Source: a virus. Taken from it: 37,661 bases of DNA. The notes beneath the pieces were generated by a model. That model was not told where the DNA came from. It searched no databases and saw nothing but the letters and a program-made list of their open reading frames with translations. Below, piece by piece: positions 1-37,661 of the stretch (within the stretch, counting starts at the first letter, position 1; each line of letters starts with the position of its first letter). The DNA lies in the IMG/VR virus record IMGVR_UViG_3300024520_000028, positions 1 through 37,661 of that record, one strand, 5' to 3'. Position numbers and translations under genes: made by a program.

Positions 1-127
1 TGTGCAAATTGTCCCAATAACTGGTTAGCTTGATTTATTTCGTTTCTGCGCTGTACTTCATTCTGCACGGCTAATTGGGCCACCCTCTCTTCAATGTCTC
101 TCTCAGCGGCCTGTGAGGCTAGTGCAC
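1..127. repeat. Terminal direct repeat, left copy (circular contig overlap)
   Basis: These 127 bases are identical to 37535-37661. The repeat lies inside an open reading frame that reads continuously when the ends are joined. It is best read as an assembly overlap of a circular or circularly permuted genome, because 127 is a common assembler word length. A true packaged terminal repeat of 127 bp is less likely but not excluded. Confidence 0.95.
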
Positions 128-560
128 CCCTGTTCACTGGTATAGTCGATCTACCAAGTCCCCTTGAACTTGCTTGTGCTGATATTCCAGGTAATGTTTC
201 TTCTCTGAGTCCCGCCCTTCGTTGTTTTGCAAATGGAGCAGTTGCACCAGAAATAACCTCTGGTCTAAAACCTACTCTACGCCCTTCAATTCTATTTAAC
301 AGTTCTTCACTAAATCTCGCACCCTCTGGGATTTCTTTTAAACTTTCAAAGGGTCTTATGCCTGTAAACTTTTCAGCCTCTTCCTTTTCTTTAAAAAGTC
401 CAAAAAGCCCACCTGGATCTATAAGGTTAGCAGCAAGACGTTTTCCTCCCTTTACTTTAGGATTAAACAAGTTTCTTGTTAAACTGCTTCCACCACTCCC
501 ACCGCTCCCTGAACTTCCAGAGCTACTTAATAAACCACCCAGTATTGCGCCAAATCCCAT
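1..560 (-). CDS. P22 gp7-like ejection protein, N-terminal part (gene crosses the contig cut)
   Basis: The frame opens at ATG 560 and has no stop down to base 1. Across the circular join it continues to the stop at 37264, giving about 276 aa. An AGGAG sits 8 nt before ATG 560; an in-frame ATG at 566 is only 2 nt from it, so 560 is preferred. The protein begins MGFGAILGG, then has a Ser/Gly-rich stretch, and is Ala/Gln-rich towards the C-terminus. That composition, and its place before two larger Ala/Gly/Gln-rich genes, fits the small DNA-ejection (internal virion) proteins of P22-like podoviruses. The family call is inferred from position and composition, not from a motif. It lies directly downstream of the 70-aa gene at 574-786. 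Confidence 0.6.
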   Translation of the reverse strand, partial: MGFGAILGGLLSSSGSSGSGGSGGSSLTRNLFNPKVKGGKRLAANLIDPGGLFGLFKEKEEAEKFTGIRPFESLKEIPEGARFSEELLNRIEGRRVGFRPEVISGATAPFAKQRRAGLREETLPGISAQASSRGLGRSTIPVNRGALASQAAERDIEERVAQLAVQNEVQRRNEINQANQLLGQFA

Positions 561-573
561 TCGCATATCTCCT

Positions 574-786
574 TTATGTTACGTTTGTTCCAGTTAATTT
601 CTTAGCTTCCCCGTTTGCACCCCGTATGTAGATATCATCACCAAACAGACCCCATGTGTTAGCCTTCATAGTGGCCTTTGTCGGTGCTGTCTTAAATATT
701 ATGGGGTTTCCCATGCCATTTTGAATAATATGATCTAACGACTGTTGCGTATCTTTATCTTTTACTCTTTTCCTGAGTTTTTCCAT
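574..786 (-). CDS. Small tail-associated protein, 70 aa
   Basis: I do not recognise a family. The N-terminus is charged and helical (MEKLRKRVKDKDTQQSLDHI). The C-terminal half contains GNPIIFKTAPTKATMKANTWGLFGDDIYIRGANGE, which has the look of a small beta-structured fibre-tip or tail-associated domain. Its start shares one base with the stop of the exported 472-aa fibre-like gene, so the two are translationally coupled. It precedes the gp7-like ejection gene. A virion role is likely from position only. Confidence 0.6.
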   Translation of the reverse strand: MEKLRKRVKDKDTQQSLDHIIQNGMGNPIIFKTAPTKATMKANTWGLFGDDIYIRGANGEAKKLTGTNVT

Positions 787-2204
787 TATTCAAGCTCCGT
801 CACTTTGATGAATGATTTATCAGATATATTAAACAATCTTGCTCCTGTCTGACCATTAACTGTTGTTGTTCCTCCCGCTGATGAACCGGCTCTTATTCTG
901 AATATAACCTCAGCATTGCTTGTTGCTATAAAATCCCACATCAATGGAACCCTTACAGAAACATTTGTACTTTCTTTCTGAGTTGCGAATCCAACTGCCA
1001 CAGATTCAGTCTCAGAATTATTAAACCCAGCTACTATTAATTGCGCTCCTGCTATACTATGAGAAAGCTGAAGTTGAGCTTCAACTCTTATCTTTTTCCC
1101 AGCCTGTGTAGGTACAATTGCGAGTACCATGAATTGTTCGCCCTCTGTATGTTGAACCACAGAATCATCAAGTGGGATAGTAGTTGTAGTTGTAGCAACA
1201 TCTTTGTATGATCTCATTACAGAGTTGACCATACCATTCTCAGAAATATTACTGTATGTATAATTATCAATGTTTCCTGAACCTGAGTTGTTCATATGAA
1301 ACCAACCCATAATACGCCATAATACACCGTTTATACTGGAATATCTAAGCTTACCAGCGGTATTGCTTGAAGTATCGGAAACTGTTGGTGCTGTCGTTGT
1401 AAGTTTAAGTGAACCTGTACTATTAAGCGCAACATATCCATCTGTACTTGTTGCCCTTCCACTTACACCAGTAGCCCAATCTGAAGCTGAACTAAGATTT
1501 AATGTTGTATCTGATATTTTAGAGATACGAGTTGTTCCATGATAAGCTATCCCAGAATCAACCGTTACAACATCAGGAGTTTGAACTGTAAGGCCTAAAC
1601 CATTACGTTGAAAATCTTCCTGATTACTACCCAATGTAATCGAAGTTGTTCTATCATCACGAACATTATTGATGTTATCAACATCTGTACTTACTCTCGC
1701 CATTCTTAAAGAATTAGAAGTAATCGCCGGCTCTGCTGTATCATGTCCTTGTTCTATAAAAGTGTAAGTACCGTCGACAGATAAATCAACAAACGTCCAG
1801 CGATTACTTGTATATGTATGTGCTGTAGCATCTTTTTGCACAAGTTTTTGTTGTAAGGTAGTTGTATTCTTAATAAAAGCACTTCCAGATGAAATATTAG
1901 ATGTTAATGTAGGGTCTGTTGCTGGCAATAAACCAGTATACACCCAATCATTAAATGCACGTCCCCACCTTAACTCAGGGTTGGCATTATCATCTAAGGC
2001 ATCAGCCGTTATTGAATCGTTTTGAAGGTTATCACCTGGCATACTATTAATTGCACCTACCGTCTTAGCTCTAAAATCTTCCAGATGTGCCAGTGTAACA
2101 TCGTTAGTAACGATAAACTGATCGACACTGATTGGCGAAGCATGCACTAACGTTGCCCCAAACAAAACGAATAATCCAACTAACAAAAACTTGATTTTTC
2201 TCAT
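786..2204 (-). CDS. Exported fibre-like tail protein, 472 aa, with signal peptide
   Basis: The ATG at 2204 has AGGAGT six bases upstream. An upstream in-frame extension to 2264 has no ribosome site and overlaps the previous gene, so it is rejected. Residues 1-22 form a textbook Sec signal peptide: MRK, then IKFLLVGLFVLFGATL, then VHA before Ser-Pro. The mature part is Thr/Ser/Asn/Asp-rich and predicted beta, with RTTSITLGSN and a C-terminal jelly-roll-like half, as in fibre and baseplate-associated proteins of short-tailed phages. It lies between the gp10-like nozzle gene and the ejection genes, inside the structural operon. A signal peptide on such a protein is odd, because virions normally assemble in the cytoplasm. 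Confidence 0.75.
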   Translation of the reverse strand: MRKIKFLLVGLFVLFGATLVHASPISVDQFIVTNDVTLAHLEDFRAKTVGAINSMPGDNLQNDSITADALDDNANPELRWGRAFNDWVYTGLLPATDPTLTSNISSGSAFIKNTTTLQQKLVQKDATAHTYTSNRWTFVDLSVDGTYTFIEQGHDTAEPAITSNSLRMARVSTDVDNINNVRDDRTTSITLGSNQEDFQRNGLGLTVQTPDVVTVDSGIAYHGTTRISKISDTTLNLSSASDWATGVSGRATSTDGYVALNSTGSLKLTTTAPTVSDTSSNTAGKLRYSSINGVLWRIMGWFHMNNSGSGNIDNYTYSNISENGMVNSVMRSYKDVATTTTTIPLDDSVVQHTEGEQFMVLAIVPTQAGKKIRVEAQLQLSHSIAGAQLIVAGFNNSETESVAVGFATQKESTNVSVRVPLMWDFIATSNAEVIFRIRAGSSAGGTTTVNGQTGARLFNISDKSFIKVTELE

Positions 2205-2214
2205 ATTTTTACTC

Positions 2215-3747
2215 CTATTTACCGACCCCTTGGCCTCTTTTTTTACCTTTACGAGCAACGTCAAATCCTATGCTCACTAACGAAAGTCTTGTATTTAAAG
2301 TGCTATCTTCAATCTGAAATGCAATAGTTTCACCTCTTGAAAAGTTTATCTTTGGTCTGAATCTGGTTGAAAACTGAGATTGATTAACTATGTTGATGAA
2401 CCCTAAACGTATTGTTTCACCTTTTAAGTTTGCACCTAATATTGTTCCTTCTGGCTGTGTTGATGCCCCTGTCTGCCTACCATCAATCAAATAGCCTATA
2501 CTTAAGTCTAGACCCATATCTGGTTCAAACTGAGGGTATATAGCCGTAACTCTTCCATTTATTCCTATGGCAATAATTGGGATATCTCTTGAACGTAGCT
2601 TTTTAACTATCGCTACACCATCAAAAGAATCCGTCCTATTAGCCCACATAAATGCCCCTATATCTGATCTTCCTATCTGCGTATAAAACTCCTCAATAGT
2701 CGCATCTGTACTCATATAACAGCTCACATTTCGTCCTCTTACCATGTCTATCTTATCTTCTAAGGCATCATAGAAAAACTCAAGATTAGGTTCAGCGTTC
2801 CCCTTTGTTACAATACTAAGCATGTAGTATTTATTGAGGCTATCATAATGCGCTACAGCTTTGTCAAGAAAATCTCTTTTTGTACTAACGTCAATACTCG
2901 CTTTTTCTTCATAAGAAACAAGTCTTGAACTGTTGCCATCCCATGAATATATTTCATAATCATCGGCTAAAAACATCAATGCCTTTTCAACTTTTCTTAA
3001 TGTACGTCCAGCAATGATCCGTCTTTCATCAACCAAAGCAATCTCAAACGTCTCAGCTACAGCACTAATAAGATCGCCTATAACAACAAAAATGCCTTCA
3101 GTGTTGAATATATACACATTATCTTCAATCTTACCTACTGCCCGATTCTTTCCCTTGCCTGAACCAACAATGATTTGTATACTATCTGTTGCATCATCAA
3201 AAACATCAAACTCAAGATTCTTTGATATAAACAAGAAATCTTCACTTATTACAAATGACCTGTCCCTATGCTCAATAATATCTATTGGGTTGACTGGCGC
3301 ACCAGTAGAATCAGTAAACTTTATCTTTAAGAAAGAAAAATCCAAGTTCCCATCATATTTGTATAGATTCTCTCCATCTACAAGATATAATAACGTTTGT
3401 GAGCTTTTCTTAAACATCCAGCTCTCGGGATATGAGTTCTTCTTAAAAGTAACCTGTCTTTCTGTGGCTACCCTGGTCTGATCGTTTACACTCCACATCT
3501 TTCCATCCTGAGTATAAATCAGAGTCACTGGGGCCGTCACCCCAATCTCCAAAGAACTATAGCGAGCAGTCCATCTAGGAATATCGGTTAAAGTCGTGTC
3601 AATGGCTTTTTGCGTACCTTTCATGCTATGATTTCTGCCGTCACGACTCAGAAAGTTTTCACGAACCACAGGAGAGTTAGGATCACCTCCCGATCTCGGA
3701 AACCTTCTATTGATTTTTTTAGTAAATGTAAAAGCTTTATCTGCCAT
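2215..3747 (-). CDS. P22 gp10-like tail nozzle / packaged-DNA stabilisation protein, 510 aa
   Basis: Probably the tail nozzle, which sits under the adaptor ring and plugs the portal channel. The 510-aa length, all-beta look and repeated beta-hairpin segments with Trp-Asp/Tyr-Asp turns (SWDGNSSRL, YKYDGNLDF, GKMWSVNDQTR) suit the beta-propeller nozzle family of P22 gp10 and T7 gp12. The N-terminus has a conserved-looking entry segment (RRFPRSGGDPNSPVVRENFL). It ends in a basic tail (RKGKKRGQGVGK). There is no signal peptide, unlike the fibre genes on both sides, which fits a component assembled on the cytoplasmic capsid. The assignment rests on size, fold impression and context; T7 gp12-like is the main alternative. 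Confidence 0.65.
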   Translation of the reverse strand: MADKAFTFTKKINRRFPRSGGDPNSPVVRENFLSRDGRNHSMKGTQKAIDTTLTDIPRWTARYSSLEIGVTAPVTLIYTQDGKMWSVNDQTRVATERQVTFKKNSYPESWMFKKSSQTLLYLVDGENLYKYDGNLDFSFLKIKFTDSTGAPVNPIDIIEHRDRSFVISEDFLFISKNLEFDVFDDATDSIQIIVGSGKGKNRAVGKIEDNVYIFNTEGIFVVIGDLISAVAETFEIALVDERRIIAGRTLRKVEKALMFLADDYEIYSWDGNSSRLVSYEEKASIDVSTKRDFLDKAVAHYDSLNKYYMLSIVTKGNAEPNLEFFYDALEDKIDMVRGRNVSCYMSTDATIEEFYTQIGRSDIGAFMWANRTDSFDGVAIVKKLRSRDIPIIAIGINGRVTAIYPQFEPDMGLDLSIGYLIDGRQTGASTQPEGTILGANLKGETIRLGFINIVNQSQFSTRFRPKINFSRGETIAFQIEDSTLNTRLSLVSIGFDVARKGKKRGQGVGK

Positions 3748-3767
3748 AATTATTCAATTATCCTTTT

Positions 3768-4781
3768 TTAGTCTGGATTATCATAAACCCTAATCCACTT
3801 AGTTGTACCATTAATTTTAACCCTAATAGCTCCATATTTTGAGCTATCTTCTTTTGTGTCCAGTGAAATGCTTTTAGATCCATCGGTTGTATAATCTCCT
3901 ATGAAATCAATAAATGGAGCGTCTAAGTCTAGTTGCTCTAATTCTGCAACAACCTTATCCCCACTAGTATCTGGTTGAACTATCTTTGTTTGAAACTTGT
4001 TTTCAATGGTTTTAGTGACACCGTTAATTTCTATCATGTTTGTATCAGTGTTGTTAACCTTAACCCTGAATTGAAGTTTTCCGCAGACAGAACCATTAGT
4101 GACATCAGATACATAGCCAGCAATATAAGCGACAGAAGTCATTACCTTAGTTGAATCATTTGATCTAAAATCTATAACCCCAACAAAATCATTATCGGCA
4201 GGGGTATTGCTCTTTTTTATAAACCTAAGATAACCTGAAGTAGCATCAGCATTAGTATTTTCTATCAAGGCAACTGGACCCCATGCACTTGAATCTGACA
4301 CATGAAATCGTTCGGTAGGAATACAATTTATTCCGACATAACCGTTATACTCTAATACTAACTGGAAGGCGTTTAAACCTGTAAGTGCATTTGCTGTTTC
4401 CAAAACCATCCGTGTATCTGAATAGTTCCAGCCAGCAGCATTAACTTGCTGAACATATATGACAGCATCCCTAAGCATGTGTTGATCTTGCTGATTGGTA
4501 GCTGAAAAGAATATAGCTCCCAAATAAGAGCCCATAACAGTTTCTTCTAGCGTACCTACCGTGTTACTATGAGACTTTCTTAACCAAAGAACAGTGTGGT
4601 TATCATAATTTGTTGAGAACGTGTCAAAAATAGAGTATAAACCATCTTTCCCCTCTGCCACATGGAGTCTACTCTCCGCATCTATTCCGATACCAAACTT
4701 TCCATTATCGTAATTCACCTCATGAGCTTCACCCACATAAGTTAAAAATAAACAAAATGCAAATATTAAACTCTTTTTCAT
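3768..4781 (-). CDS. Exported tail-fibre protein with GIG...LHV repeats, 337 aa
   Basis: ATG 4781 follows an AGGGGA box; an upstream in-frame start (4829) would overlap the previous gene by 32 nt and is less likely. Residues 1-19 are a signal peptide (MKKSLIFAFCLFLTYVGEA). Two copies of a tail-fibre repeat follow: FGIGIDAESRLHVAEG near the start and VGINCIPTERFHVSD about residue 150, the (V/F)GI....P..R(L/F)HV pattern common in phage fibres. The C-terminus (KYGAIRVKINGTTKWIRVYD) resembles the conserved last strand of many fibre proteins. It sits between the LamG-like 374-aa gene and the nozzle gene. Host recognition is the likely role. The signal peptide is unexpected. Confidence 0.75.
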   Translation of the reverse strand: MKKSLIFAFCLFLTYVGEAHEVNYDNGKFGIGIDAESRLHVAEGKDGLYSIFDTFSTNYDNHTVLWLRKSHSNTVGTLEETVMGSYLGAIFFSATNQQDQHMLRDAVIYVQQVNAAGWNYSDTRMVLETANALTGLNAFQLVLEYNGYVGINCIPTERFHVSDSSAWGPVALIENTNADATSGYLRFIKKSNTPADNDFVGVIDFRSNDSTKVMTSVAYIAGYVSDVTNGSVCGKLQFRVKVNNTDTNMIEINGVTKTIENKFQTKIVQPDTSGDKVVAELEQLDLDAPFIDFIGDYTTDGSKSISLDTKEDSSKYGAIRVKINGTTKWIRVYDNPD

Positions 4782-4797
4782 AATATATTCCCCTAGC

Positions 4798-5922
4798 TTA
4801 TAAATTATACTTACCTCTTGTACGCACATACATTTCCCACACTTGATCTGCTGTTAATTGATCTCGGGTTATACCCACTGACCCCAGATCACCAGTATAG
4901 ACAAATTCCAGTCCACCGCCATTAGCAATGTTTGCGCCCATTGTAACATCAGCGCCTAAATCTTCCATTCCTACATAACTTGCATCATTATTAGCTGTAC
5001 TTGCTACGGAAACACCATTAACATACATTGTAATACCAGAAGCTGCCGTTGCGCCACCGCCTCCATCATATACAACTGTTAAAAAATACCAAGTAGCATT
5101 TGTTAACGCATCATCTGCAGCTGTAAAAGGAAACTTGTCTACGGATTCATCAAAAAGCAATAATGTAGGCTTCCCAGAACTCAAATAAAATCTATATTCT
5201 CTAGCCGGAGTATTATCGTTATATTTACCTAAAATTAAATCATTGCCAGTCGTGTCTATTTCTACCCAAGCATATATAGTAAACCCATTTGCACCGCCAG
5301 CATCATCAAAAGTAAAATCTGCACTATCAGATACAGACAAATAATCGTCCGTACCATCTAAATCCAAAATCCAAACAAGGCCTTTTTGCAATTGATCTCC
5401 TGTTGTCATAGTCCCATTGTAAGTTGCATCATGATTGTGTGGAGACAAATCTTGCTCAGTTGTTGCCGGTGTTATCCACTCCCAAAGCCCAACAGTATTT
5501 ATAGTTATATCAAGATAATCCCCTGCCAGCATATAAGACATTTGATCGTTAAGAGGATCACCCCAAAAACTACCATTTGGAGTAGAAACTCCCATGTCCC
5601 CTGTATCAGATTCTAGCACTACATCCCCATTAGCATCTGAACTTATCACAATGGAAAACTGAGGATCACTTGTCTGAGCACCCATTATCATCAAGAAAGT
5701 ACCAGCGTCAACAGTTGCGCTTCCCATCTGAAGATTACCCGTAATAGCACCAATAGTCCCAGTTATACTTGCCTGTAAAGCGTTATTTGTTGAATCAAAC
5801 ACTTTATTCAATATAGACTCGGTACTAATATTGCTAGTGTCTATTATGCCGAAACTTGTTGTGGCTGCCATCATCATTGTGGCGACTAGAAACCCAATTA
5901 ACCGTTTTGCTCTTTTTTTCAT
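4798..5922 (-). CDS. Exported LamG/concanavalin-fold fibre protein, 374 aa
   Basis: ATG 5922 has AGGAG nine bases upstream. Residues 1-25 form a signal peptide (MKKRAKRLIGFLVATMMMAATTSFG). A short motif ESILNKVFDSTNNALQASI (residues 35-53) echoes the 123-aa gene at 8980-9351. Residues ~165-365 look like a LamG/concanavalin-A-like jelly roll: LDGTDDYLSV, FTIYAWVEID, ILGKYND, TWYFLTVVYDG, ITMYVNGV and GSVGITRDQLTADQV occur in the usual order. Such domains bind carbohydrate or mediate attachment, so a role in host-surface binding is likely. It lies in the fibre cluster just after a 51-aa exported peptide. Confidence 0.8.
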   Translation of the reverse strand: MKKRAKRLIGFLVATMMMAATTSFGIIDTSNISTESILNKVFDSTNNALQASITGTIGAITGNLQMGSATVDAGTFLMIMGAQTSDPQFSIVISSDANGDVVLESDTGDMGVSTPNGSFWGDPLNDQMSYMLAGDYLDITINTVGLWEWITPATTEQDLSPHNHDATYNGTMTTGDQLQKGLVWILDLDGTDDYLSVSDSADFTFDDAGGANGFTIYAWVEIDTTGNDLILGKYNDNTPAREYRFYLSSGKPTLLLFDESVDKFPFTAADDALTNATWYFLTVVYDGGGGATAASGITMYVNGVSVASTANNDASYVGMEDLGADVTMGANIANGGGLEFVYTGDLGSVGITRDQLTADQVWEMYVRTRGKYNL

Positions 5923-5926
5923 TCGC

Positions 5927-6082
5927 TTAAACTCCTATTATTGTTATTTTGTTAGTTGAAAATACTTTATTCCATATAGAATTAGCTTTGATGTCGCTGA
6001 CATCTGCTATAACGCTTGTTGCTACAATTAACATCAAACTTATGATTACCCCACCAATAAATCCTACAATGTAATGCTTCAT
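5927..6082 (-). CDS. Small exported or single-span membrane peptide, 51 aa
   Basis: Too short for most gene finders, but its ATG overlaps the stop of the coiled-coil gene (ATGA at 6079-6082) and GGTGAG lies just upstream. It begins MKHYIVGFIGGVIISLMLIVATSVIA, a hydrophobic N-terminal segment with a possible signal-peptidase site before Asp-Val-Ser. The tail contains NSIWNKVFSTNKITI, similar to ILNKVFDSTNNAL in the next gene, suggesting a truncated relative of that N-terminus. Function unknown. Confidence 0.55.
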   Translation of the reverse strand: MKHYIVGFIGGVIISLMLIVATSVIADVSDIKANSIWNKVFSTNKITIIGV

Positions 6083-6693
6083 TTCTCACCTCTTTTTAGT
6101 TTAACCGATTCATGTTTAAGTCTTTTTTCTTCTCTTTGGATCCAGGCCTCTCTCTTTGATAGCTCTATATCAGCATTAACTTGTATATCTTCACGCCTAT
6201 TTTGTTGCCTATCTTTCTTTCTAAGATCGTTATCTTTTGCATTAGCCTTATTCTCTCTATCTTTTAATGCGTTACTATCTTGTTCTAAGGCTTTCAGTTT
6301 CAAGTTATAATTCTTTTCTTTCTGTTTGGCCTGTTTAAGATGCCTGTCTGACTCGTTTTTAATCTCTGCGGCTCGTTTAAGCTCATTATCGAATTTCTGG
6401 TGTTTTTTATCTAAATCAGCTTTTAGTCTGGTATATTCTCTGATTTCTTTCTCCATGTTTAGCCTGTCTTGACCTAACTTTGCCTGTAACTCACGATATT
6501 TACCTATCTCAACGCTTGTTTTTTCATTGTTCAACCTCTTGTTAGCAATAAACTGTTTCTGTTCATCGGCTGACTTTTCAACTTGCGCTGTCAAATCTTT
6601 ATGAGATTTTGTTATCGCATCTTCGATCTTTTGCGTATCTTTAAGAAACGCTTTCATAAACGGTTCTAATTTACTTCTGTACTTTTCCATCAT
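6079..6693 (-). CDS. Long coiled-coil protein in the fibre cluster, 204 aa
   Basis: Almost the whole chain is Lys/Glu/Asp/Gln/Arg-rich with heptad spacing and no Pro or Gly runs, so it should form a long parallel coiled coil. It begins MMEKYRSKLEPFMKAFLKDT and ends KLKRGEK. It could be a fibre shaft, an assembly chaperone or a measuring rod; I recognise no family. The start overlaps the end of the 52-aa gene, and the stop overlaps the 51-aa exported peptide. Confidence 0.75.
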   Translation of the reverse strand: MMEKYRSKLEPFMKAFLKDTQKIEDAITKSHKDLTAQVEKSADEQKQFIANKRLNNEKTSVEIGKYRELQAKLGQDRLNMEKEIREYTRLKADLDKKHQKFDNELKRAAEIKNESDRHLKQAKQKEKNYNLKLKALEQDSNALKDRENKANAKDNDLRKKDRQQNRREDIQVNADIELSKREAWIQREEKRLKHESVKLKRGEK

Positions 6694-6829
6694 TTTTTCC
6701 TTTTATAGGCTTCTGTAGTGCGTTTTTAAGCTCTAAAATTATGTGTGCTTCTGATCCCTTAATTCCTGTGCTGTCTATTATTGCTATTAGATTTTTTATC
6801 TGTTCATCACTTAATTCATATTTTGCCAT
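6671..6829 (-). CDS. Small helical tail-region protein, 52 aa
   Basis: ATG 6829 has GGAG seven bases upstream. The product (MAKYELSDEQIKNLIAIIDS, then TGIKGSEAHIILELKNALQKP) has the pattern of short helical proteins often found in phage tail regions: a Glu/Gln-rich first helix, a Gly turn with GSEAH, and an amphipathic second helix. It overlaps the next gene by 23 nt. Function unknown; coding is supported by ribosome site, composition and tight packing. Confidence 0.6.
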   Translation of the reverse strand: MAKYELSDEQIKNLIAIIDSTGIKGSEAHIILELKNALQKPIKGKNDGKVQK

Positions 6830-6847
6830 TTCTATTCTCCTGTTTTT

Positions 6848-7216
6848 CTAGCTTGCAGCTAATACATCAGCCGATTTTGATAAATCAATAATTTCTTCGC
6901 CGACCTTAACCTTTAAGGTCTTTAACTTTTTGTATATATAGTCTCCTGATTGCCACATGAAATCACTGAAAGCCAATGTTTGAATATATAGCTTTTCTTC
7001 TGTCTTTTCGTCTTCATGCCAAACCTCTGCATCTCCACAGCGTACAGAAATATTGTTTATTTTTTGAGCATTAGCATCTCTATATTCCTCTGATTGCCAT
7101 ACTGCAAGCTCTAACCTGCCAGATTTGGTTTTGTTATCTAAGGTTAAATCTGCGATAACATAAGCATCCGTGCAAGTGCCACCTGTCTTTGATGGAAAAT
7201 CAATTTTTAATCCCAT
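6848..7216 (-). CDS. Tail-region protein, 122 aa
   Basis: ATG 7216 has GGAG five bases upstream and starts 14 nt after the stop of the 582-aa fibre gene; the longer in-frame start at 7267 would overlap that gene and is rejected. The protein begins MGLKIDFPSKTGGTCTDAYVI and is mixed alpha/beta, with VSVRC-like strands and a Lys-rich C-terminal third. No family recognised. Its place directly after the main fibre suggests a fibre-associated or chaperone role. Confidence 0.65.
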   Translation of the reverse strand: MGLKIDFPSKTGGTCTDAYVIADLTLDNKTKSGRLELAVWQSEEYRDANAQKINNISVRCGDAEVWHEDEKTEEKLYIQTLAFSDFMWQSGDYIYKKLKTLKVKVGEEIIDLSKSADVLAAS

Positions 7217-7230
7217 GTCTGCTCCTATAG

Positions 7231-8979
7231 TTATGTTAATGTTAATGCTTGTGTTTTTGTTGCCCATATTTTAATGGTAACATCTTCAATATAAACTGGG
7301 CTATTTGAATAATGTATATCTGCCCAAAGACCGTCTGTTGTCCCGTCTAAAGATCGTGCGATATCCCCTCTTCTTAATCTCCAATATTTATTTGCTATAG
7401 CAGTTTCACCATCTGTTCCCACGTTTAAACTAGAACATCTAATAACATCACATTTATCTCCAGTAACTTCTAAACAATATAAATAAGCATCAAATTCTGC
7501 ATTAACATTAGTCGTAAACATATTCACATCAAAAGTAGTTAAAACTAAATCTGGGCTATCATTAAATTGTTCAAAAGATACGTGGTAAACATCCACATCA
7601 GTTAAAGTTAAATTAGTTGTAGATAACGTTACGGTTCCTGTAAACCATTTTGAAGTAATATATGCACCAGTAAAGGAATGTCTAGCATTTCCATTACCAT
7701 CTGTATCTGATCCATCTGTACTTACTGCATCTACTGTAATTGTATCCGTATCTGAACCCACCGTCGCACCAGTATCACGATCCACACTTGTTCCTGTTAC
7801 CGTAATATCTCCTGCCAAATCACTGCCTGCATTGACTACAATCATAATCTTACCAATACCTTTAGTAATAACAATATCAGTAGGAACACTATCTAAAGGT
7901 TGTGCCGTAGCTAAACTTAACAATCCACCATGCAAATTAGTTTCACTTCCTCTGGCGGGGACAGCATCATATGATGACAATACAATGGGGATTGCTGTTG
8001 TAGGAGTTACAAAAGACAAATTGCCTGATCCATCTGTTTTTATAATATCGTCTGCTGATCCATCTGCTGCTGGTAACACCCATATCTGATCCCCTGTTAA
8101 TGCAGGTGCTTCGAAACCTACATAGTTAACTCCTTCATAAAACCTAAGTTCGTTGTTTGAACCACCCACAGATATATTTCCATTTACTTCAAACTTAACC
8201 CCAGTATTTCCAGTAGCTTGACCTATAAACACTTGATCATTACCAGCATCTAGAAAGAAAAGATTAGCATCCCCACTTCCTTCAATCCTATAATCAGCAT
8301 CAAGTCCACTTTCATTAAATACAACATTACCACCAGCAAACCTTACATCACCTGTTCCGGCATCTATCACCCAATTGTTTGTCCCTTGCGTTATATCTCC
8401 AATAGATAACCCGATTGCATTTGTTATGGATCCGCCACCGCCAATATCAGAAGTTACAAGTCTACATCCTATCAAGTTAGTTACTGCTGTTGCACCACTG
8501 GCTTTATTTGCAATGAAAAATCCACCATAAATATTTGTTTTAGTTACTCCTGACCCTGTAGCTATTCCATTAACGCCATAAACATCACCATTTCCACTTT
8601 GTGTTATTTGAAAATCTAAAGCAAACACTGAAGATGCACTATTGGCTGACCCTGTTACATTTAATTTCTTTAACGGATCAACTGAAGCAAAATTACCAAC
8701 AGCTAAAGTTCCTGAAATATCACAATTCCCAACTACGGTTAATTCATCGGATGGTGTTGCTGTCCCAATCCCCACGAACCCATCGCTACCTTGTACAAAT
8801 AAAGCATTAGTTTGAGCTAACGCTGCAAACCTTGTATCTACGTCTATTTCAGTATTATTAACAAGAAGACCTTTATTTAAAGTCAACAATTCCGTTATAG
8901 GATCATTCGAAGCGTCGAGCTTCAAATACCTATTATCGCCTTGACTTCTGCTTAAAGAATTTATTAATTCTAGTCCCAC
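7231..8979 (-). CDS. Tail fibre protein, 582 aa
   Basis: Starts at GTG 8979 with GGGG five bases upstream, immediately after the stop of the 123-aa gene. The N-terminal half contains fibre repeats such as GFVGIGTATPSDELTVVGN, followed by Gly/Asn/Asp-rich beta segments (VFIGQATGNTGVKFEVNGN). About residues 325-480 form a beta-rich region with Thr/Asp-rich strands (TDTITVDAVSTDGSDTDGNG), and the C-terminus (VYIEDVTIKIWATKTQALTLT) is strand-rich. There is no signal peptide. This is probably the main receptor-binding fibre or spike, attached through the N-terminal segment. Confidence 0.75.
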   Translation of the reverse strand: MGLELINSLSRSQGDNRYLKLDASNDPITELLTLNKGLLVNNTEIDVDTRFAALAQTNALFVQGSDGFVGIGTATPSDELTVVGNCDISGTLAVGNFASVDPLKKLNVTGSANSASSVFALDFQITQSGNGDVYGVNGIATGSGVTKTNIYGGFFIANKASGATAVTNLIGCRLVTSDIGGGGSITNAIGLSIGDITQGTNNWVIDAGTGDVRFAGGNVVFNESGLDADYRIEGSGDANLFFLDAGNDQVFIGQATGNTGVKFEVNGNISVGGSNNELRFYEGVNYVGFEAPALTGDQIWVLPAADGSADDIIKTDGSGNLSFVTPTTAIPIVLSSYDAVPARGSETNLHGGLLSLATAQPLDSVPTDIVITKGIGKIMIVVNAGSDLAGDITVTGTSVDRDTGATVGSDTDTITVDAVSTDGSDTDGNGNARHSFTGAYITSKWFTGTVTLSTTNLTLTDVDVYHVSFEQFNDSPDLVLTTFDVNMFTTNVNAEFDAYLYCLEVTGDKCDVIRCSSLNVGTDGETAIANKYWRLRRGDIARSLDGTTDGLWADIHYSNSPVYIEDVTIKIWATKTQALTLT

Positions 8980-9351
8980 TTATACCCCACTCACTCTATA
9001 TGCTGAATCTGCAACCCAAGTAATTCTTATTGAATCAACGCTCAGGTTATTAAAATTAAGTATTTCACCATCTTTTAACGTCACTTCATCTCCAAATACA
9101 ACGCCATCATTTGAAAATGCTACTGTGAAATTACCAGCACCGTCATTAATAATATATCCACAATTAGCATTACGACCTAAAGCTGCATTAAAATCTAACG
9201 TTACGGGACTGTCACCCGTCACAAAAGAGGTATCTTCAAAAAACTCTGGCGTATCACTGACATCACCAATATTGACCCTCAACAAATTGTTGTCATTATC
9301 CCAAACGTCATTTAAGACCTTTTCAATACTAAACCTATTGTCATACCCCAA
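8980..9351 (-). CDS. Tail protein with ILNxV-type adaptor motif, 123 aa, TTG start
   Basis: The start is a TTG at 9351 with a strong GGAGG six bases upstream; no in-frame ATG is near. The N-terminus reads FSIEKVLNDVWDNDNNLLRV, which matches ILNKVFDSTNNALQASI of the exported 374-aa protein and a piece of the 51-aa peptide. The rest is a small beta domain that ends AYRVSGV. It sits between the O-antigen-polymerase-like gene and the 582-aa fibre and may join fibres to the tail. Function is inferred from position. Confidence 0.65.
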   Translation of the reverse strand: MGYDNRFSIEKVLNDVWDNDNNLLRVNIGDVSDTPEFFEDTSFVTGDSPVTLDFNAALGRNANCGYIINDGAGNFTVAFSNDGVVFGDEVTLKDGEILNFNNLSVDSIRITWVADSAYRVSGV

Positions 9352-9352
9352 G

Positions 9353-10513
9353 CTATACCTCCAGTTGAACTTCCATCAAAGCAAACATCGGCACTAAGAT
9401 AACTGCAAATCGTGCCAAATACATTGGAAAATGTGCAAAACTAACCAAAAAGAACACCAATATAAAGCCCGTTAGGGCTAAAGTGTTTGGTTCTTTCACG
9501 CACTTTCTAAACCGCATAACGATACTTCTAAAGTATCCTAATAACAACAAAAACGGTAATAGTCCAAACTCAAAAGCCATCTGAACGTAGATATTATGTG
9601 CATTATCCCACCATTTAAGGAAATTATTCTCTGGTGTATAATAACGAATATACAAATGTTTCTTATTTTTAGTGATATTCCTAAAAGAATCTAGTCCCCA
9701 CCCAGTTATTGGATGAATCTTAGCATCCATCAAGATATTCCGCCATGCTTTCGCTCTATAAAAGACTGTTTGAGACTTCATGTCTAGCTTCAAATAAGCC
9801 ATCCCTGCGATGATTAATACCGCTACTATACCAATCCATAGCTTACGAGATATTCTGTGCCAGAGGATGAATAAGAGCCCAATTATCGCAGATATGAAAC
9901 AGGTTGATGCCTTAGAAAGATAAATTGGGACAAAAAGCAATCCAGCAATCAAGTATGAATGCTTCGTTACACGCGAAGCAAAGACGGGTACAGCTAATGC
10001 CATAATCACGCCCATGAATGCTTTATGTCCCAAAAATCCTGGTGTTTGCCAATTGATGAGACCAAACCCACCGCTTTCGTTCCAAGGTTTAGCCTCGTAT
10101 ATGAAATCTAGGTTACATATCTGTAAAACCATATATATACAATTTATTGCAATTATCCACATAAAGGCTGTTATAAACGTATCAACATTTTTACGCTTAA
10201 AAGATAATTTGGTTAGATAGTACAGTACACACCCATAAAATATGTTAGAAAGGTATACTTTTCCTATGTTAAAGCCGTAATACGTGTATGAAAACACGCA
10301 AAATATCAGAAATAGAGTTAACCAGACGTTTCTTAAAAGAAACCCAAAGATGACAATCACACCCAGCATATAAGCAAAGTTATGCGCTTCTCGTGTCCAA
10401 GTCATCCCTGTTATGGTTAATAACTGAAGAAAACTTAAAACAACTATAAGCGTTCTTATGACTTGTCTTACGTCAAGCTGTTTAAACAATTCTCTGAAAT
10501 CAATAGTTTTCAT
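9353..10513 (-). CDS. O-antigen polymerase/ligase-family membrane protein (Wzy/WaaL/PglL type), 386 aa
   Basis: A polytopic inner-membrane protein with roughly ten hydrophobic segments and one large periplasmic loop (~241-315). The loop has the Wzy_C-type signature: GWGLDSFRN (~271-279), then WDNAHNIYVQMAFEFGLLP (~302-320) with the HN.Y...E.G core (His306). An earlier PGFLGHKAFMGV segment is also typical. Members polymerise O-antigen (Wzy), ligate it to lipid A (WaaL), or transfer glycans to periplasmic proteins (PglL/O-OTase); sequence reading cannot tell these apart. It lies inside the structural operon, two bases after the adaptor gene and just before the fibre genes. Receptor masking (serotype conversion) or glycosylation of exported phage proteins are the plausible roles. 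Confidence 0.8.
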   Translation of the reverse strand: MKTIDFRELFKQLDVRQVIRTLIVVLSFLQLLTITGMTWTREAHNFAYMLGVIVIFGFLLRNVWLTLFLIFCVFSYTYYGFNIGKVYLSNIFYGCVLYYLTKLSFKRKNVDTFITAFMWIIAINCIYMVLQICNLDFIYEAKPWNESGGFGLINWQTPGFLGHKAFMGVIMALAVPVFASRVTKHSYLIAGLLFVPIYLSKASTCFISAIIGLLFILWHRISRKLWIGIVAVLIIAGMAYLKLDMKSQTVFYRAKAWRNILMDAKIHPITGWGLDSFRNITKNKKHLYIRYYTPENNFLKWWDNAHNIYVQMAFEFGLLPFLLLLGYFRSIVMRFRKCVKEPNTLALTGFILVFFLVSFAHFPMYLARFAVILVPMFALMEVQLEV

Positions 10514-10514
10514 A

Positions 10515-11525
10515 TTATCCTGTACTATCTGGCACCTGTGGATTCGGTCTTAAGAACCTACGAGAACCACGTCTTGATGCACTTTGTTGTACCATTCCTA
10601 AGTTTTTAGTTGCATTGATAATTAAACTGCCCTTAAGTCGCTGTTCGTTTCTTTGTGCTAAAACTATCTTATCTGTACTAGCAATCTCCAAGGTATCTAA
10701 AAGCTCCGCCTTACACATAGCAATAATCAATGGATCATATTTATTGTCAAATGGTAAAGTGTCAAGTAGAACTACCTCTGTCAAGCTCTTAATATAATCT
10801 ATATAAACACGGATAGCAGAAGATGGTGTTTCACCAAAGTAAATACGATCATTGAATCTTGCTACATCGTTTGGTGAAGTCTGCGAAGCCGCGGTGGGAT
10901 CAGGGTTTCTTTCTCTGAACAAAGACCAAGGTAATATGTTGTAAAAAGCAACATCGTTTACTCTGTCAGAGAGTTTGATTATCTCGTTTAAATCTGTTAT
11001 CGCTGATGCTGTTCTATCCAATGCGACAGAGAAAAGTTCTGCTACAACGGTCTGTCCTGTGGTCGTTCCATCCGCTATTGTAACGGTTGACGTAGAGCCA
11101 GTAACGAGCGAAACGATCATCAGTCTAGTATTATCGTCCACAAACGCAACGGTTGAGCCTACGGCCGTATTTATCGAAGCAACTACATCTGATATTGAAG
11201 CATCCCCGGAAATATCTATATCATCCGTATCTGTACCATCGATAGATACTTTTATCTTGTCGTTCGCCGTTCCTGTAAACGTAGACTTATCACCAACTAT
11301 CAGCGCCTTAGTAATATCTCTAAACTCTTGGCCTGCTCTTAGCTGAAAACTCCCAATTGCAGTAATTTCTTGCATAATATTATAATCAAAGAACATTTGA
11401 TTTATTTCTTTGAGTTTATCATTTAATATATCAACGAATAGATTGTCTAAATCATCATCGGTAATATCATAGTCAATTCTACGAGTCGATTTTGTTCGTA
11501 TACTACTTACCGTAGTCTTAGCCAT
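10515..11525 (-). CDS. Head-tail adaptor protein (P22 gp4-like position), with inserted beta domain, 336 aa
   Basis: Position after the capsid genes and the overall pattern suit the adaptor that binds the portal in short-tailed phages: helical N-terminus (DITDDDLDNLFVDILNDKL), then residues ~170-300 with FYNILPWSLFRERNP, YFGETPSSAIRVYIDYI, LPFDNKYDPLIIAMCKAELL, matching the Tyr/Pro-rich centre and closing helices of adaptors. Residues ~82-160 look like an insertion: FTGTANDKIKVSIDG, then SISDVVASINTAV, then DDNTRLMIVSLVTGSTS, which is the order of strands and helix of the flagellin-hook IN domain. Head-tail connection is likely. The insertion may be exposed on the virion. Confidence 0.65.
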   Translation of the reverse strand: MAKTTVSSIRTKSTRRIDYDITDDDLDNLFVDILNDKLKEINQMFFDYNIMQEITAIGSFQLRAGQEFRDITKALIVGDKSTFTGTANDKIKVSIDGTDTDDIDISGDASISDVVASINTAVGSTVAFVDDNTRLMIVSLVTGSTSTVTIADGTTTGQTVVAELFSVALDRTASAITDLNEIIKLSDRVNDVAFYNILPWSLFRERNPDPTAASQTSPNDVARFNDRIYFGETPSSAIRVYIDYIKSLTEVVLLDTLPFDNKYDPLIIAMCKAELLDTLEIASTDKIVLAQRNEQRLKGSLIINATKNLGMVQQSASRRGSRRFLRPNPQVPDSTG

Positions 11526-11820
11526 TGGTTTCTCTCCTTATTTCCTCTGTCACCGCATCAATTACATCAAAATCTTTATCTGTCACGGGTTTGTATGTTA
11601 CTAAAATATAATAAGTCCCTTTGTTTTCTAAAAAACCCCATGATTCTTTAGTGCGATTGTTGCTATCAATATCAAGTTTTATCCCTCTTCTTGCAAATCC
11701 TTGCTGTAAATCTTTGGGATAACACGAAAATGGTAATTGCAATTGATCACAATAACATTTAGGCGCTAAAATGATAATAAGCAACAAAACTATCGCAATT
11801 ATACGCTTTTTGATGACCAT
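11518..11820 (-). CDS. Small exported protein, 100 aa
   Basis: Begins MVIKKRIIAIVLLLIIILAP with a cleavable-looking signal peptide ending near CYCDQ. The mature part (QLPFSCYPKDLQQGFARRGI, then DNRTKESWGFLENKGTYYILVTY) has a small alpha/beta look. It ends EEIRRETNG and overlaps the adaptor start by 8 nt. No family recognised. It is one of several predicted exported proteins in the late operon. Confidence 0.65.
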   Translation of the reverse strand: MVIKKRIIAIVLLLIIILAPKCYCDQLQLPFSCYPKDLQQGFARRGIKLDIDSNNRTKESWGFLENKGTYYILVTYKPVTDKDFDVIDAVTEEIRRETNG

Positions 11821-11948
11821 AATCCCCTCGTATACAGTTTTTTAGATTTTCTATACTGATTTACTCTAAAGTTCTTAAATACTTCAGGATGTTCCAACGT
11901 TGCCTTACTTACAAGTTTCCTGATTTGTTTTGCTCGTCTTCCACACAT
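11799..11948 (-). CDS. Small basic protein, 49 aa
   Basis: ATG 11948 has a perfect AGGAGG five bases upstream; a longer in-frame start (11996) would reach into the hairpin upstream and is rejected. The product (MCGRRAKQIRKLVSKATLEH, then a Lys/Arg/Tyr-rich half) resembles the short basic proteins often found between capsid and adaptor genes in podoviruses. It overlaps the next exported gene by 22 nt. Function unknown. Confidence 0.6.
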   Translation of the reverse strand: MCGRRAKQIRKLVSKATLEHPEVFKNFRVNQYRKSKKLYTRGLWSSKSV

Positions 11949-11967
11949 AATATCCTCCTGATTTAAA

Positions 11968-12003
11968 TGCGCTGGCTTAGTTATTGGACAACTCACCAGC
12001 GCA
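11968..12003 (-). terminator. Hairpin after the capsid genes (leaky terminator or processing site)
   Basis: TGCGCTGG (minus strand 12003-11996) pairs with CCAGCGCA (11975-11968), and an inner AGTT/AACT pair extends the stem around a GTCCAAT loop. The 3' side runs into TTTAAATC. It lies 36 nt after the putative decoration gene, where many phages keep a leaky terminator to make capsid mRNA most abundant. The T run is short, so an RNA-processing or stability hairpin is possible. Confidence 0.5.
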
Positions 12004-12038
12004 CACCCCGTGTCCTAGAGTCTTATTTCTTGTTCATG

Positions 12039-12638
12039 TTACTCAGTTCTAAGGAATACTCGTCCTCTTTGTCCTCCAACTGTTGTTTCTAACCAGAAAC
12101 CAGCGTTTCCATGTCTACCTGGTCCTACTGGATTGTATTCTGCACCAGTTCCTTTAACATCACCTGTTCCTAGTGCTGCTCCTGCTGTCGCTGCGGTTGA
12201 TGCATTCAAACGAATCTGTGCAGGGCCGTATGTCTGTAGCCATGTCCAGTTACGTTTTGCATAATCCTGCTGAGCAGTATTTCCAACCTGTCCGGCATCA
12301 CGAGTCAAAGCGGCTCGTGTAACTATACCAGCAACCGTACTATCCGAAGATGTTGTGGTTGTAGTAACAGTAACACCGTCATTAGTTGTCGCACCAGTAA
12401 ACCAAACAACTACACTATCTTTAGTCAATGTATCTCCGAGAAAGTTCTGTCCTACATATCGAACCTTTCGGAATTTCTTGACTGCAAAGTAGTCTGGCGC
12501 ACCAATACTTTTTATTTCACCAGTACCAGCACCAAGTCTGATACCTACACGGTCATCTGTCGCTGCAAATGAACTCGCTACCCCCACCAAAAGCAAGAGG
12601 GCAAGACTTATAGCTACTATCTTTTTGCTAAACTTCAT
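12039..12638 (-). CDS. Putative capsid decoration protein with signal peptide, 199 aa
   Basis: Lies 18 nt after the major capsid gene, the usual place of a decoration or head-stabilising protein, and the mature part suits that: beta-rich, about 170 aa, with VRYVGQNFLGDTLTKDSVVV, a Thr-rich turn, STVAGIVTRAAL and GFWLETTVGGQRGRVFLR. Yet it starts with a canonical Sec signal peptide (MKFSKKIVAISLALLLLVGVASSFA, ~1-25, before Ala-Thr-Asp). Either it is exported and joins the particle late, or it covers the cell surface. Role from context; export from sequence. Confidence 0.7.
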   Translation of the reverse strand: MKFSKKIVAISLALLLLVGVASSFAATDDRVGIRLGAGTGEIKSIGAPDYFAVKKFRKVRYVGQNFLGDTLTKDSVVVWFTGATTNDGVTVTTTTTSSDSTVAGIVTRAALTRDAGQVGNTAQQDYAKRNWTWLQTYGPAQIRLNASTAATAGAALGTGDVKGTGAEYNPVGPGRHGNAGFWLETTVGGQRGRVFLRTE

Positions 12639-12656
12639 CTTTTTTTGACCCCTTTC

Positions 12657-13667
12657 TTAGGTTACAGAGACATCGCTGGCAAGCCAATGTGCTCTAGGTA
12701 AATTTGTTGTTAAGTTTCCATACCATTCAAACGGAAGCATCTTGTTCATAGATTTGCCTATTCTCTCAAACTTATCTCCCCATTTGCTATTTCCATCTGC
12801 AAGTACCTTGATTATCATATGCTTAGTGTTGATACCATAAACCCTAGAAGGATTAATAGTAGAGTGATCACCAAGAATATCTTCATCAAGTTCCTCAGAC
12901 CCAATCAAAGTTCCTGCTGTTAACTGAAGCATATCAAAACCGATCTTTGCCATCGCATCGTCAGTTTTAAATCTACGCTGTGTTGCCAAGAATCCAGCAA
13001 GTCCAGCCCAGAGATTTTCGGCCATTACGATAAGATCAGGTTTCTGTTTCCTTATTCTTGCTCTAGCGTTAAGCTCGATCAACTTTGCTATACCAGCTTC
13101 AGAACCTATATCAGCTATTGCAGTAGAAAACAAAAGATTCTGCAAAGCTTTTGAACTTGATCTTTGAAGTCCACCAATAGTTCCTGTAGTTGGAGTTGTG
13201 CTGATTATTTGAGGTACAGAAACAGGTTCTGTATCTGCTGGTGTTTCGTTCCACCATGCACCATTGAAACTATTCTCAATAGTGTCTTGTGCTTGTTCTT
13301 TTTGTTCTTGAACAAAGTTCTTTATCGCAGCTCTGCCTTTATTCATCGCTACGTCCAAGTTATTGAGTATTACAGTATCAGTAAAAACTTGAATAGGAAA
13401 TCTCAACCTATTGCTAGGATCCTGAGAATTTACACTAAATTCATCGTCTTTACCTTGCCATTTGGCATTCGTATTCTCGTTTACACGAATAGGATTCCAG
13501 AACTCTAAACCACCAGGAACAACCTTTTTAGAACCCTTTGCATTTAAAAAGGCTGTCAAAAGATTTGAGTTTATAATTCCATCACCGTTTTCACCAAAAT
13601 CAGGCAAATTATGTAATAACAATGTCTCGGTAAGATTGCTTGTTGCATAACTAAAACTTGTAGCCAT
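12657..13667 (-). CDS. Major capsid protein, 336 aa
   Basis: Follows the acidic scaffold gene and precedes the putative decoration gene, as in most tailed phages. The N-terminus (MATSFSYATSNLTETLLLHN) and GLEFWNPIRVNENTNAKWQG look like the N-arm and E-loop of HK97-fold capsids that pair with a separate scaffold. A spine helix (KGRAAIKNFVQEQKEQAQDT) and a large P-domain (GIAKLIELNARARIRKQKPDL, then VMAENLWAGLAGFLATQRRF) follow. The C-terminus (LPRAHWLASDVSVT) is strand-like. No signal peptide. The 336-aa size suits a small podovirus capsid. Confidence 0.85.
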   Translation of the reverse strand: MATSFSYATSNLTETLLLHNLPDFGENGDGIINSNLLTAFLNAKGSKKVVPGGLEFWNPIRVNENTNAKWQGKDDEFSVNSQDPSNRLRFPIQVFTDTVILNNLDVAMNKGRAAIKNFVQEQKEQAQDTIENSFNGAWWNETPADTEPVSVPQIISTTPTTGTIGGLQRSSSKALQNLLFSTAIADIGSEAGIAKLIELNARARIRKQKPDLIVMAENLWAGLAGFLATQRRFKTDDAMAKIGFDMLQLTAGTLIGSEELDEDILGDHSTINPSRVYGINTKHMIIKVLADGNSKWGDKFERIGKSMNKMLPFEWYGNLTTNLPRAHWLASDVSVT

Positions 13668-13713
13668 TCAGTCTCACCTTTCCTTAATGCGAGAAAAATG
13701 GGGATGGGCTAAA

Positions 13714-14715
13714 TTAGAATTTCGCGCCTTGAGATTCCATATAATTCATCTGTGCATCTATGTCCTTATCTGAATTACCTGTAGGTTTTGGCATACCGCT
13801 ATCGCCACCAGCACCTTCTCCACCGCTTCGTAACCCCTTTTTAGCTTCATTCCGTTTTTCTCGTCTCTTACCTGTTTTGAGTCGTTCAATGGAAAGCTTA
13901 TGGTTGAGGGTCGTGAAGTATTCTTTTATATCTTCTTGTGTTGCATCGGAGTTTTCATTTAGAAACTTATGCAATGACGGCTCTATATCTGCCTTAAAGT
14001 CTAATATGCCTTCATCGGTTATAGTGTTTTTGATGCTAGCCATTAGACTTTTGCCACTTGATGAACCTTTAATTCCCGCAACATCGTCTTGTAACGGTTT
14101 TAAGACACCTGGCATAAATTCATTTAGTTTCTTTTCAATCAAAACTTCAGCTACACGAACAACATCAGCAATTTCAGTATTTACATAATTCTTGCCGTTA
14201 TCGTCCAACTGATCCATTTTAACACCCAATTTATCAAGAACATAATCAAAATTACTCTTTTGTGCACCCTCATCAGGTACATCGAACCCTTTTGCCTTTA
14301 ACTCTGCATTGATCTTCTCTTGTGTATATCCTTGAGCCTTCATTGACTGTTGGATATACTCAGGTGAAGAGATTGTTTTGTTAAATTTTTCCATCTCCTC
14401 TGTGGGGATGGCTGTCTCTTCTTTAGCTTTCAGCGCGTCTCTAGCTTCGTTCCGCTGTTTCATTATGCGTTGCCAGGCTGGATCGTCGCTGTATTTCTCA
14501 GGAATCTCGGCTTCTTCCTCTTCATCATCACTCTTTTTATCGAGGTCAGTCCCCTCGGATGATTCGGATTCGTCAGTTTCGGCTTCCTTGGTTTCTTCTG
14601 AGGTTGAGGATTCCTCTGGCGTTTCCTGCTCCTGCGATTCATACTCGTCTATCATATCATCCATAGACATGTTTTCATTCGCTTCTTGTTTATCCTCTTG
14701 TGTGTCATCTAGCAT
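13714..14715 (-). CDS. Capsid scaffold protein, 333 aa
   Basis: The first ~85 residues are extremely acidic (DE/S/T-rich: DEYESQEQETPEESSTSEET, then DLDKKSDDEEEEAEIPEKYS), the rest is Lys/Glu/Gln-rich helix, and the last ~40 residues turn basic (LKTGKRREKRNEAKKGLRSG). That charge layout, with a basic C-terminal helix that binds capsid, and its place directly before the major capsid gene are typical of separate scaffolds that guide procapsid assembly and then leave. Confidence 0.8.
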   Translation of the reverse strand: MLDDTQEDKQEANENMSMDDMIDEYESQEQETPEESSTSEETKEAETDESESSEGTDLDKKSDDEEEEAEIPEKYSDDPAWQRIMKQRNEARDALKAKEETAIPTEEMEKFNKTISSPEYIQQSMKAQGYTQEKINAELKAKGFDVPDEGAQKSNFDYVLDKLGVKMDQLDDNGKNYVNTEIADVVRVAEVLIEKKLNEFMPGVLKPLQDDVAGIKGSSSGKSLMASIKNTITDEGILDFKADIEPSLHKFLNENSDATQEDIKEYFTTLNHKLSIERLKTGKRREKRNEAKKGLRSGGEGAGGDSGMPKPTGNSDKDIDAQMNYMESQGAKF

Positions 14716-14771
14716 TGTTCCCCCTTATGTTATCCTCTTGGGTTTGGGCGAGGAAGCCCTACGTTTACTAA

Positions 14772-15014
14772 TCATTCAATATTAACCGTTTCTTTATTGT
14801 CACCAAAATTCTTCTGTATCTTAAGTTTCTTGCCTTTTTCAAATGTCAAGTTGACTTGACGGTTTACTGTACCCACAACATTATCGCCTTCAACACTACA
14901 GATACCAGTAACCTTAACACGTACCTTATCGCCCTTCATCTGGACAAACGTACTCTTATTATATCCACAACCGCTTAGCACAAAACAGATCAAAAGTATT
15001 GTTGTGTAACGCAT
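14772..15014 (-). CDS. Small lipoprotein, 80 aa
   Basis: MRYTTILLICFVLSGC is a type II signal peptide with lipobox LSGC and lipidation at Cys16. The mature part has FVQMKGDKVRVKVTGICSVEG, a small beta structure. It shows partial similarity to the lipoprotein at 34256-34471 (V.M.G....V...G..S.EG), so the two may be paralogues. Phage lipoproteins of this size can block superinfection by binding receptors, or act as outer spanins. Which applies here is not visible. Its ATG shares a base with the stop of the preceding gene. Confidence 0.65.
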   Translation of the reverse strand: MRYTTILLICFVLSGCGYNKSTFVQMKGDKVRVKVTGICSVEGDNVVGTVNRQVNLTFEKGKKLKIQKNFGDNKETVNIE

Positions 15015-15157
15015 TATTTTCCTTTCACATTACGTTTAAAATCAGATCTACCTTCTTGCATAATAGCATTTATACGCTTCTTGCGTGACTCATGTCGCTT
15101 CTTAGTCCCTGCGGGTAACTTCCCTATACGAATTTCAATAGATTTAACCCCAGCCAT
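15014..15157 (-). CDS. Small basic protein, 47 aa
   Basis: Opens with MAGVKSIEIRIGKLPAGTKK and continues with a Lys/Arg-rich helix. Both ends are coupled: its ATG overlaps the stop of the 79-aa gene (TAATG) and its TAA overlaps the lipoprotein ATG. The size and tight packing are the support; no family recognised. Possibly nucleic-acid binding. Confidence 0.55.
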   Translation of the reverse strand: MAGVKSIEIRIGKLPAGTKKRHESRKKRINAIMQEGRSDFKRNVKGK

Positions 15158-15396
15158 TATTTATCCTCAACTAGATACATAATGTCGCCCTTATGGTCAT
15201 CAACTCTTAACACATTATATTCGTTTTCAATTATGAGCTTGGCATAATCTATTGGTCTCTTCATGCCCTTAGGTAACGCTATCTTTCCCTCTCTCAAGTC
15301 AGTGTTTACTTGAACGACAACATCGGTCAGATATACCCAATATTTACTAAATTCTTTCGTCTCTTTTTTCGCATTCTTTTTCGCGTGTTCTACCAT
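15157..15396 (-). CDS. Hypothetical protein, 79 aa
   Basis: Starts MVEHAKKNAKKETKEFSKYW and ends with a strand-rich part (YNVLRVDDHKGDIMYLVEDK). It belongs to the four-gene group between portal and scaffold and overlaps its neighbours by 1-2 nt. No family recognised. Confidence 0.6.
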   Translation of the reverse strand: MVEHAKKNAKKETKEFSKYWVYLTDVVVQVNTDLREGKIALPKGMKRPIDYAKLIIENEYNVLRVDDHKGDIMYLVEDK

Positions 15397-15752
15397 TACT
15401 TTCCTCCCATTGTTACGCTGAATCGTTTCTTGTTATCGTATTTTTTTATTTTCTCAACCTTACGCTTAATACCTTCTTTAACCTTAGCCTTTATGTTTGG
15501 TGAATTTAAAGGGTCTCGATATCCTTCCTTCTCCCAGGTCTTCCAGTTATCTACCTCAACACCTTTATCTGTCACCCAGCCTTTACCAATACCAAACCCA
15601 TCACGACCACCTGTTATTCCTGGTGTATTAAATACTCTCGAGAGTTCACATCCACATACCTTACAGTATTCAGAAGTATCACTCTCTGCCATAGGTTTAC
15701 ACTTCTCATAGTCAAGTTTACACTTCTCGCATTTATACTCATATATCGGCAT
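15396..15752 (-). CDS. FmdB-like zinc-ribbon protein, 118 aa
   Basis: The N-terminus MPIYEYKCEKCKLDYEKCKP with a second pair CKVCGC (about residues 31-36) is the FmdB/CxxC zinc-ribbon signature. The rest is a basic helical tail. Such genes are frequent beside portal and scaffold genes in phages; their role is unclear, perhaps regulatory or nucleic-acid binding. It shares its first base with the portal stop. Confidence 0.75.
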   Translation of the reverse strand: MPIYEYKCEKCKLDYEKCKPMAESDTSEYCKVCGCELSRVFNTPGITGGRDGFGIGKGWVTDKGVEVDNWKTWEKEGYRDPLNSPNIKAKVKEGIKRKVEKIKKYDNKKRFSVTMGGK

Positions 15753-17587
15753 TATACTCCTAGTGGAGAACCGGGAATCTCTGAGGAGGGTGAACTTCCC
15801 AGGATTCCCGGTAATTCTCCTGGCAATGCTTCCTCTCCCCCCGGAGCAGGAAGTTGTATTGCCGTGAATACATTACTCGGATTCAAATTAAACTTCTTAA
15901 CTATACTCTTGATGAACTCTATGTTTATCTGTTGGCCCTGAAGCTGCAAAATAGCCGCTACGTTTGGCCCTGTCAAGAGAGTTAATAGCTCAACTAGCCT
16001 AACCCTCTCTGCTGCTGAATTAGGTCTTAGAGCGCTTGCAATATCTATTTTGATCTCATAGTCGAGTGTTAGAATATCTGTCAACGGGTTGTTCGTATTT
16101 CCATCAGCGTCTAGCTCAGACTGATACCAAGTAGGCTCTGGGCCACCTGTGATCTTAAAATATAACTCCTGATCCCAGAACTGTGCAATGATATCTTTTA
16201 CGGTATCTACCTGTTCCCCAATGAATAGTCTCACACCTTCTTGAATATCAACGATTCTATCTTGAAATCCTTGTTCTTGTATCTGTATCTCTGTAGCAAA
16301 CTCTTTCTTGCTACCCTGTCCTGCTCTTGATTCAGATACAGCCCATAGCTTTGATTTCTGCTGATCGAATAAAGCTAAGAGTTCTTTGTTCTCAGGTGAT
16401 ACACTTGTTGATGGTATTTCCCATATAGAATCCTTGCCTCCATTTACTGGTACAACCTCATTCACCATCTTGCTGTTTAAAGCTTCTATTGTCCCTTGGA
16501 CAACCTTATTATTATTGACTCCACGCTTTGGAATATTCCTTTCAGCAACTTCCATGATGTGTGATACATAGTTGTTTATATCATCCTGAACACCTTTATT
16601 GATCTTACCCATAGATTTAGGATAAAGTACACCATATTTATGTAATGTACCTATCTTTATATCGAATCCATTGGTTATATATGGTCTTATGAATCTATCG
16701 ATCTCATGTCTATCAAAGCTTGGTGCAATAACTATAGTTTCATATATACCACGTCTTTTCTTTATCTGTATCTCAAAAACTTCTATTGTCTTAGAGTTCT
16801 TATCATCTTGAAACTTTGAATGTGCTAAGCTAGAAGTTGGTGAAACCTTATCTTTGAACTCAGGATATTTAGCGTTAAACTCCTCAACTGTGTATCTAAT
16901 AATCTTAGGTTGGTATCTAAGGTCTTGCAATCTATTAGCTTTCCAGTCTAATGGGATATTGAATAAATCCCATCTACGGACAATAGTGCTTGTTCTAGCT
17001 TCGAGTCCTTCATCATGGTCTGGTAATTCCTTCTCAAGATTGGCTTCAGCTTCCTTCTCGTCTTTAGCCTTCTTTGTCCTACCTAGAATCTGTTTAATGA
17101 GTCCAGGCTTCTCTTTGCCGTCGTTCTCATCATCACCATCTTTAGACTCTAACCTGTGAACAACCTCAATACCTGAGTACCCACCGATAATCATATCAAA
17201 TAAACCAAGCTTGTTTTCAACCTGCATACCTAGTTTATCGTAAGCATAGTCTAAAGCACCTTTCATGGTAGGTTCATTCTGTACGACATCAACTTCATTC
17301 CCATTAAGAATAGCGGAAGGTTTGCTTGCATTAACCAAGATTTCTGGATTAGAGAAAAGTATCTGTGCAATCAGATTGTTTACATTCGGGAAATACTCAT
17401 TGATGATAGCCATCTTCTTTTCGTCATCATCTCCCTCTGCCTGGTTAACCTGGTCGCCTTCATAATACTTTATAAGCAATGGATAACTGTTTCGTATCAT
17501 AAGTTCTTTGCGCTGTCTCTCAACACAAGAATGAATCTCATTTATCCAAAACTTGACTTCACTTGGGCTTAATAGTCCCTCTGCCAT
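15752..17587 (-). CDS. Portal protein, 611 aa
   Basis: The dodecameric DNA-entry ring of the capsid. Support: the length (611 aa), the place between terminase and scaffold, and the sequence pattern. An N-terminal helical part has YPLLIKYYEGDQ and the NEYFPNVNNLIAQILFSNPEI segment of podovirus portals. A central part has FNIPLDWKANRLQDLRY and a wing with PSFDRHEIDRF. A long C-terminal helical domain has AERVRLVELLTLLTGPN, and there is a Pro/Gly-rich tail. Contacts would be the large terminase and the adaptor at 10515-11525. Coupled to the next gene at its stop. Confidence 0.85.
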   Translation of the reverse strand: MAEGLLSPSEVKFWINEIHSCVERQRKELMIRNSYPLLIKYYEGDQVNQAEGDDDEKKMAIINEYFPNVNNLIAQILFSNPEILVNASKPSAILNGNEVDVVQNEPTMKGALDYAYDKLGMQVENKLGLFDMIIGGYSGIEVVHRLESKDGDDENDGKEKPGLIKQILGRTKKAKDEKEAEANLEKELPDHDEGLEARTSTIVRRWDLFNIPLDWKANRLQDLRYQPKIIRYTVEEFNAKYPEFKDKVSPTSSLAHSKFQDDKNSKTIEVFEIQIKKRRGIYETIVIAPSFDRHEIDRFIRPYITNGFDIKIGTLHKYGVLYPKSMGKINKGVQDDINNYVSHIMEVAERNIPKRGVNNNKVVQGTIEALNSKMVNEVVPVNGGKDSIWEIPSTSVSPENKELLALFDQQKSKLWAVSESRAGQGSKKEFATEIQIQEQGFQDRIVDIQEGVRLFIGEQVDTVKDIIAQFWDQELYFKITGGPEPTWYQSELDADGNTNNPLTDILTLDYEIKIDIASALRPNSAAERVRLVELLTLLTGPNVAAILQLQGQQINIEFIKSIVKKFNLNPSNVFTAIQLPAPGGEEALPGELPGILGSSPSSEIPGSPLGV

Positions 17588-17589
17588 GC

Positions 17590-18072
17590 TTAAATTTCCT
17601 TATAGTTGATTTTCTTGTTCTTTAAGTATTTATCTACATTCTCAATACTAAGCGCACATACAAGTACAGGTATCTTTGTATAACCTAGCATTTCAGCACC
17701 CTGAGCACAGAATGATTCATCTACTGCCTTCTCTTTAAGCGTATCTAGTACAGGTACAGCCCACTTGTAGTTAGGGTCTTTGAACTTAAGCGTAATGTGA
17801 TGAAAGATTCTCTTACCTTCTGCGATCTCTGGATCAAACTTCTTATATAGTTTAGAGTCTACGAAGTCTTTAACATCCATCTCAACAATCTTACCTTTAA
17901 CGTTTCGTGATCCTTCGAGTACTGCGCTATAATCATTCTTTACAGTTTGTAAGTGTGGTTTGCAATTAGCTGAGATACCGCAAATTCTGGCTAAATCAAT
18001 CCTGAACACTTCACGCCAATCTTTGTTTTCTTTCTTGGCTATCTTCTTTGGTGCTTGTTTCTCTTTTGTCAT
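17590..18072 (-). CDS. Hypothetical protein between terminase and portal, 160 aa
   Basis: A Lys-rich N-terminus (MTKEKQAPKKIAKKENKDWR) is followed by an alpha/beta domain with HHITLKFKDPNYKW and a C-terminal KIPVLVCALSIENVDKYLK. No family or catalytic motif recognised. It lies 2 nt before the portal gene. Confidence 0.6.
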   Translation of the reverse strand: MTKEKQAPKKIAKKENKDWREVFRIDLARICGISANCKPHLQTVKNDYSAVLEGSRNVKGKIVEMDVKDFVDSKLYKKFDPEIAEGKRIFHHITLKFKDPNYKWAVPVLDTLKEKAVDESFCAQGAEMLGYTKIPVLVCALSIENVDKYLKNKKINYKEI

Positions 18073-18086
18073 GCTTTTACTCCTTT

Positions 18087-18425
18087 TTAGTGCATTGATT
18101 CTCTGAAAAGTAATGATTTATCATATTTAGCCCTTTCTCCTGCTTTTTTCCATCGTGCTGACATTTTCTCTAAGCCTTTTTCGTTAACGGTATATATCAT
18201 TGGTATTCGTATTGGTTTCTTCTTTTGTTTCATCAAGCTCATAAGCTCATTGTGTTTTCTAGGTATCTCTAAGTCTGCTTGCTCAAGTGCGTCTAGCGCT
18301 GGTTTTAATATCTTTTCAAAATCCACTTCTGTAACCTTATCATTACCAGTCCACTTAACCATATCTCCGTTTCTTATATAATTCACAGCTTTTGCATAAA
18401 TATATTTAATTCCATTATTCATCAA
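18087..18425 (-). CDS. Hypothetical protein, 112 aa
   Basis: Mostly helical with a basic centre (KQKKKPIRIPMIYTVNEKGL) and GDMVKWTGNDKVTEVDF near the start. No family recognised. It lies between the putative Acb2/Tad1-hairpin gene and the 160-aa gene. Confidence 0.6.
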   Translation of the reverse strand: MMNNGIKYIYAKAVNYIRNGDMVKWTGNDKVTEVDFEKILKPALDALEQADLEIPRKHNELMSLMKQKKKPIRIPMIYTVNEKGLEKMSARWKKAGERAKYDKSLLFRESMH

Positions 18426-18443
18426 ATGCCCCCATACCCCGGT

Positions 18444-18887
18444 TTAGTCGTTCTCTTTATGTTCTATATTTGTTCCTTCAACGCCCTGATCTGTTCTCTT
18501 TTGTGTTCGTTTGTTTAGCCACAATAGAGCTTCCTCTAGTTTCGTCAATGCCATTGCGTTATCTTTGCATCTGAACGAGCCTTTTTGGAAACCTTGAAGC
18601 CTGTCCATTACAATAACAATCAAATCTTCGTTGTGTATTCCATTGATGCCGTTTTCTTTTACTGGGCCTTTCTGGAAGCAAACATGCCCATACTCACAAC
18701 TGTCTTCGTCTGGATGCTTCTGCACCCGAATAACATAATGATGAGACGCATTTCCTTCGCCAGCCTCATCTAGCGCATATACTCCTGTATGTTTGCTTGT
18801 CCCGATGTTTATTTTTCTCGGAGCTGGTATTTGAGTTGACATAACATCGCCCTCTCTCGGTTTCATTTCTGCATTTGTTTCACTCAT
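18444..18887 (-). CDS. Phage protein with Acb2/Tad1-hairpin-like C-terminus, 147 aa (possible anti-defence sponge)
   Basis: ATG 18887 has GGAGGT seven bases upstream; the upstream ATG at 18926 lacks one. The sequence belongs to a widespread phage family pattern: HHYVI (49-53), then FQKGPVKENGINGIHNEDL (71-89), MDRLQGFQKG (94-103), and NAMALTKLEEALLWL (110-124) followed by KRTQKR...GVEGTN. The ALTKLEEALLW helix resembles the hairpin of Acb2 and Tad1, which bind the cyclic nucleotide signals of CBASS and Thoeris defence. That link is from memory of the family and is the weaker part; that it is a conserved phage family is firmer. Placement in the packaging operon is unusual for an early anti-defence gene. 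Confidence 0.55.
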   Translation of the reverse strand: MSETNAEMKPREGDVMSTQIPAPRKINIGTSKHTGVYALDEAGEGNASHHYVIRVQKHPDEDSCEYGHVCFQKGPVKENGINGIHNEDLIVIVMDRLQGFQKGSFRCKDNAMALTKLEEALLWLNKRTQKRTDQGVEGTNIEHKEND

Positions 18888-18931
18888 AACATTACCTCCG
18901 TTTTTGTCTGTGGGAGCTGGGAGCACCCGAT

Positions 18932-19033
18932 TTAATTCTTATCTTTAATACACTCATGCTTTATAGCTTTAAATAAAGCCCAATTTATCGTTACAAGAAA
19001 TATAGCGAAACTTATAGTTTTAATCCAGATCAC
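18932..19033 (-). CDS. Small single-span membrane peptide, 33 aa
   Basis: A GTG at 19033, overlapped by nothing, starts 1 nt after the terminase stop, with AGG seven bases upstream. It encodes VIWIKTISFAIFLVTINWAL then a charged tail ending KDKN. One transmembrane helix is clear. Too short for gene-finder support, so coding is likely but not certain. Confidence 0.45.
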   Translation of the reverse strand: MIWIKTISFAIFLVTINWALFKAIKHECIKDKN

Positions 19034-19034
19034 T

Positions 19035-20336
19035 TTAATCCCTTCCGTACTTAAACCCATCCTTCTTGGCCTGTCTAGCTAACCGTCTTCCCCATACTGA
19101 GGTTTCTGAGTATACTTTCTCTATATTTATATCTGCATCTTTCGGTCTTGACATAACCATGTATCTTAAACAATCAACCAAGTGATCATCTTTCTTATAA
19201 GGCTGTATCTTGCCCTGACCTCTGTAGCTGTCCTTCGGTTCAACATAATGATATCTTTCAAGTTCCCATTGTAAGTTCGTGCAGCTCTTAAATATCTTAA
19301 GCTTATTCTGCTTGAAATACTCACCTACTCTGTTTATACCTGCTTCAACATCGTTCTCTGCTGGATCGGCTTGTATACCTCTATCTGCGAACTCATTATA
19401 TAAACTGTAAAGCTTTCCTTCTTTCTCAATGTTCTTACTTGCTGAGGCTGGATCAATCACCCATTTAACCTTATCTTCTGCGATCTGGGGTGCAACCTCT
19501 GAAACTCTTACGTTCTTTTCATAGAACTCATTATATATATAAATAATTCCTTCTTCATCCACTGCACCCTTAAGTGCTGCCATTGTACCAGCTATAGCAG
19601 GATCAATAGCTCCAATCCTAGGGTATATCTTCTCTAAGTATCGAGGTTCAATGATATGGGCTTTTCCAAACTCAGGGTATATAAGACCAACAAAATCTTC
19701 AAAGCTGGCTTCATACTCTTGTCTGAAATATCTACCTGGCATTGTTCTTTCAGCTTCTTGTACTTCTTCAGTGTCTATATAGGGATTATCAACTGTTTTA
19801 AATCTCCAGGATTTCCAGTCATTATCGTTTCGCTGTCCTCTCATAAAGAGTTCAAAGAAACTATCCTTACCCTTAGGTGTACCAATGAATAAAGCATCGC
19901 CTTTAGTATCAGTAAGCATAGGTCTAAGTACCTCATGCCATACAGACCAGTTATCGTATATGCTTGCGAACTCATCAATAACAAGCTTATGTATTCCAAC
20001 ACCTCTTAGTGAATCTTCATTATCAGCACCTTTAAGTTCAAGGAAACTCCCTGTCTGCTGAAAGTATACACTTAGTTCAGATTCGTTATATTTAACTTGC
20101 ACCCCTTCAGGTATGAGTTTCTTTAAGAGCCGCCATGCGATTGTCTTGGCTTGTCTATAAGATGGTGCTACATACCACAGAGTGTGCCTATTCTGAGAAA
20201 GAGCATGTACCAACAAATCAATCAGAGCAAGATAAGTCTTACCAAATCTACGTCCCGCTACTAATACTCGGAATCTGCTCTTGTCCTGAAATACGATTCC
20301 CTGATTTGTGTGTAGGTGGAAGCTTGGTGTTATCAT
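19035..20336 (-). CDS. terL: Large terminase subunit (DNA-packaging ATPase/nuclease), 433 aa
   Basis: Docks on the portal and pumps DNA into the procapsid. ATPase motifs are complete: Walker A AGRRFGKT (27-34), Walker B KLVIDEF (117-123), coupling motif GTPKG (152-156). The nuclease domain has the expected acidic residues in IGAIDPA (Asp245), WVIDPASAS (Asp295) and DDHLVDCLRY (Asp383/384/388), as in RNase-H-fold terminases that cut concatemers. The 433-aa length is normal. The chosen ATG overlaps the small-terminase gene by 89 nt; the N-terminal sequence before Walker A looks conserved, so the overlap seems real. Confidence 0.93.
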   Translation of the reverse strand: MITPSFHLHTNQGIVFQDKSRFRVLVAGRRFGKTYLALIDLLVHALSQNRHTLWYVAPSYRQAKTIAWRLLKKLIPEGVQVKYNESELSVYFQQTGSFLELKGADNEDSLRGVGIHKLVIDEFASIYDNWSVWHEVLRPMLTDTKGDALFIGTPKGKDSFFELFMRGQRNDNDWKSWRFKTVDNPYIDTEEVQEAERTMPGRYFRQEYEASFEDFVGLIYPEFGKAHIIEPRYLEKIYPRIGAIDPAIAGTMAALKGAVDEEGIIYIYNEFYEKNVRVSEVAPQIAEDKVKWVIDPASASKNIEKEGKLYSLYNEFADRGIQADPAENDVEAGINRVGEYFKQNKLKIFKSCTNLQWELERYHYVEPKDSYRGQGKIQPYKKDDHLVDCLRYMVMSRPKDADINIEKVYSETSVWGRRLARQAKKDGFKYGRD

Positions 20337-20712
20337 TTATTTTCACATCAACTTTCGTATAGTGATTATGTACTGAGTTATCTATTAATGGTGTATCTCT
20401 CCATCCAGCAATATTCTTTAAAGTGAATATAACCATTGAAGGTACAAGCCCTCCTGTTGCAGCACCTTCGATAAGTATGGTGACAAATGTTTGCTTATAT
20501 ATTTTTAAGGCTTTGGAAAAGTATTCATTCTCAGTGAAATTCTTGTTAGCAGAAAAAACATCTACAGATAACATATGCTTAGTGGCAAACTTGTTTAAGA
20601 ATGGGAATGGTTCTTCATAGAGAAACTCAAGCAACTGATCAGCTAGTTTTTCAACAACTTCTTTAGTGTACTTAATTGGTCTGCCCATTTTCTTCTTTTT
20701 TTCTACTGCCAT
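20248..20712 (-). CDS. terS: Small terminase subunit, 154 aa
   Basis: Placed just before and overlapping terL. It begins MAVEKKKKMGRPIKYTKEVV, the basic GRPxKYT lead-in to a helix-turn-helix found in many phage small terminases and DNA-packaging proteins, followed by a helical core (FATKHMLSVDVFSANKNF, then KQTFVTILIEGAATGG). It should recognise the packaging site and control TerL. Its ATG shares a base with the previous gene's stop. Confidence 0.8.
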   Translation of the reverse strand: MAVEKKKKMGRPIKYTKEVVEKLADQLLEFLYEEPFPFLNKFATKHMLSVDVFSANKNFTENEYFSKALKIYKQTFVTILIEGAATGGLVPSMVIFTLKNIAGWRDTPLIDNSVHNHYTKVDVKINDNTKLPPTHKSGNRISGQEQIPSISSGT

Positions 20713-21305
20713 TACTCATCCTCAAGTTTATTCTGACAATGCTCAGCCATTTCTCGATAAGCCATATCATAACCATTAAGAATATAAATCTGTCGTGCTT
20801 GTTCAACTTTTGAACGTAGTTTTTCGTGAGCCTCTTTAAATCCTGCATCTCGACCTTGTTCAAAGCCTATACTGTATCCAGCTTGATAGCCTTTTTGATA
20901 CTGTTTCTTTTTCTTCTTCTTCTTGTGTTTTCTAGGTCTATCTATATAAACTTTTTCTTTGATTATTATGGGTTCGGCTTGAACCTCTTTTATGATAATA
21001 GTTTCTTTGGGGACTTCTCTTACTATAACTCGTTCAGTTGTTGTGTGTGTGGGTTGTGGGTTGTTTGATTGGGAACCATTTCCTAGTAGTGTATCGAATA
21101 AAGCGCCACCAACTATATTGACTCCGGCTCCTGCTGCTCCAGCGGCTAATGGGTTTTCTATTTGACTTCCTACAGCGCCAGCACCAAAACCAGTGATACC
21201 TTGTTTAAGTATTTCTTTAGTGCTAGAAAAAGATAGATTATGAGTGGAGAGTATGATTAGGGATGTAAAGATAACTACTTTGACTGTATTTGATCTTTTA
21301 ATCAT
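20712..21305 (-). CDS. Exported glycine-zipper protein, first gene of the late operon, 197 aa
   Basis: A signal peptide-like N-terminus (MIKRSNTVKVVIFTSLIILS, to about residue 28) precedes a glycine-zipper segment of alternating Gly/Ala (GITGFGAGAVGS, PLAAGAAGAGVNIVGG). A central strand block (VREVPKETIIIKEVQAEPII) follows, then a Lys-run and repeats of Tyr/Phe-x-x-Gly (YQAGYSIGFEQGRDAGF), and a helical end. Glycine zippers pack in membranes; a secreted or membrane-associated role is likely, function unknown. No ribosome site precedes the ATG, and the predicted transcript would start only about 2 nt before it, so leaderless translation is possible. Confidence 0.7.
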   Translation of the reverse strand: MIKRSNTVKVVIFTSLIILSTHNLSFSSTKEILKQGITGFGAGAVGSQIENPLAAGAAGAGVNIVGGALFDTLLGNGSQSNNPQPTHTTTERVIVREVPKETIIIKEVQAEPIIIKEKVYIDRPRKHKKKKKKKQYQKGYQAGYSIGFEQGRDAGFKEAHEKLRSKVEQARQIYILNGYDMAYREMAEHCQNKLEDE

Positions 21306-21350
21306 ATACTACATGTTTACAGTCAATTTATGTATTTGTCAAGTAGTTAT
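21271..21350. repeat. Inverted repeat around the late promoter and first late start codon
   Basis: ATAACTACTTTGAC (21271-21284) is the complement of GTCAAGTAGTTAT (21338-21350) apart from one missing T. The arms bracket the -10, start site and ATG of the 197-aa gene; the outer arm covers the -35. An inner 9-bp pair TACAGTCAA/TTGACTGTA (21318-21326 and 21280-21288) lies in the same place. It may be an operator pair or an RNA hairpin. Confidence 0.5.
21314..21342 (-). promoter_or_regulatory. Predicted late promoter
   Basis: Minus strand: TTGACA (21342-21337), a 17-bp gap, then TAAACA (21319-21314). The -35 is perfect, the -10 is weak (3 of 6), which suits a promoter needing an activator or altered polymerase. 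It lies between the last early gene and the first late gene. A second TTGACT overlaps the gap. The start would be near 21307, 2 nt before ATG 21305. Confidence 0.5.
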
Positions 21351-21368
21351 TTTAATAAAGTTTATCTT

Positions 21369-21521
21369 TTAAGTAAATTTAATATTATCCTCTCTCCACC
21401 TTCGAGATACCTCAATACGTCTTTTATCTATACATTTCTTCTTACCACACGTTACCTGGTCGTATCTTTTTGCTATATAGGGTTTATCACATTGTTTGCA
21501 GGTATACTTTTCACCTTTCAT
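21369..21521 (-). CDS. Small zinc-finger protein, 50 aa, last gene of the early operon
   Basis: ATG 21521 is coupled to the stop of the 157-aa gene (ATGA); an ATG at 21530 is the alternative. MKGEKYTCKQCDKPYIAKRY, then VTCGKKKC and a basic helix, gives a C-x2-C...C-x4-C zinc-binding pattern common in small phage DNA-binding proteins. A 60-bp gap with the late promoter follows. Confidence 0.65.
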   Translation of the reverse strand: MKGEKYTCKQCDKPYIAKRYDQVTCGKKKCIDKRRIEVSRRWREDNIKFT

Positions 21522-21991
21522 TTTATCCATGCTTCACCATCCCATATTTTGTTATATTTTTCTTTCATTACAAAGGCTAACCAGAGTTGTTCCATTGACC
21601 ACCTAGCTCGTGTTGTTAAAATCCTACCAAAATATTTGCTTTTTTGAACGTCTCGGTTTTTTGTTTCACATTCAATGAACTTACTAAAAATTTGAGTTAA
21701 ATATAAGGCAGTATATTGTTGAGTCCCCTTTGGGTTAAGCATATCCTGCAACTGGTCTTGTCTTGGTAGCCAAGTTTCAGGATAATAGACTTCTGAACAA
21801 CAACCACAACCACTATCATAAAAATTATTATCAAACCCTCCCACAACACCAAACTTACTCCATTCTTTCTTTTTAGGCACAAAAAAATCTCCATCTATCC
21901 ATTTTTCTCGGTGATATTGTGAAAATTCTCGTAATTTCTGTATCTCCACCGCCTTCTCACACATCTTAATATATTCTTCTGATTTATCCAC
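21518..21991 (-). CDS. Hypothetical protein, 157 aa
   Basis: Begins MDKSEEYIKMCEKAVEIQKL and contains a Gly-Cys-Gly-Cys-Cys cluster (DSGCGCCSEVYYPETWLPRQ), a helix-rich middle, and RILTTRARWSMEQLWLAFVM near the end. Trp/Tyr-rich and possibly metal-binding. No family recognised. It overlaps the zinc-finger gene by 4 nt and lies 2 nt after the 160-aa gene. Confidence 0.6.
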   Translation of the reverse strand: MDKSEEYIKMCEKAVEIQKLREFSQYHREKWIDGDFFVPKKKEWSKFGVVGGFDNNFYDSGCGCCSEVYYPETWLPRQDQLQDMLNPKGTQQYTALYLTQIFSKFIECETKNRDVQKSKYFGRILTTRARWSMEQLWLAFVMKEKYNKIWDGEAWIK

Positions 21992-21993
21992 TC

Positions 21994-22476
21994 TTACCTC
22001 CCTTTCTCCAATATTTTAATAAGTTCTTCCTTCGTTCCAAAATCTATTATGTTCTTCCTCCAGCAGCATTCAGGATGCTTAAAGAAATGAACTTTTCTAT
22101 GGTTTGCTAGGTGCAGAGCAACTTCACCAGCCGGAAGCACAACGACAATATCAGCTTCAAGTCCAGGTTCTAACCCTGAATCGGGAGTTGCCATACCTTT
22201 GACTATTGTAAGCTTGCCACTTATTTGCATATGTCCCATTTTGATTAATATATCTTCTGGATAGTTTTCATATACGTTTTTCTCTTTAAGAAGGCGAAAC
22301 CAGCGCCAATGCTTACCATGTTTAAGCGGTCTTTTTGCTTTGCGCCACTTGGTTTTTATTGTAAGGTGTGCATCGTTTTCATCTATCCAAGTCAAAAGCG
22401 TCCTGACGAAAGGATATATTATTTCGGGAGGGTTCTGCTTACATGTCATGTTATCGTAATATGCAACTTCAATCAT
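21994..22476 (-). CDS. Hypothetical protein, 160 aa, next to the CMP-sugar synthetase
   Basis: Coupled to the cytidylyltransferase (overlap 22473-22476). It begins MIEVAYYDNMTCKQNPPEII; the middle is basic and Trp-rich (KAKRPLKHGKHWRWFRLLKE), and the end contains LEADIVVVLPAGEVALHLAN. No motif recognised. The coupling hints at a shared pathway but is not evidence of one. Confidence 0.6.
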   Translation of the reverse strand: MIEVAYYDNMTCKQNPPEIIYPFVRTLLTWIDENDAHLTIKTKWRKAKRPLKHGKHWRWFRLLKEKNVYENYPEDILIKMGHMQISGKLTIVKGMATPDSGLEPGLEADIVVVLPAGEVALHLANHRKVHFFKHPECCWRKNIIDFGTKEELIKILEKGR

Positions 22477-23174
22477 TTGTCTCTATACCTCAATTCTGAT
22501 TCAGCTTGTCTGAAATCTTCCATTGTATCAATATCAATGCCTTGATGTACTTCAAGTTCAAACATATCAAAACCTTTGCCGTAAAATGTTTTCTGTTTCA
22601 TAAATTCATCCCTATCGGCGATCCAAATAGCTCCTGAAGGACAGTAATTAGGCTGTAAATCTTGTGATCTTTTCTTATATGCCTTTGGGTTTACTTTTAT
22701 AGCCCTCCCTATTCTTGGATGAACCTTTAAGGCCCAATGAGGATTTAACCAGTTGTATTTAACTACAGATATTAAGAACTTGTTATCTCTGTGCATAAAG
22801 GCTTGATACATCCTGAATATATCAAAAGACGTTCTACAAGGACAGTTTGCACCAAGCTTAATAATGATATCGTATTTATAGTGCTTTAGGCGTTCCATGC
22901 GCTGGACTGCATTAACAACAGCTACATTAACATCGGTTTCATCATCATTGTCCTCTGTTCTATAGAAATGGTGCTCTATACCATGATCTTTTTTGACCAT
23001 ACGAGCAATATCAGGACTATCAGTATAAACCAAGATATCAGTATAAAGCTTGAATTTCTTCGCAGCTTCAACCGTCCAAACAATCATAGGTTTGTTATGA
23101 ATCATCTTAATGTTTTTGTTTTTAATCCGCTTACTTCCAGATCGTGCTGGTATAACTATCAATGTTTTATCCAT
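22473..23174 (-). CDS. CMP-nonulosonate (sialic/pseudaminic acid) cytidylyltransferase-like enzyme, 233 aa
   Basis: Family enzymes join CTP to a nine-carbon acid sugar to make the CMP-sugar used by surface glycosyltransferases. The nucleotide-binding motif is clear: IPARSGSKRIKNKNIK (8-23), with the KxxxxKN lysines. KPMIVWTVEAAK, VYTDSPDIARMVKKDHG, and a C-terminal DIDTMEDFRQAESEL follow in the family order. The 233-aa length is normal. NeuA and PseF cannot be told apart here. It should act in the cytosol with the host's glycan pathway. Phage copies can serve to modify receptors or virion proteins; the O-antigen-polymerase-like gene at 9353-10513 may be a partner. Confidence 0.8.
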   Translation of the reverse strand: MDKTLIVIPARSGSKRIKNKNIKMIHNKPMIVWTVEAAKKFKLYTDILVYTDSPDIARMVKKDHGIEHHFYRTEDNDDETDVNVAVVNAVQRMERLKHYKYDIIIKLGANCPCRTSFDIFRMYQAFMHRDNKFLISVVKYNWLNPHWALKVHPRIGRAIKVNPKAYKKRSQDLQPNYCPSGAIWIADRDEFMKQKTFYGKGFDMFELEVHQGIDIDTMEDFRQAESELRYRDK

Positions 23175-23187
23175 GTTCTCCTTTCGA

Positions 23188-23445
23188 TTACCAGAGATTG
23201 TAATGTTTCCAAATAATGTTTAAGGCATATATAAACCCAGTTCCTACAATGCAGAACAATATAGCAAAACCTATAAACAGTATTAAATGCACATATTTAT
23301 TACTTCGTTTTGTATCCATATGTGCTCTTGGCAACCTTCCATTAATAAACCAAAAAAGCCTATCTTCATAAATAATGCTATATTGCAACAGTTTAAGTAT
23401 GAAACATATACAAATTACATAGAAACTACACTCAGATAGATTCAT
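23188..23445 (-). CDS. Two-span membrane protein, 85 aa
   Basis: Two hydrophobic helices: FYVICICFILKLLQYSII near the start and LILFIGFAILFCIVGTGFIY towards the end, joined by a basic loop. ATG 23445 is coupled to the stop of the coiled-coil gene. No family recognised; a holin-like shape, but in the early operon. Confidence 0.6.
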   Translation of the reverse strand: MNLSECSFYVICICFILKLLQYSIIYEDRLFWFINGRLPRAHMDTKRSNKYVHLILFIGFAILFCIVGTGFIYALNIIWKHYNLW

Positions 23446-24020
23446 TCGTCATCCAATATATCATCGAGCATTTTCCTCATGTCGGACTTAAGGGAGCTTA
23501 AGGGATTAGTGAAAATCTTATACATAGCATCCCCCGAAAACGCCTTACTAATCCTATCCAGCTTATACTTAAGCGCATATTTTTCTTTGGTAACATTAAT
23601 TATTGCTGTCTTGTGATCGTCAAGAGTACCTTGCAATTCTTCGGCTTGTTCTTTAAATTCCTGTTTCTTAATTAGTTCTTCTATGCGAGGTTCCATAAGC
23701 CTGCTAATAGTGTCCTCTCTCGCCTCGATAGTCTCATTCAATTCATCAATACGAGACTCTAGTTCTTCAATGTCCTCTTCAAGTGCTGCAATTTCAAACG
23801 CCTTACACATCTTCTCATCTATATTTTTATAGGCTTCTTGCTTTAGTTCTTCTATGCGAGGTTCCATAAGCCTATCAATAGTGTTCCCTCTCGCCTCAAC
23901 ACTCTCATTCAACTCATCAATATCTTCGAGCAGTTCAGCCACCAACTCTACTGTATCTTTAGTTCCTGGTTCGACTGAATATAACAAATTTTTCGCTTTT
24001 AAAATATAGATCGATTTCAT
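23442..24020 (-). CDS. Coiled-coil protein with internal duplication, 192 aa
   Basis: Nearly all charged helix with heptads. A 26-residue unit occurs twice 57 residues apart (EARGNTIDRLMEPRIEEL and EARED TISRLMEPRIEEL in the two copies), matching DNA copies at 23673-23750 and 23844-23921 that have diverged slightly. The start lies 1 nt after the stop of the membrane/coiled-coil gene. Function unknown; an elongated dimer is likely. Confidence 0.65.
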   Translation of the reverse strand: MKSIYILKAKNLLYSVEPGTKDTVELVAELLEDIDELNESVEARGNTIDRLMEPRIEELKQEAYKNIDEKMCKAFEIAALEEDIEELESRIDELNETIEAREDTISRLMEPRIEELIKKQEFKEQAEELQGTLDDHKTAIINVTKEKYALKYKLDRISKAFSGDAMYKIFTNPLSSLKSDMRKMLDDILDDE

Positions 24021-24021
24021 T

Positions 24022-24309
24022 TTATCCTCCCTTTTTAGTTTGCTTTTCTACCTCTGACAATCTTCTACTTATCTCTCTGGTACTAACACTTTGAGCTTCT
24101 AAAACCTTTTTAGTTAATACTTGTATCTCCTGATAATAGTTTTCAACGGATTCTTTTTTATTTGTACAACTCTGAGCCTGTTCTAATATCTCCGTTCTTT
24201 CATCAAATAACCTTTTAATTACATATCCTATAAGAGCTGTCATACCAATACAAATAGTAGATATACTTGCATTCTCTATGGCTTTTTGTATTATACCGTT
24301 ACTGATCAT
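24022..24309 (-). CDS. Single-span membrane protein with coiled coil, 95 aa
   Basis: One transmembrane segment (ISTICIGMTALIGYVIKRLF), then a long charged helix (KKESVENYYQEIQVLTKKVL, REISRRLSEVEKQTKK). It overlaps the receiver-domain gene by 11 nt. The shape resembles small phage holin-accessory or signalling proteins; pairing with a receiver domain is suggestive but unproven. Confidence 0.6.
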   Translation of the reverse strand: MISNGIIQKAIENASISTICIGMTALIGYVIKRLFDERTEILEQAQSCTNKKESVENYYQEIQVLTKKVLEAQSVSTREISRRLSEVEKQTKKGG

Positions 24310-24682
24310 TTACTTTCTCCCTCAGTTCCTTTATAGAAAATGGTTTATGTAAACAATCATCAGCACCGATTTTTACACAATTCACATAATCTAAGTTATA
24401 CGCACTTACAACTATTATCTTTAGATTCCTACTAACTGCGGACTGTTTTTCTATCTGTCTTATTTTTTGAATCAAAGTCATACCATTGTATTCATCAAGA
24501 AAATTATCCACCAATACCGTAAGGTAGGGTTTACTGTTTTCTAAATTTGACTTAATCATCGATATGGCTTTTTGAGCATTACAAACTGTATCACATTCAC
24601 CCAAATCTGCCGTTTCAATAGCTTCTTTAATTAAATCACACCATGCCATCTCATCATCTACTATCAATATTTTCTGTTTCAT
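24299..24682 (-). CDS. Stand-alone response-regulator receiver (REC) protein, 127 aa
   Basis: A CheY-like phosphoacceptor domain with no output domain. All key residues are present: acidic pair Asp9-Asp10 in KILIVDDE, phosphorylation site Asp59 in VLVDNFLDEYNGM, Ser93 in VVSAY, and Lys113 in LHKPF. The usual Pro after the Asp loop is replaced (D-N-F-L-D-E-Y-N-G). It would be phosphorylated by a host histidine kinase and act through protein contact, or titrate host signalling. It is coupled on both sides (ATGA with the 134-aa gene, overlap with the membrane gene). Stand-alone receivers are rare in phage genomes. Confidence 0.85.
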   Translation of the reverse strand: MKQKILIVDDEMAWCDLIKEAIETADLGECDTVCNAQKAISMIKSNLENSKPYLTVLVDNFLDEYNGMTLIQKIRQIEKQSAVSRNLKIIVVSAYNLDYVNCVKIGADDCLHKPFSIKELREKVNDQ

Positions 24683-25083
24683 GTTAACTCCTTAAATGTC
24701 TTGTCTGGATTCAAGTCTTTAATATCGTTTCGTGATCTATAATACCCTTGTAAGTAAGCACTAGCGTAATCATGGCTCATATCTCTCCATTCAAATGCTG
24801 TAATGTCGGTTTCCTTTTTCTTGTCTTCAGGCAAAACAACCGTCCTTTCCACCTCTATCAAACTAACTAACTTTTGAACCACAATGCCAGTATCTATGCG
24901 GTATTGATCTCCGTTTTGAGTTAAAGCGTGTACTCCTGCATAATCTTCCCAAGTAAGTGCTTCTTTGTCTACCTTCTTAATTGTACAGTTATCAAAAACC
25001 AACTTTTTAACTTCTGCCTCTAGTTTTTCTTTGTTCAGATCACACCCACAATTATCTGTGCATTGTCCATATCTTCCCTTCAT
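24679..25083 (-). CDS. Hypothetical protein, 134 aa
   Basis: Begins MKGRYGQCTDNCGCDLNKEK with a Cys cluster (C-x3-C-x1-C), then an alpha/beta body (YAGVHALTQNGDQYRIDTGI, then FEWRDMSHDYASAYLQGYYR). No family recognised. It follows the replication initiator cluster, so a replication accessory role is possible. Confidence 0.6.
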   Translation of the reverse strand: MKGRYGQCTDNCGCDLNKEKLEAEVKKLVFDNCTIKKVDKEALTWEDYAGVHALTQNGDQYRIDTGIVVQKLVSLIEVERTVVLPEDKKKETDITAFEWRDMSHDYASAYLQGYYRSRNDIKDLNPDKTFKELT

Positions 25084-25292
25084 TTCACATCCTCCCTCGG
25101 AGTTTTCCCTAGTTTATGCCGTAACCTTGCCACAGTTCTTACTAGCCTAAAATATGTACGTTGCCCTTCTGGCGTTAATTGCATTTGGGTAAAATCTTCT
25201 AAGGCTTTTAGTTCTGCCTCAAGTCCAGCTAACTGCCTTTCATCAAGACGTTTTAATTTATTCATAATCGAACTAATCCAGCTACCAATCAT
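25080..25292 (-). CDS. Small helical protein, 70 aa
   Basis: Mostly helical and basic-acidic (MNKLKRLDERQLAGLEAELK, then YFRLVRTVARLRHKLGKTPR). Coupled to the 134-aa gene by ATGA. It lies two genes after the replication initiator, where lambda-like phages keep their helicase loader, but it is too short and motif-free for that call. Confidence 0.55.
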   Translation of the reverse strand: MIGSWISSIMNKLKRLDERQLAGLEAELKALEDFTQMQLTPEGQRTYFRLVRTVARLRHKLGKTPREDVK

Positions 25293-25304
25293 TGTTCCCC
25301 CTTT

Positions 25305-25406
25305 TTAGTTCCCAACCGTATAACCACATTCACAAGTATATTCTATCCAGCAGGGTTCTTTTATTAATTCTCCAACCATTTCTTCGTTGCATTTAGGACA
25401 ATTCAT
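25305..25406 (-). CDS. Small zinc-ribbon protein, 33 aa
   Basis: ATG 25406 has GGGAGG five bases upstream. MNCPKCNEEMVGELIKEPCW, then ICE-like TCECGYTVGN, gives two CxxC/CxC pairs spaced as in rubredoxin-like zinc ribbons. Too short for gene-finders; codon pattern and ribosome site support it. Confidence 0.6.
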   Translation of the reverse strand: MNCPKCNEEMVGELIKEPCWIEYTCECGYTVGN

Positions 25407-25457
25407 TTATGCCTCCCTTTCGTTTTAAGCCCCCTATTACCTGTTCCTAGATACTTT

Positions 25458-26087
25458 CTACTCTTTACCCATAATCTCGTCACTACAGGCAGTATTTAAA
25501 GCCTCAGATGGTTTTCTGTCTGTATCGACCTTGTTTTTAAGCATGTCAGCCAACCCTTCAGCTAAACTCTTTTTGGTTGGATCGAATCTCCCACCCTTAT
25601 CGTTCATTTCTTGCCGATATCCTTCAAGTAGGTCATCGCAAATTGAGTTCTTTTTAATATTTGAAAAACCTGTCCTGTCTTTATTAGTGTTTATATTGTC
25701 TTTTGTGGGTGTCAATTTAGACACTACTTTCGTACGCAATTTAGACACTACTTTGGTGTCAATTTGGACACTAGGTGTCAATTTAGACACTACCCTCCAT
25801 TTGTGGTAAGCCTTTTGTATTGAAAGAGTTATGGGTCTGGTAGTGTCTTTTTTGACAACACCTTTAGCAACTAGCTTATTAACGGCTCTAATGACGGATC
25901 TCCTTTGCATACAAGACATTACAGCAATTTTGCTATAACTGATTTTATCGCTCTTTTTGTTCCATCCATAAGTTTGTCGAATGATAACCCAAAGGACTTG
26001 CCATTCTTCTCCAGACAATCGATATTTGCAAAATTGCTCGGCGAGTTCTGTGGCTATTTTTAAATATCCATCTTCCAATTGAACCAA
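25458..26087 (-). CDS. Lambda-O-like replication initiator carrying origin iterons, 209 aa
   Basis: The N-terminus (VQLEDGYLKIATELAEQFCK, then YRLSGEEWQVLWVIIRQTYG, WNKKSDKISYSKIA) is the Phage_rep_O signature; residues ~45-85 form the winged helix that binds origin iterons. The middle (99-129) is a repetitive linker, VVSKLTP/VVSKLRT/VVSKLTP, produced by four iterons in the DNA. The last ~80 residues are helical and should contact replication partners. This layout, DNA binder plus iteron-coded linker plus partner domain, is that of lambda O. No lambda P, DnaC or helicase gene is visible. Transcribed from its own predicted promoter at 26250-26278. Confidence 0.85.
   Translation of the reverse strand: MVQLEDGYLKIATELAEQFCKYRLSGEEWQVLWVIIRQTYGWNKKSDKISYSKIAVMSCMQRRSVIRAVNKLVAKGVVKKDTTRPITLSIQKAYHKWRVVSKLTPSVQIDTKVVSKLRTKVVSKLTPTKDNINTNKDRTGFSNIKKNSICDDLLEGYRQEMNDKGGRFDPTKKSLAEGLADMLKNKVDTDRKPSEALNTACSDEIMGKE
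25709..25793. repeat. Four iterons: predicted replication origin inside the initiator gene
   Basis: Four 19-bp copies of GTGTCAATTTAGACACTAC or a near match start at 25709, 25733 (TACGC instead of GTGTC), 25756 (one G) and 25775. Their starts are 24, 23 and 19 bp apart. Each unit has GTGTC/GACAC dyad arms around AATTTA. An AT-rich stretch lies at 25637-25708, on the initiator-distal side, where lambda has its unwinding region. Confidence 0.75.
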
Positions 26088-26249
26088 GATATTCCCCTAA
26101 CCATAAATCAACGGACGGCAATAACAGATACAAAAGACCCAACAAAAACCCTAGAAAGGGCAATGACTGGAACTGTTAAATACCGTCCGAAGAATATAAT
26201 AATTGTTTTTAGATTGTTTCATATTTTGTCGAATCTTTTGTATGCACCA

Positions 26250-26278
26250 ACTATATCACACCATTGAGCAAAAGTCAA
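26250..26278 (-). promoter_or_regulatory. Predicted promoter of the replication gene
   Basis: Minus strand TTGACT (26278-26273), 17 bp, TATAGT (26255-26250): both boxes 5 of 6 and ideal spacing. It lies in the only sizeable gap (26088-26279) of this part of the early operon, about 155 nt upstream of the initiator ATG, so replication genes can be transcribed independently. No other gene is seen in the gap. Confidence 0.65.
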
Positions 26279-26279
26279 A

Positions 26280-26504
26280 TTACCTCATGTGTTTCTCGGC
26301 TCTACCAGCTAAATAAATCATCGCTACACCAGCCCAGATAACCAAGATGCCTAGATAGCTGATACTGAACAGTCTGTACTGTCCTAGCCCCTTAAAAATC
26401 AAATCCCATACACTTACCAAGGTAATCATAGAGAACCCTAGCCGTCTTAATATCCTTGTGTAAATTGCTGTGTGAATTAATAGATCTTCAAATAACTGTT
26501 TCAT
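26280..26504 (-). CDS. Small membrane protein, 74 aa
   Basis: Two hydrophobic stretches, LGFSMITLVSVWDLIFKGLG and YLGILVIWAGVAMIYLAGRA, with a basic tail. ATG 26504 follows a GGGGAA box. The stop lies directly before the replication promoter. No family recognised. Confidence 0.55.
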   Translation of the reverse strand: MKQLFEDLLIHTAIYTRILRRLGFSMITLVSVWDLIFKGLGQYRLFSISYLGILVIWAGVAMIYLAGRAEKHMR

Positions 26505-26548
26505 TTTTCCCCTTTCTTGTTTGTGACGCTAATCAGTACCGACTAATA

Positions 26549-26725
26549 TCACGCTATAAATTTCCAACAAATCCAAATCCAAACCATAACCCAAAAGGCA
26601 ACAAAAGAATATAGCGATTCATCTTTTATTTGAGATTCATCCTCAATGCCAAAAAGACGAAAAATAATACCCAGCAACAAAAAAAGCGAAACCCCAAAAC
26701 CTCCGACATAAATTAGCCAATTCAT
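26549..26725 (-). CDS. Small membrane protein, 58 aa
   Basis: MNWLIYVGGFGVSLFLLLGI and FVAFWVMVWIWICWKFIA are two membrane spans; the ATG at 26725 has AGGGG upstream and overlaps the stop of the 69-aa gene. An in-frame extension to 26761 is rejected because it lies inside that gene. Function unknown. Confidence 0.55.
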   Translation of the reverse strand: MNWLIYVGGFGVSLFLLLGIIFRLFGIEDESQIKDESLYSFVAFWVMVWIWICWKFIA

Positions 26726-26931
26726 TTTTCCCCTTTCAGTAACGTTAAACCCTCTCTCCACGGTACAAGTATATCGTGGTGATTTCTAAACTTTTTCTCT
26801 TTCAAGTCCATTCTCTTCTTACATTCTGAGCATAACCAATAAGCGTTAAATATAGGCTTATTAGGATTATCTGCATGCCTTCCTATTTGTTCCATAAAGA
26901 CAATCCATTTATGCTCATTTTCACATATCAT
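26722..26931 (-). CDS. Small Cys-containing protein, 69 aa
   Basis: YWLCSECKKRMDLKEK gives one CxxC knuckle; the N-terminus has MICENEHKWIVFMEQIGRHA. The second metal pair is incomplete (Cys3, His7), so it may be a minimal zinc ribbon. Coupled on both sides by ATGA overlaps. Confidence 0.55.
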   Translation of the reverse strand: MICENEHKWIVFMEQIGRHADNPNKPIFNAYWLCSECKKRMDLKEKKFRNHHDILVPWREGLTLLKGEK

Positions 26932-27206
26932 AGTTCGTCATCCATTCTCTTTTGTTGTGCCTGAATCTTACCTTGGTCGATTCCTAACTGAAAGCAAATG
27001 CCCCCCAGAATAACGTGACACAAGAAACTAAACATCCCTCCCTTGTGTTCCTTTATCCAATCAAACGCTCCATGCCAATTAAAGGATTGCATGAAGCCTA
27101 TGGTGTTCCTAACAAGAAGTGATGCACCTAACCAGAAACATACCAACATTAAGATTGCCAATAACATTAACATGGCTAAAAACATATAAGCTCTGAGTTT
27201 ATTCAT
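26928..27206 (-). CDS. Two-span membrane protein, 92 aa
   Basis: Hydrophobic segments YMFLAMLMLLAILMLVCFWL and MFSFLCHVILGGICFQLGI, and a charged Gln/Lys-rich tail (KIQAQQKRMDDEL). Overlaps the 125-aa gene by 8 nt. Holin-like shape but in the early region; function unknown. Confidence 0.6.
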   Translation of the reverse strand: MNKLRAYMFLAMLMLLAILMLVCFWLGASLLVRNTIGFMQSFNWHGAFDWIKEHKGGMFSFLCHVILGGICFQLGIDQGKIQAQQKRMDDEL

Positions 27207-27576
27207 CTTTGTTTCCTTTCGTCCTCATCAAAACACAATAAGCAGCTTCATATAAAGAATCCTTAGTTTCGATGATATCAGGATGATTCGACCCGTCTTT
27301 CCATGCGTAAAACCTATATTCCTTGGTTTCTCCATGTACAATGCTTTGAATCTCCCAGGTATACCCTAGGCGTTCCATTTCTTTTATGATACATAAGAAT
27401 GGTTGGCTAGGTAATAGCCCTCTTTCTGGACTAGCAATGTTTCTAGCACAGTTATTAATCTGGTCTTCTCTATGCCACTCTGCATAGTCTTTAACATAGT
27501 CTTCTCGCTCAAGCTCTGTACTTGTTGGAAAGTAGAGATTGAGTATTGCTTTGATTTGTTCTTCTTGATCGGTCAT
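27199..27576 (-). CDS. Hypothetical protein, 125 aa
   Basis: N-terminal acidic helix (DQEEQIKAILNLYFPTSTEL), then an alpha/beta domain with YTWEIQSIVHGETKEYRFYA and LYEAAYCVLMRTKG. The layout is that of small phage proteins with a C-terminal helix-strand fold; no family named with confidence. Confidence 0.6.
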   Translation of the reverse strand: MTDQEEQIKAILNLYFPTSTELEREDYVKDYAEWHREDQINNCARNIASPERGLLPSQPFLCIIKEMERLGYTWEIQSIVHGETKEYRFYAWKDGSNHPDIIETKDSLYEAAYCVLMRTKGNKDE

Positions 27577-27591
27577 TTTTTGCTCCCTTCG

Positions 27592-27966
27592 TTATATTCC
27601 AAAAATTCCTCTCATTGCCGATTCTCCTGCTTGTCCCAAGTTTCCAAATAAACCGTCACTAGCAATATGAGGATGGTTTTGTAATTGGTCTCTAAAGCCA
27701 TGCATAGCTATGCGCTGAGGCCTAACGTCTTCCTTAGTCGCTCCACCTTCTAACTTCAACATGATCTTTCTGCACTCGAAATAAATATCTGCTTCGGTTT
27801 GTTCTCGGATTTTGGTTTCGAGTTTTTCTAGCTTCTCTCTTGTTTCGCTGGAGTCTTTCTTGTGTTTATCTATCAAGTATTCATGTCGTTCCTGTTCTTT
27901 TAGTTTTTCGTGTTTTAAAACATCAACATATCTTTCTAATCTGCGTACTTTCTTCTTGTTAAACAT
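27592..27966 (-). CDS. Coiled-coil protein, 124 aa
   Basis: Residues ~1-65 are a charged coiled coil (VRRLERYVDVLKHEKLKEQE). The C-terminus is Gly/His-rich (AMHGFRDQLQNHPHIA, then GLFGNLGQAGESAMRGIFGI). Unknown function. Its coding frame is well supported by composition and an AGGG box before ATG 27966. Confidence 0.6.
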   Translation of the reverse strand: MFNKKKVRRLERYVDVLKHEKLKEQERHEYLIDKHKKDSSETREKLEKLETKIREQTEADIYFECRKIMLKLEGGATKEDVRPQRIAMHGFRDQLQNHPHIASDGLFGNLGQAGESAMRGIFGI

Positions 27967-27986
27967 TTCCCCTCCCTTTAGTCTAC

Positions 27987-28487
27987 TTACGAGTAGCTTG
28001 GAAATAAATTATCTCTCTCAATCCGCTCTTTAAGCTCCCGTATCTTAATCGGCAAATAAACTCCCGTTTTCTTCAAGAGATCATAGAGATCGTCAAACGT
28101 CTTATCTTTCAACATTTCCGTTTTTAATTGTTCTTGGAATTTCTTGGGAACTTCCATCCCCATATCTTCATAAAGCACACTAGCGCAATCAACGCAGTAT
28201 GTATGACTAATTCCCCCAGCTTCGCCGGATACTGCTGGGGCGGTCTTCAGCACGTTCTTACAAACCGAACACATTGATACAAACAGCTTTTCTTGCAGAG
28301 CTATTTTATCGCAATAGGCTTGCCATTCAGATGGGGACATTTCCCTTTCTTTTGAAAGCTTATGTAAGGTTCTTAGAATAAACTCTTTGTCATCCATCTT
28401 GCTCCACGGATTCAGCGCATCGGCTTTGAATGACGCTAAGAGCATTAGGATTAATATTATGGTTGGTATGTGGCGCATTATTTTCAT
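27987..28487 (-). CDS. Exported protein with two CxxC pairs, 166 aa
   Basis: ATG 28487 overlaps the stop of the DUF5662 gene (ATGA); a longer in-frame start is rejected. Residues 1-24 (MKIMRHIPTIILILMLLASF, then KADA) form a signal peptide. Two pairs, MCSVCKN and YCVDCAS, about 25 residues apart, would hold a zinc or form disulfides in the periplasm. The rest is helical and charged. No family recognised; an envelope role is likely. Confidence 0.65.
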   Translation of the reverse strand: MKIMRHIPTIILILMLLASFKADALNPWSKMDDKEFILRTLHKLSKEREMSPSEWQAYCDKIALQEKLFVSMCSVCKNVLKTAPAVSGEAGGISHTYCVDCASVLYEDMGMEVPKKFQEQLKTEMLKDKTFDDLYDLLKKTGVYLPIKIRELKERIERDNLFPSYS

Positions 28488-28945
28488 AACCACCCCAATC
28501 CTGACAATGTGTTTTCTATGTGCTTTTGCATATTGTCTGGGATATCGTATTTCTTGTAACACCTCGGCAAAGAATCCTTAAAGCTCAAATCAGGGCTTCG
28601 CCTGTTTGCTGCCTTCCAGTCTGCAAGCATTTCTAAAACATCAATAAGATTCATCTCTGCAAATCCATCTTTGTGGTATGCTGTGTGATGCCTATTGTTA
28701 GCATAATGGTGGTCAATAGCGGGTTTTATGGCATCAACACATTTCTGATATTCTGGTGTTCCGTAGTTTGCCTTCTTGAAATCTGGTCTGGTTTGAACAA
28801 AAGCATCATGTTCTTTTGGTAAGAATTTACTTTTATCGTGAACAATGCCCCTTCTGTTTAGTTCGCCTTGTATCTCGTTTAAGTTTTCCGCTACTTCTAT
28901 TCTGTGCATTAATAGGTCTGTTAAAACTTCTGTGCTTGTATCCAT
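28484..28945 (-). CDS. DUF5662-family, HD-like protein, 153 aa
   Basis: Carries the family pattern in order: HDKSKF (36-41), HHYANNRHH (79-87), then MNLIDVLEMLADW (98-110). The HD and paired His residues look like a metal site of an HD-type phosphohydrolase, but the substrate is unknown. Found in many phages. Strong GGGGGAG box before the ATG. Confidence 0.7.
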   Translation of the reverse strand: MDTSTEVLTDLLMHRIEVAENLNEIQGELNRRGIVHDKSKFLPKEHDAFVQTRPDFKKANYGTPEYQKCVDAIKPAIDHHYANNRHHTAYHKDGFAEMNLIDVLEMLADWKAANRRSPDLSFKDSLPRCYKKYDIPDNMQKHIENTLSGLGWL

Positions 28946-28960
28946 TTTACTCCCCCTTAT

Positions 28961-29173
28961 TCAAAGATTATCATTATAAAACTTTTCAACGTTTGTTAGA
29001 ACCTTGAGATTGTATAGTTTAGGACAGCACTCTTGACAAGCAACAATCCAACCATTGATAAACTTATCCCTACGATGTGCCACAAAAGATAGTCCTTTTG
29101 TGCTATCACATAAAATACATGCCATAACGTAATCATCATATTGACCGTCTTTATTCCCTATTTTTTGTATCAT
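28961..29173 (-). CDS. Hypothetical protein, 70 aa
   Basis: Contains ACILCDSTKGLSFVAHRRDK and VACQECCPKLYNL, i.e. C-x2-C and C-x2-C-C, so a small zinc-binding fold is likely. One nt separates it from the next gene upstream. No family recognised. Confidence 0.6.
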   Translation of the reverse strand: MIQKIGNKDGQYDDYVMACILCDSTKGLSFVAHRRDKFINGWIVACQECCPKLYNLKVLTNVEKFYNDNL

Positions 29174-29174
29174 T

Positions 29175-29498
29175 TTATTCCTCCCTAGGTTTCCATTTGA
29201 TTATGCCGGCTTTGGCGATTGCTGTTACTATTTTATCTGCAAGCTCACAATCGTCTATACTATGAACAACATCACCACAAATACAATTATGAATCTTTTT
29301 AACGTCAATTTCGGCTACATCGTTTATGTCTAGTTCTGTGTTTAGGATTTCTTGCTTATATGTTATTCCTCCATGTTTAGGGCAAGGAAGAGGTTCCCCA
29401 CAGACTACATTCATTCTTCCCTCTTTCCATCTTCTTTGGCATTCTTTTTCTTTCGGCAATTCCTCAGCGATCAAAGTATCAGATATTCGTTTTTTCAT
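29175..29498 (-). CDS. Hypothetical Cys-rich protein, 107 aa
   Basis: ATG 29498 has GGAG seven bases upstream; an in-frame extension to 29597 would overlap the 44-aa gene entirely and is rejected. Cys residues in NVVCGEPLPCPKHGG and KKIHNCICGDVVHSIDDCEL suggest metal binding. The C-terminus (IVTAIAKAGIIKWKPREE) is helical. No family recognised. Confidence 0.6.
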   Translation of the reverse strand: MKKRISDTLIAEELPKEKECQRRWKEGRMNVVCGEPLPCPKHGGITYKQEILNTELDINDVAEIDVKKIHNCICGDVVHSIDDCELADKIVTAIAKAGIIKWKPREE

Positions 29499-29613
29499 GG
29501 GGTTTCTCCTTGTCTTTTTTAGTTTCTTTCGGATAATGCTCACATTCAGAGATATACCCCGTTGGGCTATCCCAGATATATTTTCCGCATATTTCACATC
29601 TGAAATGACTCAC
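29479..29613 (-). CDS. Small zinc-ribbon protein, 44 aa, GTG start
   Basis: GTG 29613 has AAGGAG five bases upstream, an ideal site. The product has FRCEICGKYIWDSPTGYISE then CEHYP, a C-x2-C plus Cys/His knuckle. It overlaps its neighbours by 4 and 20 nt. A frame missed by size-limited gene finders. Confidence 0.55.
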   Translation of the reverse strand: MSHFRCEICGKYIWDSPTGYISECEHYPKETKKDKEKPHEKTNI

Positions 29614-29831
29614 TTTTTCTCCTTGTCGTAGTTTATGGGTTGCACATAACAAATATCTTGTTCTAAAATTTCACCCATTGAATGTGCCACTAAATATTCT
29701 TCTTTTATCTCAAACCGTTTTTCTGATCCTATGCCTTTGTCTACCAAAAGTGCTATCAATTTTGAACAGATTGTATATCCTGACTCACTCCCAATTCTTG
29801 CTATCTTCTCAATCTCGCTTTCTCGGCTCAT
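29610..29831 (-). CDS. Hypothetical protein, 73 aa
   Basis: ATG 29831 follows a GGGGGGAGAG box; the upstream ATG at 29858 lacks one. MSRESEIEKIARIGSESGYT and YLVAHSMGEILEQDICYVQP; helical N-terminus, strand-rich end. It is the first gene after the tRNA-like element. No family recognised. Confidence 0.55.
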   Translation of the reverse strand: MSRESEIEKIARIGSESGYTICSKLIALLVDKGIGSEKRFEIKEEYLVAHSMGEILEQDICYVQPINYDKEKK

Positions 29832-29865
29832 CTCTCCCCCCTTATTTAGTAAATCCAAACATAAA

Positions 29866-30013
29866 CCAACAAGGCCAATGAGGGATTTGAACCCTCATAT
29901 CCATCTACTTGACTGGGTGCTGTCCCACCAACCACCACTCTCTAAACACATGGTCTCTAACCTCTGTGTTCTCGCCCATATTCATTTTGGGTTACATCAA
30001 TTGGCTTTGTTGG
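29866..30013 (-). ncRNA. tRNA-like structured RNA with T-arm and long acceptor-like stem
   Basis: On the minus strand, 30013-30000 pairs with 29879-29866 over 14 positions with one A-C mismatch. Directly inside the 3' arm is a perfect T-arm: GAGGG, loop TTCAAAT, CCCTC (29896-29880), joined to the stem as in tRNA. Further hairpins lie between (CCCA...TGGG; AACACA...TGTGTT with an inner GGT/ACC; TGGG ACAGCA CCCA). The enclosed 120 nt are too long for a normal cloverleaf and no D-loop GG or 7-nt anticodon loop is visible. It could be a decayed tRNA, an interrupted tRNA, or a tRNA mimic. The region holds no protein-coding gene. Confidence 0.45.
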
Positions 30014-30027
30014 TCTATGCTTAGATT

Positions 30028-30085
30028 TTTAAAGAACTACGCTTGTTTCTTTAACTTCACGGTTTTTGTTTAAAGTTTCTTTAAT
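30028..30085. repeat. 58-bp perfect direct repeat, distal copy
   Basis: Identical to 30701-30758. It lies between the Gly-Ser-Tyr repeat gene and the tRNA-like element, in a stretch (30014-30128) without a gene. The copy contains the last codons and stop found in the 47-aa gene at the other copy, so this one looks like the derived copy. Confidence 0.85.
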
Positions 30086-30128
30086 GCTAATTTAGTATTT
30101 CTTTTTCCAATTAGATTTTTAAAAAATA

Positions 30129-30338
30129 TTAAGAGCCAGAGCCATAGCCATAGCCAGAGCCAGAGCCAGAGCCATAGCCAGAGCCATCGCCATAGCCAGA
30201 GCCATCGCCATAGCCAGAGCCATCGCCAGAGCCAGAGCCATAGCCATAGCCAGAGCCAGAGCCATAGCCAGAGCCATAGCCATAGCCAGAGCCATAGCCA
30301 TAGCCAGAGCCAGAGCCATTATTTTTTATTTTTTCCAT
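30129..30338 (-). CDS. Gly-Ser-Tyr-Asp dipeptide-repeat protein, 69 aa
   Basis: After MEKIKNN the whole product is 31 G-x dipeptides with x = Ser, Tyr or Asp (GSGYGYG type). ATG 30338 has GAGGAGG seven bases upstream, so translation is expected. It overlaps the preceding gene by 13 nt. Tyr/Gly/Ser-rich low-complexity chains can be sticky or phase-separating, but no function is visible. Similar short repeats follow DUF6948-like genes in some phages (from memory, not verified). Confidence 0.65.
   Translation of the reverse strand: MEKIKNNGSGSGYGYGSGYGYGSGYGSGSGYGYGSGSGDGSGYGDGSGYGDGSGYGSGSGSGYGYGSGS
30132..30317. repeat. Tandem hexamer array, 31 units
   Basis: Units of GGC plus TCT, TAT or GAT (minus strand). 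No stop arises in any frame of the repeat on this strand; frame 2 would read Ala-Leu/Ala-Met. Unit count is likely to vary by slippage. Confidence 0.9.
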
Positions 30339-30682
30339 ATAGCTACCTCCTCAAAAGATTTTTGAGCTTTAAGCGTACAGGGGATTACCTCGACGACATC
30401 CGTAAGTATTCTTTTTTCAACTTCAACCGTAAATTTGCAATTTTCTGGTTTGTTTGTACCATCAACGGCAAGCTGGCTTAACGCACAAGCTCCATCCCAA
30501 TACCAAATACCTCTTGAATTTAAAATAACAGCCTCTTGTCCTTTTAGATATTCAAGATAGCCAGCAAAAACACCAGCTCTATCTGTTCTTACAATTGCAT
30601 AATTTAATCCATCTGATTGTTTAGCTTTTTCATAGTCGTTTTTTTTCACATACTCGATTCCATCAATTGTGACTGTTTTCAT
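30326..30682 (-). CDS. DUF6948-like phage protein, 118 aa
   Basis: The family pattern is visible: YAIVRTDRAGVFAGYLEYL (29-47), GQEAVILNSRGIWYWDGACA (49-68), LSQLAVDGTNKPENCKF (69-85), then a basic end with a Trp-Lys-Lys tail. AGGAG lies before ATG 30682 and the leader is the 58-bp repeat. Role unknown; common in phage genomes. It overlaps the Gly-Ser-Tyr gene. Confidence 0.65.
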   Translation of the reverse strand: MKTVTIDGIEYVKKNDYEKAKQSDGLNYAIVRTDRAGVFAGYLEYLKGQEAVILNSRGIWYWDGACALSQLAVDGTNKPENCKFTVEVEKRILTDVVEVIPCTLKAQKSFEEVAIWKK

Positions 30683-30700
30683 TTTTTCTCCTTTTGTTTG

Positions 30701-30758
30701 TTTAAAGAACTACGCTTGTTTCTTTAACTTCACGGTTTTTGTTTAAAGTTTCTTTAAT
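30701..30758. repeat. 58-bp perfect direct repeat, proximal copy
   Basis: Identical to 30028-30085. Its first 16 bases (minus strand 30758-30743) are the end of the 47-aa gene; the rest is the leader of the DUF6948-like gene. Internally it repeats TTAAAGAAAC. Together the copies bracket a two-gene cassette (30129-30682). Confidence 0.85.
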
Positions 30759-30886
30759 ATCCCATCCAAACTTTCCCCATACTGCACCACTAAATCTATT
30801 TCATTATGCACACAATCAGAAATACTCTCTCTCTCCCCCTGAACTAACGCTTTCACTACTTCCAGTTCTTTTTTTGTAAACTTCAT
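30743..30886 (-). CDS. Small acidic protein, 47 aa
   Basis: ATG 30886 has GGGAG six bases upstream; the in-frame extension to 30970 runs through the 102-aa gene and is rejected. MKFTKKELEVVKALVQGERE and DLVVQYGESLDGILKKL are helical. Its 3' end forms part of the 58-bp repeat. It overlaps the 102-aa gene by 71 nt in another frame, a large overlap. Confidence 0.5.
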   Translation of the reverse strand: MKFTKKELEVVKALVQGERESISDCVHNEIDLVVQYGESLDGILKKL

Positions 30887-31124
30887 TTGATTCTCCCTTG
30901 TTTTTATTGCCAAATTGACAATGCTCACAAACATATCCTGTCTTTTCAAACACTTTAGCTTTTTCCTCAACTTTCTCAGGTATCATCTTTATCGCCCACA
31001 AGCTATAACAACGCTTACAAATCACTCCAATCATTCCCGTGGCAATAGAAGGAAGTACCACATGCAACTTTTCCCCGTGCTCATTTATAAACATTATATT
31101 TAACGTTTTCTTTGGCTCTCTCAT
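30816..31124 (-). CDS. Zinc-ribbon protein, 102 aa
   Basis: VICKRCYSLWAIKMIPEKVE and TGYVCEHCQFGNKNKG give two CxxC pairs about 28 residues apart, a zinc ribbon. The C-terminus is Ser/Gly-rich and overlaps the 47-aa gene. Its ATG is coupled to the 29-aa membrane peptide. Probably nucleic-acid binding; not specific. Confidence 0.6.
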   Translation of the reverse strand: MREPKKTLNIMFINEHGEKLHVVLPSIATGMIGVICKRCYSLWAIKMIPEKVEEKAKVFEKTGYVCEHCQFGNKNKGESNEVYKKRTGSSESVSSGGEREYF

Positions 31125-31210
31125 AACGCACCTTTACAATCTATAATGATGCCTGCGATACTCATCGAAATGAAAACTCCAAATACTAGTATAACTATTA
31201 ATATATTCAT
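31121..31210 (-). CDS. Single-span membrane peptide, 29 aa
   Basis: MNILIVILVFGVFISMSIAG then IIIDCKGAL: one hydrophobic helix. The stop overlaps the next ATG (ATGA) and a GGGTGG lies upstream. Very short, so coding is plausible rather than proven. Confidence 0.4.
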   Translation of the reverse strand: MNILIVILVFGVFISMSIAGIIIDCKGAL

Positions 31211-31226
31211 GACTACCACCCTTTCC

Positions 31227-31595
31227 TTAAATTAAGTCTTTATTACCTACAACTCTATATGGTATGTCTGTATATATGGCCTCAAACAGCTTTTTCCTTA
31301 GCATCCAATCTCTTGTCATTACACCCTTAAACTCATGGACGGATATTGACCCATCTGTATTATGTACCGTAAAGTCGGGTTTGTGATGTCCAATTGTTTT
31401 TCCATTCACTTCAAGAGCATATCGTTTCTCATATTCATATTCCTTTATTGCTTTCCCTTTTTTCATTAAGAGCAATTTATTGCAATATGCAGCCTCACCC
31501 ATAGATGGATGATAATGGTCACTTTCACATCTGGTAGATTTCGCCCCGTACTTATTGTTTGTTTTTCCCCAAGTTCTTTTAGTGAAACGCTTCAT
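31227..31595 (-). CDS. DUF1064-type nuclease (PD-(D/E)xK-like), 122 aa
   Basis: ATG 31595 has GGGAG five bases upstream; an extension to 31631 lacks one. NNKYGAKSTRCESDHYHPSM then GEAAYCNKLLLM is the family start; the catalytic-looking residues are in GHHKPDFTVHN and SVHEFKGVM (Asp...Glu-x-Lys). These proteins act as Holliday-junction or T7-endonuclease-I-like nucleases and often follow annealing proteins. Here it follows the ERF gene by 10 nt, supporting a recombination role. Confidence 0.75.
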   Translation of the reverse strand: MKRFTKRTWGKTNNKYGAKSTRCESDHYHPSMGEAAYCNKLLLMKKGKAIKEYEYEKRYALEVNGKTIGHHKPDFTVHNTDGSISVHEFKGVMTRDWMLRKKLFEAIYTDIPYRVVGNKDLI

Positions 31596-31605
31596 TCGTG
31601 CTCCC

Positions 31606-32322
31606 TTAGTTATTAATATCTGATTCAACATCTATCATCTCTTCCGTATCTCCCCAATCCCTTACATACTGTTCTTTTACCTTCTGAAAAGTGACGTTTA
31701 ATCTCTTCCCTTTTAGCTTATGTACACTATCAACACCAGGAACCATATTGCCGTCCCTACCCTTAAACTCGGTGAACTGCACTAGCGTTTTCTTTGCGGT
31801 GTCCTGATCCTCGTTAGCTATCTTGAGTATCATCTCTCTTAGCTTAGTTCTTCTCTTAGCCTCATCTTCTCCTATAGGATCAGATGCTTGTGTGAACTGG
31901 TCTGATACTTGTGCTGTTTTGGTCACTCTTGGTGCCTGTGAGGCGTTATCTCTCGTATCGGCATCCTTTGTATCATCTATTAAGAAAAGCCCGTTAAGAG
32001 CGTATTTACGAGCGTATGTTGAACTCGATCCAGAACATTGAGCATCATCCATGCCCGTCTTAGTTAAAGCTTCCCTTGCGTAAGCACTTACTTTGACAAA
32101 CTTATCTCCTTCCGTTAATAAAGCAGTTGCCTTAATATAGACTCTGCCCCCAACCTCCACCACTTCATCACTTAATGTCAACAATAACCCCGCGGCAACA
32201 CATAAAGGTTTAACCGCTTCAAGAATATCCTCACACGATCTGTAGTGAAATTTCCCATAGTTGTTATACTGTCCTTTTGGCGCTTTTAGTGTTGCTTGAA
32301 TCTCCATTAGTTTCTTTTGCAT
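31606..32322 (-). CDS. erf: ERF-family single-strand annealing protein, 238 aa
   Basis: The family signature is in LKAPKGQYNNYGKFHYRSCE then DILEAVKPLC (12-41), followed by the GLLLTLSDEV strand, a DAQCSGSSSTYARKYALNGL segment and a hydrophilic C-terminal tail with acidic end (EEMIDVESDINN), which commonly binds partners. It anneals complementary single strands in recombination-dependent replication or genome circularisation. It is paired with the DUF1064-type nuclease downstream. Confidence 0.85.
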   Translation of the reverse strand: MQKKLMEIQATLKAPKGQYNNYGKFHYRSCEDILEAVKPLCVAAGLLLTLSDEVVEVGGRVYIKATALLTEGDKFVKVSAYAREALTKTGMDDAQCSGSSSTYARKYALNGLFLIDDTKDADTRDNASQAPRVTKTAQVSDQFTQASDPIGEDEAKRRTKLREMILKIANEDQDTAKKTLVQFTEFKGRDGNMVPGVDSVHKLKGKRLNVTFQKVKEQYVRDWGDTEEMIDVESDINN

Positions 32323-32325
32323 TTC

Positions 32326-32565
32326 TTACCTCCCTGCTGGTCTTAAAATTGTTTTACAAAGAAAATACTCTTTTCCATATTTCTGTCTAGCTTCAATATC
32401 ACAATCTGGGATCTGTTCTAAATCTTCATTTTCCAGACTACAAAAGTCATTCAAACACATCTTTTCCACAAAGAACAAATTGCTGTCCACCATCTCATCC
32501 CCACACTCTGGACAATACTCTAGCTCACCCTCACAATACAATTCTCCCTGATAAAACCATCCCAT
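32326..32565 (-). CDS. Zinc-ribbon protein, 79 aa
   Basis: LEYCPECGDEMVDSNLFFVE, then MCLNDFCSLENE and CDIE: a four-Cys zinc-binding fold. GGGAGG before ATG 32565. Second gene of the early operon, between the repressor and the ERF gene. Role unknown. Confidence 0.65.
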   Translation of the reverse strand: MGWFYQGELYCEGELEYCPECGDEMVDSNLFFVEKMCLNDFCSLENEDLEQIPDCDIEARQKYGKEYFLCKTILRPAGR

Positions 32566-32578
32566 GACTCACCTCCCG

Positions 32579-32716
32579 TTAATCCATAAATCTATCTACT
32601 ATAATATCTATGGTATCCTTTAATGTCCGTTTATTTGTTTTTGAAATACGCTTTATCTTCTTGTAGGCTTCTTGAGATATTCTAATTGGTTGGGTTTCTT
32701 TCTTTTTCCTCTTCAT
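32579..32716 (-). CDS. Ribbon-helix-helix repressor, first gene of the early operon, 45 aa
   Basis: MKRKKKETQPIRISQEAYKK has the strand (TQPIRIS) and helix 1 of an Arc/MetJ RHH fold, then KIKRISKTNKRTLKDTIDII for helix 1-2, ending in VDRFMD. ATG 32716 has AGGAGG upstream. It sits 33 nt after the predicted start site of the early promoter, which carries dyads, so autorepression is likely. The length matches minimal RHH proteins. Confidence 0.75.
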   Translation of the reverse strand: MKRKKKETQPIRISQEAYKKIKRISKTNKRTLKDTIDIIVDRFMD

Positions 32717-32742
32717 GGTATCCTCCTTTCATTCTACTTTGT

Positions 32743-32780
32743 TCTACTAGTAGAGAGTATACCACAAAGCGCTACTTTGT
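32743..32780. promoter_or_regulatory. Predicted repressor operators
   Basis: A 12-bp perfect palindrome TCTACTAGTAGA (32743-32754) covers the start site; ACAAAG-CGCTA-CTTTGT (32764-32780) lies between the -35 and -10. CTACTTTG occurs at 32734-32741 and 32772-32779, and also at 21275-21282 near the late promoter. Together these look like RHH operators. Confidence 0.6.
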
Positions 32781-32783
32781 CAA
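32756..32783 (-). promoter_or_regulatory. Predicted strong early promoter
   Basis: Minus strand TTGACA (32783-32778), 16 bp, TATACT (32761-32756). The -35 is perfect and the -10 5 of 6. Upstream (32784-32844) is AT-rich. It starts the operon of the RHH, ERF and nuclease genes and would be on as soon as DNA enters the cell. Confidence 0.75.
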
Positions 32784-32844
32784 GTATTATTTATCATTAT
32801 TTTAAGATTTTTTAAGTCATTTAAAATGAAGGGCTTATGAACAC

Positions 32845-32900
32845 AAGGAAGCCGAACCTAGAAACAGGAGAATCAACAACTAGGATTTATCGGCTTCCTT
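32845..32900. terminator. Long hairpin at the end of the late operon
   Basis: AAGGAAGCCGA (32845-32855) pairs with TCGGCTTCCTT (32890-32900) and CCTAG with CTAGG inside. The T-run follows on the plus strand (ATTTTTCTT), not on the minus strand, so it is a proper intrinsic terminator only for plus transcripts. On the minus strand it overlaps the last 20 nt of the last late gene and could still stop or stabilise late mRNA. Confidence 0.5.
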
Positions 32901-33203
32901 ATTTTTCTTAATCTTTTGGTATAGCAATTCTATTGCAAAGTTTAAGATACTACTTGATATGTGTTTAGCGTTGAATCGTTTCTTGAAAGATTTGGTTACA
33001 GATTTTAGCTTGTCGATGCCGGAGGTGTTTTGTCCCCATTGTCCAAGTATTAAGCTTTCTATGTATTCTATTTCATGTTGAGTGAATTGTTTAAGCGCTG
33101 GTTCTATTACATCTTTTAGAAGCATTTCTAATATGGTATTTAACCACTCACATTTCCAACCCTTAAACCAGTAATATAGTTTTGTTACCCATGTTTTTTT
33201 CAT
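32880..33203 (-). CDS. Last late-operon protein, 107 aa
   Basis: MKKTWVTKLYYWFKGWKCEW then a helical body, ending in a basic tail (KKNKEADKS). No motif recognised; Trp-rich start. Coupled to the preceding gene by ATGA. It lies in the probable lysis cluster, but nothing marks it as a lysis enzyme. Confidence 0.6.
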   Translation of the reverse strand: MKKTWVTKLYYWFKGWKCEWLNTILEMLLKDVIEPALKQFTQHEIEYIESLILGQWGQNTSGIDKLKSVTKSFKKRFNAKHISSSILNFAIELLYQKIKKNKEADKS

Positions 33204-33442
33204 TTTTCCCCCTTACTTTGATCTGCTAATAACCTTTCACAATAAGCATCACTAAACGCTTTAATGAAAGGTACCAGCTCTTTTTGGATTATCTCTGATC
33301 TGTTCTGTCTAAATTCTGCGTCTAGCGCTTCATCAGTAATATCAGCAAAATGATAACCCAATCGTTTTGGATTATGTTTCTTAAGTCGTCCAATGATTAT
33401 TCCTGGTACAAAAATTGTGGTTAAAAGATCTGTTATACTCAT
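33200..33442 (-). CDS. Hypothetical protein, 80 aa
   Basis: MSITDLLTTIFVPGIIIGRL, then a basic and helical remainder (LVPFIKAFSDAYCERLLADQ). The N-terminus is hydrophobic and may bind membrane. Coupled on both sides. Confidence 0.55.
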   Translation of the reverse strand: MSITDLLTTIFVPGIIIGRLKKHNPKRLGYHFADITDEALDAEFRQNRSEIIQKELVPFIKAFSDAYCERLLADQSKGEK

Positions 33443-33615
33443 TTTGTTCCATTGGTTAGTTTTTTATGATCCGTTATACTTTGTGCTCCTAGAAATCCTA
33501 TTACAACAGCCCCTACGGTAAGCTGGTAGGTTTTAGCATCATATTTCAACATAATTGATGTTATGCTAATACAGAAAACCGCCCAGCAAGCAAATACGCA
33601 TCTTTTATTTTTCAT
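33439..33615 (-). CDS. Two-span membrane protein, holin candidate, 58 aa
   Basis: MKNKRCVFACWAVFCISITS forms a first span and QLTVGAVVIGFLGAQSITDH a second. The ATG at 33615 overlaps the upstream gene's stop region; a TTG at 33639 is an alternative. Size and two spans suit a class II holin, and it lies in the cluster where lysis genes are expected. Confidence 0.5.
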   Translation of the reverse strand: MKNKRCVFACWAVFCISITSIMLKYDAKTYQLTVGAVVIGFLGAQSITDHKKLTNGTK

Positions 33616-33847
33616 GTATGGTAGCCTTAAATTTATCAATCGTGTACCTTATTTTATCTTTCCTTGAAGGTTTCTCTATAGATTTACCCTTCCTCAGTAT
33701 CCCCAGAACCTTATCAAGTTCAGCAAGAACGCTTTGCTTTAGCTTCTCATTCATTTTAAGGGTGCTGATAACCTTACGATTAACAAACAGTTTGATTTTC
33801 ATTTCTTTAACGTCTTTTATCCAATATTCGACTTTGGCTTTTCCCAT
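33605..33847 (-). CDS. Basic hypothetical protein, 80 aa
   Basis: MGKAKVEYWIKDVKEMKIKL begins a Lys-rich protein with a long charged helix (LKQSVLAELDKVLGILRKGK). No motif. Its ATG is coupled to the stop of the preceding membrane gene (TAATG). Confidence 0.55.
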   Translation of the reverse strand: MGKAKVEYWIKDVKEMKIKLFVNRKVISTLKMNEKLKQSVLAELDKVLGILRKGKSIEKPSRKDKIRYTIDKFKATIHEK

Positions 33848-34170
33848 TAAGTACCCCTGTTATATATCTTTTGCATTAGTTGAAACATTTCTTTAGAGCC
33901 TTGTTTCTGCTCTTTCATTGAGTCTTGAACATAGTTTAGTTTTATGTCAATACCCGTTATATATTTCTCAACATTCACAATACGTTGTTCTTGAGAGTCT
34001 AGTTTTACCTCGTTCTTATCAACTCGACAAGTCTGCAACTTTATATCCTCTCGGCTTTTACCTATATTAGCAAACGCATTAAACATAAACGTCAATATGG
34101 TAATGGCTCCCACTGCTATATATATCCAATTCCTGAGTGTATTACTCTGATCTGTTTTTTCTTTTACCAT
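33847..34170 (-). CDS. Single-span membrane coiled-coil protein, lysis candidate, 107 aa
   Basis: N-terminal charged segment, then one transmembrane helix (NWIYIAVGAITILTFMFNAF), then a coiled coil (VDKNEVKLDSQEQRIVNVEK). The shape resembles XhlA-type holin-associated proteins or i-spanins. Located with a lipoprotein and small membrane genes, so a lysis role is the best guess. Confidence 0.55.
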   Translation of the reverse strand: MVKEKTDQSNTLRNWIYIAVGAITILTFMFNAFANIGKSREDIKLQTCRVDKNEVKLDSQEQRIVNVEKYITGIDIKLNYVQDSMKEQKQGSKEMFQLMQKIYNRGT

Positions 34171-34172
34171 GA

Positions 34173-34259
34173 CTACCTCTCATTGATTATCTTTATGCAC
34201 TTTAGGATTGCAAAAACCAATATTCCTGCAAATATTATTTTTAAAATAGTATGTGTCAT
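34173..34259 (-). CDS. Membrane peptide, 28 aa
   Basis: MTHTILKIIFAGILVFAILK then CIKIINER: one hydrophobic span. ATG 34259 overlaps the lipoprotein stop (ATGA). Could be a small holin component; too short to be sure it is a gene. Confidence 0.4.
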   Translation of the reverse strand: MTHTILKIIFAGILVFAILKCIKIINER

Positions 34260-34471
34260 TTGTTTCTGAGAAGGTTTAAACTTACGATTTCTTTCAATAA
34301 GTCAAATTTGGTATTACCTTCAAAGCTGAAATCTCCCTCTTTAATTTTTACTTCTTGTTGTCCTCTCATCTTAACGTGATAAATCTCTTCGTTGTTCTTA
34401 TATACCCATGTGTGGGTTGAACAGCCTTGTAAGAGAAGGCAACTACTGATTATCAGAACCGCCCTTCTCAA
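34256..34471 (-). CDS. Small lipoprotein (possible outer spanin), 71 aa
   Basis: Signal with lipobox LLQGC (VLIISSCLLLQGC). The best start is TTG 34471 with GGGGG five bases upstream; GTG 34495 is possible. The mature part is short and beta-like, with partial similarity to the lipoprotein at 14772-15014. Beside the coiled-coil membrane protein it could be an o-spanin, though it lacks the usual Pro-rich stretch. It overlaps the 460-aa gene's end. Confidence 0.55.
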   Translation of the reverse strand: MRRAVLIISSCLLLQGCSTHTWVYKNNEEIYHVKMRGQQEVKIKEGDFSFEGNTKFDLLKEIVSLNLLRNK

Positions 34472-35825
34472 AGCCTCCCCCTTCTTCTCCTCCACCTGGC
34501 AAAAGCCTATTAGCTACACCTAACCCTGCGCCAATAGTAGCACCACTAATGATTCTTTTGAAAAGCTGGGCTACATCTTGCGCTCTGTTAAACTTATTCA
34601 AAGCATCAATGGCTTTATTCATAGTTTTGTTGGCATCTCCTCCGGCTTTTTTAATAATGTTTATCGCTGTCCTAGATGTTAAATCGCCTTCTTTGGATAT
34701 TTTCCTGGCTAAAGCTCCTCCCTTAGTCGGTACTTGTAAGGTCGAATCCACTACGGTTTTCCTTAAAAACTGCGTAGCTCTCTTTAGTTCTGTAAAACGT
34801 TCCTCGGCATCTAAGACTAATTTACTTGCCTTTTTGCCAGCAGGTCCACCTATTGATGTTTCAATGGTTTCTCCTATTAGTTTTTTAATGCCTGAAAATG
34901 CCTGATTAATATTTATATCGTCTATTCTTTCAACCGCCCCTTTTGCTTCTTTCCCGAATGCAGCAGGTTTTAGTTGTCCAAGCCATCTTTTAAATTCTCG
35001 TAATTTACCCACATTCAAAGAACCTGCGAAATCATCTATATCACCAAACACTTCGGATGCTTTCTTTTTAATTACTTTAGGTAAGACACTAAACGACTTA
35101 GTAAAAGTATCTCTATTTGCCACCATATTTTTAACAGGTTCAAATGCAGCGTCAACTTTTGGACCTATGATATTTGCAGCTTCATCTGTAGACCTTATGA
35201 CAGCTTGACTTGCTTTTGCTATTCCTTTATCTGAAGCTTTTGACAGTGTGCCAAATGCTCTTTTTGCTTTATTGGCGATGCCAATAGGTACAGCTAAACT
35301 TGTTGCAATCCCAGCTAATTTAGCTGGTGTTTCGGGCAATCCTGCACCTCTAAAAACGTCTTCAAATCTACCTCTCTTTTGAAGTGTCACGCCTTTTAGA
35401 CCTTCAGTTGCAAGTTCACCAAGACTTGGTTTATCTTCTTTTTGAAGTCCTAAAGCAATATTAGAAATCCCAGATTCTATAGCTTGTGTGGGAACACTAG
35501 CTGCTGAAAGTCCAGCTAATGCAATGTCCCCAGCTTGACGTAAAAAGCCTGGCTTTCCTTGTCCTGGCAATGTAGGCTTGAATCGTTCACCCAGTTCTTG
35601 CTGTATTGTCCCACGTTCAGCTATCCTACCAGGAGTTTCCTGCTGTGCTTGTGTTATTCTTTCTGATAAATTAGGTGCTGAAGCTACTTGTTGCCCAGGA
35701 AGAGAAGTTACCCCTGGTGTGGTTTCGGCAAACTGTTCAAAATCTTGTAAATTGTTAGGTTTTGTCCTTTTGGTACTACCGTCAGGACTCTCTAAGAATT
35801 GTGAAAACTTTCTAAAATCTCCCAA
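34443..35825 (-). CDS. Internal virion / DNA-ejection-type protein, 460 aa
   Basis: A long Lys/Ala/Gly-rich helical protein, third in the block of ejection-type genes. Disordered Gln/Pro/Gly N-terminus (QVASAPNLSERITQAQQETP), then amphipathic helices with Ala/Gly (ALAGLSAASVPTQAIESGIS, IGIANKAKRAFGTLSKASDK), a repeat-like KKAS..., and a glycine-rich C-terminus (GAGLGVANRLLPGGGEEGGG). P22 gp16/gp20-like proteins that form a channel during genome entry have this character. Assignment by composition and order. Confidence 0.6.
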   Translation of the reverse strand: MGDFRKFSQFLESPDGSTKRTKPNNLQDFEQFAETTPGVTSLPGQQVASAPNLSERITQAQQETPGRIAERGTIQQELGERFKPTLPGQGKPGFLRQAGDIALAGLSAASVPTQAIESGISNIALGLQKEDKPSLGELATEGLKGVTLQKRGRFEDVFRGAGLPETPAKLAGIATSLAVPIGIANKAKRAFGTLSKASDKGIAKASQAVIRSTDEAANIIGPKVDAAFEPVKNMVANRDTFTKSFSVLPKVIKKKASEVFGDIDDFAGSLNVGKLREFKRWLGQLKPAAFGKEAKGAVERIDDININQAFSGIKKLIGETIETSIGGPAGKKASKLVLDAEERFTELKRATQFLRKTVVDSTLQVPTKGGALARKISKEGDLTSRTAINIIKKAGGDANKTMNKAIDALNKFNRAQDVAQLFKRIISGATIGAGLGVANRLLPGGGEEGGGFEKGGSDNQ

Positions 35826-35835
35826 TTGTCCTCCC

Positions 35836-37254
35836 TTAATCTAACGCTAAAACTGTATCATCTTCATCAATTGTATTTATAAACTCGGCTACCTTATCAA
35901 TCGGTATATTAAAAACCCTACCATTAACACTAAACCTCTTAGATGTTGGAGCAAACTTATCAAGTGCTATCTTCCTCTCTTCTGCCCCTTCAGGAAGCGT
36001 AAATTCAGGAACCGCTAAAATAGCTTTAGTTCTTTCCTGTAAATCTGCCCTCTCTTCTTCTGTCAGTTCCCTCCCTATAGCTCTTGATGCTGAATTTGCT
36101 AAAGATTGTGCAACTAAGAACTCCATATCCTCAAATATTCCTGTATCTTCCGGCAATGTCTTTAATAGTTTATTAACAACTGATTTTATTATTCGTGAAC
36201 TTCCTGTAATAATTTTAGAAAGTGCCATTGCTGTCTCTATCCTTTGGCCTTCAAAAGCTTTCGTTGCTGAGAACCCAGTAATATCTAAAGCATCCGCAAC
36301 TGAGCCTATTGTAGATTTTAACAATGCACTTTCTCTACCGCCTGGAAGTGGAATGTTTGGAATACCACTTTTTTCTCTAGTTGCTGCTTTCCATACAGAA
36401 ACGGTATTTTGCAAAAGAGCTGCTACAGCATCTAGGCTTCTTGTGTTTTTTGATATTTCAGCCCTACCCTCATTTAATATCTTCTGTTCAGCATCCTCTA
36501 GTTTGCCCTGTCTCGCAAGTTTGCTTTCCAAGAACTTAAGCACTAATGGATTTGCTTTTGTTGTTGTGGTCCTTTTTAATTTACCTGTTGAATCTATACT
36601 TTCGCTTTGACCTGACAAAAACAATGGAATCCCTTGAGTCTCACGTATAAGTTGTTGTATCGTAAAATCATCACTTGTAGCACCGGGTTGAGTAAGTTTT
36701 TGTTTTTGTTCTTCACTCAAAGAAGGCGTTTCTATTTCGGTTTGTACTACCGTTGGTTCTTGTAGATCTTGAGGTGCTATTGGTTGCCTTTGAATGCCTT
36801 GAAGACCTTCTTCCTTATCAGCAAGTTGACTTAATGATGATCGCTGAAAAGAAGCTGGAGTTTGCGTAGAAGATATTATTTCTTCATCAGCTAAAGAAGG
36901 CTGTAAGCTATCTGGTTGAACTTGACCAGAAACTTGATCCTGTAATCGTGGTTGACTCAATAGCTTATTGGCTCTCTCTTGTGCATCTGCATCAATTCCT
37001 TGTTGAGTTCTGAATTTCTCTAGTGCTATCAATTCACTTACTGTATTGGGTTTAGTTCCCCCACCACTAAAAGGTTTTCCAGCCAGTCCTTGAGAAAGTC
37101 CAGCTAAAGCACCTCTAAGATTAAACCCACCACCACCGCCCCTAGGTCGGCTTAAATTGTCAAACTCCGACTGAGTTGATGACTGTAATTTCTGAAGTTC
37201 AGCTACATTGCCTGAACGAACAAGTTCTTCTACCTTAGCTCTGTCTAAAGCCAT
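35836..37254 (-). CDS. Internal virion / DNA-ejection-type protein, 472 aa
   Basis: Begins MALDRAKVEELVRSGNVAEL, then a Gly-rich stretch (GGGGGFNLRGALAGLSQGLAG). A Gln/Pro-rich disordered region runs to ~residue 200 and a helical body follows (FSATKAFEGQRIETAMALSK, RAIGRELTEEERADLQERTK). The C-terminus has KRFSVNGRVFNIPIDKVAEF. The KRF.VNG..F.IP......F end is like a conserved terminal module of ejection-associated proteins. Second of three such genes; probably packed inside the capsid and injected. Confidence 0.6.
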   Translation of the reverse strand: MALDRAKVEELVRSGNVAELQKLQSSTQSEFDNLSRPRGGGGGFNLRGALAGLSQGLAGKPFSGGGTKPNTVSELIALEKFRTQQGIDADAQERANKLLSQPRLQDQVSGQVQPDSLQPSLADEEIISSTQTPASFQRSSLSQLADKEEGLQGIQRQPIAPQDLQEPTVVQTEIETPSLSEEQKQKLTQPGATSDDFTIQQLIRETQGIPLFLSGQSESIDSTGKLKRTTTTKANPLVLKFLESKLARQGKLEDAEQKILNEGRAEISKNTRSLDAVAALLQNTVSVWKAATREKSGIPNIPLPGGRESALLKSTIGSVADALDITGFSATKAFEGQRIETAMALSKIITGSSRIIKSVVNKLLKTLPEDTGIFEDMEFLVAQSLANSASRAIGRELTEEERADLQERTKAILAVPEFTLPEGAEERKIALDKFAPTSKRFSVNGRVFNIPIDKVAEFINTIDEDDTVLALD

Positions 37255-37263
37255 TCATTCCTC

Positions 37264-37661
37264 CTATTTATTAACCACGGATGCACGACGTTGTGCATCT
37301 CTTAGAAAATCTAAATCACGTTGAGCTTGCTGAGCTTGATCATTGCCTCTACTATCCAAAGCATTCGATCCACCACCCCGACTCAACGCACCTTGGATAA
37401 GTCCAAGTCCCGATTGTAATGTTTGGTTTTGTGCTTGCCCTTCTGCCTGATTTAGTTGTAAGCCCAATGATCTGTCTCCTGTAAACTCTCCAAAATCAAA
37501 TCCAGCGGCTTGTGCTCTTGTTGCTGCTTCTGCTTGTGCAAATTGTCCCAATAACTGGTTAGCTTGATTTATTTCGTTTCTGCGCTGTACTTCATTCTGC
37601 ACGGCTAATTGGGCCACCCTCTCTTCAATGTCTCTCTCAGCGGCCTGTGAGGCTAGTGCAC
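37264..37661 (-). CDS. P22 gp7-like ejection protein, C-terminal part (gene crosses the contig cut)
   Basis: This is the continuation of the frame that opens at base 560; bases 37535-37661 repeat 1-127. The C-terminal half is rich in Ala, Gln, Arg and Asn with a predicted helical character (QANQLLGQFAQAEAATRAQA), and ends in SVVNK. Alone it looks like a 117-aa gene, but joining the ends shows it is the end of a 276-aa protein. Nine bases separate its stop from the ATG of the 472-aa gene at 35836-37254, so the three ejection-type genes form one block. Confidence 0.6.
   Translation of the reverse strand, partial: ALASQAAERDIEERVAQLAVQNEVQRRNEINQANQLLGQFAQAEAATRAQAAGFDFGEFTGDRSLGLQLNQAEGQAQNQTLQSGLGLIQGALSRGGGSNALDSRGNDQAQQAQRDLDFLRDAQRRASVVNK
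37535..37661. repeat. Terminal direct repeat, right copy
   Basis: Exact copy of bases 1-127. Removing one copy gives a circle of about 37,534 bp and restores the gene split between 1-560 and 37264-37661. Confidence 0.95.

Follow-up and report, generated by a model that had tools for sequence, protein, structure and literature searches.

Predicted Sec export of decoration-like and fibre-like proteins in a lineage of uncultivated short-tailed phages

The DNA analysed here, referred to as the window, corresponds to positions 1 to 37,661 (37,661 nt) of the linear viral record IMGVR_UViG_3300024520_000028 from IMG/VR. Sequence and profile matches revealed that the minus strand carries the structural module of a short-tailed phage, with genes in the Caudoviricetes-type order terminase, portal, scaffold, capsid, adaptor and nozzle, and the same order was present in relatives. 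The terminase (19035-20336) showed distant relation to those of Pelagibacter and many other phages, with homology to 1759 phage records. The portal (15752-17587; phrog_156, E 2.4e-10) and major capsid protein (12657-13667; phrog_9953, E 2.8e-24) were identified by profile, whilst the scaffold-like (13714-14715), head-tail adaptor-like (10515-11525) and nozzle-like (2215-3747) proteins were assigned by position and conservation. Directly after the major capsid gene lies a gene for a putative capsid decoration protein (12039-12638), and between this and the adaptor gene a small, apparently exported protein of a PFxCYPK family is encoded (11518-11820) that has homologues in 10 genomes. The remainder of the module encodes a polytopic membrane protein with a Wzy_C domain (PF04932) of the O-antigen ligase/O-oligosaccharyltransferase superfamily (9353-10513), a 123-aa protein (8980-9351), a 582-aa fibre (7231-8979), a 51-aa protein (5927-6082), a LamG-domain fibre (4798-5922; PF13385, E 1.7e-13), a fibre-like protein with a KFGIGIDAESRLHV motif (S74-fibre-like; 3768-4781), a 472-aa fibre-like protein adjacent to the nozzle (786-2204) and, after it, a conserved 70-aa protein (574-786), all on the minus strand. 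Two short lipoprotein-like open reading frames with a lipobox, at 14772-15014 (LSGC) and 34256-34495 (LQGC), are possibly spanin components. When cultured phages were searched by tblastn there was no relative of the window capsid, decoration, Wzy_C or 123-aa proteins, similarity of the LamG fibre to Rhizobium phages was confined to the lectin domain, and for the 472-aa family the sole match was a stretch of 53 aa in MW202497. GTDB genome contigs, scanned twice in search of a host or prophage, yielded no capsid or nozzle relative.

The original prediction, that four structural-looking genes of this module start with signal peptides, was confirmed with a rule-based heuristic scorer that assesses n-region charge, a hydrophobic core of 8-18 residues and small residues at -3/-1, with a cut-off of 12. 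All four products had the features of candidate Sec and signal peptidase I substrates, namely a positive n-region, a hydrophobic core and an A-x-A-like cleavage site. With the caret marking predicted cleavage, the N-termini comprised MKFSKK, IVAISLALLLLVGV and ASSFA^ATDD in the decoration-like protein (cleavage after residue 25, with a signal peptide coding region of 25 codons at 12564-12638, minus strand), MKKRAKR, LIGFLVATMMMAA and TTSFG^IID in the LamG fibre, MKKS, LIFAFCLFLT and YVGEA^HEV in the 3768-4781 product, and MRKIK, FLLVGLFVLFGATLV and HA^SPIS in the 472-aa protein (cleavage after residue 22). The LamG fibre (score 12.3, with Gly at -1) and the 3768-4781 product (13.0) were the weakest single calls. 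The small proteins at 5927-6082 and 11518-11820, listed as exported in the original prediction, were likewise called, and as anticipated no signal was called for the nozzle, capsid, portal or 582-aa main fibre of the window, nor for its scaffold and adaptor. None of the four proteins carries a lipobox cysteine or a lysis domain, and they were therefore rejected as lipoproteins and as SAR endolysins.

In control sets the scorer recovered 8/8 textbook signal peptides of E. coli, with PhoA just under the cut-off of 12, and the known outer-membrane protein Lom of lambda (1/1); a set of 86 structural proteins drawn from T7, lambda, P22, HTVC111P, HTVC202P and MW202497 gave no call, and 481 internal Met positions gave only 4. 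Some ordinary N-terminal membrane segments were also called (3/9 Wzy_C rows); because such true membrane segments are flagged, conservation is the main evidence that the signals are genuine. The signal-bearing ATG starts of the four genes are preceded by purine-rich Shine-Dalgarno-like sequence, a clear AGGAG in two and AAAGGGG and AGGGG in the others; later starts, from which the product would lack the signal, all have poorer sequence of this kind.

Scans of IMG/VR identified ten uncultivated viral relatives, giving 11 genomes with the window: 3300031227_000154 (G001), 3300031227_000371 (G002), 3300035698_003535 (G003), 3300025065_000014 (G004), 3300031227_001067 (G005), 3300031227_003593 (G006), 3300020215_000038 (G007), 3300033148_003642 (G008), 3300042731_004234 (L054, G009) and the distant fragment 3300002223_000131 (L056, G010). 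Their capsid proteins are from about 52% down to about 20-25% identical to that of the window, and the common gene order is capsid, decoration-like protein, small exported protein, adaptor, Wzy_C, fibres, nozzle, fibre and 70-aa protein. Among relatives whose capsids are similar (G002, G004 and G006), the terminase N-termini are of two kinds, suggesting exchange of terminase genes. The signal-bearing pattern was kept across the clade, so that what had been noted for one genome is a trait of a lineage and the observation is stronger than first stated. In these related genomes, which are not phylogenetically independent, a signal was called in 13/13 distinct copies of the decoration-like protein (all 11 genomes, down to 20-25% capsid identity), in 7/7 homologues of the nozzle-adjacent fibre and in 8/10 members of the PFxCYPK family, the two uncalled members appearing exported by eye, against 0/69 for the terminase, portal (0/11), scaffold (0/11), capsid (0/11), adaptor (0/10), nozzle (0/7) and 70-aa protein (0/7). 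Large fibres of relatives likewise scored as signal-bearing.

These counts bear on whether the signals could be chance hydrophobic N-termini or start-site errors, an explanation that the calling of some membrane proteins by a heuristic scorer might favour. Signals were called in 29/31 rows of the three exported families (the decoration table having 14 rows for 13 copies, since two genomes have two copies and the truncated L056/G010 copy is listed twice) compared with 0/69 for core proteins, and this together with the phage and internal Met controls and the ribosome-binding sites at signal-bearing starts makes the explanation highly improbable overall and excludes it for the decoration and nozzle-adjacent fibre families. 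As far as sequence can tell, the signals are genuine and inherited, and they are confined to the peripheral proteins.

The decoration-like protein provides the most extensive comparison. Homologues adjoin the major capsid gene, with one 87-aa gene between the two in L056, and the L056 homologue, from the genome with 20-25% capsid identity, was a family match by profile (hhalign probability 94%) and also has a signal. Mean identity between copies was 41% in the signal peptide and 44% in the mature part, and n-region charge, the h-region and an A/S/V-x-A site (A at -1; A, S or V at -3) were kept in 12/12 full-length copies. The signals have therefore diverged like the mature part and yet retained their features, indicating selection on function rather than on sequence. 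Conserved mature sequence starts right after the cleavage site. The latter two observations also bear on a reading in which the N-terminal helix is an uncleaved anchor, either an inner-membrane tether recruiting capsids to a membrane assembly site or a helix carried into the particle. All of these proteins have a single N-terminal hydrophobic helix and membrane-associated assembly would resolve the compartment problem; however, these short helices are of the kind seen in signal peptides, and the invariably small residues at -1 and -3, with conservation resuming at the mature start, weaken the anchor, one of three readings originally offered, to the point where we consider it quite unlikely. 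The decoration role itself is putative and is based on position and conservation. A profile search of PDB with the family gave no match, searches of PHROG and Pfam gave no significant match (the L044 copy weakly matched phrog_38844 of unknown function, E 0.0045), and AlphaFold models (9 and 11 sequences) had pLDDT values of 41 and 47. In many copies the C-terminal sequence is CFxxCE; cysteine is absent from the window copy. The gene is tandemly duplicated in two relatives (L005 6127-7359; L029 488-1717), each copy having its own signal peptide.

In the LamG fibre the signal is followed by an N-terminal domain, ILNKVFDSTNNAL, which also forms the start of the 123-aa protein at 8980-9351 and the mature part of the 51-aa protein at 5927-6082; the latter is thus a predicted signal peptide plus a stand-alone copy of the fibre N-terminus. 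The 123-aa protein has no signal, so this NKVF/NDVW-type domain occurs in the window both with and without one. The signal-less 582-aa fibre has a short N-terminal stretch resembling residues 67-104 of a signal-bearing G004 fibre. The window proteins themselves match only LamG, and homology to virion fibre families was found in signal-bearing proteins of relatives: a 1250-aa G004 protein matched phrog_6002 (virion structural protein, 5e-22) and phrog_4636 (tail spike, 8.8e-19), a 958-aa G008 protein matched phrog_4636 (9.1e-10) and the G008 homologue of the 472-aa protein (L046 9995-11080) matched phrog_11355 (tail fiber protein, E 1.5e-8).

These matches are relevant to the possibility that the exported proteins are not part of the virion and are instead fibre-like proteins of the periplasm or cell surface, acting for example by receptor masking against superinfection or against re-adsorption of progeny to debris. 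Sec export is what the signals most simply indicate, LamG and fibre domains bind glycans, and signal-bearing receptor-masking phage proteins are known, such as T5 Llp and lambda-type Cor. It is harder to reconcile with the tail spike and virion structural family matches, with the gene order directly after the capsid and nozzle genes kept in all genomes and with duplication of the decoration gene in two of them; moreover, a set of several fibres plus a capsid-adjacent protein exceeds what masking needs. On balance a non-virion role, which takes in the coating of the cell surface originally suggested, appears rather unlikely but possible.

Textbook tailed-phage morphogenesis is a cytoplasmic process, and the earlier contention that export is hard to fit with assembly confined to the cytoplasm is upheld by signal-bearing peripheral proteins set against a core at 0/69. 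Sec export of the decoration-like and fibre proteins is well supported at the level of sequence, with translocation and cleavage in the cell being its expected consequences. The interpretation we favour, to which we would assign an even chance, is that in this short-tailed phage lineage the outermost virion proteins are Sec-exported, cleaved, held in the envelope and bound to finished cores at lysis. The decoration-like protein and the tail fibres or appendages would be made with cleavable signal peptides, exported by the Sec translocon of a presumably diderm host and trimmed by signal peptidase I, whilst portal, scaffold, capsid, adaptor and nozzle would remain in the cytoplasm and form a DNA-filled core particle. 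The exported proteins would fold, and might be modified, during periplasmic holding, and once membranes break at lysis they would meet the finished cores and probably be incorporated by binding to them. Soc/Hoc among decoration proteins, and P22 gp9 among tailspikes, are examples of proteins able to bind a particle that is already complete. Of the readings originally proposed, the one in which proteins join particles at lysis or later is the best fit, since every exported class is one whose addition could come last; the retained set comprises the proteins that must assemble around scaffold and DNA. Two considerations count against this interpretation, namely that not all fibres can be exported, given the 582-aa fibre without a signal, and that dilution would burden attachment after lysis. 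Candidate payoffs of export would include keeping receptor-binding proteins off intracellular glycan precursors, oxidative folding and glycosylation.

The last of these is suggested by the Wzy_C protein, which is encoded in the same module in 8/8 genomes covering the site and in which the PF04932 domain was found in 5/5 members tested. The PF04932 superfamily also includes O-antigen ligases and polymerases. The sole match of the Wzy_C profile to PDB was an oligosaccharyltransferase (9rmk, E 1.6e-5), and a 5-row alignment shows no variation at the Arg and His that are candidate active-site residues. A second glycan-related gene in the phage, at 22473-23174, encodes a nucleotidyl-sugar enzyme, a CTP_transf_3 cytidylyltransferase (PF02348, E 3.5e-21) of CMP-sugar synthetase type. 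Periplasmic glycosylation of the exported proteins by Wzy_C is, from these features, possible. In its fullest form the proposal is that export serves modification, with Wzy_C transferring a host lipid-linked glycan to Ser/Thr of exported virion proteins to give a glycan-coated particle, which would explain why export occurs and can coexist with attachment to finished cores at lysis. Against this, there are known phage Wzy proteins that alter host O-antigen instead, and the PglL-specific PglL_A model (PF15864) gave no match to the Wzy_C members at E 0.1. PglL_A is also absent from PilO, genes for PglL-type protein O-OTases in bacteria typically adjoin their target genes, which would suit the location of this one, and WaaL and PglL are indistinguishable by simple sequence comparison, a further point against the proposal (PMC3643930). 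Since every genome has both traits, the linkage between Wzy_C and export is not separable by comparison. We regard modification as the purpose of export as unlikely. The composite scheme, in which virion assembly is split between a cytoplasmic core and exported, cleaved and possibly Wzy_C-O-glycosylated decoration and fibre proteins, with an infectious particle arising only after mixing at lysis, is a serious possibility that falls somewhat short of an even chance.

Comparison with known systems places the decoration-like protein nearest to lambda gpD, T4 Soc/Hoc and phage L Dec, which it resembles in small size, in a gene beside the major capsid gene and, by position only, in a candidate outer-shell role; however, those proteins are cytosolic and lack signal peptides (lambda D was scored and not called), whereas the protein described here is signal-bearing and has no sequence or structural match. 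The podovirus proteins T7 gp17 and P22 gp9 are similarly late-attaching receptor-binding appendages, and several signal-bearing proteins of the relatives match tail spike or tail fiber PHROGs, yet T7 gp17, P22 gp9 and the lambda fibres did not score as having a signal peptide. Use of the host Sec pathway is shared with SAR or Sec endolysins, spanins, Lom, Bor and Llp, which are lysis, exclusion or lysogenic-conversion proteins rather than candidate virion parts. The Wzy_C protein is, like PglL/WaaL/Wzy family members (PF04932), a multi-pass membrane protein with a Wzy_C domain and invariant Arg and His, and differs from PglL in being shorter, in giving no PglL_A match and in being encoded inside a phage virion module. 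The filamentous phage M13 offers virion proteins with signal peptides, pIII and pVIII, that are assembled at the envelope, although M13 is an unrelated ssDNA phage extruded without lysis whereas the present phages are tailed dsDNA phages with a cytoplasmic core. The open-access literature yielded no account of a tailed phage whose decoration or fibre proteins bear Sec signals. If correct, our interpretation describes a lineage whose outer proteins take the Sec route, so that the final stages of assembly could wait until lysis and phage particles could undergo chemistry available only in the envelope, disulphides and glycosylation among it. For annotation, a signal peptide should not exclude a phage protein from being considered structural.

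Three further features of the window were noted. The 20712-21305 product, encoded just upstream of the terminase region, begins with a hydrophobic, signal-like stretch, contains one segment rich in Gly/Ala and another rich in Lys, and was negative by the scorer. A further product with two CxxC motifs, encoded at 27987-28562 far from the structural genes, also seems to be exported (internal start MKIMRHIPTIILILMLLASFKADA). A short open reading frame at 30119-30338 consists of an 18-base tandem repeat in about 10 copies, with frames reading GSGYGYGS and ALAMAMAL.
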